Below, one piece after another: positions 1 through 64,000 of a DNA stretch of 64,000 nt. Positions within the stretch are counted from its first letter, which is position 1; each line of letters opens with the position of its first letter. The translations under genes were made by a program, and so were the position numbers. The stretch is from Aurantibacillus circumpalustris (GTDB taxonomy: Bacteria; Bacteroidota; Bacteroidia; B-17B0; Aurantibacillaceae): assembly GCF_029625215.1 (NCBI RefSeq), contig NZ_CP121197.1, forward strand, positions 4,278,001 through 4,342,000. Reading direction: 5' to 3'. Below the pieces are notes generated by a model that ran no database searches, was not told where the DNA came from, and was given only the letters and a program-made list of their open reading frames with translations.

Positions 1-162
1 AAATTGATCCCCTTTCGAATCGTAAACGTTCGAATAATTTACTCCTGCTTTTGCGCCAAGTGTAAAACGTGAACGGAAGTCCGTTGTGTTGTTTTTATCT
101 TGTGCAACTGCTGAAAACAAAGCGGCAAAAGTTATAGCGGCTATTAGTGTTATCTTTTTCAT
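1..162 (-). CDS. Outer-membrane beta-barrel protein, N-terminal fragment
   Basis: Only the first 54 codons are inside the window; the rest lies to the left. The start is a clean ATG at 160-162 on the minus strand. It opens with a signal peptide (MKKITLIAAITFAALFSAVAQ, cleavage expected after AQ) followed by a segment containing FTLGAKAGVNYSNVY. A G-x-K-x-G-x-N-x-S segment just after the signal is typical of the first strand of PorT-type or OmpA-like eight-stranded barrels of Bacteroidota. The product is therefore probably a small outer-membrane barrel. Its upstream region carries the double TGTAA element shared with three other exported-protein genes. The family call rests on about 30 mature residues and is tentative. 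Confidence 0.6.
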   Translation of the reverse strand, partial: MKKITLIAAITFAALFSAVAQDKNNTTDFRSRFTLGAKAGVNYSNVYDSKGDQF

Positions 163-197
163 AATAATTTTTATTAGTTATTTGTTTCTTTGTAGTA

Positions 198-253
198 CAA
201 AGATTCACAAACAAGCCGCCTAATCCATTACACAACTCTTGCATTAACTTACA
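198..253 (-). promoter_or_regulatory. Double TGTAA element plus degenerate minus-7 core (site 1)
   Basis: On the minus strand two TGTAA repeats (at 249-253 and 228-232 as TTACA on the plus strand, 21 bp apart) are followed after 26 nt by AATCTTTG, whose TTTG is at 198-201. The minus-7 departs from TAnnTTTG at one position, as expected for an activator-dependent promoter. It serves the gene starting at 162. The same spacing recurs at 2076-2130, 3052-3106 and 9434-9489. Confidence 0.5.
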
Positions 254-368
254 TCTTTCACTGTTTTTATCTATGCTACTAAATGCATCACTTTACTTTT
301 TATGATAAACCTAATAACACCTAAACGCTTAAAGCCATTAGGATCTTCAATAAACGATTTACGATCAT

Positions 369-400
369 AAAAAAAGCCTCCCCGGAAAACCGAGAAGACC
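369..400 (-). terminator. Rho-independent terminator
   Basis: Read on the minus strand, a GC-rich stem of about 10 bp (arms 390-400 and 376-385, with a few G-T pairs) and a four-base loop is followed by seven T residues. It lies 20 nt beyond the stop of the two-domain DUF3494 gene and is a convincing end for that transcript. Confidence 0.8.
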
Positions 401-420
401 TTTTCACCCACAAAGAAATT

Positions 421-2040
421 TTACCTAGAAACTAATTTTCCTGATTGAATAATTTCTTCGCCGAGAAATAATTTATAAAAATATATTCCTGAGCTTAGAT
501 TAGCGGTATCAATTGTAGTTAATGCTTCTGAAATTTTTATACTCATCATTTCTTTTCCTACAACATCATAAATTTTCAATTCATGATTTGGATTTAACGA
601 AGCATCATTAACACTTATGTTTAATGACGTATTAAATGGATTAGGATAAATTGTAACAGACGTATTTAAATCACCAAAACTTTTAATGCCTGTGGGAACG
701 TTAACACACGTACTTGGGATAACAGCTGTTATAGCAAATGTGCTTAAAGCTCCACTGGTGGTTAAAGCTCTTCCATCAAGCATAACTCCTGTATTAATAG
801 CTCCCAAAGCTGCGTTGTTACAAATAATAGTTCCTCTAAACACGCTGTAGTCATTAATATCCACCGCACCTTCTATTTTCCAAAACACATTTTTAGATTG
901 TGTACCATTAATTAATTTTACTTTAGAATACGTTGATGTAGAAAACGCTCCGTTCACTTGCATAACAAAAACTGCATTCGCATTTCCCATAGCATTTAAA
1001 TACAGTGTATCAACAAATGTTGCAGCACCACCCATGCGGTAAACATGGGGAGTAAGAACCAGACCTAATCCAAACTGTGCAGGATACAAAAGTTCAATAT
1101 CGTAAGGCAATGTATTTAAATAATTGTAAGCAACTAATAAATCAGCCGCGCACTGTGCCGTGGCCACATCAGGGATTGGATGAACCGTTCCTGTAACTAA
1201 TAAAGGATTAAAACCTGTTGTAGAACCGTTGTTAGTTCCTACATCTCCTGTAATAGTGGAAACACCGCTATTATTTACTGCACCATCACTCGAAAAAATT
1301 GCATAACAAGCAGCTGTACCTAAATTCGGAGCTGCTGGACCTGTAAGTAATGGACTTCCACAACCAACCGGTGTATAAACAAGTGCTCCATCAATAGAAA
1401 CTGCACCAGTAGTAGAAAGTGCTCTTCCTTCAAGTGTGTCGCCTACATTTATATTGATTGCTGCATTATTCGCAATAATAGTTCCACGCATGGTTGAACC
1501 AGATGCCATACTTACTTGACCTTCTACTTTCCAAAAAACATTACAGGCAAGTGCACCGTTAACTAACTTCACCTTTGATGAAGCTGCAGTTGATAATGCC
1601 CCTTGTATTTGAATTACAAAAACCGCATTCGGATTCGATTGCCCATCTAATTTTAATTCTAAATTTAAACTTGCATTACCTGAAATGGAATAGATACCTG
1701 CGTTTAAAACTTGACCATTACCTAACAAAGGCGCCGGAAAAAACGTAGGCACTAATGCATTTAATTGATTGTAAGCAGCTAGTACGTCGGTAGCGCATAG
1801 AGCACTTGCTCCGTCGTTATCGTGCATTACACCGTTTACATTTCCAAATGCAGTACTTGAACCATTGTTTGTTCCTACATTTCCTGTTACCTGAGATAAT
1901 CCTGTATTACTCACTGCTCCGTTCGAAGAAAACAATACGAAATTTGCTGCGCTACCTAAATTAGGTGCTTGTGCAAATTGTATCATTGGACTTAGAAGTA
2001 ATGCTAAGAACAAACTCTTTTTGGTATTTTTTGTTTTCAT
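421..2040 (-). CDS. Secreted protein with two DUF3494 (ice-binding-like) domains and T9SS type A tail
   Basis: 539 aa. A signal peptide (about 1-24, ending FAQ) is followed by two homologous beta-helix domains of the DUF3494 / ice-binding-protein-like family, at about 27-228 and 236-445. Each has the family markers: an LGSAANF-type opening, G(D/N)VGTNNGS, a mid-domain NAVFV-QI/QV stretch, KNVFWKIEG-type and FRGTI segments, then GRAL-TTGAVS. The last 85 residues (IYPNPF onset, closing with SSGIYFYKL) form a type A T9SS sorting domain, so the protein should be exported and attached to the surface or released. Characterised members bind ice or act as adhesins; for this protein that is inference. 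It has its own terminator and shares the double TGTAA element upstream with the next gene, a single-domain relative. Confidence 0.88.
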   Translation of the reverse strand: MKTKNTKKSLFLALLLSPMIQFAQAPNLGSAANFVLFSSNGAVSNTGLSQVTGNVGTNNGSSTAFGNVNGVMHDNDGASALCATDVLAAYNQLNALVPTFFPAPLLGNGQVLNAGIYSISGNASLNLELKLDGQSNPNAVFVIQIQGALSTAASSKVKLVNGALACNVFWKVEGQVSMASGSTMRGTIIANNAAININVGDTLEGRALSTTGAVSIDGALVYTPVGCGSPLLTGPAAPNLGTAACYAIFSSDGAVNNSGVSTITGDVGTNNGSTTGFNPLLVTGTVHPIPDVATAQCAADLLVAYNYLNTLPYDIELLYPAQFGLGLVLTPHVYRMGGAATFVDTLYLNAMGNANAVFVMQVNGAFSTSTYSKVKLINGTQSKNVFWKIEGAVDINDYSVFRGTIICNNAALGAINTGVMLDGRALTTSGALSTFAITAVIPSTCVNVPTGIKSFGDLNTSVTIYPNPFNTSLNISVNDASLNPNHELKIYDVVGKEMMSIKISEALTTIDTANLSSGIYFYKLFLGEEIIQSGKLVSR

Positions 2041-2075
2041 GATTTTAGTTTTAATGTGGATTCATTTCCACGGAT

Positions 2076-2130
2076 CAAAGTGAGTAATTTTTTGAACCAT
2101 ACATCTTACATCGTATTTATATTAGTTACA
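2076..2130 (-). promoter_or_regulatory. Double TGTAA element plus degenerate minus-7 core (site 2)
   Basis: TGTAA repeats on the minus strand at 2126-2130 and 2106-2110 (20 bp apart), then 26 nt, then a TTTG at 2076-2079 in the context TCACTTTG. It lies just upstream of the start at 2040. Its first repeat reads ATGTAACTAA, identical to that of site 3. Confidence 0.5.
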
Positions 2131-2175
2131 TATTTCACTGATAAGGTATTCATTCGGAAATACATGTAATATAGG

Positions 2176-2206
2176 AAGGGCTTTACAGAAATACTGTAAA
2201 GCCCTT
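2176..2206 (-). terminator. 13-bp perfect hairpin, probable terminator
   Basis: A perfect inverted repeat (2176-2188 with 2194-2206, loop of 5) lies 36 nt beyond the stop of the 250-aa DUF3494 lipoprotein gene. The T-run on the minus strand is short (TTCCTAT), so it may also act as an mRNA 3'-end stabiliser. Confidence 0.65.
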
Positions 2207-2242
2207 TAATTAATAAACTGAGCCGAATTAGCCCTAAAAATT

Positions 2243-2995
2243 CTAATTCACAACTGAATTCCCTTCAAGTGTTACAGCACCCGTTCTTGCAAGTGCTCTG
2301 CCATTAAGCGAAGCGCCAGTGTTAAATGAAATAGACTGCATAGCCATAATCGTTCCTTTAAAAACAGAAGTGGTTCCTAATGTTGCAGAACTACCTACTT
2401 GCCAAAAAATATTGGAAGCTTGAGCACTGCCAATTAAAATGACTTTGCGATCAGAAGTTGTAGTTAATGCCGAAGCAATCTGAATAATAAAAATAGCATC
2501 CTTATTTCCTTTAGCATCAAAGGTTAAATCACCCGAAGAAATCGCTAATGACGAAGTTGATTTATACAAACCTGGCGTTAAGGTTAGTCCACCAATATTA
2601 CCCGATAATGTTACAATATCCGTTGCGGTTCTTCCTGCAGCATCATTGTAAGCTGCTGTAAGATCTAGTTTCGCTTGGTTGGCGATGGCATCATTAATAT
2701 GAAGAACACCATTTAATATTCCGGGAGGAAATCCGCCCATTGATGTTCCTGGACTTAATCCCATATCACCTGTAATGATTGTTGCACCAGTATTGGTAAT
2801 TCCAGTACCCGCAAGAATTGCGATGCTAGTAGCTCCCGCAAGATTTACTGGTGATTGAATAGTCGATTGAAGGGTAATAACATTTGTTGGATTTGTTGGA
2901 TTAGGAACCGGCGTAACTGTAGTTTTCTTTTTGCAAGCACTTGACATTGCAATTGCTACAATGGCAATTGCAGTAATTATTTTTTTTGATTTCAT
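2243..2995 (-). CDS. DUF3494 (ice-binding-like) lipoprotein
   Basis: 250 aa. The N-terminus is a lipoprotein signal with the lipobox SSAC (Cys21), followed by CKKKTTVTPVPNPTNPTN, a Lys/Thr/Pro linker. Residues about 45-250 are a single DUF3494 domain with the family features (SIAILAGTGITNTG, TGDMGLSPGTS, DAIFIIQI, SNIFWQVG, FKGTIMA, GRALARTGAV). It has no T9SS tail, so it differs from its 539-aa neighbour in being membrane-anchored through lipid. The two are probably paralogues produced by local duplication. Each has its own promoter element of the same design and its own terminator, which argues for separate but co-regulated transcripts. Ice or surface binding is inferred from the family only. 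Confidence 0.87.
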   Translation of the reverse strand: MKSKKIITAIAIVAIAMSSACKKKTTVTPVPNPTNPTNVITLQSTIQSPVNLAGATSIAILAGTGITNTGATIITGDMGLSPGTSMGGFPPGILNGVLHINDAIANQAKLDLTAAYNDAAGRTATDIVTLSGNIGGLTLTPGLYKSTSSLAISSGDLTFDAKGNKDAIFIIQIASALTTTSDRKVILIGSAQASNIFWQVGSSATLGTTSVFKGTIMAMQSISFNTGASLNGRALARTGAVTLEGNSVVN

Positions 2996-3051
2996 TTTAG
3001 ATAATTTTTATCCTGCTTATGGCAGTGCACGTGTGAAAGTGTTTCACAAGA

Positions 3052-3106
3052 CAAAAGTCTGGCATTATCAATCAAAGAAATTACATAAGTGAGGGAATTA
3101 GTTACA
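3052..3106 (-). promoter_or_regulatory. Double TGTAA element plus degenerate minus-7 core (site 3)
   Basis: TGTAA repeats on the minus strand at 3102-3106 and 3081-3085 (21 bp apart), both in the longer form TTATGTAA, then 25 nt to a TTTG at 3052-3055 in the context GACTTTTG. It serves the gene starting at 2995. This is the best-matched pair of repeats of the four sites. Confidence 0.5.
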
Positions 3107-3263
3107 TAAATCGCAGAAATTTTGTAACAAAAACTTAAATAAATTAGTGCATTAGCCTCCTAACTGTATAAGATAATCATTATTTATTTTTTTTAATCGT
3201 TGACTGAAATTAAAGACTTAACTTTTATTTCGTAAAAAAAAATCCGATTTGATCTCAGAGAAT

Positions 3264-5063
3264 TTATGAAAGCTCATCACTTATTAAAGTGGAATCTTCT
3301 ATAGGAATCTGCAAACTAATTTGAGTTCCTTCACCAGGAGAACTCGTAATCTTAAATTCCGCTCCTAATAAATTAGCTCTGGAAGCCATATTTCTTAAAC
3401 CGTTACCGCCAGCACCATTTAAACAGCTTTTAGATGCCATGTCAAATCCGATACCGTCATCGATAACACTTAATTCTAAAAATTCAGCGTCTTGAATAAG
3501 ATTAATGATGAGCACACTTGCTTTAGAGTACTTTAAGGCATTGTTTATTACCTCTTGAATAATTCTATAAAGCGTAATTTCAATAAAAGAAGAAAATCTC
3601 TGTTCTTGTATGTTGGAGTTAAAATTTGCCTGAATAACATCCATTCGGTTGATTCCATTAGTCAGTTGATTTACCGAAGGGTAAAGGCCATATTCATACA
3701 GAAAAGTAGGCGAAAGATCTTTTGAAACTTGTCTTAATTCCGAAATCACTTCGTGAACAAGTGATTTAGTGTATTCAAATTTATCATTTTCAGCATTCTC
3801 TAAAGAGGAGTTTATGCCTTCCATACTCAGCTTAATCGCCGTCATCATTTGTCCAATTCCATCATGAATTTCTCTTGAAATCCGTAATCTTTCTTCTTCC
3901 TGACCTTCAATGAGTGAAAGAGCCCTTAGCTTTTCAGCTTCTTTTTCTTTCTTGTAATTTAATTCAGTGAGCTCATGAAGCTTTGTCTCGTTTTCTCGTT
4001 CAATAGTGAGGTCAATACCGACACCACGCATACCAATTATTTTACCATCTAGCAATATTGGCAAGGAATAAACCCTAGCTGGAAAGGTCACAAAAGCCTG
4101 TTTAACAAAATTGTATTCATTTCCACCGGAATTTTTGGTTCCATTCAGAATATTTGCTGCATTCAACGCTGCACGTTCTTTATCATCAGAACTAATAAAA
4201 TCTAAAATTGAAAGTCCTCTTTCTAAATCGTCATTGTTATATCCAAACATTGCAAGACCAGTCTTATTAATAAAAGTGAGTTTCCCATTAAGGTCTGTTT
4301 CATAAACCGACACTGGTAACAAGTTAGTCATATCTTTAAATCGCTTTTCACTTTCTTCCAGTTTTTTATAATTACTACCTAAAGTTGTAACCATTTTTTG
4401 AAGTGAAAGTCCAAGATTCTCGGGCTCCTTGAAAAACTTTTTCTTTTTCATTGGATTTGAATTGTAATTCTCAAAATTGAAAGCCAATGCATATTGCTCC
4501 AAATATTTAAGTGGTTTAATGACAATGGTAAAATAAATGTATACTACTCCACTAATCAACAAACCAATCACTAACAATATAAAACTCCCAAGAAACTTGG
4601 TTTCTTTTTTTAATTCTTCCAGTACAAATTGACTAGTTCCATTAATAATTACCTTTCCTATATTTTCATCATCATAAGAAATTTCAGCGCTGAGTATTAT
4701 TGCATCTGGTTTAGGCACTGCAATTGTTCTTACAATTTTTAATTCCAAAGACGCATCTCGAACGATCGACAAACGTGTTTTCTCAATATCATTTAGTTCA
4801 ATGGAAACGGCGTCAATACTTTTATTTTGCAATCCGCTTTTTAAAACATTTTTTATTTGATCCTCATCAAAGTTCCATACAGCTACTGATAGACCTTTTG
4901 AAAGCTGATTAACAGTAGTTTCTAAATTTTCATTTAATTTTTCTAATTCTAGTTTCTTAAGATGATTATAATAAATCGTTCCAAAAATACCAAAAGAGAG
5001 TAAGGTGAATACTAGTAGCGATACCAGCGAAACCAGGCTTATTGAAATTTTTGACTTATTCAT
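3264..5063 (-). CDS. PAS-domain sensor histidine kinase (HisKA_3 / NarX type)
   Basis: 599 aa. A membrane segment at about 10-30, a periplasmic region to about 155 and a second membrane segment at about 157-182 are followed by a HAMP-like stretch and a PAS domain (about 240-360). The kinase core contains RISREIHDGIGQ, the HisKA_3 phospho-acceptor box with its His near residue 400. An HATPase domain follows with N (IIQEVINNALKYS), G1 (VIDDGIGFD) and G2 (GNGLRNM) motifs. Its start lies 2 nt after the stop of the periplasmic solute-binding protein gene, so the two are almost certainly co-transcribed and form one sensory unit. HisKA_3 kinases usually partner NarL/LuxR response regulators; none is adjacent. 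The nearest in the window is at 47847-48473, but that has its own kinase. Confidence 0.9.
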   Translation of the reverse strand: MNKSKISISLVSLVSLLVFTLLSFGIFGTIYYNHLKKLELEKLNENLETTVNQLSKGLSVAVWNFDEDQIKNVLKSGLQNKSIDAVSIELNDIEKTRLSIVRDASLELKIVRTIAVPKPDAIILSAEISYDDENIGKVIINGTSQFVLEELKKETKFLGSFILLVIGLLISGVVYIYFTIVIKPLKYLEQYALAFNFENYNSNPMKKKKFFKEPENLGLSLQKMVTTLGSNYKKLEESEKRFKDMTNLLPVSVYETDLNGKLTFINKTGLAMFGYNNDDLERGLSILDFISSDDKERAALNAANILNGTKNSGGNEYNFVKQAFVTFPARVYSLPILLDGKIIGMRGVGIDLTIERENETKLHELTELNYKKEKEAEKLRALSLIEGQEEERLRISREIHDGIGQMMTAIKLSMEGINSSLENAENDKFEYTKSLVHEVISELRQVSKDLSPTFLYEYGLYPSVNQLTNGINRMDVIQANFNSNIQEQRFSSFIEITLYRIIQEVINNALKYSKASVLIINLIQDAEFLELSVIDDGIGFDMASKSCLNGAGGNGLRNMASRANLLGAEFKITSSPGEGTQISLQIPIEDSTLISDELS

Positions 5064-5065
5064 TG

Positions 5066-6103
5066 TTATTTGCGACTAATTGGGTTGTACCAAAGACTCA
5101 GATCCGAGAATGGTGTTTCTGCAACAAGAAAAGGGTTTTCAACTTTAAATATTTTCCTTTTTCGTAAATTCAAAATTTGTGTCTTTTTACCGTGGTATCT
5201 ATTAAAAATCGAATCATAACTACCATCCTTTATCATCATCCGCATTCCCTCTTCTGCACGCTTTTTAAGTTTTAAGCCTTTTTCATTTTTCGAGAACCAA
5301 AAATACATCGGTAATGGATAATAAAGTAACAGACTGTCTTCTATTTTTAAATTCTTAAACTCCTTACTCCTCAAATTAAACTCATCTATAATCTCAACCG
5401 CCGACCTTGAAAACACATCGAATCGTTTATTTGCCAACATTTTAAAAAGTCCTTCGTAGCTAGAGCCTGTAACTACATTAAACTTGTTGTGTTCGAGAAT
5501 ACTCACGTCTATCCAACCATACCCCAAACCAATTGACAGTTTTCTGAAATCTTCCAAAGTTTTGATTCGATTAATTTTTTCTTGGTCCTCTTTTCGAATT
5601 AACATAACACAATAACCACCTAAATTTTTGTCAACCGGAATTCGTATTGGCAACAAGTCTCTTTCCAATTCTTGCGTGGTCCCCAAATACATAATGTTAA
5701 TTTCTTTTGAGCCCTTTTTAATTTCGTGCAACTGACGTCTTTCAGTCATAAATTTTGCTCGTGTCATTTTATAAAGTCCGTACTTTTTTTTAGTCTTTTC
5801 TAAGGCTGTTTTTAGTATTTCCCAGTGATAACCGTAACGTTCATCCTTTTCAGATTCAGGAGCATTATATATATAGTTCATTACTTTATTTTCAGAAGTA
5901 GTGTCTATTAAACATAATTTTCTTTGTTTAAACAAATAAGAAGAATCATTCTTAAAATAATTATTGCTTTGATTTGAAAATAAACTTGGCGAAAGGCAAA
6001 TACTTAGAGCACTAACTGCAACTAAAATAATAAATAAGAATTTGAACTTAAAGTGATTGTATTTTATTTTACTTTTAAACATTAATTTCTTTATTTTATT
6101 CAC
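5066..6103 (-). CDS. Periplasmic solute-binding protein (SBP family 3-like) paired with a sensor kinase
   Basis: 345 aa. A basic N-terminus followed by a hydrophobic segment at about 22-42 forms a signal peptide or signal anchor. The remainder resembles an amino-acid-type periplasmic binding protein (SBP_bac_3). It has an inner-lobe segment TLEDFRKLSIGLGYGW, an inter-lobe segment NVVTGSSYEGLFKMLANKRFD (a time-honoured ligand-lobe pattern of this family) and MIKDGSYDSIFNRYHG near the end. No ABC permease or ATPase is adjacent. The kinase gene starts 2 nt downstream, so ligand sensing for that kinase is more likely than transport. A strong promoter (6161-6191) lies 58 nt upstream. The ligand cannot be deduced. 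Confidence 0.72.
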   Translation of the reverse strand: MNKIKKLMFKSKIKYNHFKFKFLFIILVAVSALSICLSPSLFSNQSNNYFKNDSSYLFKQRKLCLIDTTSENKVMNYIYNAPESEKDERYGYHWEILKTALEKTKKKYGLYKMTRAKFMTERRQLHEIKKGSKEINIMYLGTTQELERDLLPIRIPVDKNLGGYCVMLIRKEDQEKINRIKTLEDFRKLSIGLGYGWIDVSILEHNKFNVVTGSSYEGLFKMLANKRFDVFSRSAVEIIDEFNLRSKEFKNLKIEDSLLLYYPLPMYFWFSKNEKGLKLKKRAEEGMRMMIKDGSYDSIFNRYHGKKTQILNLRKRKIFKVENPFLVAETPFSDLSLWYNPISRK

Positions 6104-6461
6104 TTTCCAACTGGTTTATAAACTTCGGAAATCTTTAAGATAACTTCTTTAATTTTTGCACAAAAGTACTCTTTAAACTGAGCAATTGCAATGTATTTTA
6201 AGGCCAAATGGATGCGCCTCCATTTCTAAACAATTAATTCAACCTTTACATAACTAAACAATTTAGGCGAAAATTAGAAATAAAACCATTACCTCAACAT
6301 CATTATGAAAAACTTAACACGGCGCTGTATCCAGCGTTTCACCAACATAAAATTTATTTAATTTCAGGTGGCAAGTATATAAACGTAGTGCATTTCTAAC
6401 TAAAGCAAAAAAACCGAAGCGATTTTCATCTGCTTCAGTTTTTAATTTTTGTATAAAGAAT
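6104..6461. other. Intergenic region with one promoter
   Basis: 358 nt between two minus-strand genes. It contains the promoter of the solute-binding-protein/kinase pair at 6161-6191. The rest is AT-rich, with a weak 5-bp hairpin near 6320-6335 and no convincing gene. An open frame at 6314-6571 overlaps the upstream lipoprotein gene in another frame and lacks coding character. Confidence 0.5.
6161..6191 (-). promoter_or_regulatory. Bacteroidota-type promoter for the solute-binding-protein/kinase operon
   Basis: On the minus strand TTG (6191-6189), a 20-nt spacer and TACTTTTG (6168-6161) match the consensus TTG-N19-21-TAnnTTTG exactly. Transcription should begin near 6155, giving a leader of about 50 nt before the start at 6103. 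Confidence 0.7.
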
Positions 6462-7022
6462 CTACTTTTTTCCAGAAAGGCTAAACGTTTTACTCCCGTC
6501 TTTCCAGGTCTTTGTAGCAATATCATCGCAGGTGCCATCGCCGTAATCAACAGTAGAAACCCATTTACCATCTTTAAAATATTTAATAATTCCTTCTACG
6601 ATGTATTTACAGTTCTCGGTTTTTACAAGTGGTTTTACAATTTTTTTATCATAGTCACCTTTCTTATCCTTTGAACATTTTTTCGACATATCGAATTCTT
6701 CTGTTTTTCCATTCATAGTTTTTGTTGCCCATGAGTCCATCTCACCATCACCGTAATTCACAACGGCTGCTATTTCACCATTAAGTGAATACTCAATTGT
6801 ACCCTTTGTATAAAATTCATAATCGATAGGCTTTTCAAGCGTAACGCTTACTTTCGATTCATAGTTCCCAGACTTCAACATTAAATCTGGTGACTCGTTA
6901 TCCATGTCACTCATGTTTTTATCGTCACTATTTTTTTTATCGCAAATCCTTTTTCCGCAAGTCGCAAAAGTTAAGGAAAACACAAGTGCAATAAAGGCAA
7001 TGGTTTTAAATTGATTTTTCAT
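6462..7022 (-). CDS. Exported lipoprotein-like protein with an internally duplicated YGDG module
   Basis: 186 aa. The N-terminus is a signal sequence ending near FATCGK, compatible with lipidation at Cys22. The body contains two related modules, about 55-115 and 125-186. They align as G-T-I-E-Y...V-N-Y-G-D-G-E-M-D-S-W-A-T-K-T with G-I-I-K-Y...V-D-Y-G-D-G-T-C-D-D-I-A-T-K-T. Each is a short beta-rich unit centred on a Tyr-Gly-Asp-Gly turn. The pattern is familiar from uncharacterised Bacteroidota lipoproteins, but I know no function. It is rich in Lys and Asp and stands alone. Confidence 0.75.
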   Translation of the reverse strand: MKNQFKTIAFIALVFSLTFATCGKRICDKKNSDDKNMSDMDNESPDLMLKSGNYESKVSVTLEKPIDYEFYTKGTIEYSLNGEIAAVVNYGDGEMDSWATKTMNGKTEEFDMSKKCSKDKKGDYDKKIVKPLVKTENCKYIVEGIIKYFKDGKWVSTVDYGDGTCDDIATKTWKDGSKTFSLSGKK

Positions 7023-7301
7023 AGTTTATGGTTTTAAGTAAATGTAGTGTATTAGTCTATACTAGTCCTATTTTTTAACCTTTCGATTTAAGCCAATCAC
7101 CGAAATGCTCTAAATGATTTCTTGTTCTTTGAAAAATCAAATTACTCAGATCAAAAAACACACCTTCTTACTTCGGCCGGGGATACTTAATGCATAGATC
7201 AACATATATCCGAGCATTATAATAAGGTCTAAAAAACAGTATCTTAGAGTGCAAATAAAATTAAACCTTTGCAAAAAAGTTACGTCGAAAAAAATATAAA
7301 A

Positions 7302-8612
7302 ATGAAAAAAATAGTTTTACTCGCACTAATCAGTTTTACAAGTGCATTTCAAATATCAAAAGGCCAAAACCTCTATTTCCCGCCATTAAGCAGTGCTGCC
7401 AATTGGGAGACCATTTCTCCTACTTCGTTGGGCTGGTGTCAAAATAGAATTGATAGCTTATATACTTTTTTGCAACAGCAAGACACCAAAGGTTTTATAG
7501 TGCTAAAAGATGGCAAAATAGTTTTAGAAAAATACTTCGGAACATTTACAACTGATAGTTTATGGTATTGGGCATCAGCCGGAAAAACAATTACTTCCTT
7601 TTTAGTTGGTAAAGCTCAGGAAGAAAATTATTTGTCTATTAACGATTCCTCGTCAAAATACTTAGGAGCAGGCTGGACCAATTGCACATTAGCACAGGAG
7701 GGTAAAATAAAAATCAGAAATCAACTAACAATGACATCCGGCCTTGACGATGGTACCGCAGATAGTTATTGCACTCTCGACACTTGCTTAGATTATTTAG
7801 CGGATGCCGGAACTCGCTGGGCTTATCACAACGCACCTTATACACTTTTAGAAAGTGTTATAACTGCCGCAACCGGAACTTCAATAAACAATTACACTCA
7901 AAACAAATTAACACTAAAAACTGGCATTTCAGGAATTTGGGCGTTTAGTGGGTATAACAATGTTTTTTTTAGTAAAATCAGAAGTATGGCTCGTTTTGGT
8001 TTATTAATGCAAAATAATTGTATTTGGAATACGGATACCTTACTGTATGATGCAGCCTACATCAACCAAATGACAAATACTTCGCAAAATCTGAATCTTT
8101 CATACGGCTATTTGTGGTGGTTAAATGGAAAATCATCCTTCATGGCTCCATCCACACAATTTGTTTTTCCAGGATCATACGCTCCTGCTGCACCCAGTGA
8201 TATGTTTGCAGGACTTGGAAAAAACGGACAAATTGTTAGTGTCTCTAAAAGCGCAGGTTTAGTGGTAATTAGAATGGGTAATCAAGTAGGTAATACTGAA
8301 GTGACCACGCAATTATGCAACAGTATTTGGGAAAAACTAAATGCGGCGATCTGCAACCTAACTTACCTAAATGAAACTAGTTCTAATCAGAATAGCATTT
8401 CAATCTTTCCTAATCCAGCTAATTCAGTAATAAATGTTGCCTTGCCTTCCGATGAAAGTTTTCAGATTGAAATTCTAAATCCAATTGGCGAAACGATTTT
8501 CAAATTGGTAAATCAAAATAAAATTGACATCTCCAATTTCACAAACGGACTTTATCTTATCTCTGTCAAACAAGGGCAAAATATCTATTACAAAAAAATC
8601 ATCAAACGCTAG
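7302..8612 (+). CDS. T9SS-exported serine hydrolase of the beta-lactamase / PBP fold
   Basis: 436 aa from the ATG at 7302, which is immediately followed by a signal peptide (about 1-22). An in-frame TTG at 7269 is less likely because it would place residues before the signal. The domain at about 40-350 has class C beta-lactamase / penicillin-binding motifs: S92-x-x-K95 (WASAGKTITS), Y-x-N (YHNAP) and a K-x-G-like GLGKNGQ. The last 75 residues (ISIFPNPA onset, ending with GLYLISVKQG) are a T9SS type A sorting domain. The protein is probably a secreted or surface-bound esterase, peptidase or D-amino-peptidase; true beta-lactamase activity is not implied. It is monocistronic, ending at a hairpin near 8800-8836. 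Confidence 0.88.
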   Translation: MKKIVLLALISFTSAFQISKGQNLYFPPLSSAANWETISPTSLGWCQNRIDSLYTFLQQQDTKGFIVLKDGKIVLEKYFGTFTTDSLWYWASAGKTITSFLVGKAQEENYLSINDSSSKYLGAGWTNCTLAQEGKIKIRNQLTMTSGLDDGTADSYCTLDTCLDYLADAGTRWAYHNAPYTLLESVITAATGTSINNYTQNKLTLKTGISGIWAFSGYNNVFFSKIRSMARFGLLMQNNCIWNTDTLLYDAAYINQMTNTSQNLNLSYGYLWWLNGKSSFMAPSTQFVFPGSYAPAAPSDMFAGLGKNGQIVSVSKSAGLVVIRMGNQVGNTEVTTQLCNSIWEKLNAAICNLTYLNETSSNQNSISIFPNPANSVINVALPSDESFQIEILNPIGETIFKLVNQNKIDISNFTNGLYLISVKQGQNIYYKKIIKR

Positions 8613-8798
8613 TTGTGAACCAAAACTTAGCAAGAGTTTGCAAATCTGAAAGATTCACTTGGGATAAGATTCTGGTCAAGTCCTGGGTTCAAAAAGATCA
8701 AATCTAATCCTATTGATTCTCTGGAAGTTTTCTTAACATTCTAATCATCTGAAATCATCCAAAAAGCTCAATGAATCCGGCCATCCCGGTACAACAAA

Positions 8799-8836
8799 GA
8801 AAAAGCGTTCTAATTATTAGAAAGCTTTTTTATTTT
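8799..8836. terminator. Bidirectional terminator between convergent genes
   Basis: The inverted repeat AAAAAGC...TTCTAA / TTAGAA...GCTTTTTT has A-rich and T-rich flanks on both sides. It can therefore terminate both the hydrolase transcript (plus) and the His-rich protein transcript (minus, stop at 8848). Confidence 0.75.
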
Positions 8837-8847
8837 AATCTTAAATT

Positions 8848-9414
8848 TTATTTTTTGCCCTTACCTCCACCGTGGCCTTCGCCATGATCACTACCATGAC
8901 CATGCTGTTTAGAGCCCTGCGATTTGCTTTGAGTGTTAGTACCGCCATGATTTTTGCTACCATGATCGTTGTTCGTTTTTCTATCCGAATGATTGTTCGA
9001 GGAATTGTTTTCATGATGGTTTCCCTTTCCAGGATTTTGACCATAGGTTTTTTGTGTGCCATGGCGATAACCTTTTGCATATTTACTTTTGTGTTGCTTA
9101 AAATGATCGTATGGACGGTCACCTCTGTAATCGCTCAGAACAACTTTATAACCACTATAAAGATCGTAATGCTGGTGACGCCCTGGTAAATGTGCTCTAT
9201 GAATCCATACGCCATCTCCAAAATATATAAACATAGACGATTGAACATCGTAATAAGCCTCAACGTCGGGTAAATAATAATAGCGAACCTCAGTGTATCC
9301 AACAGGACCCCATTGTGGTGGCGGCCCAATATTGACATTTACGGAAACCTGCGCCTTTGTTGCGTATCCTAAAAATAGGGCTATACCGATAATAATTAAT
9401 TTTACTGCTTTCAT
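8848..9414 (-). CDS. Exported protein with His/Gly/Asn-rich C-terminal tail
   Basis: 188 aa from the ATG at 9412-9414, which begins directly with a signal peptide (MKAVKLIIIGIALFLGYATKAQ). An upstream in-frame ATG at 9471 would precede this signal and falls inside the TGTAA element, so it is rejected. The mature part begins VSVNVNIGPPPQWGPVGY and has Tyr-rich segments (TEVRYYYLPDVEAYYDV, MFIYFGDGVWIH), a pattern seen in small uncharacterised Bacteroidota periplasmic proteins. From about residue 115 it is low complexity, rich in His, Asn, Lys, Ser and Gly, ending HGHGSDHGEGHGGGKGKK. The tail could bind divalent metals, but this is composition-based inference. Confidence 0.8.
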   Translation of the reverse strand: MKAVKLIIIGIALFLGYATKAQVSVNVNIGPPPQWGPVGYTEVRYYYLPDVEAYYDVQSSMFIYFGDGVWIHRAHLPGRHQHYDLYSGYKVVLSDYRGDRPYDHFKQHKSKYAKGYRHGTQKTYGQNPGKGNHHENNSSNNHSDRKTNNDHGSKNHGGTNTQSKSQGSKQHGHGSDHGEGHGGGKGKK

Positions 9415-9433
9415 TTTGTTTTTATGTTTGAAG

Positions 9434-9489
9434 CAAAGATTGGTTTGATTAATCAGTAAAGCATTACACAACGTTTCAAGTTACTTACA
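9434..9489 (-). promoter_or_regulatory. Double TGTAA element plus degenerate minus-7 core (site 4)
   Basis: TGTAA repeats on the minus strand at 9485-9489 and 9464-9468 (21 bp apart), then 26 nt, then AATCTTTG with TTTG at 9434-9437. Its sequence GTTGTGTAATG and the minus-7 are identical to those of site 1. It serves the gene starting at 9414. Confidence 0.5.
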
Positions 9490-9584
9490 TAATTACTTCA
9501 TTTGATCATTAAAAGATTGAAGCGGAAATTGAAATTGGAATCAGTAAAGAATTAGTCGATTCATCTTAAACACAATAGCAATGT

Positions 9585-12485
9585 TTAACGAATCAAGGAA
9601 ATATTTCCTTTTTTATTGAGAATTATTGAGTCGAATTGTTTTGCCTTTACCACATACACAAATACTCCCGCACCAAGAGGAGATCCTTTATAAATACCAT
9701 CCCAACAAAAACTAGGATCAGACGATTCATAAACAAGCTCTCCCCATTTATCGAAAATTAAAATATTAAACTCTCTCATGCAAAAACTCCAACCTTGTAA
9801 ACAAAATTGATCGTTATTACCATCTCCATTCGGAGTAAATGCATTTGGAAAAGAATAATCTGCATCCGTATCACAGGTGATTATCAATTTCACACAAGCA
9901 CTGTCTAAACAAGAATTTAACTCTGCTATAACACAGTACTTGATCGTTTCGGGCGGCGTGGCAATAGGATTGCTGCAATCTACACAGCTTAAATAGTTAG
10001 CTGGACTCCATGCATAGGTTGAACCACCACTTGCCTCCAGTGTAATGACTGTTCCTGGACTTATAGTTGCACTCGGAGTTAAGCTTAATACCGGCGCAGA
10101 AAGAATCTCAACAGTTGCCGCACTTAAAGCAGCTATGGTGCATCCGCTTGCAGCAAGCGAATAGTTTACAAGGTATGTGCCCGACTGTGCAGAGGCCATG
10201 TCAATTTCTCCGCTAACTTTATCAATCTGTAATTTAACCGAAGAATATACGCCGCCAGGATTAAAATTATTAGGGGTAACGGTAATCAGATTGTCGCTTT
10301 TTTCACATACAGGTGTTTTATATGAAAAATCAGTCGTAGGTGTTTTTGTTTGAACAGTAATTACAACAGAATCCATTCCTACACAAGTTTTCGCATCCAT
10401 GCCTTCCACCGTATAAGTAGTTGTAATTGTAGGCGTAATAGCAAGCGTAGTTTCACGCGAACCGCCTGTCCATTTGTAATCCACTGCTCCGCCCACAGTA
10501 AGTGTTACAGCAGTACCTGGGCAAACTGTTCTGTTCGGACTCACTAGAAGATCAGGTTGTTTTATACGCACGGTTATGGTTTTTTTCACAACACAACCAT
10601 TTGTGTTACCCCAAAGCGTGTAAGTAGTATTGGCCGATTGCACAGGATAAATTGTTGCATTCGTTTGATTTGTGCTCCATGAATAAGTGTTTGCGCCTGA
10701 AGCAATTAATTTTATTTGATACCCAGGACAAAGTGTGGTATCACCTTTTATAGTCAGCGTTGGTGTTGTATAAACATTAATTGTTTGAATGGATTTATAC
10801 GGACAAGCATTCGTATCCAAACCAACAACGGTGTAACTTGTGAGCGAAGATGGATTTACTGTAATCGAATTTGAAACTGATCCTGTGCTCCAGGAATACG
10901 TTTGTGCAACTGGCGCTGATAGTACAATTGGGTTTCCACTACACACGTTAAAGCCCGCAGAACTTAATAATGGCAATACGCCAATTTTCACTTCTTGTTT
11001 CAAAGTATCTGTATTAACACCCCCACAAAAATTATTATAGGTATAGACAAGACTTATTGTGTATGTTCCCTGTCCAGGATAAATGTGCACTGGATTACTT
11101 AAAGTTGAAGTATTGAGAGCCGCAGAAGTTGGATCTCCGAAAAACCATTTAAAACTGGTGATGTTATAACCCGTGCTTGTACATCCTGTAACAGTAGTTG
11201 TTGGCGGAGAAGGCGCAGTGAAATTTACCTCGTTGCAATTAACAGATCCGTTAACAGAATAAACAAAAGGAAGCTGCGGAGTCTCTGAAATAAAATTAGG
11301 TAAACCGTAAGAGCAAAATGCTGGTGCAATGGATTGCCCGTCGGCCACATAGTTACAAGCCGCGCCAGGAAGATTAGGACTAAGTATTACGCCAAGCATT
11401 TGTTTACCCGGACGTGCCACATATATTTTTCCATCCTTTGCAAGTTGTAACGCAGAAATTTTAAAAGCAGAGATGTGATACCTCGAGTTACTGATAGCTG
11501 TGTTTGATCCTGCACAAAGATCCCATTGATAGATGACTGAATCAACTGCGCCAGAACCATAAAACTTGCTTCCGTCAGGAGAAAATTCACATCCGTAAGG
11601 AAAACATACTAATGGACTTGGCACCAATTTAGGGGGCGGTGGCGGAGTTTGACTACTGCTTACCGGCTGCGCAGGAAAAGTGAGTGGTATGCTTAACGAT
11701 AATTGATTTGAAACAAGTCCTGTTGCATTATCAAAATCATAGATTTCAAAATTTCCAACGGGAGCGTTGCTATAATAAACACCACACGCCAATCGCTTTC
11801 CATTTTGCGATATTTTTGCGGAGCCATAAGATTGAAAACTTGTATTCCACTGAGATCCAATTGGAGAAAGAGTGGCGGAACTACTCACTCCTGTTGAAGT
11901 TACTAATACCGAGCGAAAAACACTGCTATTATAATCGTGCGTTACAACCCAAGTATCTATTCCATTACAATGCTTTGTACCTGTCAGTTTCTCGCACATG
12001 GGTGCATTTATAAGAACATTTTTTGTAGTTACTGAACCCATTCCTGCCGCAAGATTCATATCCACAGTAGAATAACAAAAACTAGACGAACTACCTGATT
12101 TACCAAGTGTAAAAACAAAATAAATATTAGCCGCACCTGGTCGTTTTACAATCAATGCAGATTGCGTGGTAAGCACATTACCAAACAAACCAGTTCCGTT
12201 AGCCATTATCTGATCCAACTTATTCCATATAGTAACACCATCGGTGTAAAATAATAAATTTCCAAAAGCGTCGGCAACACTCGCCGTTCCTTCTTTGTAA
12301 CCAGACATTGAACTGGAAGTAATTTGCGTAACAGGATTATTTGTAAAATCTAGTCCAGCAGCAGATCCGAAGTACCATTTTTTATCTTGATTTTGCGAAA
12401 AAAAATTGTTTGAAACAAATAGTAAACATGCCAGACATATAAAGCCAGAGAATCTTGTCGTAATGGTATTTAAATATTTGAGCAC
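9585..12485 (-). CDS. Large secreted protein with PKD and Ig-like modules and a T9SS type B (gliding-type) tail
   Basis: 966 aa. The signal peptide (about 1-31) is followed by a region of about 390 residues that begins KWYFGSAAGLDF and is closely related to the protein at 19283-21373. It contains repeated blade-like segments (ASVADAFGNLLFYTDG, GNGKRLACGVY-like, YGCEFSPDGSKFYGSG) that suggest a beta-propeller. Next come a PKD-like domain (about 440-510, FKWFFGDP) and three or four repeats of the form L-x-x-G-A-x-x-Y-x-W-S...T-Y-T-V. The C-terminus (FPNAFTPNGDGNNDQF to the end) is the gliding-motility-associated type B sorting domain, which normally sends proteins to the cell surface. The role is unknown; adhesion is plausible. 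Confidence 0.85.
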   Translation of the reverse strand: MLKYLNTITTRFSGFICLACLLFVSNNFFSQNQDKKWYFGSAAGLDFTNNPVTQITSSSMSGYKEGTASVADAFGNLLFYTDGVTIWNKLDQIMANGTGLFGNVLTTQSALIVKRPGAANIYFVFTLGKSGSSSSFCYSTVDMNLAAGMGSVTTKNVLINAPMCEKLTGTKHCNGIDTWVVTHDYNSSVFRSVLVTSTGVSSSATLSPIGSQWNTSFQSYGSAKISQNGKRLACGVYYSNAPVGNFEIYDFDNATGLVSNQLSLSIPLTFPAQPVSSSQTPPPPPKLVPSPLVCFPYGCEFSPDGSKFYGSGAVDSVIYQWDLCAGSNTAISNSRYHISAFKISALQLAKDGKIYVARPGKQMLGVILSPNLPGAACNYVADGQSIAPAFCSYGLPNFISETPQLPFVYSVNGSVNCNEVNFTAPSPPTTTVTGCTSTGYNITSFKWFFGDPTSAALNTSTLSNPVHIYPGQGTYTISLVYTYNNFCGGVNTDTLKQEVKIGVLPLLSSAGFNVCSGNPIVLSAPVAQTYSWSTGSVSNSITVNPSSLTSYTVVGLDTNACPYKSIQTINVYTTPTLTIKGDTTLCPGYQIKLIASGANTYSWSTNQTNATIYPVQSANTTYTLWGNTNGCVVKKTITVRIKQPDLLVSPNRTVCPGTAVTLTVGGAVDYKWTGGSRETTLAITPTITTTYTVEGMDAKTCVGMDSVVITVQTKTPTTDFSYKTPVCEKSDNLITVTPNNFNPGGVYSSVKLQIDKVSGEIDMASAQSGTYLVNYSLAASGCTIAALSAATVEILSAPVLSLTPSATISPGTVITLEASGGSTYAWSPANYLSCVDCSNPIATPPETIKYCVIAELNSCLDSACVKLIITCDTDADYSFPNAFTPNGDGNNDQFCLQGWSFCMREFNILIFDKWGELVYESSDPSFCWDGIYKGSPLGAGVFVYVVKAKQFDSIILNKKGNISLIR

Positions 12486-12531
12486 GTAACTATATTATTC
12501 ATTATAAGTTAATGTTGGAGATTTTAGTGAG

Positions 12532-12539
12532 CAAAGATA
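12532..12539 (-). promoter_or_regulatory. Minus-7 element of the 966-aa protein gene
   Basis: Reads TATCTTTG on the minus strand, an exact TAnnTTTG match, about 46 nt upstream of the start at 12485. No good minus-33 TTG is present at the usual distance. Confidence 0.45.
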
Positions 12540-12822
12540 GGGCTAATTTGGAAGATATGAAAGGTGATTCGCTGCTATTTATTTTTCTACTTATCATAGA
12601 GATGCTTACCTACAGGTTAAAATGCTGATAAATTTCTTGGTACTTTTTTTGTTAAGAGATTCCTTTAAATCTTACTTCAAAAATAAAATAATTTGAATAG
12701 CAATGGCTGCCGCGTGGTTCAAGTTTATAATTTCATAAATTATTGATCATGAAATCAAATTTATCTCAATACTTAAATTGTTAATTTTAACTAAAGAATA
12801 TTATCCTTGTTAAAACATCCTT

Positions 12823-12830
12823 TACTTTTG
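12823..12830 (+). promoter_or_regulatory. Minus-7 element ahead of the efflux operon
   Basis: TACTTTTG matches TAnnTTTG exactly, 20 nt before the ATG at 12851. A TTG at 12807 is too close to be a standard minus-33, so an activator may be needed. Confidence 0.45.
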
Positions 12831-12850
12831 ATCTCTGAAATTATTAGTCC

Positions 12851-13246
12851 ATGTTAACAAACTTAAAAATAAATTCTGCTATCGTCATTTGCGTGGCATT
12901 TATCTTTAGAGTTTTATTTGTTAATATTGGTATTATTTCTTCCCTTAGCGCACAACAAAACAAAGGTGCAATAAAATCTCACTTCTCAAGCACAATGAAA
13001 AGAAGAAAAATTGTTGAGACTACAGCCAATCCAATAACAGCTGAAAACTCTCCAATGGAACTTTGTGAAGGAGAGTCAAATGAAGAAAATCAATTAAAGT
13101 CAACACCTCTAGTTCTCATTCAAATTCTTTACTCCTTTTTTAGTAATAACCTTAAAACGGGACTTGAAAAAACATATTCTTTTTTCGCGTATTCAACTTT
13201 TTCCTCTTCGCCTCGCTTTATTGCCTTTCAGGTATTCAGAGTCTGA
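12851..13246 (+). CDS. Small membrane-associated protein at the head of the RND efflux operon
   Basis: 131 aa with an N-terminal hydrophobic segment (about 10-33) ending LSAQQ, which could be a signal peptide or anchor. A polar middle follows, then a C-terminal aromatic, Phe-rich stretch. I do not recognise the family. Support for it being real: it begins 20 nt after an exact minus-7 element, runs in the same direction as the efflux genes, and similar short unnamed frames often precede efflux operons in Bacteroidota (from memory, not verified). The gap of 140 nt to the adaptor gene leaves room for a second promoter. It may alternatively be a fortuitous frame in the leader. Confidence 0.5.
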   Translation: MLTNLKINSAIVICVAFIFRVLFVNIGIISSLSAQQNKGAIKSHFSSTMKRRKIVETTANPITAENSPMELCEGESNEENQLKSTPLVLIQILYSFFSNNLKTGLEKTYSFFAYSTFSSSPRFIAFQVFRV

Positions 13247-13386
13247 TTTAAATTTTCTTTTTAGTAATAGAAATGGCTGGCATTCGCCTAGCATTTTATT
13301 TACTAGTGGTTATTAGCTTTTGCTAAAACCTCGCGCTTATTTCTAAGCGGATCAATAAAATCACAATTAAAAAATCAAAAAAAACT

Positions 13387-14469
13387 ATGAGGAAAATTCT
13401 CATTTTAGCGAGTGTATGTACATCGCTACTTTACACAAGTTGCAGTTCAAAAAAAGAAGAAAAGGAAGAAGAAACCAGATTCCTGGTAACTAGCCCCTTA
13501 AAAAAAGACACCTTAATCACTAGGAATTATGTCTGTCAAATCCACTCCATTCAGCACATTGAGATGCGCGCTTTAGAAAAAGGTTATCTGGAAAAAATAT
13601 TTGTAGACGAAGGTCAAGTTGTAAAAAAAGGTCAAATGATGTTTCAAATCATGCCGATGATTTATCAGGCCGAACTACAGAAGGCGCAAGCAGAAGCGGA
13701 CTTTGCTCAGATAGAATATTTAAATACAAAAAAACTCGCCGATAGCGAAGTAGTATCTCCCAATGAATTAGCATTAGCCAAAGCTAAATTAGATAGAGCA
13801 AAAGCAGAAGTATCGCTTGCACAGGTTCACTTAGGATTTACTGAGATTAGAGCGCCATTTGATGGTATCATGGATCATTTTCAAGTAAGGCTGGGAAGTC
13901 TTGTTAATGAAGGTGACTTACTTACCACACTTTCTGATAACAGTGACATGTGGGTTTATTTTAATGTTCCGGAGGCGGAGTATTTAGATTATAAAACAAA
14001 TGCCAAAGAAGAAAATTTAATTAAAGTAAATCTTTTAATGGCAAACAATCAACAGTTCGACTATTCTGGTGTAGTAAAAACAATTGAAGCCGACTTCAAT
14101 AATGAAACAGGCAACATCGCTTTTAGAGCAACATTTCCTAACCCTAAGGCACTTCTCAGACATGGTGAAACAGGAAATATTCAAATGACAATTCCTATTA
14201 AAAAAGCAATTCTTATTCCGCAAAAAGCTACCTACGAAATTTTAGAAAAGAGATTTGTGTATGTTGTAGATAAAGAAAATGTAGTTCACTCAAGAGAAAT
14301 TACTATCGCCTCAGAAATGCCAGATCTCTACGTTGTTAAGTCTGGACTGGCCGAAAACGAAAGAATACTTCTGGAAGGAATCCGTAAAGTAAAAGACAAG
14401 GACAAGATTACTTACGAGTATGAAAATCCTCAAACAGTATTTCCAAAACTGCAAGTGTACGTTGAATAA
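13387..14469 (+). CDS. RND efflux periplasmic adaptor (membrane fusion protein), AcrA family lipoprotein
   Basis: 360 aa. The lipoprotein signal has a lipobox ending SC (about Cys19), giving CSSKKEEKEEE. The family order is intact: a first biotinyl-lipoyl half (EKGYLEKIFVDEGQVVKKGQ), a short alpha-hairpin (about 95-140, AELQKAQAEADFAQ...LAKAKLDRAKAE), the second lipoyl half (GFTEIRAPFDGIMD), then the beta-barrel and membrane-proximal domains. It links the inner-membrane pump encoded 23 nt downstream to the outer-membrane channel. In Gram-negatives this set exports drugs, detergents or bile-salt-like compounds; the substrate here is not predictable. Confidence 0.93.
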   Translation: MRKILILASVCTSLLYTSCSSKKEEKEEETRFLVTSPLKKDTLITRNYVCQIHSIQHIEMRALEKGYLEKIFVDEGQVVKKGQMMFQIMPMIYQAELQKAQAEADFAQIEYLNTKKLADSEVVSPNELALAKAKLDRAKAEVSLAQVHLGFTEIRAPFDGIMDHFQVRLGSLVNEGDLLTTLSDNSDMWVYFNVPEAEYLDYKTNAKEENLIKVNLLMANNQQFDYSGVVKTIEADFNNETGNIAFRATFPNPKALLRHGETGNIQMTIPIKKAILIPQKATYEILEKRFVYVVDKENVVHSREITIASEMPDLYVVKSGLAENERILLEGIRKVKDKDKITYEYENPQTVFPKLQVYVE

Positions 14470-14492
14470 ACCAATAATTTAAAAAAAAGAAA

Positions 14493-17400
14493 ATGTTTAA
14501 TAAATTTATTCAAAGACCAGTACTCGCAATAGTAATATCACTTGTTATTTTATTTATTGGTACACTGGCAATTAAAACACTTCCTACTTCCCAATTTCCT
14601 GAAGTAGCTCCACCCATGGTAATGGTAAGCGCTTCTTACCCTGGAGCAAGTGCAAAATCTCTCGCGGAATCTGTAATCATTCCTTTAGAACAAGCTATTA
14701 ATGGAGCTTGGGGAATGCGTTACATGACCTCCGATGCAACCAGTGCCGGGGAAGCAAATATTCAAGTAATATTTAACCCGGGGACCGACATTAATCAAGC
14801 ATTAGTGCAAGTTTCTAATCGCGTTCAACAGGTAACAAATCGTTTACCAACTTTGGTACAAAGGGAAGGTGTGATTATTACTCCTGTTATTCCAAGTATG
14901 CTCATGTATGTAAATCTTTACAGTAAGGATAAAGATGCCAACATGAAATTCTTGTTTAACTACGCAGGTGTTAACATGGTGCCTGAACTACAACGTATCA
15001 ATGGCATTGGACAAGTTAGAATTTTAGGAAGTCGCCAATACGCTATGCGTGTTTGGTTAAACCCTGATCGTATGAGGGCTTACAAGGTTTCACCAGATGA
15101 AGTAATGGAAGCACTCAGTGATCAAAGTATTATTGGTAAACCCGGACGTATTGGTAGAGGTGATAGCAAACAAGCAGAAGCGCTTGAGTATGTTTTAGCA
15201 TACACCGATCGTTTTAATGATCCAACACAATATGAAAATGTAATTATCCGATCTAATCCGAACGGCGAAAACCTTCGACTCAAAGATGTAGCAACAGTTT
15301 CATTAGGTAGTGAATATTATGATATTTATTCGAGCATGAACGGACATCCATCTGCGGCAATGGTTATTAAACAAACCTATGGAAGTAATGCCAGTGAGGT
15401 GATTGAGAAAGTAAAAGAAAAATTAGATGAACTAAAAAAAACATTTCCTCCAGGAATGGATTATGAAATTAGTTACGACGTTTCTAATTTCTTAGATGCT
15501 TCTATTGAAAATGTGTTACATACATTAAGAGATGCATTTATTTTAGTTGCCTTGGTAGTATTTGTTTTCCTGGGCGATTGGCGCTCTACCCTGATTCCAA
15601 CATTAGCGGTTCCAATATCCTTAGTAGGCGCCTTTTTTGTGATGCAAATTTTCGGACTCACTATCAACATGATTACTTTATTTGCTCTTGTACTTGCGAT
15701 CGGAATTGTTGTCGATGATGCTATTGTCGTCGTCGAGGCTGTGCATGCGAAAATGGAAGAAGAACATCTTTCTCCTTATAATGCCGTACGAAAAGTAATT
15801 GGAGAAATTAGTGGTGCCGTAATTGCCATCACCCTACTCATGGTATCAGTATTTGTTCCTGTATCATTTATGACTGGACCTGTTGGTACATTTTATAGAC
15901 AATTTTCTATCACCATGGCCGCAGCAATTGTGCTTTCAGGTGTTGTCGCGCTCACTGTAACGCCAGTGCTTTGTGCCATGATTTTAAAAAACAATCATGG
16001 TAAACCAAAAAAGAAAACCTGGATGAATCGCTTTCTCGACAGCTTCAACAGAGGCTTTGAAAAACTAACTGGAAAATATGTTTGGCTTCTACGCTTAATT
16101 GCTCATCGCAAACTAGTCACGGTAGGCTTATTCGCCATATTTTCGCTTGGAATTTTTGTTATTAGTAATAATCTTCCATCAGGATTTATTCCTAGCGAAG
16201 ATCAGGGAATGCTGTATGCCATTATTCAAACTCCTCCTGGTTCAACTTTAGAAAGAACCAATGATCTTTCCAATAAATTAGTAGAGCTTATTAAAGATGT
16301 TGATGGAATAAAATCCGTGTCCTCTATTGCAGGATACGAAGTGTTAACAGAAGGAAGGGGATCTAATGCTGGAACTTGTTTAATTAATTTAAAACCTTGG
16401 TCGGAAAGAAAACACACGGTGACTGAAATCATTCTTGAGCTTGAAGAAAAAGCGAAAGAAATTCCAGGTGCAACCGTTGAGTTTTTTGATCCACCGGCTG
16501 TACCTGGCTTTGGAGCTGCTGGTGGTTTCGCCTTACAACTTTTAGATAAAACCAATGGTGGTGATTACAATTTGCTAGAAAAAGTAAAAAACGATTTTAT
16601 GCACGAGTTGGGTAAGCGCAAGGAATTAACGGGCTTGTTTACTTTTTTCAGTGCGAATTATCCCCAATACGAAATTGAAATCGATAATCAAGCTGCGATG
16701 CAAAAAGGAGTGACCATTGGTAACGCCATGAATACTCTTTCCATTTTTGTTGGAAGTACCTATGAACTTGGTTTTATTAAATACCAGCGTTTCTTTAAAG
16801 TGTTTGTTCAGGCAGCCCCTGAATTCAGAAGACTTCCATCGGATGTGATGAACCTTTATGTAAAAAATGATCGCGGTGAAATGGTTCCGTTTTCTGCTTT
16901 CATGAAAATTAAAAAGAAGCAAGGTGCAAATGAAATTAACCGTTACAACATGTACAACACGGCTGCAATCAGAGGTGGGCCAGCTAAAGGATACAGTAGC
17001 GGTGAAGCAATCAAAGCTGTTCAAGAAGTAGCCGAAGCAACATTACCACATGGATTTGATATAGATTGGGCAGCTCTTTCCTATGATGAAACCAGAAGAG
17101 GAAACGAAGCTATTTATATTTTTATCATCGTTTTAGTATTTGTGTATTTTGTTTTAGCAGCACAATACGAAAGTTTTATCATTCCTTTAGCAGTCGTATT
17201 CTCCTTACCTGCGGGTATTTTTGGGTCGTTTCTCTTCATCAAAGGTTTGGGTTTAGCAAATGATATTTATGCACAAGTCGGCTTAGTGATGCTCGTCGGG
17301 TTGTTGGGTAAAAACGCAGTTTTAATTGTAGAATTTGCTGTGCAGAAACAGCGACAAGGCGCCAGCGTAATCGATGCAGCGATAGAAGGTGCAAAGGTTC

Positions 17401-17696
17401 GTTTCAGACCAATCTTAATGACATCTTTTGCATTTATCGCAGGACTAATACCCTTAGTTATCGCACACGGTGCCGGCGCTATTGGTAACCGAACTATTGG
17501 TTCCTCTGCACTTGGAGGTATGATTTTTGGAACGGTTTTCGGTGTCATAATTGTTCCAGGCCTCTATTATATTTTTGGTACATGGGCTAAAGGTCGCTCG
17601 CTGATTAAAAATGAAGATGATAGTTCTTTAACCGAAGATTTAGTTCATCGCATGGACGATTTTCCTCAAACAATAGATACCGATGACAATGAGTAA
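14493..17696 (+). CDS. RND multidrug efflux transporter, HAE-1 (AcrB-like) inner-membrane pump
   Basis: 1067 aa, normal length for the family. It begins MFNKFIQRPVLAIV, the standard opening, and has the twelve-helix, two-large-loop layout. The TM4 proton-relay pair is present in GIVVDDAIVVVE and the TM10 lysine in LLGKNAVLIVEFA. The periplasmic docking and porter regions are complete, with no frameshift. This is the proton-driven pump of the tripartite system; the HAE-1 type exports hydrophobic and amphiphilic compounds, in contrast to CzcA-type metal pumps. It overlaps the start of the outer-membrane factor gene by 8 bp, indicating translational coupling. Confidence 0.95.
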   Translation: MFNKFIQRPVLAIVISLVILFIGTLAIKTLPTSQFPEVAPPMVMVSASYPGASAKSLAESVIIPLEQAINGAWGMRYMTSDATSAGEANIQVIFNPGTDINQALVQVSNRVQQVTNRLPTLVQREGVIITPVIPSMLMYVNLYSKDKDANMKFLFNYAGVNMVPELQRINGIGQVRILGSRQYAMRVWLNPDRMRAYKVSPDEVMEALSDQSIIGKPGRIGRGDSKQAEALEYVLAYTDRFNDPTQYENVIIRSNPNGENLRLKDVATVSLGSEYYDIYSSMNGHPSAAMVIKQTYGSNASEVIEKVKEKLDELKKTFPPGMDYEISYDVSNFLDASIENVLHTLRDAFILVALVVFVFLGDWRSTLIPTLAVPISLVGAFFVMQIFGLTINMITLFALVLAIGIVVDDAIVVVEAVHAKMEEEHLSPYNAVRKVIGEISGAVIAITLLMVSVFVPVSFMTGPVGTFYRQFSITMAAAIVLSGVVALTVTPVLCAMILKNNHGKPKKKTWMNRFLDSFNRGFEKLTGKYVWLLRLIAHRKLVTVGLFAIFSLGIFVISNNLPSGFIPSEDQGMLYAIIQTPPGSTLERTNDLSNKLVELIKDVDGIKSVSSIAGYEVLTEGRGSNAGTCLINLKPWSERKHTVTEIILELEEKAKEIPGATVEFFDPPAVPGFGAAGGFALQLLDKTNGGDYNLLEKVKNDFMHELGKRKELTGLFTFFSANYPQYEIEIDNQAAMQKGVTIGNAMNTLSIFVGSTYELGFIKYQRFFKVFVQAAPEFRRLPSDVMNLYVKNDRGEMVPFSAFMKIKKKQGANEINRYNMYNTAAIRGGPAKGYSSGEAIKAVQEVAEATLPHGFDIDWAALSYDETRRGNEAIYIFIIVLVFVYFVLAAQYESFIIPLAVVFSLPAGIFGSFLFIKGLGLANDIYAQVGLVMLVGLLGKNAVLIVEFAVQKQRQGASVIDAAIEGAKVRFRPILMTSFAFIAGLIPLVIAHGAGAIGNRTIGSSALGGMIFGTVFGVIIVPGLYYIFGTWAKGRSLIKNEDDSSLTEDLVHRMDDFPQTIDTDDNE

Positions 17697-19122
17697 TAAA
17701 AGAAAATTAAATATAATAGGGATAGCTCTTGCTTCCCTATTCTTTTCAGCCTGTGCTGTTCCGTATTTAGGGCGAAAAACCGAAATCAAAACGGTTCCAG
17801 AGAGTTATACTAATTCAAAGGATACACTCAATACAGCAAAAAAAACTTGGAAGGATTTTTTTAAGGATCCTAATTTAAGCGCGCTCATTGATTCTGCTTT
17901 GACAAAAAACCAGGAACTAAATATCATTTTACAAGAAGTAAATATTTCAAAAAATGAAATACGTGCCAAAAAAGGCGAGTACCTGCCATCACTAAACATT
18001 GGAGTCGGAGGGGGTATCGATAAATCGGCGCGTTACACAAGAAATGGAGCTGTAGATGCAACAACAGATATAATGCCAGGCAAAGCTTTCCCTGACCCTT
18101 TACCGGATCTTATGTTAGCAGCGCACGTTACTTGGGAAGTGGATATTTGGAAAAAATTACGGAACGCAAAAAAATCCGCAGTCTTCAGATACCTCTCTAC
18201 CATTGAGGGAAAAAACTTCATGGTAACGCATTTAATTTCTGAAATAGCGAATTCGTATTATGAATTGTTGGCCTTAGATAATCAACTGAATATTCTTAGA
18301 CAGAACATTCAAATACAACAAAATGCTTTAGAAATTGTGAAGCTTGAAAAAATATCCGCTAAAGTAACCGAACTAGCGGTGCGTAAATTTGAGGCAGAGG
18401 TGCTTAAGAATCAAAGTCGTCAATTTTATATCTTGCAAAAAATAACAGAGACTGAAAACAGAATTAATTTTTTGGTAGGAAGATTTCCGCAACCGGTTGC
18501 AAGAAATTCTGAAAACTTTACTAACCTAGTTCCTGATTCGATTCACACTGGTATTCCTACCCAGTTACTTGAAAATCGTCCCGATATTCGTCAGGCCGAA
18601 AAACAATTAGCTGCATCTAAAATTGATGTGAAGGTAGCGAAAGCTAATTTCTATCCTTCGTTGAATATTATTGGCGGTATAGGCGCCCAGGCTTTTAATC
18701 CACAATTTTTATTTACGTTGCCTGAATCTATGTTATTTTATTTGGCTGGAGAATTAGTTGCACCATTGGTAAACAGAAATGGTATAAAAGCAAAATACTA
18801 TTCAGCCAATTCTAGACAGATACAAGCCGTTTACAATTATGAACGCACCGTTTTAAATGCGTACATCGAAGTTGCAAATCAGATTTCAAACATCAAGAAT
18901 TTACAACAAAGTTTTGATTTAAAGACAAAACAGGTTGAAGCTTTAACGCAATCCATTGAAATATCAACGGGTTTATTTAAATCAGCTAGAGCGGATTATA
19001 TGGAAGTACTGATGACACAGCGTGACGCACTTGATTCAAGGTTTGAATTAGTTGAAACTAAAATGCAACAAATGCATGCGATGGTGAACGTTTATGCTGC
19101 ATTGGGTGGTGGTTGGAAATAA
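17689..19122 (+). CDS. Outer-membrane efflux lipoprotein, TolC/OprM (NodT) family
   Basis: 477 aa from the ATG at 17689, which overlaps the pump gene stop by 8 bp; a second ATG two codons upstream is also possible. The signal has the lipobox FFSAC. Two outer-membrane-efflux repeats follow (about 60-250 and 265-475). They carry family markers such as WKDFFKDPNLSALIDSAL near the start, LLENRPDIRQAEKQL and NFYPSLNIIGG at the mid-point, and a closing QRDALDSRFELVETKMQQMHAMVNVYAALGGGW. It forms the exit channel of the efflux system encoded by the three consecutive genes. Confidence 0.94.
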   Translation: MSNKRKLNIIGIALASLFFSACAVPYLGRKTEIKTVPESYTNSKDTLNTAKKTWKDFFKDPNLSALIDSALTKNQELNIILQEVNISKNEIRAKKGEYLPSLNIGVGGGIDKSARYTRNGAVDATTDIMPGKAFPDPLPDLMLAAHVTWEVDIWKKLRNAKKSAVFRYLSTIEGKNFMVTHLISEIANSYYELLALDNQLNILRQNIQIQQNALEIVKLEKISAKVTELAVRKFEAEVLKNQSRQFYILQKITETENRINFLVGRFPQPVARNSENFTNLVPDSIHTGIPTQLLENRPDIRQAEKQLAASKIDVKVAKANFYPSLNIIGGIGAQAFNPQFLFTLPESMLFYLAGELVAPLVNRNGIKAKYYSANSRQIQAVYNYERTVLNAYIEVANQISNIKNLQQSFDLKTKQVEALTQSIEISTGLFKSARADYMEVLMTQRDALDSRFELVETKMQQMHAMVNVYAALGGGWK

Positions 19123-19252
19123 GTGTTTTTAAATTTGCTCGAATAATTTTAACTCGAAAACCTAAGTGATATAGAATAAGAAACGCAAGAGTAAAACAAA
19201 GCCATTCAGAGTGTTTTAATTAAAGGGGTTATTAAAATTTATATTTTTTAAG

Positions 19253-19260
19253 TAAATTTG
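19253..19260 (+). promoter_or_regulatory. Minus-7 element before the 696-aa secreted protein
   Basis: TAAATTTG matches TAnnTTTG exactly, with a near-match TTA at 20-nt distance. It lies 22 nt before the TTG start at 19283 and supports that start, because no room remains for an upstream one. Confidence 0.5.
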
Positions 19261-19282
19261 AAATACACCAAAAAAATAGCCC

Positions 19283-21373
19283 TTGAAAAATTATCTGTTT
19301 CACCTTGTTTTTCTTATTCTATCAATAAATTCATTTGCACAAAACGAATTTAGCAAATGGTATTTTGGTAGGCACACTGGTTTGGATTTTATGACAAGTC
19401 CGCCTTCGGTAATAAACCATACTACACTGAATACTTTTGAAGGCAGTGCGAGTGCTGCCGATGCTGCTGGTAATCTCTTGTTTTATACAGACGGAAGTAT
19501 CGTATGGAATAAACAACAATTAGTTATGGCAAATGGTACAGGACTGTTTGGTAATGGTAGTACCGTTCAGTCATCGCTCATTGTGAAACAACCTGGCAAT
19601 TCAACTATTTATTATGTTTTCACATTGGCTTTCCAGGGCACTTCCGATGGACTTCGCTATTCACTTGTAGACATGAGTTTAGCCGCTGGCCTGGGTTCGG
19701 TAACCGCTAAGAATATCCCTATTTCAACTCCTTGCACCGAGCAACTCAATGGAGTGAGACATTGCAATGGTGTAGACATGTGGATTGTTACACACGAATT
19801 TAATAACAATAATTTTCGATCGTTTCTTTTAAACTCATCGGGATTAAATCTCACACCTGTGTTATCATCAATAGGGCCAGCGCCACCAACTTTTACACCT
19901 AATAACTCAGCCTACGGTCAAGGAACAATAAAACTTTCACCGAACGGTAAAAAATTAGGCTTAACCTTTTACAATGGTTCCAATAACAGCGAAGTAGCAC
20001 TATTTGATTTTGATAAAAGTACCGGGATAGTGTCTAATTATTTATCTTTAATAACAAGTACCGTTAATCATTATGGATGTGAGTTTTCAGGTGATGGAAC
20101 AAAATTTTATACCGGCACCTCCAATGGTACTTCATCCAGTGTCTTCCAATGGGATCTTTGCGCAAGTTCCAATACGCTCATACACGCATCTAAAACAACT
20201 GTCGCTAATCCCGCGTTTTCACACAGTCAGTTTCAACTGGCGCCAAATGGCAAAATTTACATTGTCATAACAAATTCACAAACACTCGCTGCCATTGAAA
20301 ATCCCAATCTGCTCGGCATCGCCTGTAACTACACACCAATGGCTTTATCCATGTCAACAGGAAGCAATGGCGCAGGTCTTCCGAATTTTTTTGGAGGTGC
20401 TTTCAGAAGCCCTCCTCCATATACTTACACTTTCAATACGCTGAGTAGCTGCTTTACAGCTTCCTTCACTGTAGCACCAAGCCCTACCATTATTGCTGGT
20501 TGCGGTGCCGCTGACGATTTAATTCAAAGCATTTCCTGGGATTTTGGTCAACCACAAACAGGTGCGTTGAATACGTCCACACTTTCCAATCCTACTCATG
20601 ATTTTGGTGGCTCCGGCTCTTATCCCGTTAAATTAATTTATCATTACCAATGCGGGGCTGACACCGTTTATAAAAATGTCATCATTACTGGTCCTTTTAT
20701 TTCAGTGAACAGTAATTCCTGCACAGGATCAGCAACCCTCAATATTTCAGGCGGCTTCGGTCCTTATTCTTATACCTGGTCTCCATCCGCCCAAACTAGT
20801 TCAATAGTTTCACTTAACGCTGGAACCTACACTGTTACCGTAAATGACAATGGTCCAAACTGCAACTATTCTATTATCACACAAATAGCAGCGTACCCAA
20901 GCCCCACCCTCAACGCACAAAGTATTTCGATTTGCTTACAAACAGCTGGTGTACTAAATGTATCAGGCGCATCCAACTACACCTGGTTTCCGGGAGGTGT
21001 TAGTGGAGCTAGCTACACAGTTTCACCACCTGTATCGCAGACATACAGCGTTACTGGAACTTTCACCAATGGTTGTGCTTCTAATGCAACTGTATCAGTA
21101 ACTGTTCTTAAATGCACTTCTATAAACGAAGAAAATCTAAACAATTCTCATTTAAAAATTTATCCGAATCCGTTTGAAACTGAATTTTTTATTGAAACGG
21201 AAGAGGAATTAGAAATAATAATTTTTGATCATATCGGTTGCAAAATACTAAGCCAGAAATTAAACAAAGGTAAAAATGCGATTAATGTAAGTTCACTTAA
21301 CAGCGGCGTATATCTATTCCAGACATCTGGAAAAAATATCCGTCAAATCAATAAACTGATCAAACTGAATTAG
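19283..21373 (+). CDS. Secreted PKD-containing protein, T9SS type A; paralogue of the 966-aa protein
   Basis: 696 aa. It starts at TTG (19283), directly followed by a clear signal peptide (about 1-20, ending SFAQ); no ATG fits as well. The N-terminal 380 residues align with the protein at 9585-12485 (KWYFGRHTGLDF, GSASAADAAGNLLFYTDGSIVWNK, MANGTGLFGN, YGCEFSGDGTKFY). A PKD-like domain (ISWDFGQPQTGALNTSTLSNPTH) and two Ig/SprB-like repeats (GPYSYTWSPSAQTSSI, SNYTWFPGG) follow. The tail (LKIYPNPFETEF... SSLNSGVYLFQTSG) is a type A sorting domain, in place of the type B tail of its paralogue. The function is unknown; it should be a surface or released protein. Confidence 0.86.
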   Translation: MKNYLFHLVFLILSINSFAQNEFSKWYFGRHTGLDFMTSPPSVINHTTLNTFEGSASAADAAGNLLFYTDGSIVWNKQQLVMANGTGLFGNGSTVQSSLIVKQPGNSTIYYVFTLAFQGTSDGLRYSLVDMSLAAGLGSVTAKNIPISTPCTEQLNGVRHCNGVDMWIVTHEFNNNNFRSFLLNSSGLNLTPVLSSIGPAPPTFTPNNSAYGQGTIKLSPNGKKLGLTFYNGSNNSEVALFDFDKSTGIVSNYLSLITSTVNHYGCEFSGDGTKFYTGTSNGTSSSVFQWDLCASSNTLIHASKTTVANPAFSHSQFQLAPNGKIYIVITNSQTLAAIENPNLLGIACNYTPMALSMSTGSNGAGLPNFFGGAFRSPPPYTYTFNTLSSCFTASFTVAPSPTIIAGCGAADDLIQSISWDFGQPQTGALNTSTLSNPTHDFGGSGSYPVKLIYHYQCGADTVYKNVIITGPFISVNSNSCTGSATLNISGGFGPYSYTWSPSAQTSSIVSLNAGTYTVTVNDNGPNCNYSIITQIAAYPSPTLNAQSISICLQTAGVLNVSGASNYTWFPGGVSGASYTVSPPVSQTYSVTGTFTNGCASNATVSVTVLKCTSINEENLNNSHLKIYPNPFETEFFIETEEELEIIIFDHIGCKILSQKLNKGKNAINVSSLNSGVYLFQTSGKNIRQINKLIKLN

Positions 21374-21459
21374 TCCTACTTACTAAGAATTACCAAGGAT
21401 CTTCGTTCTATCCTATTTATTAAAAAAGTATAGACAAACTCTCTTTCTTCAAACTACTA

Positions 21460-21945
21460 TTATTTCTGCCCAAGCTTTTTTTCGTCCTCTGTCCTTGGTT
21501 TTCCGGCAGCATTGGGCTGACCTTTTCCAGTAACAATTAAATCACGCAAACTTTTAGTAATATAAGTTGTCCACGCACCTTTACAAATTTCAAAACACTC
21601 GTATTCGGGAACTAATCCAAAATGTGTAAACGAAATTTTTGTTTTATCACCTTCACTTGAAATATCAAAACAAACTTTGGTACCAATCCATTCACTTTTA
21701 TCTTTGGTAAACTTAAAATAGTTTTCTTCCACTAGCCAAACTACTTTTTTATTCGTCACCAATTCTACTAATTTCATTCTGCAGCGGTGTACATCTTCAA
21801 AATGATAATCGAACACATCGTTTAATTGATTTGTTTTGCCTTCTATTTCTTCAGACCACCATCCGCTTACATTTTTAATAGCGCCAAAAGCTACTTCTGG
21901 ACTCTTTTCTACCAAAATGCTTGTAGTATAATCTTGATTTTGCAT
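21460..21945 (-). CDS. SRPBCC (START/Bet v1-like) domain protein, AHSA1 type
   Basis: 161 aa consisting of one SRPBCC fold. The opening TTSILVEKSPEVAFGAIKNVSGWW, the central KVVWLVEENYF and the closing ISFTHFGLVPEYECFEICKGAWTTYI are characteristic of the polyketide-cyclase/AHSA1 branch. These proteins bind small hydrophobic ligands or act as Hsp90 co-chaperone-like modules; no specific role can be assigned. It is a close paralogue of the next upstream gene, 48 nt away on the same strand, and the pair probably arose by tandem duplication. It carries an extra C-terminal tail (TGKGQPNAAGKPRTEDEKK) not found in its paralogue. Confidence 0.85.
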   Translation of the reverse strand: MQNQDYTTSILVEKSPEVAFGAIKNVSGWWSEEIEGKTNQLNDVFDYHFEDVHRCRMKLVELVTNKKVVWLVEENYFKFTKDKSEWIGTKVCFDISSEGDKTKISFTHFGLVPEYECFEICKGAWTTYITKSLRDLIVTGKGQPNAAGKPRTEDEKKLGQK

Positions 21946-21993
21946 GTTTTAGTGTTTTCTAAAATTTATAATTTACTATTTGAATTGTTTAAA

Positions 21994-22530
21994 TTAATTC
22001 TTCGCTTTAATTGAAGCTAAAAGTCGTTGCTGTATATATTGATTCCACACAGCAGAACATACCTCGTAACACTCAATTTTAGGTACAAGGCCAATGTGTG
22101 TGAAACGAATTTTTGTTTTGACACCCGCCTTTGATATCTCAAAACTAATCTCCGTTCCTGTCCATTCATCTTGTTCTTTTAAAAAATTTAATTTGCTTTC
22201 TGTAACCAACCAAACCACTTTTTTATTTGGAATGAGCTCTACTAATTTTTGTTTGGAATAATGGGCCCCTTCACCCGCATGATACGTAAACTCTCCATTC
22301 AGTTCAGAAGTTTTACCCTCAATCTTTTCATTGTGTAATCCTTGCCACCATACTCGTACATTAAGAATCGCATTAAAAACTTCTTTTGGAGTTTGATCTA
22401 CCAAAATGCTTGTCGTAAAATCTACTTGAGTTGTTTTCATTATTTTTTCATTCTTAGTTTTAGTATTTGTGCAGCGCGCCTGGAGCATCCAAATTAAAAT
22501 GATTACCAGTAAAATAATCTTCCTCATCAT
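21994..22530 (-). CDS. SRPBCC (AHSA1-type) protein with a possible signal sequence
   Basis: 178 aa if started at 22530, 148 aa if started at the internal ATG at 22440. The domain from about residue 35 (DFTTSILVDQTPKEVFNAILNVRVWW ... KVVWLVTESKLNF ... IRFTHIGLVPKIECYEVCSAVWNQYI) is closely similar to the protein at 21460-21945. The extra N-terminus (MMRKIILLVIILIWMLQARC) is hydrophobic and signal-like with a poor lipobox (LQARC). It is unusual in this mostly cytoplasmic family. The choice of start decides whether the protein is exported, and I cannot settle it from sequence alone. The family-based start matches the length of the paralogue. Confidence 0.8.
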   Translation of the reverse strand: MMRKIILLVIILIWMLQARCTNTKTKNEKIMKTTQVDFTTSILVDQTPKEVFNAILNVRVWWQGLHNEKIEGKTSELNGEFTYHAGEGAHYSKQKLVELIPNKKVVWLVTESKLNFLKEQDEWTGTEISFEISKAGVKTKIRFTHIGLVPKIECYEVCSAVWNQYIQQRLLASIKAKN

Positions 22531-22565
22531 AAAAATAAAATTTGGCGGAAATGACTTTATCCTTG

Positions 22566-23042
22566 TTACATCAAGACCAATTGTCCATTATGATATGCTA
22601 GATGACTGACTCTGGTAACTATAATATTTAATTTATTTCGATGCGGTTCTTTTATAAAATCTTCATCCGAAACAGAATTATGCTTCTTGAACCATTCTTC
22701 AGCTTTAAGACTCTTAAATAGTTTCGTCATTACCTCATTCTGCTTGCTCCACATAGTCCTCAACTCAGCTGTCGAAGGAATTTCTTTCACCGTTTTGTCC
22801 GGAGATTTGATAAAAATCTCTTTTAACTCTGGAAATAATTTTTCACCAAAATTTAAAATCGGCATCATATCATCATGCACTGCAATCAGATGGCCCAGAA
22901 TATAAATCCCTCTGTTTTTACTTGTGGCAATTTCTTGTTCCAACCGTTCATCACTTAAAGATTTAAATATTTCGTCGCAGCGTTCTATAAGAGAATACCA
23001 CCTGTCAAATACCATTTTTACAATAATTTGATTTGTTTCCAT
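22566..23042 (-). CDS. DinB-superfamily protein
   Basis: 158 aa, a four-helix bundle of the DinB/YfiT type. The three expected metal ligands can be seen as His in YILGHLIAVHDD and the final H-x-x-x-H cluster in SHLAYHNGQL. Members are metal-dependent, often thiol-transferase-like or stress-related proteins of unknown substrate. The C-terminus ends four residues after HNGQ, slightly shorter than usual. It heads a minus-strand cluster with the two SRPBCC genes and is divergent from the GlxA-type regulator, which may control it. Confidence 0.82.
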   Translation of the reverse strand: METNQIIVKMVFDRWYSLIERCDEIFKSLSDERLEQEIATSKNRGIYILGHLIAVHDDMMPILNFGEKLFPELKEIFIKSPDKTVKEIPSTAELRTMWSKQNEVMTKLFKSLKAEEWFKKHNSVSDEDFIKEPHRNKLNIIVTRVSHLAYHNGQLVLM

Positions 23043-23066
23043 TTTTTTTAGTTTAGATGTTCAATA

Positions 23067-23074
23067 CAAAGCTA
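23067..23074 (-). promoter_or_regulatory. Minus-7 element of the DinB/SRPBCC cluster
   Basis: Reads TAGCTTTG on the minus strand (exact TAnnTTTG), 24 nt upstream of the start at 23042. No standard minus-33 is visible. Confidence 0.5.
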
Positions 23075-23122
23075 TGCTCTATATAACAAAATAATAAGGT
23101 GCCAAATAGACTATATAACGGG

Positions 23123-23153
23123 TTGATTTGGACAAACAGATTCTGTATTTTTG
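23123..23153 (+). promoter_or_regulatory. Promoter of the GlxA-family regulator
   Basis: TTG (23123-23125), a 20-nt spacer and TATTTTTG (23146-23153) form an ideal Bacteroidota promoter. It overlaps the alternative TTG start at 23151 and so fixes translation to the ATG at 23172. Confidence 0.75.
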
Positions 23154-23171
23154 TCTCAAATTTATAATCGC

Positions 23172-24143
23172 ATGAAACACTTAACCATTCTAGTTCCTGA
23201 TGGAGAAAACAATCTCAGTAGTATTGTTGGCGCATATAAGATCTTTACTAGAGCGAATGAATACTGGAAGAAAACAGGAAAAAGAGAAGTGTTTTCGATT
23301 CAGTTAGCAGGTGTATCAAAAAAAATAAATTTCTATAATGGGCTTTTTAGCGTGAAACCACACACGCAGATCAGCGCTATTAAGAAAACACACCTCATCA
23401 TTATCCCATCATTAAATCATAATTTTGAAAAGTCAGTAAAAGCCAATAAAATTTTAATCGACTGGATAGCAAAACAGCACAAAATTGGCGCAGAAATCGC
23501 TAGCATTTGCACTGGAGCATTTATCCTTGCTGCTTCTGGTTTGTTAGATGGTAAAAACTGCTCTACGCATTGGTCTGCTACTGAAAATTTTAAAAACAAA
23601 TTTCCAAAAGTGAATTTAAAGCCAGACAAATTAATCACCGACGAAAATGGCATTTACACTAATGGTGGGGCGTATTCATTTCTTAACCTCATCATCTATT
23701 TGATTGAAAAATACTACGACAGGCAAACAGCAATATATTGCTCCAAAGTTTTTCAGATTGAAATGGATAGAAACAATCAATCAGAATTTATTATTTTCTC
23801 GGGGCAAAAATCACACGGAGATGAAATGGTTGAAAAAGCACAGACCTATATCGAAAAAAATCTGGTCGAAAAAATTTCCTTCGAAGAATTAGCTGCCAAA
23901 CTTGCGACTAGTCGTCGAAACTTCGATAGACGCTTCATTAAAGCAACAGGTAACACACCTTTAGAATATATGCAACGTGCGAAGGTTGAGCTTGCAAAAC
24001 GCACTTTAGAAAAAGGTCGCAAAAATGTTTCTGAGGTCATGCACGAAGTTGGCTATACAGATGATAAATCTTTTAGAGAAGTGTTTAAAAAAATTGTCGG
24101 ACTATCTCCAGTAGATTACAGGGCAAGGTATAGTTCTGTTTAG
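23172..24143 (+). CDS. GlxA-family transcriptional regulator (DJ-1/PfpI domain + AraC HTH)
   Basis: 323 aa from the ATG at 23172. Residues about 3-185 form a DJ-1/PfpI-like domain with the nucleophile-elbow cysteine in SICTGAFILAASGLLDG and the following CSTHWSATENF. Residues about 218-320 are an AraC/XylS DNA-binding domain with two helix-turn-helix units (FEELAAKLATSRRNFDRRF and VSEVMHEVGYTDDKSFREVFKK) and the standard ending LSPVDYRARY. The family activates or represses neighbouring genes in response to small molecules. The divergently transcribed DinB and SRPBCC genes, 129 nt away, are the likely targets. It ends before a bidirectional terminator. Confidence 0.92.
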   Translation: MKHLTILVPDGENNLSSIVGAYKIFTRANEYWKKTGKREVFSIQLAGVSKKINFYNGLFSVKPHTQISAIKKTHLIIIPSLNHNFEKSVKANKILIDWIAKQHKIGAEIASICTGAFILAASGLLDGKNCSTHWSATENFKNKFPKVNLKPDKLITDENGIYTNGGAYSFLNLIIYLIEKYYDRQTAIYCSKVFQIEMDRNNQSEFIIFSGQKSHGDEMVEKAQTYIEKNLVEKISFEELAAKLATSRRNFDRRFIKATGNTPLEYMQRAKVELAKRTLEKGRKNVSEVMHEVGYTDDKSFREVFKKIVGLSPVDYRARYSSV

Positions 24144-24212
24144 CTTTTACCTCTTAAATCAATTGTTTTAAAAACACAGTGTTTAACCGCGAACAAGAAC
24201 CCATTTACACCA

Positions 24213-24240
24213 AAAAAACCCTCATTTCTGAGGGTTTCTT
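24213..24240. terminator. Bidirectional terminator
   Basis: A 9-bp perfect stem (24216-24224 with 24229-24237, loop TTTC). On the minus strand it is followed by a run of T residues, giving a strong stop for the tRNA-Glu transcript. On the plus strand TTTCTT follows, giving a weaker stop for the regulator gene. Confidence 0.8.
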
Positions 24241-24259
24241 AATGCTAACCAATTGGGTT

Positions 24260-24334
24260 TGGTAGCCCGTACGGGAATCGAACCCGTGTTTCATCCGTGA
24301 AAGGGACGTGTCCTAACCCCTAGACGAACGGGCC
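24260..24334 (-). tRNA. tRNA-Glu (UUC)
   Basis: A 75-nt cloverleaf including an encoded CCA (24260-24262). The 7-bp acceptor stem GGCCCGT/ACGGGCT has a G-U first pair. The D-arm contains GGGGTTAGGAC, the anticodon arm CGTCC-CTTTCAC-GGATG gives anticodon UUC, and the T-arm is ACGGGTTCGATTCCCGT. No other tRNA is adjacent. Confidence 0.95.
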
Positions 24335-24485
24335 AAATTGCTTATGAAAAATCCATAAGTCGGATTTGGGATTGCAAAAATACATATTAATTTAAAATAA
24401 AAAAAATAATTTAGAAAATATTTTTTTGCCTCAGAAGCCCTGATAATAGAGTGTTTAATTCCGATAAAACAATATTGTGGAAAAA

Positions 24486-25838
24486 TTAAAAGAAGGAGTA
24501 CAGAATTCTTCCGGTAAGAAAATAGATACTAATTCCAATAATATCATTCAGAGTAGTAACAAAAGGCCCAGTTGCTAAAGCAGGATTAATTTTAAAGCGG
24601 TTCATTGTTAAAGGCACAAAGGTTCCTAAAAACGACGCGCATAAAATAACAGCCATTAAAGCTGTGCTTACTGTAGCTGCCAATTGCCAATCCTCAATTA
24701 AAAAGGCATAAGCCCAAATTAAACCTGAACATATAATTCCGTTAATAAGTCCTACACCAAGTTCTTTAAAGAGTTTCGGCATAATATCTACACCTAAAAG
24801 TGTATTGTTTGCTAAACCTTGAACAATGATAGAACTACTCTGAACACCCACATTTCCACCCATAGCTCCTATTAAAGGAATAAAATAGGCCATTTCAGGA
24901 TGTATTTTTATTTGCTCTTCATACGTACCAATAATACGAGATCCAACAATTCCACCACACATACCTACCAGCAACCATGGAATACGCGCTCGTGATAAAC
25001 GCCACAATTTATCATTACTGTCAACGTCGTCAGAGATACCACTCATTCGCTGAATGTTTTCTTCTACGTTTTCCTTGATAACATCCATCACGTCATCCAC
25101 AGTGATTCGACCTACAAGTCTCCCTAATTGATCTACAACTGGTAAAACAACAAGATCATATTTTTGCATAAACTCTGCTACTTCTTCACTTGAAGTATTT
25201 GTTTTTACATATTGAATGTCTGGCTCGTAAATTTCTTCAATTCGTGCGAGAGGATGCGATATAATTAGTTTTTTCAGCGAAAGCATTCCGATCAAACGAT
25301 CATTATTATCCAAAACATACACCGCATACATCACATCCACATCATCAGCCTGTTGCCTTATTTCTTCAATACATTGCGAAACAGTTTCAAAAACATACAC
25401 ACTCACTAATTCCTTTGCCATTAAGGATCCCGCTGTGCCATCTTCGTAATTAATAAGCTCAGCAATATCACTTGCCTGCTCAATGTCCTCTAAATGAGAA
25501 AGTACCTCTTCTTGAATATCTTCTGGTAATTCAGCTATAACGTCGGCAGCATCATCACTCTCCATGTTATCCAACTGCTCTGCTATCTCCTTACTGCTAA
25601 AAGTGCTTAAGAATTCTTCACGCCTATCATTATCTAATTCTAATAAAACCGCCGGTGCCGTTTCATCATCTAAGAGTTCGTAGATATATGCAGCGTCTTC
25701 TAAATCGAGTTGATTAAAAATAATCGCAATATCAGGTGCATAGAGTTCATGCAACATCTCCTTTAAATAAGAAGTGTCCTTTCTATCGATGGCTTCTTTT
25801 AAGCTATCAAGAATTTCTGATGTTAACTCGAACTGCAT
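24486..25838 (-). CDS. mgtE: Magnesium transporter MgtE
   Basis: 450 aa, full length. The order is an N-terminal superhelical Mg-sensing domain (about 1-130, with acidic repeats such as MESDDAADVIAELPEDIQEEVL), two CBS domains (about 135-255, with GRITVDDVMDVI), a plug helix and five membrane helices from about 285. The transmembrane part contains PLIGAMGGNVGVQSSSI, the conserved pore-region signature, and the final GPFVTTLNDIIGISIYF with the cytoplasmic-side Asp needed for Mg passage. It is a Mg2+-gated Mg2+ channel of the inner membrane. It is last in a co-directional gene block and has a minus-7 element of its own at 25868. Confidence 0.96.
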   Translation of the reverse strand: MQFELTSEILDSLKEAIDRKDTSYLKEMLHELYAPDIAIIFNQLDLEDAAYIYELLDDETAPAVLLELDNDRREEFLSTFSSKEIAEQLDNMESDDAADVIAELPEDIQEEVLSHLEDIEQASDIAELINYEDGTAGSLMAKELVSVYVFETVSQCIEEIRQQADDVDVMYAVYVLDNNDRLIGMLSLKKLIISHPLARIEEIYEPDIQYVKTNTSSEEVAEFMQKYDLVVLPVVDQLGRLVGRITVDDVMDVIKENVEENIQRMSGISDDVDSNDKLWRLSRARIPWLLVGMCGGIVGSRIIGTYEEQIKIHPEMAYFIPLIGAMGGNVGVQSSSIIVQGLANNTLLGVDIMPKLFKELGVGLINGIICSGLIWAYAFLIEDWQLAATVSTALMAVILCASFLGTFVPLTMNRFKINPALATGPFVTTLNDIIGISIYFLTGRILYSFF

Positions 25839-25867
25839 GATTTTGATCCCAATAATTACCGGGTTCG

Positions 25868-25875
25868 CAAAAGTA
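25868..25875 (-). promoter_or_regulatory. Minus-7 element of mgtE
   Basis: Reads TACTTTTG on the minus strand, 29 nt ahead of the mgtE start. No clear minus-33 at the correct distance. It suggests mgtE can be transcribed separately from the genes upstream. Confidence 0.45.
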
Positions 25876-25894
25876 AAAAATTAAAGTGTAGTTT

Positions 25895-26416
25895 CTATAC
25901 AGTTTTCAACTCTTTTAACGCCATTTTTATGCGTGACCTCATAGAAGGCAATTGAGGCAGTGAACCGAGCTCCTTTAAAATAATAAGAAATTCATTTTTT
26001 AGTTCTGGATACTGTTTGCTTATTTTTGCTGCAACTGTAATTGCAAAGGCACGTACGGCGGCCGGCTGCATTTCACTCATAATTATTTTAAATGCTTTGT
26101 CGATTAGGATCCCCTCATATTTTTCTGGGATTTTGATTTCCTGTAATACTCTAAAAATATTACGTGCAATGGCCGGGTGTTGCGACTCATCGTTGAGTTT
26201 TTGAAGAAAGACATCGAAATATGGTTGCAACAATTCAGGATGGTCTATAACAATATAACTGAGTGGCCAAGCAGAACGCTGCGTTAAACGATACTCGCCG
26301 TTTAAAAAAATTGTCATCAATTCTTTGAAACGTTTTTTGTCATCACCAATAAACTTAACAATTGCCAGTGTTAAAGATTTGCTATGCTCTGCTTCTAAGC
26401 GTTCACGAATGTCCAT
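25895..26416 (-). CDS. HEAT-repeat-like all-helical protein of unknown function
   Basis: 173 aa, almost entirely amphipathic helices in pairs (RFKELMTIFL / LTQRSAWPLSYIVIDHPELLQPYFDVFLQKL / AIARNIFRVLQEI / AAVRAFAITVAAKISKQYPELKNEFLIILKEL / SMRSRIKMALKEL). This is the look of armadillo/HEAT repeats, which serve as protein-binding scaffolds. There is no signal peptide or membrane segment, so it should be cytoplasmic. It follows the 208-aa membrane protein gene by 8 nt, so the two are co-translated. I recall similar unnamed proteins in Bacteroidota, with no assigned role. Confidence 0.78.
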   Translation of the reverse strand: MDIRERLEAEHSKSLTLAIVKFIGDDKKRFKELMTIFLNGEYRLTQRSAWPLSYIVIDHPELLQPYFDVFLQKLNDESQHPAIARNIFRVLQEIKIPEKYEGILIDKAFKIIMSEMQPAAVRAFAITVAAKISKQYPELKNEFLIILKELGSLPQLPSMRSRIKMALKELKTV

Positions 26417-26424
26417 CTTTTTCT

Positions 26425-27051
26425 TTACCGCTTGGTTAAAATATTAATTAACACTGCCGTTGTGAATGTTGATAAAATAGCTCCCGCAGAAGTTCCACCA
26501 AAAATAGCACGACGTTTAATCGCACTCGCCTTATCTTTATATCCTTTCTGATAATCTTTATTCTGCCACAATTCTTCGCTTGGATAAGCAAGCTTTTTAT
26601 CTGAAGGAAGAATATAAGCTGTAGAGAAAGCGGGTATAACAGCAATAGGTCCTAATAAAAGGCCCAAAGAAAAGAATCCTACTTTACAGCCTTTGCATTT
26701 GTAATTCACTTCGGCATGAAAAGTCCCGTTCTTATACATTTGAACAGAATTACTTTCAGCCTTACTTTGCAAAGACTCAGTTTGTTTTTGTAAATTTTTT
26801 AAACTTGTATTTCTTATTTGCAGACTGTCTATATTCTCAACGCGTCCATTTCGATATTTAACTAAATGGATTTCTGAATTACGAGCATATAAATCAGGGC
26901 CAGTTATATTTTCAATATTCTTGTACCGAATGCTATCTTCACCAACCCATAATACCAAAGAAATAAGTTTTGTTTGATTTTTAAAAATTAATGTATCTTG
27001 TGCTACGAGCTTTAAACCGGCGAAAGAGAAAACTAGTACGATTTTTTTCAT
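26425..27051 (-). CDS. Exported membrane protein of unknown function
   Basis: 208 aa. A signal peptide (about 1-18, ending VAQ) precedes a beta-rich segment (TLIFKNQTKLISLVLWVGEDSIRYKN ... EIHLVKYRNGRVENI) of the sort found in Bacteroidota envelope proteins that carry transcript-like WVG-D-I-Y-Y repeats. A short coiled coil (about 85-100) and a cluster CKGCK follow. Two hydrophobic spans lie near 125-148 and 186-206. The family is not named to my knowledge. It has its own promoter (27070-27098), and the HEAT-like gene lies 8 nt downstream. Confidence 0.72.
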   Translation of the reverse strand: MKKIVLVFSFAGLKLVAQDTLIFKNQTKLISLVLWVGEDSIRYKNIENITGPDLYARNSEIHLVKYRNGRVENIDSLQIRNTSLKNLQKQTESLQSKAESNSVQMYKNGTFHAEVNYKCKGCKVGFFSLGLLLGPIAVIPAFSTAYILPSDKKLAYPSEELWQNKDYQKGYKDKASAIKRRAIFGGTSAGAILSTFTTAVLINILTKR

Positions 27052-27069
27052 ATTGGGATTTTAGTTGGA

Positions 27070-27098
27070 CAAAACTAAAACAAATTTTCTGTTTTCAA
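27070..27098 (-). promoter_or_regulatory. Promoter of the 208-aa membrane protein gene
   Basis: On the minus strand TTG (27098-27096), an 18-nt spacer and TAGTTTTG (27077-27070). The minus-7 is exact and the spacer one base short of typical. It lies 18 nt ahead of the start at 27051. Confidence 0.5.
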
Positions 27099-27100
27099 AA

Positions 27101-27766
27101 TCAGTTATAATTTCTTTCGCCGAAAATTGTGCTCCCAATACGCACCATATTACTTCCGGCTTCAAGCGCCAATTTGTAATCGCTGCTCATACCATAACTT
27201 AGAGTGGAAAACGGAAGATGGAAAACGGAAGATGCTTCTCTAGCAAATTCCCTTACAGAAAGGAATTCGCTTTTTATTTGTTCACTGTTATCAGTATTAC
27301 TGGCCATAGCCATGAAGCCCTTTATAGAAATGTTTTTTAGAGCTTTAAAGGATTCTGAATTTAAAATCGCCTCACTTTCTTCAAACAACAAACCGAATTT
27401 TGTTTCTTCTTTCGCTATATACAGTTGCAACAAACAATCGATGACGCGATTATTTTTTAAACCTTGTTTATTTATTTCTTGAAGTAATTTAAAACTATCC
27501 ACGCCATGAATGAGATGCACAAATGGCGCAATGTATTTTACTTTATTGCTTTGTAAATGTCCGATAAAATGCCAACGAATATCTTTGGGTAATTGTTCAT
27601 GCTTATCAACTAACTCTTGAACGTAGTTCTCTCCGAAGTCGCGTTGACCCGCGTCGTAAGCTTCAAGAACTGCCGCATTTGGTTTTGTTTTTGAAACAGC
27701 CACTAAAGTTATATCGGTGGGAATTTCACTTTTTATTCTTTGGAGATTTTCTGCAATTGAACTCAT
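27101..27766 (-). CDS. YggS/PLPBP family PLP-homeostasis protein
   Basis: 221 aa, a TIM-barrel fold type III PLP protein. The cofactor lysine is K26 in VAVSKTKPN. Other family marks are GENYVQE, WHFIGHLQSNK, HGVDS and the closing YGMSSDYKLALEAGSNMVRIGSTIFGER. It binds pyridoxal phosphate without known catalysis and helps control PLP and amino-acid pools. The coding sequence contains a perfect 14-bp tandem duplication at 27206-27233, just before the YGMSS motif, where it encodes VFHLPFSTL. The frame is kept. Confidence 0.93.
   Translation of the reverse strand: MSSIAENLQRIKSEIPTDITLVAVSKTKPNAAVLEAYDAGQRDFGENYVQELVDKHEQLPKDIRWHFIGHLQSNKVKYIAPFVHLIHGVDSFKLLQEINKQGLKNNRVIDCLLQLYIAKEETKFGLLFEESEAILNSESFKALKNISIKGFMAMASNTDNSEQIKSEFLSVREFAREASSVFHLPFSTLSYGMSSDYKLALEAGSNMVRIGSTIFGERNYN
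27206..27233. repeat. 14-bp perfect tandem repeat inside the YggS gene
   Basis: GGAAAACGGAAGAT occurs twice in immediate succession (27206-27219, 27220-27233). Because 14 is not a multiple of 3, loss or gain of one copy would shift the reading frame of the YggS C-terminus. Confidence 0.85.
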
Positions 27767-27793
27767 TTGCTAGAAGGATTTACGTTTCCTAAA

Positions 27794-29050
27794 TCAATTT
27801 GTTTCCTCTTCAAAACTATAAATAACAATACCGCTTCTCATCTTTGGTTCTACCCAGGTTGATTTTGGTGGCATAATTCTTTTTGTGTCGGCAATCCATT
27901 TTAAATGTTCCATCGTTACCGGATACAATCCAAATGCAACCTCCGCTTTTCCATCATCTACGCTTTTCTTTAAGGCTTCAGCACCTTTAATTCCAGGCAT
28001 AAAACCAACACGTTTATCAATTTTTAAATCATGTATTTCAAATAAAGGGGAAAGAATGTGTTCCGTTAAAATAGACGCATCTAAGCTTCCAACCGGATCT
28101 TCACTATTGTAAGTGCCTGTTTTTGCTACAAGAGAATACCATTTATTCGCCGTATACATGCTAATTTCATGTTTTTTTGTCGGCTTAAATACAGTTTCGT
28201 TGATTTCTTTTATTTCAAACTTCAATTTTAAACTCTCTAACAATTTAGTGGTGGTCAATTCGCCCATGTCTTTTATCAGACGATTGTAGTCATAGATCTG
28301 TAATTGTGTTTCCGCGAAAAAAACACCCAAATAATAATTAAATGCTTCTTTACCGGTATAATCTTTTTTTGATTTCCGAAGCACATTGCCAAGTAAGGCA
28401 GAAGATGCAGAACGGTGGTGGCCATCTGCAATATAAATAGATGGTATTCCAGCAAAACGTGCTGCAATATTCTCAACCGTTTTGGTATCGTTAACAACCC
28501 AAAGCGTATGTTGAACTTTATCAGTGGTCGAAAAATTATAATCCGGATAGCCTTCCGAAACTTCTTTAATAATTGTATCTAAAACAGAATCATTCGGATA
28601 GCAAAACAAAACCGGTTCTGCATTAAACTCACATACTTCAAGATACTCCTTGAGTTTCACTTCTCGTTGAGTAATTGTTTCTTCGTGAACTTTAATAACT
28701 CCAGATAAATAATCGTCAATGCTCGTGCAGGCAATTATACCAATGTATTCATTTTCATTTTTTATTTGCCTGTAAATATAGTAGGCCGCTTTTTCATCAC
28801 GCCTCAATATTTTTTCTTTTATAAAAGATTTAAATCTTTTTTTAACCTTAGTCAAGCGTTCTTTTGAACCCGGGCGTGTGCGAATACCGTCTTCAAAATC
28901 AGGGTTGATTACATGTAAAAATGTATAAGGATTCCCAGATAGTTTTTCTTTTAACTCTGGTAAATTATACCCATCAACGCTGCGTGAAGCTACCAAATGT
29001 ACTTTGTCGCTTGTTGGTCGTATTGCTTTAAAAGGGAGAACTGTTGCCAT
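27794..29050 (-). CDS. DUF1015 family protein
   Basis: 418 aa covering the full DUF1015 domain. It begins VLPFKAIRPTSDKVHLVASR and has the invariant-looking IADGHHRSASS segment, GVFFAETQLQIYDYNR and a late FGLYPVTMEHLKWIADTKRIMPPKSTWVEPKM. The final PPKSTWFEPK-type segment with an acidic tail is typical. The biochemical function is not established. In Bacteroidota the gene commonly lies next to serA and often serC, and here it follows the SerA-like gene by 53 nt, so a role linked to serine metabolism is suggested. Confidence 0.9.
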   Translation of the reverse strand: MATVLPFKAIRPTSDKVHLVASRSVDGYNLPELKEKLSGNPYTFLHVINPDFEDGIRTRPGSKERLTKVKKRFKSFIKEKILRRDEKAAYYIYRQIKNENEYIGIIACTSIDDYLSGVIKVHEETITQREVKLKEYLEVCEFNAEPVLFCYPNDSVLDTIIKEVSEGYPDYNFSTTDKVQHTLWVVNDTKTVENIAARFAGIPSIYIADGHHRSASSALLGNVLRKSKKDYTGKEAFNYYLGVFFAETQLQIYDYNRLIKDMGELTTTKLLESLKLKFEIKEINETVFKPTKKHEISMYTANKWYSLVAKTGTYNSEDPVGSLDASILTEHILSPLFEIHDLKIDKRVGFMPGIKGAEALKKSVDDGKAEVAFGLYPVTMEHLKWIADTKRIMPPKSTWVEPKMRSGIVIYSFEEETN

Positions 29051-29103
29051 CTGGGACGGGTTAAAAGTTATTTGTTAATCGTTACTAATAGCGTTGCACC
29101 CTT

Positions 29104-30054
29104 CTATTTTAAGGCATCAATCAATTTTTCTGCCAGCTCAACTCCGATACGCTCTTGCGCCTCATTAGTAGCTGCACCAATATGCGGTGTCATAGAGATT
29201 TTCGGATTTTTTAAAATTGCAACAGAAGGTCTTGGTTCATTTTCAAAAACATCTAAGCCTGCGCAAGCTACCTTTCCACTGTTTAAAGCTTCTAAAAGAT
29301 TATCTTCATTAATAACTCCACCACGTGCAGTATTGATAAGAATTACACCGTTTTTCATAGAAGCGATTTCATGTTTGCTTATTAATTTCCCACCTGGTAC
29401 ATGAAACGTAATAAAATCAGAATTTTGAAGAACCTTTTCCATTGTTACAGTTTTCATAGGAAAAGGAATAGCTTTTAAACCATCGATTTCAATTTCAAGA
29501 ACAACATCGCTTACAAAAGGATCGAAGGCCAAAACTTTCATACCTAAGCCCAATGCCATTTTTGCAACGGTTTGTCCAATACGTCCGAAGCCAATAATAC
29601 CGAAAGTTTTACCTTTTAATTCAACGCCTTTGGCATACTTCTTTTTTAGTTCATCAAATTTATCTTCTGCATGGGCTGGCATTTGTTTATTACTGTCATA
29701 TAAAAAACGAACAGCGCTAAAAGCGTGTGCAAAAACTAACTCAGCCACAGAATTACTGGAGGCTGCTGGTGTATTAATCACGTTTATTCCTTTTTCTCTA
29801 GCATATTCCACATCAATATTATCCATGCCAACACCACCACGACCAATCACTTTCAAACCAGGACAAACATCTATAACATCCTTCCTCACTTTGGTTGCAC
29901 TACGCACGGTTAATGCCACATATCCTTTGTCATTAATTTCTTTAGCTAAATTTTCTTGAGCTACTTTGTCAGTAACAACCGTATATCCCGCTTTTTCTAA
30001 TAGTGATTTTCCAACAGCATCAATGCCATCGTTTGCTAAAATTTTTTTGCTCAT
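29104..30054 (-). CDS. D-3-phosphoglycerate dehydrogenase-like D-2-hydroxyacid dehydrogenase
   Basis: 316 aa. The NAD-binding domain has G-x-G-x-x-G (GFGRIGQ) followed by an acidic residue at the end of beta 2 (AFDPF). The catalytic triad of the family is visible: Arg in NTARGGVINE, Glu in FENEP and His in MTPHIGAAT. It lacks the C-terminal ACT or ASB regulatory domains of long PGDHs, as is usual for the Bacteroidota form. Likely reaction: 3-phosphoglycerate to 3-phosphohydroxypyruvate, the first step of serine synthesis. The DUF1015 neighbour supports serA over other hydroxyacid dehydrogenases. Confidence 0.88.
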   Translation of the reverse strand: MSKKILANDGIDAVGKSLLEKAGYTVVTDKVAQENLAKEINDKGYVALTVRSATKVRKDVIDVCPGLKVIGRGGVGMDNIDVEYAREKGINVINTPAASSNSVAELVFAHAFSAVRFLYDSNKQMPAHAEDKFDELKKKYAKGVELKGKTFGIIGFGRIGQTVAKMALGLGMKVLAFDPFVSDVVLEIEIDGLKAIPFPMKTVTMEKVLQNSDFITFHVPGGKLISKHEIASMKNGVILINTARGGVINEDNLLEALNSGKVACAGLDVFENEPRPSVAILKNPKISMTPHIGAATNEAQERIGVELAEKLIDALK

Positions 30055-30131
30055 AAATAAAGAATTTAATAAAAACCTAAAATTAGAAATTATTCGATGA
30101 ATAACAGGATTTAGGACGAAAAATGTAAAAA

Positions 30132-31676
30132 TTAGAACTTAAAACCAATCGTGGCGGCAAAACTTGTACTGCTATAATTTAGACGGGCTTGAGTATCGAG
30201 CGTGCTAAAAAGGTAGTAGTTTTCGCTACTTAGTGTGTGGTAAACGACAAGATCAAAATAAAACTTCTTTTGAGTTCTATAACCAATACCTCCACTAAAA
30301 GTATTTCTTACATAATCGCCTACAAAGGCTTTACCAAAAGGACTGCCCTGCATATTGTATCCTAACCGTAACATAACGGGATTAAGGTTTAGCTCGCCGC
30401 CTACCCTAACATTATGTCCTCCTTTGTAACTTGATTTAATAACCGAATTTGCATTTTCAAAATCGGAAATATCATCACTCACAAGTCTTGCACTTTTATA
30501 ATTGACAAATTCGTAATCGACTGCAAGCACTGCTAATTTTTGTATAATAAAAGCAACGTTTGCACTTACTTTACCCGGTGTTATAATTCGATAGTTAAAT
30601 ATTCCGCCCAATTCAGGATCCTGCAATACTTCCGGGTTTTTTGGATTGGCATCATAAGAAACACTTAAACTATTGTAATACGTATCTTTAAAGCGGTACA
30701 AAGTGGGTGTGTGATAATACATTCCAACTCTTAGTAGATCATTTACACGTATTATTGCACCAAGTTTCAAATTAATTCCACTACCGGTAGTTTTAAAATA
30801 CTCAGTGTAATCAAGACTATTAAAGCCTAATTTATCATCGTAATAACTTCGAAGAATTGGTATATCGTCCACATACGTATGACTGAAAGTAGAATCATTA
30901 ATAAGTTTTATTTGCATACTATCAAGATTGTCTGCTTCAGTATGTGTTATTGTTGACTCATATTTTACTTGGGGAACGCCAAGACTTGCACCAAAATAAA
31001 ATTTGTCTTTGTAGGCGTAGGCGTAAGAAAAATTCAAGTCATTTACCCTGCCCGAAGTTTTGATGTCACGTGTTTGTTTTACGGTTCTTTTCACATCGAG
31101 CATTGAAAAGAATTTACCATTTACAGTATCCAGCAGAAGTGTGTTGAATGCCAATCCTTCGTAACCATAAATTAAATTCTTTGTAATGTCAACTCCTTTA
31201 GATTTGTTTTGTTCCGCCTCGTTTAGCATATCCTTTGCTATTGAGCTAGAATTTGTATAACCCGACATTCGAGTTGAATTATTAAAATTCTGCGTTTGTG
31301 TATTTGAAAATCCAATAACATTTCTGCTATCTTGATCGCTAGCTGCATTGAAGGCCAAAGTAAAGCCAAAATTATTAAAAGTAGGATTCAGATCGAAAAC
31401 CGAAGACACTGTTTTATACATTTCACCAACATTACTAGTTGCTTTAAATCCAGCCCCAAAAGAAATTTCACCCTTTCGGTAAACACCAAGCCCTGCAGGA
31501 TTATATGCCCCAACTGTAACATCTGCACCTACAGCACCAAATGCACCGCCCATTGAAACAAAACGTGCGGAACCTCCAAAACCTGTATGAGAATAGCGCA
31601 TCGCATCTAAATCATTTTGAGAAAAAGAGAATAAAGCAAGGCTACTTAAAATTAAAGTGAGTTTAAATCGGATCAT
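30132..31676 (-). CDS. FadL/OMPP1/TodX-like outer-membrane transport protein
   Basis: 514 aa with a signal peptide (about 1-19, ending SFSQ). The start of the mature region contains GGSARFVSMGGAFGAVGADVTVGAYNPAGLGVYRKGE, the plug-domain NPA signature of this family in Bacteroidota. Many amphipathic strands follow, ending with an aromatic C-terminus (FAATIGFKF) as expected for a beta-barrel inserted by BAM. The family moves hydrophobic compounds such as fatty acids or aromatics across the outer membrane. Its gene begins 15 nt after the Tyr/Asn-rich lipoprotein gene, so both are probably one transcript. Confidence 0.88.
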   Translation of the reverse strand: MIRFKLTLILSSLALFSFSQNDLDAMRYSHTGFGGSARFVSMGGAFGAVGADVTVGAYNPAGLGVYRKGEISFGAGFKATSNVGEMYKTVSSVFDLNPTFNNFGFTLAFNAASDQDSRNVIGFSNTQTQNFNNSTRMSGYTNSSSIAKDMLNEAEQNKSKGVDITKNLIYGYEGLAFNTLLLDTVNGKFFSMLDVKRTVKQTRDIKTSGRVNDLNFSYAYAYKDKFYFGASLGVPQVKYESTITHTEADNLDSMQIKLINDSTFSHTYVDDIPILRSYYDDKLGFNSLDYTEYFKTTGSGINLKLGAIIRVNDLLRVGMYYHTPTLYRFKDTYYNSLSVSYDANPKNPEVLQDPELGGIFNYRIITPGKVSANVAFIIQKLAVLAVDYEFVNYKSARLVSDDISDFENANSVIKSSYKGGHNVRVGGELNLNPVMLRLGYNMQGSPFGKAFVGDYVRNTFSGGIGYRTQKKFYFDLVVYHTLSSENYYLFSTLDTQARLNYSSTSFAATIGFKF

Positions 31677-31691
31677 AAGTACATTTTAAAA

Positions 31692-32924
31692 TTACCGAGG
31701 GCGTGTGCTTCCACCGCCACCACTTCTTGGTGAGGAGCTACGTCCCCCTCCTCCATCTCCGCGTGAATTTGAATTTGACCCAGAATTAGAATTGGAGTTT
31801 GAATTGGAGTTTGAGTTTGAATTATTCCAACCAGAGTTACTATTTCGGTTTTGTGAATTGTTATTTTCATCTACCCTTTCCCTTTGTGTTGTACTAACTC
31901 TTCCAGGACTATTAGTAGTACCCGTATTTCTACCACTTTGTCTACCTGAATTTCCATTTGTTTCAGGATAATTAGAAATACCATTATTTGTATTTACTGG
32001 GGCAGAATTAGGAGTGTTTATCCCACTTCGACCCGATTCACTACTGCTGCTGCTAAATCTTGGCACATTATTTTGCTGCTCTGAAACAGATTCAAAATAT
32101 TTATTCCTTCCACCTTCGTCTCTCTTAGATCCTTCTCCTCGAACATCACGATTAGATCCGCCACTGCTTTGTCTTGGTCCATTATATACCTGACCATATA
32201 AACTATTAGGATCAGAACTATTATAATATCCCCACTGGCCATTATTGTATCCATTGTAATAACCAGCATTGTAGCCATTATTAAAACCGTTAGAATATCC
32301 AAAATTATTATATCCGTATCCGCCGTAATACCCTGTATTTCCATAACCATAAGGATTATAAAAAGGGTCATTATAAAAATTATTATATCCGTAATTACTG
32401 TAGCCAAAATTGTTATAACCATAATTGTTATAACCATAATTGCCGTAACCCCAACCAGTGCTTATTCCAATACTATAGTTATTAAACTGACTAGAAGGCA
32501 TGCCATAGTTGTAAGTACTATATATACTGGTTCCATAACAACTAGGATTTTGATTGTAGGTGTAAAGATTTGTGTAATAAGGGTCATAATAACTCGCACC
32601 GTAAATTGGTTTCTGAAAACGGTTCACCCGTGATGCATACTCATAGTCATAATAATCATCTTTGTTGTATTCGGGATCTTTGTAATAAGGGTTTGCATCA
32701 TCTTTAGCCTTTTGAGCAGCGCGTTCCTCTTCCTCCTTCTGTAGAGCCAGAGCTTCACTTTTAGCTTTTTCTTTCGCTCGTTCTTCTGCTGCTAATTTTT
32801 CCTTCTGTTTCTCTTCCGCAGGAACAACGTATACATCATCCATGTTGTTAGTAGAAAGTTGTGAAGTTTTACAGGAACTAAGAAAGGTTGCCGCTATTGC
32901 TGTTAGGATCAGAATTTTTTTCAT
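31692..32924 (-). CDS. Lipoprotein with Tyr/Asn/Gly repeats and Asn-Ser tail
   Basis: 410 aa from the ATG at 32922-32924, which directly begins a lipoprotein signal with lipobox LSSC (Cys18). A highly charged helical stretch (about 35-75, Glu/Lys/Ala) follows, then a region (about 90-260) dominated by NYGYNN, NFGYS and NGYN repeats. The tail is basic and Ser/Asn-rich, including an Asn-Ser dipeptide run and a Gly/Arg/Ser end. I know no named family, though lipoproteins of this kind are familiar in Bacteroidota and occur next to FadL-like genes. The composition is that of prion-like, self-associating segments. A longer frame starting at 32993 would put 23 residues in front of the signal and is rejected. 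Confidence 0.78.
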   Translation of the reverse strand: MKKILILTAIAATFLSSCKTSQLSTNNMDDVYVVPAEEKQKEKLAAEERAKEKAKSEALALQKEEEERAAQKAKDDANPYYKDPEYNKDDYYDYEYASRVNRFQKPIYGASYYDPYYTNLYTYNQNPSCYGTSIYSTYNYGMPSSQFNNYSIGISTGWGYGNYGYNNYGYNNFGYSNYGYNNFYNDPFYNPYGYGNTGYYGGYGYNNFGYSNGFNNGYNAGYYNGYNNGQWGYYNSSDPNSLYGQVYNGPRQSSGGSNRDVRGEGSKRDEGGRNKYFESVSEQQNNVPRFSSSSSESGRSGINTPNSAPVNTNNGISNYPETNGNSGRQSGRNTGTTNSPGRVSTTQRERVDENNNSQNRNSNSGWNNSNSNSNSNSNSNSGSNSNSRGDGGGGRSSSPRSGGGGSTRPR

Positions 32925-33069
32925 AGCAAATCTTTTAAAGATTAATTGAGCGGAGATTTTAAGTAAATTTACGCAATTGTACCCCCGTTTCATTGAATTT
33001 TACAAATTTTATGGTTTGTGATTTTTCTAAATCGAATCAGGTACTATTTTTCTATATTTATAGCCTATT

Positions 33070-34548
33070 ATGAGCAAAGTTATTACAACAAAAGAACAAG
33101 ATTACAGTAAATGGTACAACGATATAGTAGTGGAGGCGAATCTTGCAGATCACAGTGCTGTTAGGGGTTGTATGGTAATTAAACCACATGGCTATGCTAT
33201 CTGGGAAAAAATGCAAGCTGCCCTCGATAAAATGTTTAAAGATACAGGCCACGTAAACGCATACTTTCCTTTATTTATCCCTAAAAGTTTATTCGAAGCA
33301 GAAGAAAAAAATGCTGAAGGTTTTGCAAAAGAATGCGCAGTTGTTACGCATTACCGTTTGAAAACTGACCCAAATGATAAAACAAAATTAATAGTAGATC
33401 CTGAAGCAAAATTAGAAGAAGAATTAATTGTGCGTCCTACAAGCGAAGCCATCATTTGGAGCACTTACAAAGGTTGGATTGAAAGTTATAGAGATCTTCC
33501 TTTATTAATTAATCAATGGGCCAATGTCGTGCGCTGGGAAATGCGTACGCGTTTGTTTCTTCGTACAACAGAATTTTTATGGCAAGAAGGCCATACTGCT
33601 CATGCTACAAAAGAAGAAGCTGTTGAAGAAACAAAAAAAATGTTGGAAGTCTACGCTGACTTTGTTGAAAATTGGATGGCAGTGCCAGTTGTGAAAGGTG
33701 TAAAAACAGCGAATGAACGTTTTGCCGGTGCTGAAGATACGTATTGCATTGAAGCCTTGATGCAAGATGGTAAAGCTCTGCAAGCAGGAACTTCGCATTT
33801 CTTAGGTCAAAATTTCGCAAAAGCGTTTGATGTAAAGTTTGCAACGAAAGAAGGTAAACAAGAATTTGTGTGGGCTACAAGTTGGGGAGTCAGTACGCGT
33901 TTAATGGGTGCCTTAATTATGAGTCACAGTGACAATAACGGTTTAGTTATTCCTCCTAAATTAGCGCCAACACAGGTAGTAATTGTTCCAATCTATAAAG
34001 GCGATGAAGGTTTGAAAAAAGTGAGTGAAGTTGCCAACGCCATTAAATTAAAACTTGAACAAAAAAATATTTCAGTTAAATACGACGATAGAGATTCGCA
34101 ACGTCCAGGTTGGAAATTTGCTGAATACGAATTAAAAGGCATTCCGGTTCGAATTACAGTTGGAGAACGTGATATGGCAAACGGTACCATTGAAGTTGCT
34201 CGAAGAGATTTATTAAGTAAAGAGGTTATTAAAATTGAAGATGCAGATGTTTACATTTCTAAATTGTTAGACGACATGCAAACCAACTTGTTTAATAAAG
34301 CCAAAGAACGTACAGCTAACATGACACATAAAGTTGAAAGTTATGATGAATTTAAAAAAGTGTTGGATGAAAAAACAGGATTTGTTTTAGCTCATTGGGA
34401 TGGAACACCTGAAACAGAAGAGAAAATAAAAGACGAAACAAAAGCAACCATTCGTTGTATTCCGTTAAACAATCCAATGGAAGATGGCAAATGCATTTAC
34501 AGTGGAAAACCAAGCACGCAAAGAGTTTTATTTGCTCGCGCGTATTAA
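33070..34548 (+). CDS. proS: Prolyl-tRNA synthetase, archaeal/eukaryal (type 3) form
   Basis: 492 aa, the length of the short form that lacks the bacterial editing insertion. Class II aminoacyl-tRNA synthetase motifs are visible: motif 1 in [18 protein letters not shown], motif 2 in [29 protein letters not shown], and motif 3 in [14 protein letters not shown]. An anticodon-binding domain (about 285-390) and the extra C-terminal domain of this form, ending in Tyr (RVLFARAY), complete it. It charges tRNA-Pro with proline. Bacteroidota typically carry this form. The next gene starts 11 nt downstream. Confidence 0.96.
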
Positions 34549-34559
34549 AAAAATAAAAT

Positions 34560-35279
34560 ATGAGCACACCAAGCGAAAATCAAAAAGAAACCATCATATC
34601 CTTACTCGCTACAAAGTCTGTAATGAAGCAAGATGTGTATTCAAACACAATAGCCATCTTTAATCAGCTAAAAGAAATTTTAAAAGAGAAAGCTGACTTT
34701 TTTGCTGATGAAGCTGCTAAAATTGACAGTCGCGTAAATCTCTTTTATAAAGATATTAGTTTGCAATCTATGCAACTTAAGGTAGCAGGTGATATTCTTG
34801 ACTTTCAAATGCATTCGAATGTTTTTGGGTTTGATAAATCTAATGCAATGTATAAAACCGCATACGTTCGAGATAATCCTTTAAATGCTTTCTGCGGAAT
34901 TATTAATGTCTACAATTTTCTGGCAGATTCTTACAAATACAATCGCTTAAATGACGTTGGAAGTCTAATTGCTCGCATCTTTATAAATCGCGAGAATCAT
35001 TTCTTTGTTGAAACCAAAACACAGATAGGTTACAAATATCATAATTTTAGTATTCAACCTATTTCAAAGGAAAACCTTACAGATATAGTCATGGAACTAA
35101 TTATCTATTCCATTACTTTCGACTTGTATACGCCTCCTTATGATAGCGTTGGTCAAGTTACCGTTTATGAAATGCAGGAAAAATCGAGCAGTGCTGCTTT
35201 AAGAACAGGTAAACGTTTGGGCTACGGCGGTCACCACAATGATCAAGGAAGAACATTTGATGATGAGGCTCATTTGTAA
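34560..35279 (+). CDS. Cytoplasmic protein of unknown function downstream of proS
   Basis: 239 aa, no signal peptide or membrane segment. The N-terminal half is helical (ENQKETIISLLATKSVMKQDVYSNTIAIFNQLKEILKEKADFF). The middle is mixed, with a DILDFQMHSNVFGFDKSN segment and IARIFINRENHFFVETKTQIGY, strands that look like part of an alpha/beta fold. The C-terminus is Gly/His-rich (RLGYGGHHNDQGRTF). I do not recognise the family. Its start is 11 nt after the proS stop, so it is co-transcribed with proS; no functional link is evident. Confidence 0.75.
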   Translation: MSTPSENQKETIISLLATKSVMKQDVYSNTIAIFNQLKEILKEKADFFADEAAKIDSRVNLFYKDISLQSMQLKVAGDILDFQMHSNVFGFDKSNAMYKTAYVRDNPLNAFCGIINVYNFLADSYKYNRLNDVGSLIARIFINRENHFFVETKTQIGYKYHNFSIQPISKENLTDIVMELIIYSITFDLYTPPYDSVGQVTVYEMQEKSSSAALRTGKRLGYGGHHNDQGRTFDDEAHL

Positions 35280-35294
35280 TCTTCCCTAATAAAA

Positions 35295-35846
35295 TTATAG
35301 TTTTAAGAAACAACGCTCCTTATCTAACAAGGTGTGTTCTGGCTCAACCAATAAGGATAATCGCGCATTTTGAAGTTCCTTCTTGTATGAACTTTTTAAT
35401 TCCCTTCGCTTAATGGCTTCCAAAAAGCGCTTCACTTCTTCTTTGGTTTCTAATATTAAACCTGGAACGGTCGTAGGCAAACCATTCTCTCCTTTTGCAA
35501 CCATTGTAAAATAAGAGGTATTTGTATGTTTAACGGTTCCTATTTTGAAATTCTCGGCAATTACCTTAATACCAACCACCATCGAAGACTTTCCAACATA
35601 ATTGACCGATGCGAACATACTTACCATTTCACCCACCTCAACTGGCTCTAAAAAATCCACGTTTTCAACTGAAACAGTAACACAGTAATTTCCTGCATGC
35701 TTTGAAGCGCAGGCATAGGCTACTTTGTCCATTAACGATAGAATCATTCCTCCATGAATTTTTCCTCCAAAATTCGCATAGGCCGGAATCATTAGTTCAT
35801 TTAATGTTGTTTTTGAATAAGCTACAGGTTTAAAATTATCTTCCAT
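35295..35846 (-). CDS. Acyl-CoA thioesterase, hotdog fold (YciA/BACH-like)
   Basis: 183 aa. The hotdog core is clear: NFGGKIHGGMILSLMDKVAYACA with the catalytic-loop Asp, then the strand VTVSVENVDFLEPVEVGEMVSMFASVNYVGKSSMVV. The residue pattern matches acyl-CoA hydrolases acting on medium- or long-chain acyl-CoA. The C-terminal 50 residues are a charged helical extension (EVKRFLEAIKRRELKSSYKKEL). It is convergent with the 239-aa gene and ends 15 nt from it. Confidence 0.9.
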   Translation of the reverse strand: MEDNFKPVAYSKTTLNELMIPAYANFGGKIHGGMILSLMDKVAYACASKHAGNYCVTVSVENVDFLEPVEVGEMVSMFASVNYVGKSSMVVGIKVIAENFKIGTVKHTNTSYFTMVAKGENGLPTTVPGLILETKEEVKRFLEAIKRRELKSSYKKELQNARLSLLVEPEHTLLDKERCFLKL

Positions 35847-35933
35847 ACGTTTAGGTTTTGATTAAATACCCTACTAAAAAGAAATTACTAATTGTATTAA
35901 AGGTATAATAAATAACCAGTAATTTTATACCCT

Positions 35934-37091
35934 GTGAAAAATAAACGTCTTAAATTATTTATTCTTGGTCCCGCCTACCCTCTTCGTGGTGGACCCGCGC
36001 AATTTAATGAAAACCTTTGTGCTGAATTAAATAAAGAGGGACACGATGCACAGATTATTTCTTATTCTTTGCAGTATCCTAACTTTTTATTTCCAGGCTC
36101 CAGCCAGTTTGAAACAAGCGGTTCAGCACCTACAGGAATTAAAATACATACGTTAATCAATACGGTTAATCCTTTTAACTGGATTAAAGTTGCATCCTTT
36201 ATTAAAAAAGAAAAACCTGATTTTATCCTTATACGTTATTGGTTGCCGTTCTTCGGACCCAGTCTCGGCGCAATTGCACGACTGGTAAGATCAAAAACAA
36301 AAGTACTCGCGCTCACCGATAATATTATTCCTCACGAAAAAAGAATTGGTGATAAGGCATTCACCAACTATTTTGTAAACAGTTGCCATGGTTTTATTGC
36401 AATGAGTAAAACTGTTTTGAATGATATTTCTAAATTTTCAAAAACAGAAAAAAAAGCCTATTCGCCGCACCCTATGTACGAAACGTACGGACCAATTGTT
36501 AGCAAAAAAGAGGCGCGTGAAAAATTACAACTAAATCAAGACGATAAAATAATTTTATTTTTCGGGTTGATTCGTCATTATAAAGGATTGGATATTCTTA
36601 TAGAAGCAATGACTGATCCCGAAATAAAAAAACTAAACATTAAGCTTTTAATTGCCGGTGAGTTTTACGAAGATAAACAACCATACCTGGATTTAATTGA
36701 AAAATTTGAATTGAAAAATCATGTTTTACTTCATGATAAGTTTATTGCTAACGAAGATGTGAGATATTATTTCTGCGCTTCTAATCTTGTTGCGCAAACT
36801 TATAGAAAAGCGACCAATAGTGGCGTAACGATGGTTGGTTATTATTATGAAAAACCAATGCTAGTCACAAATGTAGGTGGTTTGGCTGAGATTGTTCCAA
36901 ACAATAGTTGTGGTTATGTAGTTGAAAATTCGGTGCCTGTTATTTCTGAAAAAATTAAAGAGTATTTTCTGAAAGAAAAAGAAAATGAGTTTACCCAAAA
37001 TGTAATTCTTGAAAAGAAAAAATACGAATGGAAAGAGTTTATTCGTGTTTTGACTGGTTTGTTTGAGAGTACAAAAAAAAATATCCAATAA
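35934..37091 (+). CDS. Glycosyltransferase family 4 (GT-B fold)
   Basis: 385 aa starting at GTG (35934); no in-frame ATG precedes the N-terminal beta strand LKLFILGPAYPLRGGPAQFNENL. The GT-B features are visible: an N-terminal donor-independent lobe with the glycine-rich loop, the second lobe starting at KIILFFGLIRHYKGLDILIEAM, and a late Y-x-x-P-x-L-V-T-x-V-G-G-L-A-E-I-V segment with an E that contacts the nucleotide sugar. It likely adds a sugar in lipopolysaccharide, capsule or glycolipid assembly, but no polysaccharide cluster surrounds it. It reads toward the palindromic repeat array, which may terminate it. Confidence 0.88.
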   Translation: MKNKRLKLFILGPAYPLRGGPAQFNENLCAELNKEGHDAQIISYSLQYPNFLFPGSSQFETSGSAPTGIKIHTLINTVNPFNWIKVASFIKKEKPDFILIRYWLPFFGPSLGAIARLVRSKTKVLALTDNIIPHEKRIGDKAFTNYFVNSCHGFIAMSKTVLNDISKFSKTEKKAYSPHPMYETYGPIVSKKEAREKLQLNQDDKIILFFGLIRHYKGLDILIEAMTDPEIKKLNIKLLIAGEFYEDKQPYLDLIEKFELKNHVLLHDKFIANEDVRYYFCASNLVAQTYRKATNSGVTMVGYYYEKPMLVTNVGGLAEIVPNNSCGYVVENSVPVISEKIKEYFLKEKENEFTQNVILEKKKYEWKEFIRVLTGLFESTKKNIQ

Positions 37092-37105
37092 GCATACTGC
37101 GTTTT

Positions 37106-37619
37106 AACCACAGAGTATCACAGTGTTTCGCACAGAGTATCGCTGAGGATTTTGAATTTCATTTAGTGTTCTAATTACCTTAGTGGTTCTTTTTCTAATC
37201 ACAGACTATCACATTGTTTTGCGCAGAGTATCATAGAGGTTTGAATTTCACTTAGTGCTTCTTAGTGTTCTCAGTGCCTTAGTGGTTCTATTTTAACCAC
37301 AGACTATCACAGTGTTTTGCGCAGAGTATCATAGAGGTTCGAATTTCACTTAGTGCTTCTTAGTGTTCTCAGTGCCTTAGTGGTTCTATTTTAACCACAG
37401 ACTATCACAGTGTTTTGCGCAGAGTATCATAGAGGTTTGAATTTCACTTAGTGCTTCTTAGTGTTCTCAGTGCCTTAGTGGTTCTATTTTAACCACAGAC
37501 TATCACAGTGTTTTGCGCAGAGTATCATAGAGGATTTTGAATTTTCCTTAGTGTTTCTTGGTGTTCTTAGTGCCTTAGTGGTTCTATTTTAATCACAGAG
37601 TATCACAGTGCTTTGCGTA
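37106..37619. repeat. Array of six roughly 98-bp palindromic repeats
   Basis: Units begin with AACCACAG or AATCACAG at 37106, 37197, 37295, 37393, 37491 and 37591, so periods are 91, 98, 98, 98 and 100 bp. The third to fifth copies are nearly identical; the outer ones are more diverged and the sixth is truncated. Each full unit begins AACCACAG and ends CTTAGTGGTT, so it is an imperfect inverted repeat able to fold as a long hairpin. The array has no open reading frame and lies between convergent genes. It is not a CRISPR: there are no unique spacers. Confidence 0.9.
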
Positions 37620-37675
37620 GAGTAGAAAACAGTTTTGATTTTTCTTATTGTTTCCTTTTGATTCCTGCTCTTTTT

Positions 37676-37768
37676 AACCACAAAGGCCACAAAGTGTTTC
37701 ACAAAAGGTCACAAAGGATTTTGAATTTTCTTTGTGTCCTTCGTGTCTACTTGGTGCTCTTTGTGGTT
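37676..37768. repeat. Diverged palindromic unit with strong hairpin arms
   Basis: Begins AACCACAAAGGCCAC and ends GTGCTCTTTGTGGTT; the arms pair almost completely over the first 19 nt and partly beyond. It is related to the neighbouring array but replaces the CAGAG/TATCAC words with CAAAG/CACAAAG. It sits 20 nt from the stop of the SMC gene and is the likely transcript end for the condensin operon. Confidence 0.75.
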
Positions 37769-37788
37769 CCTGCCTCTTTAGGCACAGA

Positions 37789-40700
37789 TTAAGCCTCAAC
37801 TTCCGTTACAATACTTGGGAAAATTCTTACGTTATTATTCTCTTCTCTTCTAAACTGATAAGTGTATTTATAATGACTTTCTAAACCAGATTTATTTGGA
37901 AGTCCATTAATCATCATAATGTTTCTGTTTTTAGCGAAACGTAATAATTCACGTAAATAATGCGCCGAAATTTGACCTACCTCATCAATAATACAATGCA
38001 CTTTAAAGTCTGAACTACTTCTATGCGAAGATTCTTTAATAAATACATGTAATAAAGTAATGTAGATAATTGCTTTTACAAGAATATCTGTTCCGGTACT
38101 TCCAATGCTATCAATTTTATGCGTCCAGCCGGTTTCATTCATACCTTCTTTAATATTGAACTTCAATTCAAATAAATCTTGTAAACGAATTTCCTCTTGC
38201 TCTTGTTCTTTTATAGCATTACGTAATTGCTCAAGCAATTTCACTGCACGTCCGCTAATCTCACGTTTTTGGCCAGTTGCGAAGTCTGTATTAAATAAAC
38301 CTTCGTTGTATACCAATCCATTTTCTTCACGGAACTCCTGAATACGTTTTAATAAACGGTAAACTTTGTTGTCTGATTCTTCTAAACGAATTTTAATAAA
38401 CTCAATCAACTTACTTTCTTCAAACTCAGCTTTCTTAAAGTCCTCGGCAATTAAACCAATAATGTGTTGAATTTTATCTTTTTGTCCACTAAGCTCTTTT
38501 ACTTTAGTTGCAATACTATCGGTCACTAAACCAATTTGTGTTGCGGTTTCGGCAATCGATAATTCAATTTTATTTTCATTAATAAACGAACGTAAATTTT
38601 GCGCAAAACGCTCATACTCTCCTTGAGTAGCATCGTTACGGATCGCAAAATTAAAGTGATTGTCTATTCTGAATTTTCCAGCAAATTCATTTACATAACG
38701 TTGAAATGCACCATACTCTTCATTGAAGTGAGAATCATTTTTTAATAACTGTGTACACAAATCCATAATGTGGTAATTGGTACGTTTCGATTCCGCCCGT
38801 TCAATAATCTCTGCATACTTCGTATAAACAGGTGTTTCACGGAAGTTATTGCTATAAAAATTAATACCGTTATTAAAATCAATCAATTCTTCATCAAAAG
38901 CACGTTTTTGTTTATTGAGCTCCATTCGTTTCATATTAAACTTACGGGTAGCATCATCCAATTGTGCTGCTAAATCATTGTTACTTTTTACGTACTCTTC
39001 TTTCTTTTGAATTAAATCTGGCAAACGATCAAAAGTCTCACGTTTATCCTTTAAATAATCACTTATTATTTGAGCGTATTGTTCTATTTCTTTCAAGGCT
39101 TCTTGCAATTCTTTCATGCGGCTTTCTACACCTTTTAATTGTTTTGCATCAACTCCTTTACTTTTAAAATTGCTATCCTTTTCTTTAGACAACTCTTCTT
39201 CTTTACTTTCGAATTCTTTAACTTGATTTTTCTTTTCAACTTCTAGTTCCGAAATTTCAACTTCCTGTCTTTGTTTTAATTCTGCGAGACGTTCTTCATT
39301 AAACGCCTTTAATTTATCGAATTGTTTAGTGAAATCTTCAACCATCAAATTTTTCTTCTTGGTTAAGATGGCTAATTCCTCTTCAATAATATTTAAACGT
39401 TGGCGGTTTCCAGTCAAAGACTCTTCAACCTCTTTGCCGGCACGACTGTTCCAGTCTTCCAACTCATGACCTAGTTTTTGTTCTCTTTTTTCAGCAAGTT
39501 CTAAAGAATAGGTAAGCACTTTAACATCTTCTTTTAATTCACCTAATTGTTTACCAAATTTATCGGCAGCTAACATTTTTTCTTCTGTGTTTGCTGTTTG
39601 AAATTGGTTTAAGGAATCTTCGAGGTCTTTAATTTGTGCTAAACGTTCATTTTTTTCAAACTGATATTCTTCAATAGATTTAGAAACCAATTCAACAGGT
39701 TCTAAATTTAAACTGATACCGTACAATGTGTTAGCAGTTTCCTCTTTCATTTCAGGAGAGATATCGGTACGGAATAACAATTTTTCGTTTACAACCTTGC
39801 CAATCGTTTGATGCCAGTTCTTTACATTTTTTTCAAGATAACCATAAAACGCATCGTGCTGTACATTTAATTTTCCTTCAATATCCTTAATCTCATTTTT
39901 AATTTTTATGATTTCATTATTGATTTGATTAACACGATTGCTTAAAGAGGTTTTTAATTTTGTCTCCAAGGCTTCCCACTCACGTTGTATGGTTAACACC
40001 ATGTTTTGTTTAATAGCGCGCTCACTTTTGTTTTTATAATTTACAGCACGAAGTTCTGCTAATTCGTTTTCAAGATTTTTAATTTCTTGCTCATAAAAAC
40101 GCGTGGTACGAATAACTTTTTCTTCACTTTTTAATTCGTTAAACTCAATTTGTTTTGCTGTTACTTCAGAATTAACTTCATTAAATGATTCTTCGCGTTT
40201 GTGTTTTAACTCTGCATCACGCTTATTAAATTCGTTCTTCTGTAATAATTGTAATTCGTTATAGTGATTAAATATTTCACCAGTACGCGAATTTATTTTG
40301 TTAATGTAAGCACTCTTATCATTACGTAATTGCTCTATCAGAGAAGAATACTTTAATTCAATACTCGCAACATTTGATGTTAAACTATCGTATTCTCGAC
40401 GAGCAATGTTTAATTCAACTTGTAATTTTTCACGGTCTGCATTTTTTCCAACCGCCTCATCAATATTTTTTTCTTTGTACTCTTTTAATTTTTTATTGGC
40501 ATCACGAATTGTACGATCGTAATAACCAATTTCTTCTCTGAAATCATTTTGTTTGCCTTCAATACCATCTTTAAGTTCTTCATGCTCTGTTGTAAGTTTT
40601 TCAAGTTCTTCTTCCTTCTTTTTTGAAGCATCACGAATAGCTTCGTTTTGAGATTCCGCAAAACGCAAACTACTTCCAAGCTTGTCTGCCATTTCCATCT

Positions 40701-41472
40701 GTGCGCCTTTCAACATATGAACCTGATCGTATTTTTTATCGATCATTTCAATTAACTGCTGTGATTCTTTTTTCAAATAAATTTCTATATCAGAATATTT
40801 CTCATTGAATTGGCGTAACTGGCGTTCAACCTGCTCTAACTTAATACTGCTGCTTTCTGTTGTTAATGAATTAGCAATAAAATCTTTAATAAAACGAGAG
40901 TCAACACTACTTTTAGAAGATAAAAATACGTTGGTAATAGATTTCGGAATGTTTTGATATTTTTCGTTTCCTTTTAATAAATGAAATTTTGAGAGTTGCT
41001 TATCCGTTTCAGTTCCAAAAATAATATTTCTGTAACGTTCAAACGTATCAATTTGATTAGAAATATAAACGCCTCTTTTTTCAAGATTTGCTATAATCTC
41101 TTTAATCTTCATGGCTTCATTATTAGCCGTAAAGAAAAAATCAGGATTATAAGGCGCATCAACAAAACGAAATACTAATTTATTGTGGCGGTAAACAATA
41201 ACAAAAAAAGCACTGTCTTCGGTAGTAATTTCATAAACGAGGTAAGAATTTTCGTAACGGAAATAATGCTCTTCAAATGGTTTTTGTGAAGCAGAAATAC
41301 CTAATCCACGACTGTTAGCACTATAAAAGAATAAAATAGCACGCTGTAACGAGGTTTTACCAAAATTATTGGTACCCACAAAACAGGTGTTTCCACTCAG
41401 TTCAATATCCGCATATTTTACATTGGAGATATTTATTTCAACAATTCTATTTAATATTCTACAGTTTTCCAT
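37789..41472 (-). CDS. SMC-like condensin ATPase, MukB/MksB/JetC type
   Basis: 1227 aa. Residues about 1-200 are an ATPase head half with Walker A GTNNFGKTS (about 33-41). Two long coiled-coil arms (about 230-560 and 640-930, heptad-rich with many Glu/Lys) flank a compact hinge-like segment (WHQTIGKVVNEKLLFRTD ... LYGISLNLEP). The C-terminal half-head has a signature-like GSTGTDILVKAIIYI and Walker B HCIIDEVGQIS. There is no CxxC zinc hook, so it is not Rad50/SbcC. It should form a loop-extruding or DNA-trapping complex with the kleisin and MukE-like proteins encoded upstream in the order kleisin, MukE, SMC. This is the order of MksFEB and Wadjet JetABC. Chromosome organisation and plasmid exclusion are both possible roles. 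Confidence 0.85.
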   Translation of the reverse strand: MENCRILNRIVEINISNVKYADIELSGNTCFVGTNNFGKTSLQRAILFFYSANSRGLGISASQKPFEEHYFRYENSYLVYEITTEDSAFFVIVYRHNKLVFRFVDAPYNPDFFFTANNEAMKIKEIIANLEKRGVYISNQIDTFERYRNIIFGTETDKQLSKFHLLKGNEKYQNIPKSITNVFLSSKSSVDSRFIKDFIANSLTTESSSIKLEQVERQLRQFNEKYSDIEIYLKKESQQLIEMIDKKYDQVHMLKGAQMEMADKLGSSLRFAESQNEAIRDASKKKEEELEKLTTEHEELKDGIEGKQNDFREEIGYYDRTIRDANKKLKEYKEKNIDEAVGKNADREKLQVELNIARREYDSLTSNVASIELKYSSLIEQLRNDKSAYINKINSRTGEIFNHYNELQLLQKNEFNKRDAELKHKREESFNEVNSEVTAKQIEFNELKSEEKVIRTTRFYEQEIKNLENELAELRAVNYKNKSERAIKQNMVLTIQREWEALETKLKTSLSNRVNQINNEIIKIKNEIKDIEGKLNVQHDAFYGYLEKNVKNWHQTIGKVVNEKLLFRTDISPEMKEETANTLYGISLNLEPVELVSKSIEEYQFEKNERLAQIKDLEDSLNQFQTANTEEKMLAADKFGKQLGELKEDVKVLTYSLELAEKREQKLGHELEDWNSRAGKEVEESLTGNRQRLNIIEEELAILTKKKNLMVEDFTKQFDKLKAFNEERLAELKQRQEVEISELEVEKKNQVKEFESKEEELSKEKDSNFKSKGVDAKQLKGVESRMKELQEALKEIEQYAQIISDYLKDKRETFDRLPDLIQKKEEYVKSNNDLAAQLDDATRKFNMKRMELNKQKRAFDEELIDFNNGINFYSNNFRETPVYTKYAEIIERAESKRTNYHIMDLCTQLLKNDSHFNEEYGAFQRYVNEFAGKFRIDNHFNFAIRNDATQGEYERFAQNLRSFINENKIELSIAETATQIGLVTDSIATKVKELSGQKDKIQHIIGLIAEDFKKAEFEESKLIEFIKIRLEESDNKVYRLLKRIQEFREENGLVYNEGLFNTDFATGQKREISGRAVKLLEQLRNAIKEQEQEEIRLQDLFELKFNIKEGMNETGWTHKIDSIGSTGTDILVKAIIYITLLHVFIKESSHRSSSDFKVHCIIDEVGQISAHYLRELLRFAKNRNIMMINGLPNKSGLESHYKYTYQFRREENNNVRIFPSIVTEVEA

Positions 41473-41520
41473 TCTTAATTTTCTAATTCTTACTTATTTC
41501 TAAACTCCAAAATTTTTATT

Positions 41521-42126
41521 CTAATTATAAATCAATCCTTGCGCCGTATCGTTATCGCCCGTTTCGTCATATATAGCTACTGAATTAATCACATCCAATA
41601 AATAATTATAGGAGTCCATTACCTTATATGACTCCGTTTTCTCATCTTCTAATTCCAAATACGAATCACGACTCATTAAATCGCAAATCTCGCGCACCTT
41701 GTTGTGCAATGTTTCAGAACGGTATAAAGGAATTTTTTGTAATTTTTGTTTTAAACGTACATTGGCATTACACTCTTCAGCAATTTCTCCTGGTCTAAAA
41801 CGGCTACCAATAGTAATTTTATTATCCATACTGGCAAACAGATCAATAATATCAATGTATCTTTCAAAACGTTCTAACTTTTTTTCTAGCTCAGAATTTG
41901 GTTCATTCAATTTTGAAAAATAAAAAAAGTTATTTCCACGCTCAATATTGTAACGTATCACATTAAAATACGCCTGAAGTCTGTCAAAATTATCTGGATT
42001 ATTAATGATGTCGTATAAACGATTCATTCCGTCTCTCGTTCCATTACTGGAAATAAAATTTCCACGCGCCATTACCGAAAATATTTCGTGTGTTTGTTTT
42101 GGTAAGTTGAAGTCTTCTGCTAGCAT
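41521..42126 (-). CDS. MukE/MksE/JetB-like condensin accessory protein
   Basis: 201 aa. It is predicted as winged-helix units: helices in QTHEIFSVMARGNFISS, MNRLYDIINNPDNFDRLQAYFNVI and YIDIIDLFASMD, with a beta-wing-like NNFFYFSKLNEP. Length, position between the kleisin and SMC genes (48 nt from the SMC gene) and the helix/wing pattern match MksE/JetB (about 200-220 aa). No single motif proves the family, so the call rests on context plus fold pattern. In the known complexes this subunit binds the kleisin and helps it bridge the SMC heads. Confidence 0.7.
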   Translation of the reverse strand: MLAEDFNLPKQTHEIFSVMARGNFISSNGTRDGMNRLYDIINNPDNFDRLQAYFNVIRYNIERGNNFFYFSKLNEPNSELEKKLERFERYIDIIDLFASMDNKITIGSRFRPGEIAEECNANVRLKQKLQKIPLYRSETLHNKVREICDLMSRDSYLELEDEKTESYKVMDSYNYLLDVINSVAIYDETGDNDTAQGLIYN

Positions 42127-42131
42127 TGTTT

Positions 42132-42181
42132 TATTTTAGTCGTTAGTCATTAGTTGATAGTCGTTGGTCAATAGTCGATAG
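42132..42181. repeat. Short degenerate repeat (TAGTC units)
   Basis: About 50 nt made of TAGTCGTTAGTC / ATTAGTTGATAGTC / GTTGGTCAATAGTC-like words. Runs of this kind are scattered in intergenic DNA of many Bacteroidota in my recollection. It lies inside the condensin operon, 6 nt upstream of the MukE-like gene start. Confidence 0.7.
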
Positions 42182-42352
42182 TCAATTTCCCGCTTTTTTT
42201 ATGTGTTCTTATATTTCTTATATGGTTCAATCTTATCTTCAATTGCCCGCTTCCCTTATGTTCCCTTATATTTCTTATGTGGTTCAATCTTATCGTCAAT
42301 TGTTTTGTTCGTCTAATATGACCTTATGTTTCCTATTTGGTTTAATTTATTC
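42182..42352. repeat. 57-bp tandem repeat, three copies, inside the condensin operon
   Basis: Copies start with TCAATT at 42182, 42239 and 42296, exactly 57 bp apart. The first two are nearly identical; the third has diverged and runs into the last codons of the kleisin gene. The block separates the kleisin and MukE-like genes. It has no start codon or conserved frame that would make it a gene on the operon strand. Confidence 0.85.
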
Positions 42353-43594
42353 CTTAACTTTCTCTTTTTTCTTTTTTTCTTTAGTCGCCAACGGTAAAAT
42401 TAACGTGTAACCCAGACGTTTTCTGTTTTTCTGGCTATCATCATAATCGTAATACTGTAAACGATATTTAAAATCTAAAGAATTTTGGTATTCCATTGCA
42501 ATCTCCACAAACAAAGAGAGTCTATCTTCAAATGTAACGTTGCCAATTGCTTTTGGAAATTTATAATTCATCAAATACTCAAATAAATTTTCTTTGGTTT
42601 GCACCAAAAAACGTTCTACTAATTTTTCTGTATCTAATTTTATTTGCTGTTCTAAACCTTTGTCCTTAAAATTACCTGCCATTCTATCAGCAAGGCCACG
42701 CACCATAAGACGCGTGAGTTTGTATTTTTCAGAAATACGTTTACATAAAACATGTCCATCATCTGTATACAAAAAGTCAATGGCTATTTTTGTTTTAGGA
42801 CTCTTGTGCCCATTATACCTTAATGAACTTACACTGGAAACAATTTCGTTGAAATTTGTTTTGAAGTGAAGCGTGCTGTGATCTTTGATTTCCTTAAGAC
42901 GCTGGGCTTTTTTGTAAACATCAATTTGAAATTGAATTTTATTGATGTAGTCTGTAATGTCTGTTTGAATTTCGATTAAGTAATCTAGATTTTCAATTAA
43001 ACTTACTTTTAGCGCTTGAACAATGCCATACAATTCTGAATCGTTTGTTAAAGCAAACAAATTGCGAGTTTCCTCCACAACATCGGTCGTACGTTTAATA
43101 AATTCTATGATTGTATCACGTTTTTCTCTATAATCTTCAAGCTTTTGAAGCTTAATACGGTAATTACTTTCGTTCTTGTAAGTATCGTCAACATTCTTTT
43201 GTAGCTTGATGATTTCTCGGGTAAGCGTAGCATTAATACGTTTTAAGTATTTTTTGATACTGCGTAAAAAGCGCATTTCACGTGCCTCTTGGTAGAAACG
43301 AATGTGACGTGTAAGCTCGTTGATGTAATCGTTTATGAAACCAGGTGTTACCTCGCCTATCTCCATGAAGTCCTCAAACATCGCCACTACAGCGTCATTC
43401 AGACTTACAATGTTTTCATACTCATAAACAAGATCAAGCGATTTTAATTTTTGTAATTGTTCGTGTGAAATATCTTCACGCCCCAACAATTCATTCACAG
43501 TGATATTCTCACGGTTCGCGAATAAGAACTCAACTACGTTTCGGTGTTGATAGAGCTGTGAAAGGATATCATTTACATTTACCTGTAATGCCAT
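42347..43594 (-). CDS. Kleisin-like condensin subunit, MukF/MksF/JetA type
   Basis: 415 aa. An N-terminal winged-helix region (about 5-75, ILSQLYQHRNVVEFLFANRENITVNELLG ... LVYEYENIVSLNDAVV) is followed by a helical bundle and coiled coil (about 80-250, with RFLRSIKKYLKRINATLTREIIKLQKNV). A C-terminal region of helices and strands ends in a very basic/acidic tail (KEKKKKEKVKE). This is the layout of MukF/MksF kleisins. It is first in the operon, followed by the MukE-like and SMC-like genes. A 57-bp tandem repeat lies directly behind its stop. The assignment depends on context and architecture rather than on a conserved motif. Confidence 0.7.
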   Translation of the reverse strand: MALQVNVNDILSQLYQHRNVVEFLFANRENITVNELLGREDISHEQLQKLKSLDLVYEYENIVSLNDAVVAMFEDFMEIGEVTPGFINDYINELTRHIRFYQEAREMRFLRSIKKYLKRINATLTREIIKLQKNVDDTYKNESNYRIKLQKLEDYREKRDTIIEFIKRTTDVVEETRNLFALTNDSELYGIVQALKVSLIENLDYLIEIQTDITDYINKIQFQIDVYKKAQRLKEIKDHSTLHFKTNFNEIVSSVSSLRYNGHKSPKTKIAIDFLYTDDGHVLCKRISEKYKLTRLMVRGLADRMAGNFKDKGLEQQIKLDTEKLVERFLVQTKENLFEYLMNYKFPKAIGNVTFEDRLSLFVEIAMEYQNSLDFKYRLQYYDYDDSQKNRKRLGYTLILPLATKEKKKKEKVKE

Positions 43595-43739
43595 ATTTGT
43601 GTGCTAACCACTAAATATACTAATGCTAGTGGAGGCAATAAAACGCGATTATTAACAAAAACCTGAGTAATTAACTTTTTAAAATAAAGTGTCTGATTAT
43701 AAGCCTATTCAGGATTTCAGAGCTTAACAAAAAAGTATT

Positions 43740-43769
43740 AACAGGTGTTATTAAGAGTTAACACCTGTT
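43740..43769. repeat. 11-bp perfect inverted repeat, candidate operator
   Basis: AACAGGTGTTA (43740-43750) and TAACACCTGTT (43759-43769) are exact reverse complements separated by 8 nt. No T-run follows on either strand, and the genes on either side are divergent, so it is not placed as a terminator. The spacing (centre-to-centre 19 bp, about two helix turns) suits a dimeric DNA-binding protein. Confidence 0.6.
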
Positions 43770-43847
43770 GAAAAGATTAACATAACTGAATGTTCTTTAT
43801 ATTAATTCTACGAATAATGCTTCAAACAAAATTCTCTGTGATACTCA

Positions 43848-43855
43848 TATGTTTG
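43848..43855 (+). promoter_or_regulatory. Minus-7 element of the 334-aa lipoprotein gene
   Basis: TATGTTTG matches TAnnTTTG exactly, 53 nt before the start at 43909. No standard minus-33 is present. Confidence 0.4.
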
Positions 43856-43908
43856 TTTTATGTATTAAATAATTTCGCTAGCTTTATACATATTAACTCC
43901 CAGAAATA

Positions 43909-44913
43909 ATGAAACACATCTCCTCTAAAAACATTCTTATCGCCTTTAGTTTTTTATTAATTTTTTCTTGTAAGAAAGAAGAAAAAAAAATCGATAACCC
44001 AGTTCCCGTTCCTGCTCCGACGCCAGATCCATACACCTACAATAACGAATTACAAAGTTCCAAAGACATTAGTTTTGCTACTTATGTAATTTCAGACCTT
44101 GATATGATCTGTGCCTATGCTTCGCAAGGTATTTCTGGCGACTATGAGGCAACTCCTTCTCAATCGTCTTCTACAACAACAATTGTAAGCGATACAATGG
44201 TTAAACAAATTGTCTACGCTTGTAATAATAGTCGATGTAAAGATGGTAGACTTCGCAACGGAGCTGCTTTTTTTTATTACGGCTACGATCCAACAAATAA
44301 TTATTGGGCTCAACCCAATGCAAACCACTATGAGTCATATGGGTTTTCAGCAAGCGTTTATTTAGATGATTTTAGAGTAAATGACTGGAAAGTGCAAATT
44401 TTTGATCCTTCACAACCTGCGCATATAAGAAACACTTTAGCAGGTGATTTATACAATCCGGCTCTAACGAACTTAACCTGGGAAATAAGTGGCAAGTTTC
44501 AATTCATCAATAACCTAGACCCTTCGCGAAATCTTGTTTGGGAAGGAGTGATTAAAAAGACACTGAAAAACACTAGTGATACTGCTGTATTTGCAAACAA
44601 AAAAGCAAAAGTAAAATGGCATCTTGCAAAACTAGATTACATCGGAAGCTTTAGCGGAATGCGCAGCTCTTCACAAACACTGTATACTTATAAAATAGAC
44701 TCAAATACGCCTTTATACCGTGACATGACTTGCTCATACGCACCACAAGGGGCTACGGATGTTACCGAATTCCACCCTTTTGTTTTTGGAAAAAGTGTAT
44801 TCACAATTGGTGATTATCATCCCCGTACAATTGATTATGGTCCTACCCTTAATTGCGACAACAAAGTAAATATCAGTTTTAAAGATGAATCGCATACAGA
44901 AGAATTAGATTAA
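43909..44913 (+). CDS. Lipoprotein of unknown function
   Basis: 334 aa. The signal has a lipobox ending FSC (about Cys21, then KKEEKK), followed by a Pro-rich linker (PVPVPAPTPDP). The mature part begins with an acidic/aromatic segment containing SDLDMICAYASQG. It has strand-rich stretches such as LTWEISGKFQFINN and KAKVKWHLAKLDYIGSF, and a late HPFVFGKSVFTIGDYHPRTIDYG. I do not recognise the family. It lies divergently from the condensin operon with its own promoter element, so a functional connection is not indicated. Confidence 0.72.
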   Translation: MKHISSKNILIAFSFLLIFSCKKEEKKIDNPVPVPAPTPDPYTYNNELQSSKDISFATYVISDLDMICAYASQGISGDYEATPSQSSSTTTIVSDTMVKQIVYACNNSRCKDGRLRNGAAFFYYGYDPTNNYWAQPNANHYESYGFSASVYLDDFRVNDWKVQIFDPSQPAHIRNTLAGDLYNPALTNLTWEISGKFQFINNLDPSRNLVWEGVIKKTLKNTSDTAVFANKKAKVKWHLAKLDYIGSFSGMRSSSQTLYTYKIDSNTPLYRDMTCSYAPQGATDVTEFHPFVFGKSVFTIGDYHPRTIDYGPTLNCDNKVNISFKDESHTEELD

Positions 44914-44994
44914 GCAATTTAAATACTTGTAAGCGTTTGTAGACGTTTGTTTACGAGACAAGCAGGTAGTTAGTGCCAATTTTAAGACGACAGA

Positions 44995-45861
44995 ATGAAA
45001 GAAACATTTAATTATAAATATGACGACTTGTTCAATCCAACATTGACAGCATTACAAAATCTTGGTGGCTCCGGTTCAGTTCCAGAAATCGAAGAACAAG
45101 TTGCGACAATTCTCAAACTGACAGACGAACAAATAAATGAAATCCATCGTGGTAACACGAGTAAGTTTACGTATCGACTTGCATGGGCACGAAATTATTT
45201 AAAGCGTTACGGACTTTTAGAAAATTCATCACGTGGTATTTGGGCGTTGACAGAGGAAGGCATCAAATCTAAATCCGTTGACAAAGAAGTAGTAAAACGC
45301 AAAGTTGTCGCCGAGGACAAGCAAGAAAGATTAATAAAGGAAAAAACAAAGACAACTGAAATCATCGAAGAACAAGAAGATGATGAAGAAATCCAAAAAT
45401 TCAGTTGGCAAGAACAAATAATTGAAGAACTACAAAGCATTTCTCCAAGCGCGTTCGAAAGACTTTGTCAAAGACTATTACGTGAGTTAGGTTTTCAAAA
45501 TGTTGAAGTAACAGGACAGACAAATGACGGTGGCATTGACGGTAAAGGTATGCTTAGACTTGGCGGAGTTCTTTCATTCCACGTAATATTTCAAGCAAAA
45601 CGTTACAAAGGCAGCGTTTCACCTTCTATAGTTCGCGACTTTAGAGGCGCAATGGTTGGTCGTGCAGACAAAGGACTTATAATAACAACTGGGACATTTA
45701 CTCGTGAAGCCAAGCGAGAAGCATCAAGAGACGGAGCGCCACCAATCGACTTAATGGACGGCAACGACCTTGCTGAAAAATTAAAAGAATTAAAACTTGG
45801 TATCGACATAGAACTAGTTGAAAAAGTAAACATTAAACGTGACTGGTTTAAGACATTGTAA
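44995..45861 (+). CDS. Mrr-type restriction endonuclease
   Basis: 288 aa. The N-terminal part (about 5-95) is a winged-helix Mrr_N-like domain (LTALQNLGGSGSVPEIEEQVATIL ... RGIWALTEEGI). An acidic/basic linker (about 100-130) follows, then the Mrr catalytic domain of the PD-(D/E)xK fold: FERLCQRLLRELGF, then GGIDGKG with the catalytic Asp and FQAKRYKG as the Q-x-K half of the active site, then IITTGTFTREAKREAS. Mrr enzymes cut methylated foreign DNA and need no partner methylase; none is present here. Its base composition looks richer in G+C than the neighbours by eye, which fits horizontal acquisition. It is 82 nt from the upstream lipoprotein gene. Confidence 0.9.
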   Translation: MKETFNYKYDDLFNPTLTALQNLGGSGSVPEIEEQVATILKLTDEQINEIHRGNTSKFTYRLAWARNYLKRYGLLENSSRGIWALTEEGIKSKSVDKEVVKRKVVAEDKQERLIKEKTKTTEIIEEQEDDEEIQKFSWQEQIIEELQSISPSAFERLCQRLLRELGFQNVEVTGQTNDGGIDGKGMLRLGGVLSFHVIFQAKRYKGSVSPSIVRDFRGAMVGRADKGLIITTGTFTREAKREASRDGAPPIDLMDGNDLAEKLKELKLGIDIELVEKVNIKRDWFKTL

Positions 45862-45926
45862 CCGGACAGAAAAAACTACCGCTAACAGCCGCTAGAAAAA
45901 TAACCCTAAACACTATTTTTTCCATC

Positions 45927-46361
45927 ATGAAAAAAACAAAAAAAGCCCAACTAACACAAATTACTTTGTTCGTTTTAATCTTTCTTTTATTCGCCTGTCA
46001 CAAAAAAAACGGCTCACCTCTTCGAAATAATGAACCTTGCCCTTTTAAAAGCCAGGAATGTGACAAGGCTATTTTCACATTATACAATCGCACGCAAGAA
46101 ATCATTTATTTTGGTATTGGAACAAATATGTGGGAAGACTCACTACTGCCGGGTCAATACCACCGAGAGATATATGGACACGTAAAGGTTACTTATGATA
46201 AAAATTGTGAATTAGAAAAGGAAAGCTGGGCCACACATTATCTGAGTTCAAATTGGGGCGATTGGGCTTACAATATTGATCACTGCAATAAAAAATCGGC
46301 ATTTGAATATGAAGACTCCAGCAAAACCCGAATCTTACTCTATGATGTAACGGAAAATTGA
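45927..46361 (+). CDS. Small lipoprotein of unknown function
   Basis: 144 aa with a lipoprotein signal (hydrophobic about 10-23, lipobox FAC, Cys24, then HKKN). The mature region has four further cysteines (PCPFKSQEC, NCELEKE, HCNKKS) and many aromatic residues, suggesting a small disulphide-stabilised domain. No named family is recognised. It stands alone between the Mrr gene and a 260-nt gap. Confidence 0.65.
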   Translation: MKKTKKAQLTQITLFVLIFLLFACHKKNGSPLRNNEPCPFKSQECDKAIFTLYNRTQEIIYFGIGTNMWEDSLLPGQYHREIYGHVKVTYDKNCELEKESWATHYLSSNWGDWAYNIDHCNKKSAFEYEDSSKTRILLYDVTEN

Positions 46362-46621
46362 AATCATTACCGTTTCGATGAGTTGATAATATGCATTGTC
46401 AATAAATGGTCTCAATAATCCATGGTTATCAACACAAACAATCACTATCACTATTATGTAAAATAATAAATATTTATTGAAACAGATATACTTGCTTTCA
46501 TCCCCAGCATTTTGCTTTTTTGTTTTACCATGATAAAATATTTTAACTTCACGTCGATCATAGTGTCATGGAAGAATTGGAAACTGGTAAGCGACATCTT
46601 AATAACCGTTATTAAAACATA

Positions 46622-47779
46622 ATGAGACTCATTCTTTTTATAATAGTTATTTCTCAGTTCCTCTGCACTTCACTTTGGTTCGCTGGCAACTCTATAATTT
46701 CAGATTTAGCAAAAGATTTAAATCTTGATCAGAATTTTTTAGCACACCTAACAAGCGCCATTCAATTTGGATTTATTACAGGAACATTCGTCTTTGCCGT
46801 TTTCACTATTTCAGATCGTTTTTCACCGTCATTAGTGTTTTTCTGTAGCTCTATTCTGGCGGGCCTTTTTAATCTTGGTATTTGTATTAATGATATAGAC
46901 GAAAGCGAAATTCTTTTGTTCAGATTTTTAACTGGCTTTTTTCTTGCAGGAATTTATCCTGTTGGTATGAAAATAGTTTCTGATTATTATCAAACGGGTT
47001 TAGGAAAATCACTAGGGTTTTTGGTCAGCGCTTTGGTTTTAGGAACAGCCTTCCCTCATCTTTTAAAAAATTTCACGTTGGGCTTTCCCTGGAAGTACGT
47101 TTTATATGGTACTACAGGTTTATCCGTCATTGGCGGTCTGAATGTTTTATTATTTGTACCAAACGGACCTTACCGTAAACCCGCACAGAAAATAAAGTTA
47201 ACCGCATTTATAAAAGGTTTTACCAATAAAAATTTCCGCTCCATTTCGTTTGGATATTTTGGTCACATGTGGGAACTATACTCGTTTTGGACCTTTGTGC
47301 CAATCATGATTACATCCCGCAACAATTATTACACAACTACTAATCTGAATGTTTCTTTATTATCCTTTTTAATAATTGCGGCTGGTTCGGTAGCTTGCGT
47401 GTTCAGCGGAATGCTTTCACAGTACTTTGGAGCAAAAAAAATAGCTACGTTATCACTCGCGCTATCTTGTGGATGTTGTCTTGTTTCTCCATTTTTTCTA
47501 TTCTCCAGATCTTCAATTCTGTTTATCCTATTTTTGTTTATTTGGGGACTTGTAGTTATTGCTGACTCTCCTCTATTTTCAACTTTGGTTGCTCAAAATG
47601 CACCAGACGAATCAAAGGGAACTTCTCTTACAATAGTTAATTGCATTGGGTTTTCAATAACGATTGTCAGTATCCAATTCATAAGTTTAGTTTCCTCTAA
47701 AATAAACCCGCAACTTATATATATGCTTTTAGCAATTGGACCCATACTTGGCTTAGTAGCATTATTGAAGAAAAAGTAA
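46622..47779 (+). CDS. MFS transporter
   Basis: 385 aa with twelve predicted hydrophobic segments, the major facilitator superfamily layout. The segment FFLAGIYPVGMKIVSDYYQTGLGKSLGFLVSALVLG and the region after the central loop (FRSISFGYFGHMWELYSFWTFVPIMI) fit the cyanate/nitrate-type MFS branch (CynX-like), although the substrate is uncertain. The N-terminal half shows the expected short loop between TM2 and TM3. There is no adjacent regulator or enzyme to hint at the substrate. It is convergent with the response regulator gene. Confidence 0.85.
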   Translation: MRLILFIIVISQFLCTSLWFAGNSIISDLAKDLNLDQNFLAHLTSAIQFGFITGTFVFAVFTISDRFSPSLVFFCSSILAGLFNLGICINDIDESEILLFRFLTGFFLAGIYPVGMKIVSDYYQTGLGKSLGFLVSALVLGTAFPHLLKNFTLGFPWKYVLYGTTGLSVIGGLNVLLFVPNGPYRKPAQKIKLTAFIKGFTNKNFRSISFGYFGHMWELYSFWTFVPIMITSRNNYYTTTNLNVSLLSFLIIAAGSVACVFSGMLSQYFGAKKIATLSLALSCGCCLVSPFFLFSRSSILFILFLFIWGLVVIADSPLFSTLVAQNAPDESKGTSLTIVNCIGFSITIVSIQFISLVSSKINPQLIYMLLAIGPILGLVALLKKK

Positions 47780-47846
47780 AATAACACCTTGTTTGTTAAA
47801 ATAAATTGGATTTAAATTCCAAGTAACAAAGACATAAGGAAACCAT

Positions 47847-48473
47847 TTAATGAATGTACCCCAAACTAACTCCAGCCTTAATAAGGCCAGCTAGATTGGT
47901 TACATTTAATTTTTCGAATAAGTTTTTTCGATGCGATTCCACCGTACTCACCGAAATAAAAAGTTCCGCCGCAATTTCAGAAGTTTTCTTTTCTAGTGCA
48001 ATTAAAATAAGAATTTCGATTTCACGCTTACTTAATTCATTCGAATTTGTACTTGCGTTTAGTTTTTGTCGAATAAAATCATATTCGTCTGGTAAATACA
48101 AAGCTTCTTCGTAAACAGTTAAAACAGCCTTTTCCAAATCACGTAAGGTTTGATTCTTATTCACATATCCTTTAACACCAGCTTTGAAAAGAAGTTCTAC
48201 AAGCATTGGGCTATTTAAAGCAGTATAGGCAATAATTTTTTGTTGAGGGAATATTTTTAGAACATCCTTAAACGAATTAACACTTAAAGTACCCGGCATC
48301 ACAACATCCATAATTAAAACATCTGGTGACTGTTCAGTGAGTGTTTCAATAATTTTTTGTTTTTCTGTTACAATAAAAAGAACAATATACTTCCCGCCTT
48401 TTTTTAATTCCAAGGAAACGCCTTGCGCAACCGCTTCGTGATCATCTATAATACCTACTTTTATATTATGCAT
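47847..48473 (-). CDS. NarL/LuxR-type response regulator
   Basis: 208 aa from the ATG at 48471-48473. The receiver domain (1-125) has the acidic pair D10/D11 and phospho-acceptor D56 in LIMDVVMPG. The C-terminal LuxR helix-turn-helix (about 142-206) is complete (LSKREIEILILIALEKKTSEIA...STVESHRKNLFEKLNV). The start overlaps the end of the kinase gene by 8 bp (48466-48473), so the pair is translationally coupled. A longer frame from 48539 lies inside the kinase gene and is rejected. Confidence 0.93.
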   Translation of the reverse strand: MHNIKVGIIDDHEAVAQGVSLELKKGGKYIVLFIVTEKQKIIETLTEQSPDVLIMDVVMPGTLSVNSFKDVLKIFPQQKIIAYTALNSPMLVELLFKAGVKGYVNKNQTLRDLEKAVLTVYEEALYLPDEYDFIRQKLNASTNSNELSKREIEILILIALEKKTSEIAAELFISVSTVESHRKNLFEKLNVTNLAGLIKAGVSLGYIH

Positions 48474-50304
48474 ACTTCGGAAGTGTAAATATAAAAACAG
48501 TTCCAGAAGGATTATTCTTTTTAACGGAAATAGTTCCATTAAATTTGTTTATTAACTCAAAGGTAATATACAGTCCCAAACCAAATCCAGTTTCGTTATT
48601 GGTTCCTAACTTACTTTTTAAAGTGCCTGAAAATAGCTCATTTACCTTATCTTCTGTAATTCCAGTACCTGTATCACTCACAAACATTCCTCCTTCTGAA
48701 TTTAATCCAATTATCACTTCGCTTTTTTCGTAACTGAATTTTATAGCGTTTGTAGTAAGATTACGAATAATAATTCTCAATATATCTGATGGAATTTGGA
48801 ACACACTATTTTCTGGAAGTGTATTTCGTATACTAACTCCTTTTTTAGAAGCCATAAATTTTAATTCTTTTTCTATTTCCGTAGCAATATTCCAGGCATT
48901 GGCTGTACTATTCTTATTATGGCTTACGTTTAATTCTGTACGCGCCCAGTTTAATAAATTTTCGAGTATCTGATTCGATTGTGTTATTTGATGACGCACA
49001 TCGGCAGTATAACTATTTAAATCCTCCTGACTAATATTTTCCTTATCTAATAGATCCATCAACATTTGCAAGGTAATTAAAGGGCTTTTAAAATCATGCG
49101 CGATCACCGAAAATATTTTTTGGTTCAGTATATTTAGTCGCTCTATTCTGGCTTTTTGAATTTCCACTTCACGCTTTTGACGTCTTGTTCTGATATAAAT
49201 AAATGCCACAAAAAATAGACCCAACACTAAACACATGGCACCCGCAATTAAAAAGGCAATTCTTTTTTTGCTAGTTTCTTCTTTTCTCACTCCTTCTTCC
49301 ATTGACAATTTTTGCAAAGCAATCGTCTTTTCCTTCTCGCTTAACATTAAACGGCGTTCAATATCATTTACATTTTTTACTTTCTTAATCGTGAATAAAG
49401 AATCAGATAACTTTTTTAATCTGCTTTGAGATAGAAATGCATTTTTATAATTATTTATCGATTCGTAGCAGCCAATAATACCTTTAAGAGCATCCGATTC
49501 CTCAATAGGCAAATTGTTTTCTTTCGCCATCTCAATAGCAGTGCAGTAATAAGAAATAGCTTCTTGCGGCTTTTGTGTAAGAGCCAATAATGATGCTTGC
49601 TCAGTTATGGCCGTTATTTGCGCATCCAACATTTTATGCCGTTTCGAAATAATTACTGAGGAATCAAACTGAATTCTTGCGAGCTTATAATTCTTCTTAT
49701 GTAAATTAATCAAGCCTGCATTGAGATAATAATAAAACCACTGCATGCTATTTGGCTTTATATATTCTTTAGCTTCCGAAAGCACTTTTAACCCCTTTTC
49801 ATATTCACCAATATATGAATAATCGTTTGCCAGATTGGTCAAAGATGACATTAATCCTTGGGTATCACCAATTTCACGGTATAAATCACAAGCCTTTATT
49901 AGTAAAAAAATTCCTTCACCTTCCTTATCTATTTTGCTGAAAGCGGTAGACATTAAATCGTAACATTTTGCTTCGCGAGATTTTTTATTATTCTTTTGAA
50001 ATATAATAACAGCGTCTCTCAAACACTTAAGTGCGTGTTCAATGTTTCCTTTCAGTATCTCTGTTCTAGCAACAGAATACCAAGCTTCAGCCTTACACAG
50101 CTCTAAATTGTGTTTTGTAGCGTGCAATAAAACTTTATTGGTATACAAGAGGCTCAATTCTGGGTCGGTGTGGTAAACTTTATTAGCTTCTTTCAATAAA
50201 CTATCACAGTAGTGTGTTTTTTGAGTAAGAGTAATACCATTTTGAGAACAAATAACTCCGGGACAGAATAAATAAACCAAAAGAATTAGGTAAGAATACT
50301 TCAT
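48466..50304 (-). CDS. TPR-domain sensor histidine kinase
   Basis: 612 aa. A signal peptide (about 1-20) is followed by about seven tetratricopeptide repeats (about 35-325), outside the inner membrane. A coiled coil, one membrane helix (about 350-372) and a kinase core come next. The phospho-acceptor box is SVIAHDFKSPLITLQ (HisKA type), and the ATP-binding domain has N (IRNLTTNAIKFSYE), G1 (VSDTGTGI) and G2 (GFGLGLYI) boxes. It probably signals to the response regulator encoded by the overlapping gene. HisKA kinases more often partner OmpR-type regulators than NarL-type, so the pairing is unusual. A minus-7 element (50370) lies upstream. Confidence 0.9.
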   Translation of the reverse strand: MKYSYLILLVYLFCPGVICSQNGITLTQKTHYCDSLLKEANKVYHTDPELSLLYTNKVLLHATKHNLELCKAEAWYSVARTEILKGNIEHALKCLRDAVIIFQKNNKKSREAKCYDLMSTAFSKIDKEGEGIFLLIKACDLYREIGDTQGLMSSLTNLANDYSYIGEYEKGLKVLSEAKEYIKPNSMQWFYYYLNAGLINLHKKNYKLARIQFDSSVIISKRHKMLDAQITAITEQASLLALTQKPQEAISYYCTAIEMAKENNLPIEESDALKGIIGCYESINNYKNAFLSQSRLKKLSDSLFTIKKVKNVNDIERRLMLSEKEKTIALQKLSMEEGVRKEETSKKRIAFLIAGAMCLVLGLFFVAFIYIRTRRQKREVEIQKARIERLNILNQKIFSVIAHDFKSPLITLQMLMDLLDKENISQEDLNSYTADVRHQITQSNQILENLLNWARTELNVSHNKNSTANAWNIATEIEKELKFMASKKGVSIRNTLPENSVFQIPSDILRIIIRNLTTNAIKFSYEKSEVIIGLNSEGGMFVSDTGTGITEDKVNELFSGTLKSKLGTNNETGFGLGLYITFELINKFNGTISVKKNNPSGTVFIFTLPKYA

Positions 50305-50369
50305 TCGTTAAAACAATTTATACCTTTTGCTGCAATATAATGCACAAAGCTTAAGGTTTGAGTTCTCTG

Positions 50370-50377
50370 CAAATATA
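50370..50377 (-). promoter_or_regulatory. Minus-7 element of the TPR kinase/NarL operon
   Basis: Reads TATATTTG on the minus strand (exact TAnnTTTG) 65 nt upstream of the start at 50304. A CAA at 50401-50403 gives a minus-33 with a 23-nt spacer, longer than usual. Confidence 0.45.
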
Positions 50378-50422
50378 TACATTTCACGGGGCATCTGAAC
50401 CAAAAATCATGGTTTACCCTGA

Positions 50423-50453
50423 TTGATTAAAAAAGAGTAAAATGATACGTTTG
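50423..50453 (+). promoter_or_regulatory. Promoter of the Vps62-like gene
   Basis: TTG (50423-50425), a 20-nt spacer and TACGTTTG (50446-50453) form a perfect Bacteroidota promoter. The transcript should start near 50460, leaving a leader of about 75 nt before the ATG at 50535. Confidence 0.7.
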
Positions 50454-50534
50454 TATTAACCCTGTTATTTTTTTTGTTCCGGAAATTAAATCAAAGGATA
50501 AATAACACACCTACAAACCCTAGTACTACAAATT

Positions 50535-51560
50535 ATGAATGAGTTAAAAACAACAGAACGCACAATAACCAGACCTGCACCTAACCTAACGGAGTTAAAT
50601 GAACTAATTGCGAGATATGCACCAATCCTATATTTTGATCTTGAGGAAAAACACAAACCACTATCAGTTGAAAGTTATTTAAATAAAGTCTCTTTGGTTA
50701 ACGATTCTGAAAAAATTAAAATTCAAGCCAACCAAAAAAACTTACCAGTTGGACAAAAACATAGAGGCAGATATTATTTAGAGTTTAACGGAACGTCACC
50801 AAGCTCCGAAACTACTTTACAAACAACTAAGGTTTATGTTCATGCTAAATTACATTCATCTCTTTACACTGACTTACAATTCTGGTTTTTGTTTGAAGAA
50901 GACGGCACAGTTGAAACCTCTATTAAATGGATTATAGATACAATAACAGGTCACAGCGCCGATCCTGATTTGGGTCCATTGGGTCGTCAAATGGGTTGCT
51001 GGAAAAGAATTACTATAAGAATTGATAATGAGAAACGCGAAATAAAGAAATTATTTTTCTCGCAACCAGGAAATGGTATTTGGATAGATTCAGAAAACAT
51101 TGAAAAATTTAACAACAGAATTAACGTGTACCTCTCCAAAAACTCACATTTTTTTTATCCGAACGAAGGAACACACTACTCTGAAAAGTTAAGTCTACCG
51201 GTATATTCCAGCGTTCTAGAATTTTCTTTTAAAAACACAATCACAAAAGGCGATTCCTTTGATTGTTCAAGTTGTTATGAATTGATTTCTGCTGACTACC
51301 TTGGTGAAAACAAACCTTCAGAACCCTATTGGTTAAATTTTTGTTACCCTTGGGGAAAAGAAGACACTTCGTATTTTAATCATAAATCACTTAAAGAAAT
51401 TATTGCCAATGCTTTCGGATCCAAACTTGAATTTTTGCTTAGTAACTCAGTTACCAATGAACTTTTGGGCTACTTGCAAACTTTTTTCACAAAACAATTA
51501 CAAAATGGTTCAAACGGACCTAAAAATCATGATTGTTGGGGAGGTGACGAGCTTGACTAA
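50535..51560 (+). CDS. Vps62-like protein (DUF946/Vps62 fold)
   Basis: 341 aa, no signal peptide. The segment LNELIARYAPILYFDLEEKHKPLSVESYLNKVSL matches the opening of the Vps62 family (YAP-x-x-YF---E-x-x-P-S-S-V-x-x-Y). The middle portion LGRQMGCWKRITIRID ... IKKLFFSQPGNGIWI resembles its second conserved block, where a Gly-Asp-Trp-Glu-like motif is expected; here MGCWKR replaces it. Members occur in fungi and many bacteria with uncertain function. It has its own strong promoter and overlaps the LytTR regulator gene tail-to-tail by 4 bp. The family call is moderate. Confidence 0.6.
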   Translation: MNELKTTERTITRPAPNLTELNELIARYAPILYFDLEEKHKPLSVESYLNKVSLVNDSEKIKIQANQKNLPVGQKHRGRYYLEFNGTSPSSETTLQTTKVYVHAKLHSSLYTDLQFWFLFEEDGTVETSIKWIIDTITGHSADPDLGPLGRQMGCWKRITIRIDNEKREIKKLFFSQPGNGIWIDSENIEKFNNRINVYLSKNSHFFYPNEGTHYSEKLSLPVYSSVLEFSFKNTITKGDSFDCSSCYELISADYLGENKPSEPYWLNFCYPWGKEDTSYFNHKSLKEIIANAFGSKLEFLLSNSVTNELLGYLQTFFTKQLQNGSNGPKNHDCWGGDELD

Positions 51561-52321
51561 TTAAACCCATCATCACTCAGCTTTAAATGGCTTAGAAACT
51601 CATCCTTTTTATTTTTTGAAACTGGTATTCTCTTATTTCCTTGAAGTACCACGTAACCTACACCTTCCTTAACATAGCGCGTTACATAATTTATATTAAT
51701 TACAAAGGAATTATGAATCCGAATAAAATGTAAACCCTCCTTACACAAAATTGATTCATATTCTTTAAGTGATTTAGAGACTTCTAACACCATCATATTT
51801 GTTAATTGAATTTTAGCCCCATTTGAATTGGCTTCAACGTAAATAATCATTGATGGCGTTACGTACTCAATGCTATCTTTAGAAGGCAATGGGACTCTAA
51901 GATTATTAAATCCTACAATTTCTTTGAGCGTGCTCTGAATATCTGGATACATCAATTTTTCGTCTTTTCTTTTCTGAATTCTTTGAACGGCATTTAGCAA
52001 TTCTTCCGAATCGATAGGTTTTAACAGATAGTCTGTTGCCGACTTTTTTATTGCTGCCACTGCGTACTCCTGATGTGCGGTAGTAAAAATTAAATTGAAA
52101 TTTTTGTGTTCTAATTTTTCAAGAACTTCAAAACCATTTAGAGAGGGCATATTGATATCCAAAAAAACAATATCAGGCCGATAGTTATTTATTAATTCAA
52201 CTCCTTCCGCAGGATCTGTAGTTTGAGCAACAACTTTAATCTCTGGTACAAATTTTTTAATTAACAGTTCCAAACTACGTAAACCATTGTATTCATCATC
52301 TATTAATACTGCATGTAACAT
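51557..52321 (-). CDS. LytTR-type response regulator
   Basis: 254 aa. The receiver domain (1-122) has acidic residues D8/D9 and phospho-acceptor D55 in IVFLDINMPSLNGFEVLE, plus K103-type SATDYLLKPID. The C-terminal LytTR domain (about 150-250) has the family marks (FIRIHNSFVININYVTRYVKEG...RIPVSKNKKDEFLSHL). The gene starts 2 nt after the stop of the LamG-domain kinase gene, so the two are one operon. LytTR regulators bind direct repeats about 21 bp apart. The repeat spacing of the four TGTAA elements in the first 10 kb is of that size, so this is one candidate for their regulator. Confidence 0.94.
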   Translation of the reverse strand: MLHAVLIDDEYNGLRSLELLIKKFVPEIKVVAQTTDPAEGVELINNYRPDIVFLDINMPSLNGFEVLEKLEHKNFNLIFTTAHQEYAVAAIKKSATDYLLKPIDSEELLNAVQRIQKRKDEKLMYPDIQSTLKEIVGFNNLRVPLPSKDSIEYVTPSMIIYVEANSNGAKIQLTNMMVLEVSKSLKEYESILCKEGLHFIRIHNSFVININYVTRYVKEGVGYVVLQGNKRIPVSKNKKDEFLSHLKLSDDGFN

Positions 52322-52323
52322 GA

Positions 52324-53826
52324 TTAATTGAATTTTGGTATCACAATTTCTACTAAAGTGCCCTCGCTTTCTCCTGTAGAATTTTCCTTATCCGTTATTT
52401 TAAATGAGCAATTAATTCCAGTGGCTTTTTCGAGAATATCCAGACGCTGTTTAATAAATTCGATCGCCATCGATTTTTTCTTAAAAGGATCCTTTTGCTT
52501 AAAACTGTATTTTCTTCCAACTCCATTGTCATCAATCCGGCATAATAGTGTTTTTCCATCAATATCAGAAAGTGTAATTTTAAGAACGCGATTATCTTGT
52601 TTTGGAAGCAAACCATGCCAAATTGCATTTTCAACAAAAGGTTGAATTAACATAAAAGGTATTTGAACATTTTTTGGATCAGAAATAGTTGATTCAATAA
52701 TTACTTCAAACGATTTATCAAAACGTAATTTTTCAAGCTCGAGATAACTATTTAAAATTTCCATTTCTTCTTTTAATGAAATGGATTCAGAGATACTACT
52801 TTCAAGCAATTTTCTTAACAACTTTGAGAATTTAACCAAATAAGAATTTGCATTTAAAGCATCCTCTTCCAATATAAAACGTTGTAAAGTATTTAATGAA
52901 TTAAAAATAAAATGCGGGTTCATTTGCGTACGAATGGCTCTCGTTTCAAGCTCATTCATATGTGCATTGATTTTATTTTTTTCATTTTGCATTTCAAGAT
53001 CTCTTTTAAATTTTCGGACAATAATCCAAACAATAAAAATTATTAACAATACCAAGGCTAAAATCCAGGATAACCATTTTAGATAAATCGTTAACCTATC
53101 TGGATTAGATTCATTGAACAGTTTGTCTACTTCCTGTTGAGAAATAACACGGTCATAAATATTAATATCGTCAATTGTTCCACACAAATAGCGTTCATTT
53201 TTTTTATTAGCGGTATTCCCAATAATAACTGAATCACCATTTAAAAAAACGCTTCTAAATCTTTTTTGAAGTCTTGCTTCTAATTTATTATCCAAGTAAA
53301 GAGCAAGCCAATCATCATCGTAAGTCATAACAATATGATGCCATTTTCTTAAACTTAATACACCTCTTGAATTAAGTGTAATTTGGTTATTATGGTCCTT
53401 AGAGGTGGTGACGTTAATCTTATTTGTATTAAAATTTAAGCCGATAAAATACCCCTCATAAAAATCATCACCAGCATGACTTTTTGTAATGAGTATTGGA
53501 TTGTAATCCCAACCTTCAGTACCCTTTTGTACAATAAGTTCAACATTCACCCACAAAGAAATAGTTCCTTTCTTGGGTTTTAAAACACTATCTGTTCCAA
53601 GATTAATATAACTGCTATTATTTCCATGCAGATAAATTGCTGATTCCTTATTTCCAAATCTGTCTTCAACAAAAGAAATACCAAGCATCTTTGGTCGGGT
53701 TAATCTCGAGTGGGTATCGACTTTACCATTATTAAAATAATAGGAAGCCACTGGCTTGTTGCTTAATTGACTCTTTGCATAAACAGCAAGTAAAATAAAG
53801 AAAAGCAGTGTTCTATATTTGAGCAT
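52324..53826 (-). CDS. LytS-type sensor histidine kinase with an extracytoplasmic LamG domain
   Basis: 500 aa from the ATG at 53824-53826, followed by a signal peptide (MLKYRTLLFFILLAVYAKSQ). Residues about 25-235 are a laminin-G/concanavalin-like domain with the typical strands (SAIYLHGNNSSYINLG, GTISLWVNV, WHHIVMTYDDDWLALYLDNKL, GTIDDINIYDRVIS). One membrane helix (about 250-272) leads to a His_kinase domain containing QMNPHFIFNSLNTLQRFI, the LytS-type phospho-acceptor, and a HATPase_c domain (DDNGVGR). LamG domains bind carbohydrates or proteins, so the kinase probably senses a polymer at the cell surface. It is coupled to the LytTR regulator and divergent from a LamG-containing secreted protein. 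Confidence 0.92.
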   Translation of the reverse strand: MLKYRTLLFFILLAVYAKSQLSNKPVASYYFNNGKVDTHSRLTRPKMLGISFVEDRFGNKESAIYLHGNNSSYINLGTDSVLKPKKGTISLWVNVELIVQKGTEGWDYNPILITKSHAGDDFYEGYFIGLNFNTNKINVTTSKDHNNQITLNSRGVLSLRKWHHIVMTYDDDWLALYLDNKLEARLQKRFRSVFLNGDSVIIGNTANKKNERYLCGTIDDINIYDRVISQQEVDKLFNESNPDRLTIYLKWLSWILALVLLIIFIVWIIVRKFKRDLEMQNEKNKINAHMNELETRAIRTQMNPHFIFNSLNTLQRFILEEDALNANSYLVKFSKLLRKLLESSISESISLKEEMEILNSYLELEKLRFDKSFEVIIESTISDPKNVQIPFMLIQPFVENAIWHGLLPKQDNRVLKITLSDIDGKTLLCRIDDNGVGRKYSFKQKDPFKKKSMAIEFIKQRLDILEKATGINCSFKITDKENSTGESEGTLVEIVIPKFN

Positions 53827-53914
53827 CCTTAAATGTATATATAATTCTAAACAGTACAAAAATGGTCAAGAGTGCTATTAAAACAACTGTAAAAGCTTTT
53901 TCACTCAAATTCAT
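53813..53914 (-). CDS. Possible 33-aa single-pass membrane peptide overlapping the kinase start
   Basis: An ATG at 53912-53914 opens a 33-codon frame encoding MNLSEKAFTVVLIALL with a central hydrophobic helix (residues about 8-26), a polar N-terminus and a basic/aromatic C-terminal end (FRIIYTFKDAQI). The stop overlaps the first codons of the LamG kinase (start 53826) by 14 bp, which would couple translation. The hydrophobic pattern and coupling argue for a real gene; the short length allows a chance frame. Confidence 0.4.
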   Translation of the reverse strand: MNLSEKAFTVVLIALLTIFVLFRIIYTFKDAQI

Positions 53915-54268
53915 AAAACGGCCTCAGTATTTGAGCAATTTTATTTTATTAGTACAATTTTTGTAAGTACAGTTAGCAAGCAGAAATTTACCGCTTGTAA
54001 AAGGCAAAAGTTTTTTCGTTGATGACGGTTTTTTACTAAAGAAATTCCTAATTACCGTACATCTCTTTATCCATAATACTTAAAACATTGTTCGTTTTTA
54101 ATTTCATTTTTATTAAAGCTTTCCGTTTTATAAAATTTAAGGATCATAATTCTACATTAAAATAACTACCATTTATAAAGCAGTTTTTTATTTCCATCCC
54201 ACCATTCTTTTTTTCCTCCTGTGTTGGAAGTTTCTTTGAAGAAATATTAACCAACTTAAACTTTAATT
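53915..54268. other. Divergent intergenic region between the LamG kinase and the LamG/S74 protein
   Basis: 354 nt, AT-rich. No exact TAnnTTTG element faces either gene; the best match toward the kinase has one mismatch (53936-53943). I see no hairpin or repeat of note. Confidence 0.4.
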
Positions 54269-56347
54269 ATGAAAAAGAAACTATTGTTAATTGGACTGAT
54301 CGCTATGACCAGTCTAATGCTCGCTCAGGTCCCAACAACGGGTCTGATAGCAAAATGGGAGTTTACCGGAAATTTAAATGATGGAGTGGGATCCAACCAT
54401 GGTACGTGGTTGCCGGGTGGGGCTCCAACATACACTGTGGACAGATGCGGTACATCAGGAACAGCTCTTCATTTTGATGGAGCTACAAATTGTGTCAAAA
54501 TGATAGCAGGGGGGATTTCGGGTGCCGGAGCAAGATCTTTATCCTTCTGGATGAAAACTACAAATACGGCAGCGGGAGGAGGCTTCGGATTTGTGAAAGT
54601 TATGTTTAATGATGGCATATATTCTTCAAGCTCTACAGCTACGCGCTGGGAAATTGATCATAATTATTCTTGCCAGGGGGTTGGCGTTGATATCTCACAG
54701 CAATATATTACTAAGCCCAGCCCCTGCGTGAACGATGGTGTATGGCACCATATTGTTGTTACACAAGCTGCCAGCTCTGCCTTAAACACAGCAAAAATAT
54801 ATCTCGATGGCGCCCAGATGGTGAGCACTAACTGCTCCCCAACCTCCAATACTGCAATCAATGCAACCTTGATTCAGTTAATTACTATTGGTGCAATATA
54901 TAACGGTGCTTTACCTGGAGCTACGTTAACAAGATTTTTTTCAGGCGACCTGGATGATTTTTACTATTATTCTTCTGTATTATCGCCGAGTGAAGTATTG
55001 CAACTTTACAATGATAAATGTACGCCTGTGCCAGATCCTCTTTGTTCAGGAACCGGCACTGTAGATCCCCCAACATCGGAATGCTGTCTTGGAAATTTGT
55101 GCAGTAACACACAAAACCCTCTTGCAGGCAGTTATCAAATCCCAATGAACAACAATGATTTTTACTTCTCAGACGATGCAGACTTTACTGATAAAGTTAA
55201 CGTGGGACACAATTGCAGTGTTCCAGGAATAGGAAAACTTAATTCTGAAACAAGTAGATTTACAAACCCTGGAGCCGCAGGTGGTAATGGAGATCCTGAA
55301 AGTATTTCCATTTACGGAAATAATTTATTTAGTCAACCAGGTACTGGTGTAGGAGTAATGGGGAATGCGCTCAACCGTCAAGGCGGCACTTCAATTGGGG
55401 TTTGGGGAGATGGAATAGGAACTGGTGATAATATTGGTGGAAAGTTTTTTGCTGGCAGCTTCAAACCATCAACTAATACATATAACATTGGTGTTAGTAC
55501 AGTGGCCAAACCTTCTACAGGAAACACACCTCCTTATACCTACCTTTCTGTTTATCCCAATGGGGCAAATATTGGTATCTACGCAACAGGCGAACTTAAC
55601 AACACAGATCCCGACCATTCTGCAGCGGGACCCGACTGGGCTGCGTGGTTTGATGGTGACGTAAATGTAGTAGGTTCCTGCTGGTTAAATAGCACTACCT
55701 GGCAGTTTTCTGACAAAAGATTGAAAAAGGATATAAAACCACTTGAGAACATCAGCGAAAAAATTAAGAAATTAAACGGTTACACTTATAGCTTCAGAAC
55801 AGAAGAATTCAAACAAAGAGGATTTGACAACCAACAGCATATTGGATTTATAGCTCAGGAATTAAAAGAAGTTTTCCCAGAGCTGATCAAAGAAGATGCG
55901 AAAGGGTTTTACGCGGTGGATTATCAGGGAATGATCCCAGTTTTGTTACAGGCTGTAAAAGAACAACAAATACAAGCAGAGAAACAACAAAGGCAAATGG
56001 ATGAATTAAAGGAATTATTGCAAACTCTAATTGGTAGCCCAAGCAAAAAGACCACAACTTCTTTACCTGTGAGCTTAAGCGATAAAAATGTAATAGTTCT
56101 CAATCAGAATGTTCCAAATCCTTTTGCTGAAAGCACTGTCATTACTTATAACCTGCCTGCAGATTTTACAAAAGCACAGATCATTTTTACCACTAACGAC
56201 GGAATGGTGATTAAAACGATAAACATCACAGAAAAAGGTTCGGGTAGTTTAAGTGTATTTGCAAATGACTTAAGTCATGGAATGTACACATATACTCTTG
56301 TAATTGATGGTAAAACCATAGACTCTAAAAAGATGATAAAGGAATAA
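54269..56347 (+). CDS. Secreted LamG protein with S74 self-processing domain and T9SS type A tail
   Basis: 692 aa. The signal peptide (about 1-20) precedes a LamG domain (about 25-245: GLIAKWEFTGNLNDG, GTALHFDGATNCVKM, RSLSFWMKTT, WHHIVVTQAAS, FSGDLDDFYYYSSVLSPSEV). A Gly/Asn-rich trimer-like spacer (about 265-480) follows. At about 485-570 there is a peptidase S74 / intramolecular chaperone domain of phage tailspikes (SDKRLKKDIKPLENISEKI ... HIGFIAQELKEVFPELI ... GFYAVDYQGMIPVLLQAVKEQQ) with its candidate catalytic Ser/Lys pair in SDKRLKKD. A coiled coil, then a sorting tail (VPNPFAEST ... SHGMYTYTLVIDGKTI) end the protein. It should be exported, trimeric and surface-located. Confidence 0.88.
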   Translation: MKKKLLLIGLIAMTSLMLAQVPTTGLIAKWEFTGNLNDGVGSNHGTWLPGGAPTYTVDRCGTSGTALHFDGATNCVKMIAGGISGAGARSLSFWMKTTNTAAGGGFGFVKVMFNDGIYSSSSTATRWEIDHNYSCQGVGVDISQQYITKPSPCVNDGVWHHIVVTQAASSALNTAKIYLDGAQMVSTNCSPTSNTAINATLIQLITIGAIYNGALPGATLTRFFSGDLDDFYYYSSVLSPSEVLQLYNDKCTPVPDPLCSGTGTVDPPTSECCLGNLCSNTQNPLAGSYQIPMNNNDFYFSDDADFTDKVNVGHNCSVPGIGKLNSETSRFTNPGAAGGNGDPESISIYGNNLFSQPGTGVGVMGNALNRQGGTSIGVWGDGIGTGDNIGGKFFAGSFKPSTNTYNIGVSTVAKPSTGNTPPYTYLSVYPNGANIGIYATGELNNTDPDHSAAGPDWAAWFDGDVNVVGSCWLNSTTWQFSDKRLKKDIKPLENISEKIKKLNGYTYSFRTEEFKQRGFDNQQHIGFIAQELKEVFPELIKEDAKGFYAVDYQGMIPVLLQAVKEQQIQAEKQQRQMDELKELLQTLIGSPSKKTTTSLPVSLSDKNVIVLNQNVPNPFAESTVITYNLPADFTKAQIIFTTNDGMVIKTINITEKGSGSLSVFANDLSHGMYTYTLVIDGKTIDSKKMIKE

Positions 56348-56382
56348 AGGCTTTTTTTTAATTACTTATTAAAATAAAAAGG

Positions 56383-56411
56383 GGTTGGCCAGTTAGGTCA
56401 ACCTTTTTTTT
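56383..56411 (+). terminator. Rho-independent terminator of the LamG/S74 gene
   Basis: The stem GGTTGGCC / GGTCAACC (56383-56390 with 56396-56403, loop of 5, one G-T pair) is followed by eight T residues, 36 nt beyond the stop codon. Confidence 0.85.
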
Positions 56412-56469
56412 GTGCATGGATATTCGCACTTTTTTAAATACATTTACTTTCAACAACACATTTTATATT

Positions 56470-57426
56470 ATGAGAAGATTTCTAATAACATGTACTATTC
56501 TATTTAGTTTAAAAAGTTCATTTGCCCAAACTTTTCCTAGCAGCCAAGATGATGGCAAATATTACATTATTAATGGTTACAAATTATGGACAGTTAGTTT
56601 CGGTAAAGGCGACCCACTCTTTTTCATTGCAGGTGGCCCAGGAGGCTCACACTATGGCTTACGCAGCTTCGATTCTCTAAGTAAAACGAATACTTTGGTT
56701 TATTACGACGGACTTGGTCGTGGTAAATCAGATACGGCAAAAAATGTTTCTGAATACACTATAGCGCGCGATATCGAAGATTTAGAAGGCTTAAGAAAAG
56801 CAATGGGATTTGACAAAATAAATATTTTAGGGCATTCTTATGGCGGACTTGTTGCACAAGGATATGCTATTAAATATCCTGAACAAACAAAACACCTCAT
56901 CATAGCAAACTCTTTTCATAGTTTTATTATGTGGCAAGCAAACGATGATAATTGCAACCATGAAATAAAAACAAATTATCCTGAAGTGTGGGATGCATTA
57001 ATAAAAGCGAGAGAACAAGGTGCTATTTCTTCTGATCCAATTCATCAAGAAATTTATGGGAAAGTTCCTTATGGTTTTTTATATTCTTATAATCCTGACA
57101 ATTTTAAAAGCCGCGGAAGAAAACCCTATCCAAACTCTTTTAACTCAAGGTTGTATTATCAAATGGTTGGTAAAGACGGTGATTTTATTGTAGGAAGCGA
57201 TATCGGAAATTTTGATTTTAGGAAAGATTTAAAAAATTTAAAAATGCCAATTCTAGTTATTGGTGGTCGTTACGACCGCGTTGCCGTGCCTTCTATGATG
57301 ATTAAATACAAAGAATATTGTCCACAAGCTAAATATGTTATGTTTGAAAACAGCGGACATAATCCTCAAGTAGAAGAGCCAGCTAAAGAGTTTGAACTTA
57401 TTCGTGAATTTTTAAATGGAAAATAA
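56470..57426 (+). CDS. Exported alpha/beta hydrolase, proline iminopeptidase-like
   Basis: 318 aa from the ATG at 56470, directly followed by a signal peptide (MRRFLITCTILFSLKSSFAQ). The fold is alpha/beta hydrolase with the oxyanion loop AGGPGGSH (HGGPG-like), nucleophile S123 in GHSYGG, an acid in GGRYDRVAVP and the catalytic His in SGHNPQVEEP. The GGPGGSH loop and overall length are those of prolyl aminopeptidases (S33), which release N-terminal proline or hydrophobic residues from peptides. Export to the periplasm points to peptide scavenging. An in-frame upstream start at 56410 lies within the terminator of the previous gene and is rejected. Confidence 0.87.
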   Translation: MRRFLITCTILFSLKSSFAQTFPSSQDDGKYYIINGYKLWTVSFGKGDPLFFIAGGPGGSHYGLRSFDSLSKTNTLVYYDGLGRGKSDTAKNVSEYTIARDIEDLEGLRKAMGFDKINILGHSYGGLVAQGYAIKYPEQTKHLIIANSFHSFIMWQANDDNCNHEIKTNYPEVWDALIKAREQGAISSDPIHQEIYGKVPYGFLYSYNPDNFKSRGRKPYPNSFNSRLYYQMVGKDGDFIVGSDIGNFDFRKDLKNLKMPILVIGGRYDRVAVPSMMIKYKEYCPQAKYVMFENSGHNPQVEEPAKEFELIREFLNGK

Positions 57427-57436
57427 ATCTTAAGAA

Positions 57437-58720
57437 TTACAAACCGAAAAGTTGATGCTGTAGAATATAAACTGCTGCGCCGGCAAAATAACCTATTAGC
57501 GCTAAAACACTTATTTTTTTTAAGTACCAAAAGAAGCCTATCTTTTCAATACCCATTGCAGCTACACCTGCTGCTGAACCAATAATCAACCAGCTTCCAC
57601 CCGTTCCAGTAGCATAGGCTAAAAACTCCCAAAAGTAATGGTCCGTTGGATAATCGGTTAAACTATACATTCCTTGCACTGCGGCAACAAGAGGCACGTT
57701 ATCCACAATCCCCGAAAGTAAGCCAAGTGAAAGAACTATAATGTCGTCATTAGCAATTGTGTTTGTCATCCAAGTAGCTAGTGAGGTTAAGATACCAGCC
57801 GATTGCAAAGCTGCAATACTCACAAGAATACCGAAAAAGAAAAGAATACTTGGTGTATCAATTTTACGTAACGCATAAACAACTGATAAAATATGCTTAT
57901 CGACCTCATCTTTTTTTCCATGAATAATTTCGGTGATTATCCAAAGTACTCCTAGTCCAATTAAAATACCCATATAAGGTGGCAAATGTGTAAACGTTTT
58001 AAAAACGGGTACCAGAACTAACATCAAAACACCAGAAAAGAAAACAATCATTTGATGTTTCACTGAAAGCGCCTTGTGATTTTTCACCACATCTAAATTT
58101 GGACGCTCAACAGTTCCTTTAAGCTTAAAGGAAAGAAAAATCAATGGGGCAACCAAACAAACCAAACTTGGTGCTATTAATTTCATTACAATGTTACCTG
58201 CTGTTATTTGTCCGCTTATCCAAAGCATAGTTGTTGTAACATCACCAATTGGGGACCATACTCCTCCCGCATTTGCAGCTATAACAACAATACCACAAAA
58301 AAGTAAACGATCTTCTTCTTTCTTAATCAATTTTCTTAAGAGAGAAACAATTACAATGGTTGTGGTTAGATTATCTAATAATGCAGAAAGAAAAAAAGTA
58401 ATAAGTGCTACTATCCACAAAAGTTTTACCTTATTTAATTGGGTAATTCTTGTCGTTATTAAATCAAAACCATCATGGGCGTCAATCAATTCTACAATAG
58501 CCATTGCACCAAGTAGAAAAAACAAAATGCCTGATAGTTCACCTAAATTGTGCTGCAATTGTTCGTTTACAAGGTGTTTATCGTCTGTATACAAAATATA
58601 CACAGTCCAACAAAGCACTCCTGTAACAAGGGCAACAGCAGCTTTGTTCACTTTTAAGCTGTGCTCAAAAGCAATCGTTAAATAACCTATTACAAATATT
58701 GTAATTAGAAGCGCGATCAT
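57437..58720 (-). CDS. nhaD: NhaD-type Na+/H+ antiporter
   Basis: 427 aa with about twelve hydrophobic segments. Family marks are IAFEHSLKVNKAAVALVTGVLCWTVY at the N-terminus, a conserved LSALLDNLTTTIV with acidic and Asn residues in the membrane, VIAANAGGVWSPIGDVTTTMLWISG, and LSGIVDNVPLVAAVQGMY in the second half. NhaD exchanges external protons for internal Na+ (or Li+) and helps with alkaline or saline conditions. The gene stands alone, tail-to-tail with the hydrolase gene 10 nt away. Confidence 0.93.
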   Translation of the reverse strand: MIALLITIFVIGYLTIAFEHSLKVNKAAVALVTGVLCWTVYILYTDDKHLVNEQLQHNLGELSGILFFLLGAMAIVELIDAHDGFDLITTRITQLNKVKLLWIVALITFFLSALLDNLTTTIVIVSLLRKLIKKEEDRLLFCGIVVIAANAGGVWSPIGDVTTTMLWISGQITAGNIVMKLIAPSLVCLVAPLIFLSFKLKGTVERPNLDVVKNHKALSVKHQMIVFFSGVLMLVLVPVFKTFTHLPPYMGILIGLGVLWIITEIIHGKKDEVDKHILSVVYALRKIDTPSILFFFGILVSIAALQSAGILTSLATWMTNTIANDDIIVLSLGLLSGIVDNVPLVAAVQGMYSLTDYPTDHYFWEFLAYATGTGGSWLIIGSAAGVAAMGIEKIGFFWYLKKISVLALIGYFAGAAVYILQHQLFGL

Positions 58721-58764
58721 TTTTTTTAAGTGATTTTAATAAGACAGCAATTTAGCAATACTAT

Positions 58765-59031
58765 TTATATAATTCGATTGAGATAGAACATCAAGCTTTC
58801 GTAATATTTGTTATAATCTCTTAAATAGTCTGGTGTATTGTATTCCCTAGAAGGCGTATCGCAAAGCAGCTGAAAATTTTTGGTCGCCATGTCAAGATAA
58901 TCTTCTTCCATTCCTTCCAAAAAAAGCTTTTTATTGTTTTGTAACAAGTTTAATACTCTTAGAGAAGATCGGTGATTCGCCTCATTCCTTAATCCTTTAA
59001 TTTCATCAATCAATTGTTCCAATCTAGCCAT
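58765..59031 (-). CDS. Small helical protein of unknown function, possibly leaderless
   Basis: 88 aa from the ATG at 59029-59031 (MARLEQLIDEIKGLRNE). It is almost entirely helical, charged and cytoplasmic, with a mid-region EEDYLDMATKNFQLLCD. I do not recognise a family. An exact minus-7 element (TATCTTTG, 59036-59043) ends only 4 nt before this ATG, so transcription would start at or next to the start codon. An alternative ATG at 59046 is inside the promoter element and is unlikely. Confidence 0.6.
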   Translation of the reverse strand: MARLEQLIDEIKGLRNEANHRSSLRVLNLLQNNKKLFLEGMEEDYLDMATKNFQLLCDTPSREYNTPDYLRDYNKYYESLMFYLNRII

Positions 59032-59035
59032 GAAC

Positions 59036-59068
59036 CAAAGATACACAGCGAAATTAAATAGTAGACAA
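59036..59068 (-). promoter_or_regulatory. Promoter of the 88-aa gene
   Basis: On the minus strand TTG (59068-59066), a 22-nt spacer and TATCTTTG (59043-59036). Its position, 4 nt before the ATG at 59031, predicts a leaderless or nearly leaderless mRNA. Confidence 0.5.
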
Positions 59069-59112
59069 TTTAATTTTCTAATAAATAAAAAGATAAATGA
59101 AATGGGCCGAAA

Positions 59113-59844
59113 CTAAAGAATAACTACAGCCGCTTGATTACCATTCCAAACTACAGGACTAGAGGTATGCGCTATCCAAGTATATTTTATTTCGGCAGAC
59201 TGAACAAACTCCTGAAATGCTTTGAATTCATAATTTTCGAAATACTGATAATTATAAATTTCATCGAATAAAATAATGGTTCCTTTTACAAGTTTACCTC
59301 CTGCATGCAAGGTTTTTAATACAAACAAAGTAGATGCGTACAAATCACAATCAATGTGCACAAAGGCACAGGGTTGGTTATTCCTTGCTAAAAAATCAGG
59401 TAACGTTTCCTGAAAATAGCCTCGCACCAACCTTACATTTTTACTCTTTAATGGGGGAATCGTGCCGCTTAAATTAGAATGCCCTTTTAAATATGTAAGG
59501 GTATCACTCATTTTCCAGTCCTCTGGAAGTCCTTCAAAACTATCAAATCCAATAACGGTTCTGCCGTCGTTGTTCTCAGAAATAAAATCAACTGTAGTTC
59601 CCTTTCCCACTCCAAACTCCAACCACATACCATTTAAAGTTACTTGCGACATACAAAAACGCAGGTAATCCCAATAAGAATGGGTAATATCCATAAGTTC
59701 TGGTTGACTAATGTGTCTATAACGAGAGACAAGACAGCGTTCGCATTTACAACCATCTAAAGAATCATTAAACCCTTCAGTAAATTTCTTACTGGATTTA
59801 ATTTCTTTTAGAATTTCTAATGTATTTTGCAAAGTATCTTCCAT
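59113..59844 (-). CDS. Class I SAM-dependent methyltransferase, TylF/MycF type
   Basis: 243 aa. The Rossmann-type SAM site is WLEFGVGKGTTVDFIS followed by an acidic residue in VIGFDSFEGLPEDW. The metal-binding acidic pair typical of TylF-like O-methyltransferases is seen in FVHIDCDLYASTLFVL and GTIILFDEIYNY. A Cys-x-Cys-x-x-Cys cluster (CKCERC) near residue 33 may bind metal, which is an unusual addition. The family methylates sugar or macrolide hydroxyls; here a glycan or lipid substrate is likely, but no polysaccharide genes are adjacent. Confidence 0.85.
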   Translation of the reverse strand: MEDTLQNTLEILKEIKSSKKFTEGFNDSLDGCKCERCLVSRYRHISQPELMDITHSYWDYLRFCMSQVTLNGMWLEFGVGKGTTVDFISENNDGRTVIGFDSFEGLPEDWKMSDTLTYLKGHSNLSGTIPPLKSKNVRLVRGYFQETLPDFLARNNQPCAFVHIDCDLYASTLFVLKTLHAGGKLVKGTIILFDEIYNYQYFENYEFKAFQEFVQSAEIKYTWIAHTSSPVVWNGNQAAVVIL

Positions 59845-60047
59845 ACCAAAGGCTAAGATATTGTATATACCAACCTTTTAAGGGACTTGACTAATTTATA
59901 ATTAACAAAGGGATTTTAATAAGAAGCTTTAAAGTAATTTAATCTTCTAGAATTTATAGAAAAACTAATGGGCTTAGATAAAAAGCAGTATTACAAGGCA
60001 ATCGGTAGAATAAACAATATAATTCTTAGCATAAATTATTAAAATAA

Positions 60048-60221
60048 TTATGCTTCTGCCTGATTGTCGTTTTCGAAAATTTCCTTTAATAAATCTTTAT
60101 AAGCCCAATACGCGTCATGAACTTGGTATTCAAAAAACTGCATCAGCTCAGATTTTTCTGTTGAATTACTACTGAACGAAGATGGCTCGTTTTCATTTGG
60201 GGTGTTTATCGAAGCTTCCAT
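60048..60221 (-). CDS. Small acidic protein (57 aa)
   Basis: A short frame from the ATG at 60219-60221 to TAA at 60048-60050. The first 25 residues are disordered (Ser/Asn/Glu-rich), and the rest forms an amphipathic helix (MQFFEYQVHDAYWAYKDLLKEIFEND). No signal or membrane segment. The sequence is not low-complexity, and the helix is clear and acidic. I know no family. It lies alone, so function is unknown. Confidence 0.55.
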   Translation of the reverse strand: MEASINTPNENEPSSFSSNSTEKSELMQFFEYQVHDAYWAYKDLLKEIFENDNQAEA

Positions 60222-60447
60222 AGTTTATCGTTTTAAAATTTAATAAATCAATTTCCGTGCCAAAAACACTTTTATAAATTTGGTCTTGGCCGCCTAATAA
60301 TATTACGACAATTGCAGGACAAGAGTTGGGTAAAAAAAAGAAATTTAACACTTGTTTAACCTTAAACCGATTTAGGAAATCTTGCGTTAACAAGAAAGAA
60401 ACATTTGATTAAATAAGTGTAATAAATTTAGATAGTGAAAAGCAAGC

Positions 60448-60735
60448 TCAGTCTTCAGAAATTCGGTTGCGAAGACTCTTAATTTCTTGCTGCATCTGCT
60501 CCATTCTTTTTAGCAAATGTTTTATGGCATCTATCCCTTCCAAATTAATATTTAACTCGTAATATAGATTCAATAAGCGTTCCATTTCAACGAGGTGATC
60601 CTTATTTATACATTCAATTTCATTCATGGTAATAATTTCTATTAAACCATATTCGTTTAATGAATGGATAAAGGAAGTTTCAATCTGATAATGGCTACAC
60701 ACCGTTTCCAGAGTTATGAGTTGCTCATTTTCCAT
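60448..60735 (-). CDS. cbpM: CbpM-like chaperone modulator
   Basis: 95 aa. It begins LITLETVCSHYQIETSFIHSLNEYGLIEI, the start of the CbpM/MerR-like winged-helix fold, followed by a long helix with a coiled-coil character (EGIDAIKHLLKRMEQMQQEIKSLRNRI). It overlaps the end of the CbpA gene by 11 bp on the same strand. In Enterobacteria CbpM binds the J-domain of CbpA and inhibits its DnaK co-chaperone and DNA-binding activities; the same is expected here. Confidence 0.85.
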   Translation of the reverse strand: MENEQLITLETVCSHYQIETSFIHSLNEYGLIEIITMNEIECINKDHLVEMERLLNLYYELNINLEGIDAIKHLLKRMEQMQQEIKSLRNRISED

Positions 60736-61627
60736 TTTGTTTAATCTTTAAAAGTTCTTGAAACAGTTCTTTTTCTTTATCTGATAGATTAGTCGGGACT
60801 TGAATTTGATAGGTTATAAATAAATCACCGAAATTTCCATCATTTTTGTATACCGGAAATCCTTTACCCTTTAGTTTTACTTTAGTACCGCTCTGTGTTC
60901 CAGCAGCCACTTTCAGTTTTACTTTTCCATCGAATGTATTAACAGTTGTTTCGCCTCCTAATACAGCGGTATATAAATCTAAATCGTAAACACTAAAAAG
61001 ATCGCTACCACCGCGTTTAAAAGCGGTATCGTTTTTTATTGAAAAGGTAATTAATAAATCTCCCGAAGGCCCGCCATTTGCACCCGCACCTCCATGTCCT
61101 TTAATTCGAATTGTCTGTCCGTTTTCAACTCCAGCTGGAATGGTTAAACGAATGTTCTTTCCATTAACGGTTAATGTTTGTTGATGACTTTTATAAACAT
61201 CTGTGATATCTAAACTTAGTTGCGCACTAAGATCTTGTCCTTTATATTTCACATTCCTTCCACCACCATTACCTCCAAACATTGAGGAAAAAAAATCTGA
61301 AAAATCTTCTCCACCAAAATCACTAGTACTTTGATAACCGCGTTGCCCGCTACCTGAAGTTCTTTGGCCCTGTTGCTGACGTGCTTGTTCATACGCTTCA
61401 CTGTGCTCCCAGTCTTTTCCATATTGATCGTACTTTTTACGTTTTTCAGGATCACTCAAAACTTCGTTTGCCTCATTAATTCTCTGAAACTTTTGTTTTG
61501 CGTTGGCGTCGTTCGGATTTAAATCAGGATGATATTTCCGCGCTAATTTGCGATAAGCCTTTTTAATTTCTGCGTCACTGGCAGTTTTATCTATTTCTAA
61601 TGTTTTATAATAATCAATAAATTCCAT
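60725..61627 (-). CDS. cbpA: CbpA-type DnaJ co-chaperone
   Basis: 300 aa. The J-domain (1-70) has the HPD motif at residues 33-35 (KYHPDLNPND). A Gly/Ser/Gln-rich linker (about 75-130) follows, with no zinc-finger repeats, so it is a class II J-protein. The C-terminal peptide-binding domains begin at SLDITDVYKSHQQTLTVNGKNIRLTIPAGVENGQTIRIKGHGG and end KEKELFQELLKIKQN. This order (J, G-rich, CTD, no Cys) is CbpA. It stimulates DnaK and can bind DNA nonspecifically. The CbpM gene overlaps its 3' end. Confidence 0.93.
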   Translation of the reverse strand: MEFIDYYKTLEIDKTASDAEIKKAYRKLARKYHPDLNPNDANAKQKFQRINEANEVLSDPEKRKKYDQYGKDWEHSEAYEQARQQQGQRTSGSGQRGYQSTSDFGGEDFSDFFSSMFGGNGGGRNVKYKGQDLSAQLSLDITDVYKSHQQTLTVNGKNIRLTIPAGVENGQTIRIKGHGGAGANGGPSGDLLITFSIKNDTAFKRGGSDLFSVYDLDLYTAVLGGETTVNTFDGKVKLKVAAGTQSGTKVKLKGKGFPVYKNDGNFGDLFITYQIQVPTNLSDKEKELFQELLKIKQNGK

Positions 61628-61728
61628 CTGCTGATATCCTCTGGTTTTTACCTTAAAGATAAGCTAGTAATACAAAGTTGATACCTAAGAAATGTTAACT
61701 TATAAAGTGATTACAAGAAATCCCTACA

Positions 61729-62241
61729 CTATTCTTTAAGTCCCAAAGATTTCAAGTAATCAATAACTTCTAAGCTTTTTTCGCCTCCTGCCTTCGCATG
61801 TCGCATTAAAGAAATTTTATGTGGCCCGACAGCATCCTTCATAAAAGAGAAGTTTAGAATAAAACTCTTTACTAGTTCAGTTTTTCCAAGCATAGCAGCC
61901 ACACAAATAGTCATTCTTGCGCCCCTTTCCAATAAAAAATTCGCTAATTCAGGATTACCTACATGACCTGCGGCACCCAGAGCATCTTCCCAATCCCAGC
62001 CGCCTAAATTATTAACAGAATTGAGTAAATCCGGATTTACCTCCAGCATTGTTTTTACTTTGGCCATGTCCTTATGTGCCGCCCCTACAAATTCTTTTAC
62101 TAATGAAATTTCTATAGGCGGACCCTTATCTTGATTTTGTTTTGAAAGAGTTTGAGAGGTTGAGATTCCAGGCAATAAAATTAACCCTGTTGCACCCAAA
62201 CTTGAACGTATGATAAAGTCCCTTCGTGTTTGATTTTTCAT
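61729..62241 (-). CDS. Tat-exported ankyrin-repeat-like protein
   Basis: 170 aa. The N-terminus has a twin-arginine signal (TRRDFIIRSSLGATGLILLPGIS), where RRDFI fits the RR-x-F-hydrophobic rule. The rest has ankyrin-like helix-turn-helix-loop units: KVKTMLEVNPDLLNSVNNLGGWDWEDALGAAGHVGNPELANFLLERGARM, then a continuation TICVAAMLGKTELVKSFI. Ankyrin repeats mediate protein contacts. Tat export suggests folding before translocation. An inverted repeat includes its start codon (62240-62260). Confidence 0.78.
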   Translation of the reverse strand: MKNQTRRDFIIRSSLGATGLILLPGISTSQTLSKQNQDKGPPIEISLVKEFVGAAHKDMAKVKTMLEVNPDLLNSVNNLGGWDWEDALGAAGHVGNPELANFLLERGARMTICVAAMLGKTELVKSFILNFSFMKDAVGPHKISLMRHAKAGGEKSLEVIDYLKSLGLKE

Positions 62242-62260
62242 GGTAATACTAATTTACCAT
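62240..62260 (-). promoter_or_regulatory. Hairpin including the start codon of the ankyrin gene
   Basis: A perfect 7-bp inverted repeat, ATGGTAA at 62240-62246 and TTACCAT at 62254-62260 on the plus strand, with a 7-nt loop. On the minus-strand mRNA the 3' arm overlaps the ATG at 62239-62241, so the fold could hide the start codon. Confidence 0.45.
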
Positions 62261-62333
62261 ATGATCAATTAATTTCACTAACCCTTATAGGGTGATTTAT
62301 CAGTGAATGCCAAAGTGTTCTTTATCCAGCAAA

Positions 62334-64000
62334 CTATTTCCCTTTATTTAAAGTCGCTAATAAATATTTACTCGTATATCCTTCTTTTGATCGCGCCAAA
62401 TCTTCAGGTGTTCCTTCAAATACAACGTTCCCGCCATGTTCACCACCTTCAGGTCCCATATCAACTATCCAATCAGCGCACTTAATCACATCCATATTGT
62501 GTTCTATCACCACAATCGAATGTCCTTTCTTCAATAATGCGTCAAACGATTTTAAAAGTTTAGCTACATCATGAAAATGTAATCCCGTAGTTGGTTCATC
62601 AAATACAAAAAGTGTGGGTGACGTATTATTTATTTGAATTAAGAAACTGGCAAGCTTAATACGTTGTGCTTCACCTCCGCTCAAAGTACTGCTACTCTGT
62701 CCTAATTGCACATAACCTAAACCAACTGCCTGCAAAGCGTTGAGTTTTTCAGTAATTTTATGAGCTATACGGTTGTCTTCATCTTTACTGAAAAAAGTTA
62801 TTGCATCATCTACCGTTAAATCTAATATATCCGATATCGATTTTCCTTTGTACAAAATTTCTAAAGTTTCAGATTTATAACGTTTTCCTTTGCAACCTTC
62901 GCATTGTAATTGGATATCGGCCATAAACTGCATTTCTACAGTAATTTGCCCTTCACCTTGGCAAACCTCACAGCGTCCACCTTCCACATTAAAACTAAAA
63001 AATCCCGGCTTGTAATTTCTTGTTTTTGCTAACCCTTGTTCAGCAAATAAATTCCGCACTTCATCGAATGCTTTAATATAAGTAACCGGATTACTGCGTG
63101 AAGATTTTCCAATCGGATTTTGATCTACAAACTCCAATTGTTTAATTTGTTTTAAACTGCCACCAATTAAATGATCAGAATTAACGCTTTCAAAATATCC
63201 ATCGAGATAGCGCTGCATATAAGGGATTAGTCCTTTTTTTATTAATGTTGATTTCCCAGAACCACTCACTCCTGTAACACAGGTTAAAACGCCCAAAGGA
63301 AATTTCACTTTCACGTTTTTTAAATTATTATCATTTAAATTACGTACCTCTACAAACTCCTTCCACTTTCTGCGAGTGGTAGGAATTTCAATACGCATTA
63401 AATCATTTAAATACTTTGATGTGTAACCGTTTTTGTTTTTTAATAAATCCTTATGCGTTCCTTGAAAAACCAAATGTCCACCGTCAGTTCCCGCTTCCGG
63501 ACCAATATCAATGAGTTCATCTGCCTGACGCATAATTTCTTCATCGTGTTCAACAATAATAACTGTATTTCCTTGTTGTTGAAGTGAACGCAAAACTTTT
63601 ATTAATCGTTCTGTGTCTCTTGGATGAAGCCCAATGCTGGGTTCATCAAGAATATAAAGACTGCCAACCAAAGTACTTCCTAGTTGTGTTGCAAGATTAA
63701 TACGCTGACTTTCACCACCACTTAAAGTATTCGCCACGCGATTTAACGTAAGATATCCTAAACCAACATCTAACAAATATTGCAAACGATTAGTAATCTC
63801 AGTTAGTAATCGCTTAGCAATTTTCACATCGTGCTCATTTAATTTAATTGTTTTAAAAAAATCAATAAGATTGGTAACGGGCGATAATACTAAATCATTT
63901 ATACATTTTCCATCAATCTTAACATAATTAGCATCTTTTCGTAAACGTGTTCCTTCACAATCGGGACAAGCTGTCTTCCCACGGTAACGGGCCAACATAA
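62334..64000 (-). CDS. uvrA: Excinuclease ABC subunit A (UvrA), C-terminal part, cut by the window
   Basis: 555 codons are present; the N-terminal 370-400 residues lie beyond the right end, as UvrA is usually about 930-950 aa. The visible part contains a zinc-binding CPDCEGTRL, the first-domain signature LSGGESQRINLATQLGS and Walker B YILDEPSIGLHPRD. The second ABC domain follows with Walker A GVSGSGKSTLI, a zinc module CEVCQGEG...CEGCKGKRY, signature LSGGEAQRIKLAS and Walker B FVFDEPTTGLHFHD. UvrA is the damage-recognition ATPase of nucleotide-excision repair and loads UvrB on damaged DNA. The reading frame is open to the last base, so the gene is truncated by the window only. Confidence 0.97.
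   Translation of the reverse strand, partial: MLARYRGKTACPDCEGTRLRKDANYVKIDGKCINDLVLSPVTNLIDFFKTIKLNEHDVKIAKRLLTEITNRLQYLLDVGLGYLTLNRVANTLSGGESQRINLATQLGSTLVGSLYILDEPSIGLHPRDTERLIKVLRSLQQQGNTVIIVEHDEEIMRQADELIDIGPEAGTDGGHLVFQGTHKDLLKNKNGYTSKYLNDLMRIEIPTTRRKWKEFVEVRNLNDNNLKNVKVKFPLGVLTCVTGVSGSGKSTLIKKGLIPYMQRYLDGYFESVNSDHLIGGSLKQIKQLEFVDQNPIGKSSRSNPVTYIKAFDEVRNLFAEQGLAKTRNYKPGFFSFNVEGGRCEVCQGEGQITVEMQFMADIQLQCEGCKGKRYKSETLEILYKGKSISDILDLTVDDAITFFSKDEDNRIAHKITEKLNALQAVGLGYVQLGQSSSTLSGGEAQRIKLASFLIQINNTSPTLFVFDEPTTGLHFHDVAKLLKSFDALLKKGHSIVVIEHNMDVIKCADWIVDMGPEGGEHGGNVVFEGTPEDLARSKEGYTSKYLLATLNKGK

Follow-up and report, generated by a model that had tools for sequence, protein, structure and literature searches.

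A nuclease-free MksFEB operon as the probable housekeeping condensin of a Bacteroidota family without detectable Smc or ScpA

RESULTS

Three intact genes encode a kleisin, a KITE subunit, and an SMC-type ATPase

The locus lies in a 64,000-nucleotide stretch of the Aurantibacillus circumpalustris genome (here called the window) and comprises three consecutive genes, whose open reading frames (ORFs) were found exactly at the positions, on the strand, and with the lengths given in the original prediction (Table 1). A Pfam scan bore out the SMC-like character proposed for the longest product, with DUF3584 matching along its whole length (E = 3e-68, residues 21 to 1204); a sub-threshold match to AAA_15 was the sole other entry for MksB at E ≤ 1, and MukB (PF04310) was not listed. 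The protein described as MukE-like matched the Pfam family MksE (PF21980) at an E value of 5.5e-29, far over the cut-off. We also found that MksB contains the Walker A, signature-like, and Walker B motifs that had been noted in it and that, again as noted, it lacks the zinc-hook CxxC of Rad50/SbcC, its four cysteines being residues 4, 30, 906, and 1160. mksF and mksE are separated by 220 bp, which hold a head-to-tail duplication of 57 bp, the two copies of which are 84% alike.

Table 1. Positions of genes, motifs, and repeats at the mksFEB locus, numbered from the first nucleotide of the window
Feature	Position	Strand	Product or remark
mksB, SMC-type ATPase (DUF3584/MukB-like)	37789..41472	minus	1227 aa
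mksE, KITE subunit	41521..42126	minus	201 aa
mksF, kleisin	42347..43594	minus	415 aa
Walker A GTNNFGKTS	41350..41376	minus	MksB aa 33-41
Hinge-like apex between two long coiled-coil helices	39673..39852	minus	MksB about aa 541-600
ABC signature-like GSTGTD	38086..38103	minus	MksB aa 1124-1129
Walker B CIIDEVG	37975..37995	minus	MksB aa 1160-1166
98-bp direct repeat	37102..37733		six copies
57-bp duplication	42182..42295		
Lipoprotein-like ORF	43909..44913		334 aa
Stand-alone Mrr endonuclease	44995..45861		

No Pfam family reached its cut-off with MksF. An AlphaFold model of this protein, built from 24 relatives and with a pLDDT of 70, starts with a winged-helix-like N terminus, continues as a long helical bundle, and ends, after a linker of low confidence, in a C-terminal domain. 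Its best Foldseek matches were JetA and MukF kleisins, in agreement with the kleisin-like nature first suggested for it. All eleven of the best PDB matches were JetA, MukF, or MukEF/JetABC chains, headed by JetA 8q72_E (E = 6.3e-5) and including 8as8_E and MukF 9gm7_C, at a low overall TM and with the helical bundle by itself being a common fold; the model matches both MukF and JetA. A hinge-like center had been proposed for MksB, and a model of residues 471 to 700 shows, in the manner of an SMC arm with its hinge, two long helices (2 to 66 and 130 to 229 of the model, at high confidence) around a small apex with a pLDDT of only 50 to 68. Taken by itself, this fragment model was rejected as uninformative, since many coiled coils, SMC arms included, were found at similar Z. 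Sequence searches of the PDB returned no real relative, and the MksE profile matched a designed protein, 8g8i.

The operon is conserved in order and sequence

The order F-E-B, which had been likened to that of MksF-MksE-MksB, is kept together with the strand in all 62 loci that have the three genes, and the core MksFEB spans ten genera; in one genome (G047), over 90 kb of the same contig separates MksE from MksB. Twelve aligned MksB proteins had a mean column identity of 85%, and in these the signature-like and Walker B motifs, as well as residues G33, N35, N36, G38, K39, T40, and S41 of Walker A, are invariant. Among full-length MksB proteins of the family, STGTD and the Walker B DE motif are present in 61 of 61. 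At 13 related loci with proS nearby, MksB identity (86 to 92%) was always higher than that of ProRS (79 to 87%), and dN/dS was about 0.02 to 0.04 for close pairs with unsaturated dS. The missing nuclease (see below) could suggest that the operon is a decaying Wadjet remnant, but we regard this as extremely improbable for three intact ORFs with invariant catalytic motifs, strong purifying selection, and an order conserved across ten genera; the motif alignment and the dN/dS values contradict it.

The neighbors of MksFEB are often housekeeping genes, the commonest being a glycosyltransferase gene (29 loci), proS (16 loci), and a 239-aa ORF (16 loci). In the window, the orientation of mksFEB with respect to the glycosyltransferase/proS block is inverted (positions 35934 to 43594); the relatives have the glycosyltransferase gene upstream of mksF, both genes being on one strand. 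In 15 loci (L106 to L111, L113, L114, L116, L129, L130, L141, L147, L156, and L157), mksE and mksB are separated by a conserved gene of about 330 aa with an N-terminal signal-like sequence. This gene was considered as a general effector and rejected, having no family match and being absent from the other loci.

No JetD/MksG nuclease is found at the locus or elsewhere in the genome

The operon encodes no JetD/MksG Toprim nuclease of the kind found in Wadjet/MksBEFG operons. Its absence next to mksB had been part of the original prediction, and we found that it holds genome-wide, as JetD_C had no match in the genome, which is complete in a single contig of 4.6 Mb. Neither the JetD profile nor a short-JetD profile matched any ORF of the core loci. 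The nearest non-core relatives of the operon are themselves F-E-B operons, mostly with a JetD-like protein of 284 to 302 aa encoded after B, and the examples of this protein that were tested match DUF7281 and, weakly, JetD. When the short JetD of this sister clade was used in a direct protein search that covered 17 genomes with controls, the A. circumpalustris genome gave only noise (best E value, 0.13), and the control genomes G020 and G046 gave E values of 1e-178 or better. A DUF7281 profile run over 80 genomes was discarded because it says nothing, missing even the known copies.

The surroundings of the operon are as described earlier, with a convergent glycosyltransferase gene downstream and a divergent lipoprotein-like ORF and an Mrr endonuclease upstream. 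The Mrr protein matches Mrr_cat (4.7e-30) and Mrr_N (1.2e-21), and the lipoprotein-like ORF has no Pfam match. No relative of either was found at related loci, so the suggestion of an unrelated effector next door did not hold up; nor did that of a nuclease encoded elsewhere, given the searches above. The complex could in principle still serve in defense, as a JetD-less Wadjet system relying on a nuclease from another locus, be it the neighboring Mrr, which lies 1.4 kb from mksF, or another Toprim protein, and a defense role would suit a complex in whose sister clade mksB is mostly followed directly by the gene for a short JetD-like nuclease. We consider this unlikely: the genome has neither a JetD_C match nor a close short-JetD copy, with the controls positive, Mrr has no relative at related loci, and family-wide presence with conservation above that of ProRS is unlike a defense gene.

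The sequence between mksB and the glycosyltransferase gene had been described as hairpin repeats. We found direct repeats there instead (Table 1), and the unit that was tested folds no better than shuffled sequences (z = -0.07). The core motif of the 98-bp repeat has no other match in the window.

MksFEB occurs throughout the host family, in which Smc and ScpA are not detected

All 49 host-family genomes, that of A. circumpalustris included, contain MksE, MksB (in those in which MksE escaped detection), or at minimum fragments of these proteins; every named record found for the family is a metagenome assembly or an uncultivated record, and nearly all of the relatives are metagenome assemblies. 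The weakest case is G002, which has only a weak C-terminal fragment of MksB besides its Wadjet copy. In the same genomes, Pfam profiles, which a very divergent Smc could escape, detected the Smc hinge in 0 of 49 and ScpA in 0 of 49, and in the A. circumpalustris genome itself none of the three Smc-ScpAB families (SMC hinge PF06470, ScpA, and ScpB) was matched. Five other genomes of the class match all three families, which shows that the searches work. The single ScpB match in the 49 genomes is a 135-aa frame (G020:C7:130984-131325) in a genome that has neither the Smc hinge nor ScpA, and it is either a relic or contamination. The genome of A. circumpalustris also contains canonical parS sites, with a cluster of three parS-like palindromes, one of them exact, near an mnmG-like gene (G000:C1:952999-954347), a feature that we count in favor of a chromosomal role although Smc-ScpAB is not detected there.

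Across the class, the Smc hinge was found in 43 of 197 near-complete Bacteroidia genomes and had no match in the other 154, many of which also lack a detected Mks match. Thus, the absence of Smc alone does not require a replacement. JetD was found in 6 of the 49 host-family genomes. In all six it lies about 4.5 kb from an additional, divergent copy of MksE, and in none at the core locus, which indicates that true Wadjet is gained and lost whereas the core operon persists. No relative of MksFEB was found on viral contigs.

These distributions also bear on whether the complex restrains foreign circular DNA uncut, by compaction or silencing, perhaps besides work on the chromosome. Compaction or silencing of circular DNA has been proposed for eukaryotic Smc5/6, the operon is akin to JetABC, and loop extrusion can work on plasmids as well as on the chromosome. 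Nothing specific in the sequence points to such restraint, and the universality of the complex in a family without Smc fits a chromosomal role better, so that we judge restraint to be improbable.

Nuclease-free operons also occur within the sister clade

In a phylogeny of the concatenated F, E, and B proteins, the core family forms one clade, split from the sister systems with full bootstrap support. The sister systems of the DUF7281 type (L079, L185, L186, L187, L189, L192, L196, L200, and L201) share gene order and sizes with the core operon, with MksE about 37% identical in L079, but differ from it in the JetD-like protein after B, in a WYL regulator in some of them, and in their scattered distribution. 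The nuclease is absent from four loci within the sister clade, namely L188, L195 of Parabacteroides distasonis, and L197 and L199 of Persicobacter. L188 adjoins thiamine genes and is, with full support, the sister of a nuclease-bearing Phocaeicola system; its simplest reading is nuclease loss. Loss is likely for the core family as well, where it is unproven because the outgroup is distant, and the sister clade does not polarize loss versus gain at the core node with certainty.

L195 lies near rplU, pepT, and gcvT. The P. distasonis record that holds it and L202 (NZ_OY725754.1) is labeled a plasmid and carries rplU, uvrB, gap, miaA, prmA, and pepT, genes that make it look like a circularized chromosome fragment. 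Among operons on plasmid records, only the P. distasonis locus and the two Persicobacter loci are nuclease-less. The Bacteroides and Phocaeicola operons on such records were considered as the missing Bacteroides condensin, a reading rejected for the two Phocaeicola systems, both of which carry a short JetD; the sequence from B. finegoldii breaks off within mksB.

Two further arrangements were seen among the relatives. In L079 (positions 7584 to 17126) and L080, the F-E-B genes are accompanied by genes for a WYL regulator, a short JetD-like protein, an RNase_H_2-family exonuclease, and an XseA-like protein, possibly a Wadjet variant with extra exonucleases. In L071 (positions 648 to 11696), an F-E-B-like operon with a MukB N-terminal match (E = 1.4e-6) is followed by genes for a weakly JetD3-like protein, a 593-aa protein without a match, and an SMC-like protein of 1039 aa that matches an ABC-3C middle component.

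DISCUSSION

The identification of the operon as encoding an MksFEB/JetABC-type complex without JetD/MksG proved right. Among the functional options that had been left open, that of a housekeeping condensin is now strongly favored, and those of a nuclease encoded elsewhere and of an unrelated effector next door found no support. Judging from sequence, we think it highly probable that MksFEB is the housekeeping condensin of the host family and does the job of Smc-ScpAB, because this SMC complex is universal and evolves slowly in a lineage where neither Smc nor ScpA is detected. Its extreme conservation, its frequent housekeeping context, and its absence from viral contigs also favor this role.

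By analogy with the families to which the subunits belong, two MksB proteins would dimerize at the hinge, and the MksF kleisin would bridge their ATPase heads and carry dimers of the KITE subunit MksE. Cycles of ATP binding and hydrolysis would then extrude chromosomal DNA into loops, which would help to compact and separate sister chromosomes, and an extruder without JetD would be unable to cut. The assembly of the complex, its loop extrusion, and its role in segregation are all predictions from these families. The complex may descend from a plasmid-defense complex through loss of the nuclease. We propose, tentatively and at slightly less than even odds, that a defense SMC complex was domesticated into the family's only condensin after it lost its nuclease and that versions without a nuclease emerged on several occasions within Bacteroidota (in the host family, in genome G168, in Parabacteroides distasonis, and in Persicobacter).

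How SMC complexes pass between chromosome care and plasmid defense is an open question (PMC10586767). The host family offers a large and clearly defined case, with an Mks-type complex throughout, no detectable Smc or ScpA, no nuclease, and a sister clade that mostly bears one, and conversion from defense to chromosome work could be tested with purified complexes to which a single gene product is added or from which it is withheld. In Bacteroides, alignment of the chromosome arms has been reported and no condensin identified (PMC10197239). In Parabacteroides, the candidate genes are an "ATP-binding protein" gene and two hypothetical genes.

Among known systems, MksBEF of Pseudomonas aeruginosa likewise combines a MukB-like SMC protein, a kleisin, and a KITE subunit without a nuclease. 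It has a part in chromosome organization and segregation (PMC10586767, PMC7485682) and likely arose by loss of JetD (PMC10586767). However, P. aeruginosa also has Smc-ScpAB, whereas in the host family Smc hinge and ScpA are undetected and MksFEB is universal. A point against a chromosomal role is that MksBEFG of Corynebacterium glutamicum does not act on the chromosome (PMC7083940), but that system has kept its nuclease. Wadjet (JetABCD/MksBEFG) shares the same three subunits, and the MksF model is closest to JetA and MukF, but the complex described here differs from Wadjet in that its locus lacks JetD/MksG, none being detected elsewhere in the genome either, and in that it is family-wide rather than sporadic. 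In enterobacteria, MukBEF replaced Smc-ScpAB, a second precedent beside P. aeruginosa MksBEF. The host-family complex differs from enterobacterial MukBEF in having no MukB Pfam match, in belonging to a different lineage, and in its F-E-B order with a 1227-aa SMC protein, and resembles it as a putative KITE condensin that stands in place of Smc-ScpAB and has a MukF-like kleisin.

Follow-up and report, generated by a model that had tools for sequence, protein, structure and literature searches.

A LytS/LytTR-type circuit probably dedicated to a divergently encoded modular protein of the surface in Aurantibacillus circumpalustris

A LamG-bearing kinase, its regulator and a LamG-bearing secreted protein

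Within the 64,000-nt window of the A. circumpalustris genome analysed here (contig NZ_CP121197.1, positions 4,278,001 to 4,342,000), a LytS-type kinase with a LamG domain and its LytTR regulator are encoded divergently from a secreted protein that also starts with LamG. This raises the question of whether the three genes form a regulatory unit, and whether the common domain means that kinase and secreted protein have one polymer as their common target or recognise one another, as a sequence-only reading had proposed. The gene arrangement was confirmed, as were the domains of all three products in Pfam searches, and the locus comprises the following features:

51557-52321, minus strand: response regulator with REC and LytTR DNA-binding domains (Pfam Response_reg 78.8 bits, LytTR 51.8 bits)
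52324-53826, minus strand: LamG-LytS-type sensor histidine kinase with signal peptide, periplasmic LamG, one transmembrane segment and His_kinase domain
54156-54180, plus strand: predicted operator ATTAAAATAACTACCATTTATAAAG, with the conserved core starting 101 nt before the ATG at 54269
54269-56347, plus strand: secreted modular protein with signal peptide, LamG, peptidase S74 (intramolecular chaperone) and a T9SS-type tail

The kinase matched Laminin_G_3 (PF13385, LamG, 80.4 bits) and His_kinase (PF06580, 78.8 bits), with no separate HATPase_c match in the Pfam search, and contains the boxes NPHFIFN (at 303, with the conserved His), VENAI (at 398) and DDNGVG (at 432), the N and G boxes being identified by eye. 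Judged from the signal peptide, translation is likely to start at the ATG at 53826 rather than at the upstream TTG at 53859, and the gap to the secreted gene is 442 nt (409 nt with the TTG start), not 354 nt as originally given. LytS proper has a multi-spanning 5TMR_LYT sensor; no such domain was found in this kinase, for which Pfam yielded LamG and His_kinase alone and a single transmembrane segment was detected (approximately residues 244–277). LamG is predicted to be periplasmic and off the cell surface, which makes the proposed label of "surface-sensing" doubtful. The regulator gene is separated from the kinase gene by 2 nt, and its product has the phospho-acceptor context FLDI (residues 53–56) and scored 47.8 with the PorX model NF052313, below the cut-off of 300.

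The A. circumpalustris genome encodes 29 LamG domains and two full-length paralogs of the kinase (43% and 36% identity). The suggestion that LamG-fused histidine kinases are uncommon holds across samples, where full-length LamG-LytS kinases occurred only in this family among the matches listed, but not within the family, where they are common. A search of genome contigs with the kinase as query gave only five distant kinase-domain relatives (31–39% identity, Chitinophaga and Dyadobacter), which were of no use for neighbourhood analysis.

In the secreted protein, LamG scored 50.4 bits and Peptidase_S74 68.5 bits (gathering score 22), while the tail matched T9SS type A (TIGR04183) with 22.2 bits, just below the curated cut-off of 23, and is homologous to the tails of neighbour genes in relatives. 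The S74 domain aligned to 6f45, the distal subunit of a long tail fibre (E 2.8e-9); its matches to 7dc3 and 3gud were weak (E 0.02–0.03). S74 peptidases cleave themselves through a Ser-Lys pair in the pattern SDxxxK. Ser481 and Lys486 in SDKRLK agree with this pattern, and self-cleavage of the product is putative.

The neighbourhood recurs in related genomes

The adjacency is conserved in kind in relatives, with a LamG gene adjoining 13 of 54 LamG-kinase genes in the family genomes (about 0.3 expected), as opposed to 1 of 32 other LytS-type kinases, and a LamG, S74, fibre-tail or T9SS-tail gene adjoining 36/54; the other 18 lack such a neighbour as judged by HMMs, some of these being at contig ends. 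The chance estimate takes a count of no more than 281 LamG domains, from 26 genomes, as an upper bound (0.33% of genes), which gives 0.34 LamG genes expected in 103 neighbour slots against the 13 observed, an approximately 40-fold excess with a binomial P of ~4e-17 that is indicative only, as the loci are related. T9SS-type tails have a high background (67 of 620 non-adjacent genes), and therefore only the evidence from LamG, S74, fibre tails and the promoter site is considered strong. In the clade containing the A. circumpalustris kinase (14 genes, support 99/99), 12/14 adjoin a LamG, S74 or fibre-tail gene.

A bipartite site is common to the partner promoters

The promoters of the partner genes have a bipartite site in common, CTCAATAAA-N4-ACCASTTATWAAG, located approximately 90–100 nt before the start codon. 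The sequence ACCASTTATWA (≤1 mismatch) was present in 22/47 partner promoters, versus 9/231 other promoters from the same loci (Fisher p 5e-13) and 0.9/47 shuffled promoters, although these counts are biased because the site was first spotted by eye in the same promoters. Less biased checks are provided by uniqueness in the genome itself, where 54156-54180 was the sole match with ≤2 mismatches, by a family-wide scan of 87 genomes, with 38 sites versus 0 for the reversed pattern, and by sites at unlinked genes, as the scan included unlinked LamG-T9SS genes at loci L175 and L179. The flanking positions −13 to −5, which were left out of the selection, are conserved too. Where the product gene is located downstream of the regulator gene, the site is found there (L058, L060, L061, L071, L108–L110, L113, L115, L116 and L118). 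Three kinase clades have the site in 30/35 loci, versus 6/26 loci in the remaining clades.

LytTR regulator sites are described in excerpts of PMC4847170 as two repeats of 9–11 nt, 11–13 nt apart. The main bipartite site differs from these classic sites in having no clean 21-bp direct repeat, while in another, related clade direct repeats with the described spacing of 21 bp were found in 6/10 promoters. A motif seen by eye in clade 4 (L095, L098 and L099) was rejected, as its pattern matched once each in L093 and L095 and twice in L133, and was absent from L098 and L099. An Rfam search of window positions 46000–60000 gave nothing convincing.

The conserved linkage, the shared promoter site, the 38 versus 0 sites in the family-wide scan and the unique match in the genome itself together give good support to a dedicated circuit, and we consider it probable that this LytS/LytTR-type system has the divergent gene for the exported modular surface protein as its main target. 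Of the "sensing circuit" originally proposed, the regulatory unit of kinase, regulator and secreted gene is supported, but not the same-ligand meaning given to LamG.

The polar core of the kinase's periplasmic LamG is conserved irrespective of the partner type, and on this ground LamG would bind one ligand shared by every kinase in the family; the kinase would, as expected for these families, phosphorylate the adjoining LytTR regulator. Comparative evidence strongly suggests that the regulator binds the site at 54156-54180 and controls the gene at 54269, probably as an activator. The product may then leave the cell through Sec and the type IX system and appear on the surface as a fibre or adhesin that carries LamG and has been processed by S74. 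The wiring appears to be kept throughout the family, with the sensor exchanged between LamG and a Reg_prop/Y_Y_Y propeller, and the product among LamG, S74 fibre, another fibre-like tail and CHU_C adhesin.

What the LamG sensor may read

One reading of the sensor, which we regard as possible but somewhat unlikely, is that periplasmic LamG monitors the T9SS pathway, cargo in transit or a linked envelope glycan, and adjusts the supply of cargo. The predicted topology and the independence of the conserved sensor core from product type are consistent with such feedback, as is a third LamG-kinase paralog clade that adjoins T9SS genes (PorV named in 3/3 loci, PorU in 2/2 tested); excerpts of PMC7712824 offer a precedent in Porphyromonas gingivalis, where PorA, a CTD protein, is placed upstream of the kinase PorY. 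However, contact between sensor and T9SS is hypothetical, the porUV-linked clade has the promoter site in 0/3 loci, and a beta-propeller can replace LamG as sensor.

The proposal that both LamG domains bind the same polymer, so that the binder is made when the polymer is present, is distinctly less probable. It would fit with LamG products being more common beside LamG kinases than beside other LytS-type kinases (13/54 versus 1/32, Fisher p 0.009), and with a second LamG kinase of A. circumpalustris also facing a decayed LamG-T9SS gene (L023), but the two domains are distant (20 identities in 85 aligned columns, score 48) and not cognate-matched: of 11 partner LamGs from other loci, 10 gave the kinase LamG a higher score than its own partner did, and permutation of cognate pairs gave p 0.075 (n=12). 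In the LamG tree the kinase domains form one clade, whereas the partner domains fall in several clades alongside unlinked LamGs, and the product does not retain the kinase-specific conserved residues K83, D121, K188, D198, K209 and N210. Many LamG kinases adjoin products without LamG, sister kinases have a beta-propeller in place of LamG while retaining site and partner, and at locus L108 a LamG partner lies beside a beta-propeller sensor. A structure predicted for the kinase LamG by itself could not be used (mean pLDDT 35.6). The distance between the domains, the tree and the residues led to the shared LamG being rejected as evidence of a shared ligand; a domain common to sensor and product can mislead, since each of the two is exchanged without regard to the other while the regulatory core between them is conserved.

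It is very improbable that the genes are ordinary neighbours under a general surface-protein regulator, since abundant T9SS-type tails and LamG domains and sites before unlinked genes would allow for this, but not for the excess of LamG adjacency or for a site that tracks particular kinase clades and is unique in its genome.

A further reading of the dedicated circuit, speculative and rather unlikely, is a "one sensor, one surface protein" arrangement in this Bacteroidota family, in which every exported fibre or adhesin would have a LytS/LytTR pair and operator of its own, recombination would shuffle the sensors and the products, and the periplasmic signal read by LamG sensors would be a common one from the envelope or related to the T9SS. 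If true, such a circuit would monitor export or the envelope, not the outside surface.

Relation to known systems

The YpdA/YpdB, BtsS/BtsR and LytS/LytR systems have the same arrangement of a PF06580 kinase adjoining a REC-LytTR regulator, and LytTR-type spaced repeats also occur in the related clade described above; the locus differs in its periplasmic LamG sensor with one transmembrane segment, and in its predicted target, an exported modular surface protein. According to excerpts of PMC7712824, the P. gingivalis PorX/PorY-SigP system with PorA ties a two-component system to the T9SS and a lectin-like CTD protein, a connection like the one proposed here, but PorX is a PglZ-domain regulator working through a sigma factor, whereas here a REC-LytTR regulator has a predicted site at one target gene, and homology of the kinase sensors would be hypothetical. 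A search of open-licence PMC literature by title and abstract start found no paper on LamG histidine kinases or on the regulation of single T9SS cargo genes by LytTR proteins, and passages of PMC10434189 list a LamG domain and a histidine kinase as separate genes. For a Bacteroidota lineage, the locus offers a unit of regulator, operator and target at which the control of exported surface proteins can be tested.

Also related to the A. circumpalustris kinase are Reg_prop/Y_Y_Y LytS-type kinases of Bacteroidota, several of which have kinase domains 47–56% identical to its own, and some of which fall in its clade and share its site and product types, but with a beta-propeller rather than LamG as sensor. 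The S74 domain of the product is common to the intramolecular-chaperone proteins of phage tail fibres and MYRF, but in this case the protein that carries it is bacterial and exported, and combines it with LamG and a T9SS-type tail.

Gene organisation and distribution of LamG kinases

Gene positions and domain matches bear out the gene set proposed in the sequence-only reading, with the following features:

51557-52321, minus strand, LytTR response regulator, downstream of the kinase gene
52324-53826, minus strand, LamG kinase (start set at ATG 53826), with signal peptide, LamG, one TM segment and PF06580 domain
54269-56347, plus strand, secreted product divergent from the kinase, with signal peptide, LamG, peptidase-S74 and T9SS-type tail

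The tail of the product scores slightly below the NCBIfam cut-off, and the intergenic region, given earlier as 354 nt, measures 442 nt from the ATG start (409 nt from a TTG start). A gene for a Vps62-like protein (PF06101, 145 bits; 50535-51560) is convergent with the regulator gene, which it overlaps by 4 nt.

The view that LamG-fused kinases are uncommon agrees with searches of the phylum (392 genomes, with scores for 3 candidates per genome shown) and class (197 genomes, at most 7 scored), in which all full-length matches, among the matches listed, were in the family Aurantibacillaceae, and listed matches outside it mainly covered the kinase part. An order-level search returned matches from this family only.

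LamG kinases often adjoin genes for LamG and tail-bearing proteins

Kinase matches at E<=1e-50 were present in 42 of 87 family genomes, some covering the kinase domain only. The sample surveyed (52 fetched regions, two own-genome loci and the window) yielded 52 loci, at which 54 genes encode LamG together with a kinase domain; ORFs were called with a simple greedy script and domains with HMMs built for this analysis, selected neighbours being additionally checked against Pfam. Counting as neighbours the genes directly flanking the kinase-regulator block, the adjacency recurs in relatives, and 13/54 LamG kinases adjoin a LamG gene (8 at the kinase 5′ side, 5 past the regulator). A further class of neighbour was the S74 gene (5/54), and other fibre-like tails adjoined 7/54, those tested matching no Pfam family; a LamG, S74, fibre-like-tail or T9SS-type-tail neighbour was found for 36/54. 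Among 32 control LytS-type kinases without LamG (20 from relatives, 12 from the own genome), one had a LamG neighbour, six a fibre-tail and one an S74 neighbour. LamG neighbours are thus commoner beside LamG kinases (13/54 versus 1/32, Fisher p 0.009), and LamG adjacency is in ~40-fold excess over expectation from an upper-bound genome frequency; as the loci share ancestry, the P values of these comparisons overstate independence.

A conserved bipartite site precedes partner genes

A bipartite motif, here called the control site, was first recognised by eye in promoters of the partner genes, the secreted-protein genes adjoining the kinase-regulator block. With ≤1 mismatch, ACCASTTATWA was found in 22/47 partner promoters (300 nt), compared with 9/231 other promoters of the same loci (250 nt) and 0.9/47 shuffled sequences; for the longer form ACCASTTATWAAG the counts were 14/47, 2/231 and 0.05/47, and of the two other promoters one belongs to a T9SS-tail gene at L061, the other to a gene with a fibre tail at L118, both near the kinases. 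The upstream half, which was not used for selection, is also conserved (C at -13, C at -11, AAA at -7 to -5), and the site often lies 85–105 nt ahead of the start codon. It tracks the product, being located downstream of the regulator where the product is; at L062 and L063 it occurs in both kinase and product promoters, and at L057 in the kinase promoter. Three kinase clades carry it at 12/14, 14/16 and 4/5 loci, the remaining clades at 2/10, 2/3, 0/3 and 2/10. Direct repeats spaced by 21 bp were seen in 6/10 promoters from clades with little control site, a set picked by clade after the sequences were read.

Scans of the own genome and of the 87 genomes are less biased checks than counts in partner promoters. 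In the own genome, ATTAAAANNNNTACCAYTTATWAAG has a single perfect match, at 54156-54180 of the window, and nine further matches with 3 mismatches each; its reversed control gave 13 matches. A related pattern (≤1 mismatch) gave 38 sites in 15 of the 87 genomes, and its reversed version none in all 87. Loci were retrieved for 30 of these 38 sites, 29 of them readable (L190 stops at a contig end), and 16 of the 30, including L190, are distant from the kinase loci used for motif discovery. Nine of these 16 have an ORF 63–119 nt downstream whose start resembles, by eye, a signal peptide, among them LamG genes with T9SS tails at L175 and L179. Signal-peptide-like ORFs lie at greater distance at L182 and L183, and a T9SS-tail ORF 345 nt away at L197; no convincing target was found at L178, L184 or L194.

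The DUF805b RNA leader (RF02914) occurs just 5′ of partner genes at L056:9280-9314 and L063:6621-6654 (50.4 and 41.8 bits, above the gathering score), with weaker matches below that score at L062:8751-8783 and L023:7285-7319; it was not found in 46000-60000 of the window. Pattern matching also places a similar leader ahead of an S74 gene at L083 and, at L132, ahead of one with a T9SS tail.

Kinase and product LamG domains are distantly related

The proposal that kinase and product LamGs recognise the same ligand is not supported by the comparison of the domains. In the window the two share 20 identities over 85 aligned columns, and 10 of 11 non-cognate partner LamGs outscore the cognate one against the window kinase LamG (cognate-pair permutation p 0.075, 12 pairs). 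In a quickly made LamG tree with several long branches, the 54 kinase LamGs group in a single clade (SH-aLRT 96) with two sequences from fragments of such genes, and partner LamGs are spread over several groups with unlinked LamGs. Residues K83, D121, K188, D198, K209 and N210 are common to kinase LamGs (87–100%), rare in the other LamGs compared (4–24%) and absent from the window product, and their sharing points to a single common signal or structural role of the LamG sensors, independent of the product.

Proposed circuit

The gene set, its domains, the conserved linkage and the conserved site can be read from sequence, and on this comparative basis a dedicated circuit is well supported. The kinase LamG would sense in the periplasm, and phosphotransfer followed by DNA binding of the LytTR regulator is expected from the protein families; the site position suggests activation of the product gene. 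The product may be exported by the T9SS, a PorV gene being present in the own genome, and its S74 domain is predicted to cleave itself immediately before Ser481, presumably following a Ser-Lys pattern. PorA-PorY of P. gingivalis is an earlier case of a CTD protein connected with a kinase, but its regulator is of a different kind from the LytTR regulator here (PMC7712824).

Exchange of sensors and products, and paralogs in the own genome

Sensors and products have been exchanged among loci, and the circuit is modular. In a kinase-domain tree (63 rows) the window kinase falls within a 14-member clade (support 99/99), in which LamG is absent from five members, the two of these tested carrying Reg_prop and Y_Y_Y, and 12/14 adjoin a gene of the LamG, S74 or fibre-tail type. 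At L108, where the sensor is a propeller, the neighbours on its two sides differ, one having LamG and the other a fibre tail. The window product itself combines a LamG resembling those of L068/L079 with an S74-tail part resembling L056/L072. In a clade linked to hemC (named by eye from sequence), the divergent product has LamG at L076 and L077, is a CHU_C adhesin at L075 and L083, and is a decayed LamG gene in the own genome (L023). The core of the circuit (LytS/LytTR) is ordinary; its sensor, target and modular shuffling are unusual.

The own genome contains 29 LamG domains and two further full-length LamG kinases, each adjoined by a LytTR regulator. The decayed LamG-T9SS gene (L023 ~7330-7930), divergent from the second of its LamG kinases, has two control-site copies, at 7082 and 7181. 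Many LamG repeats are encoded in each of two very long ORFs, of 3097 and 4626 aa, at G000:C1:3263765-3284373. At L079:6270-8531 and L087:6289-8462, kinase and regulator are convergent, tail to tail, instead of forming one operon. A third LamG-kinase paralog clade (L024:6473-8758 in the own genome, L100 and L102) adjoins T9SS genes, with PorV named at 3/3 loci and PorU in the 2 loci tested.
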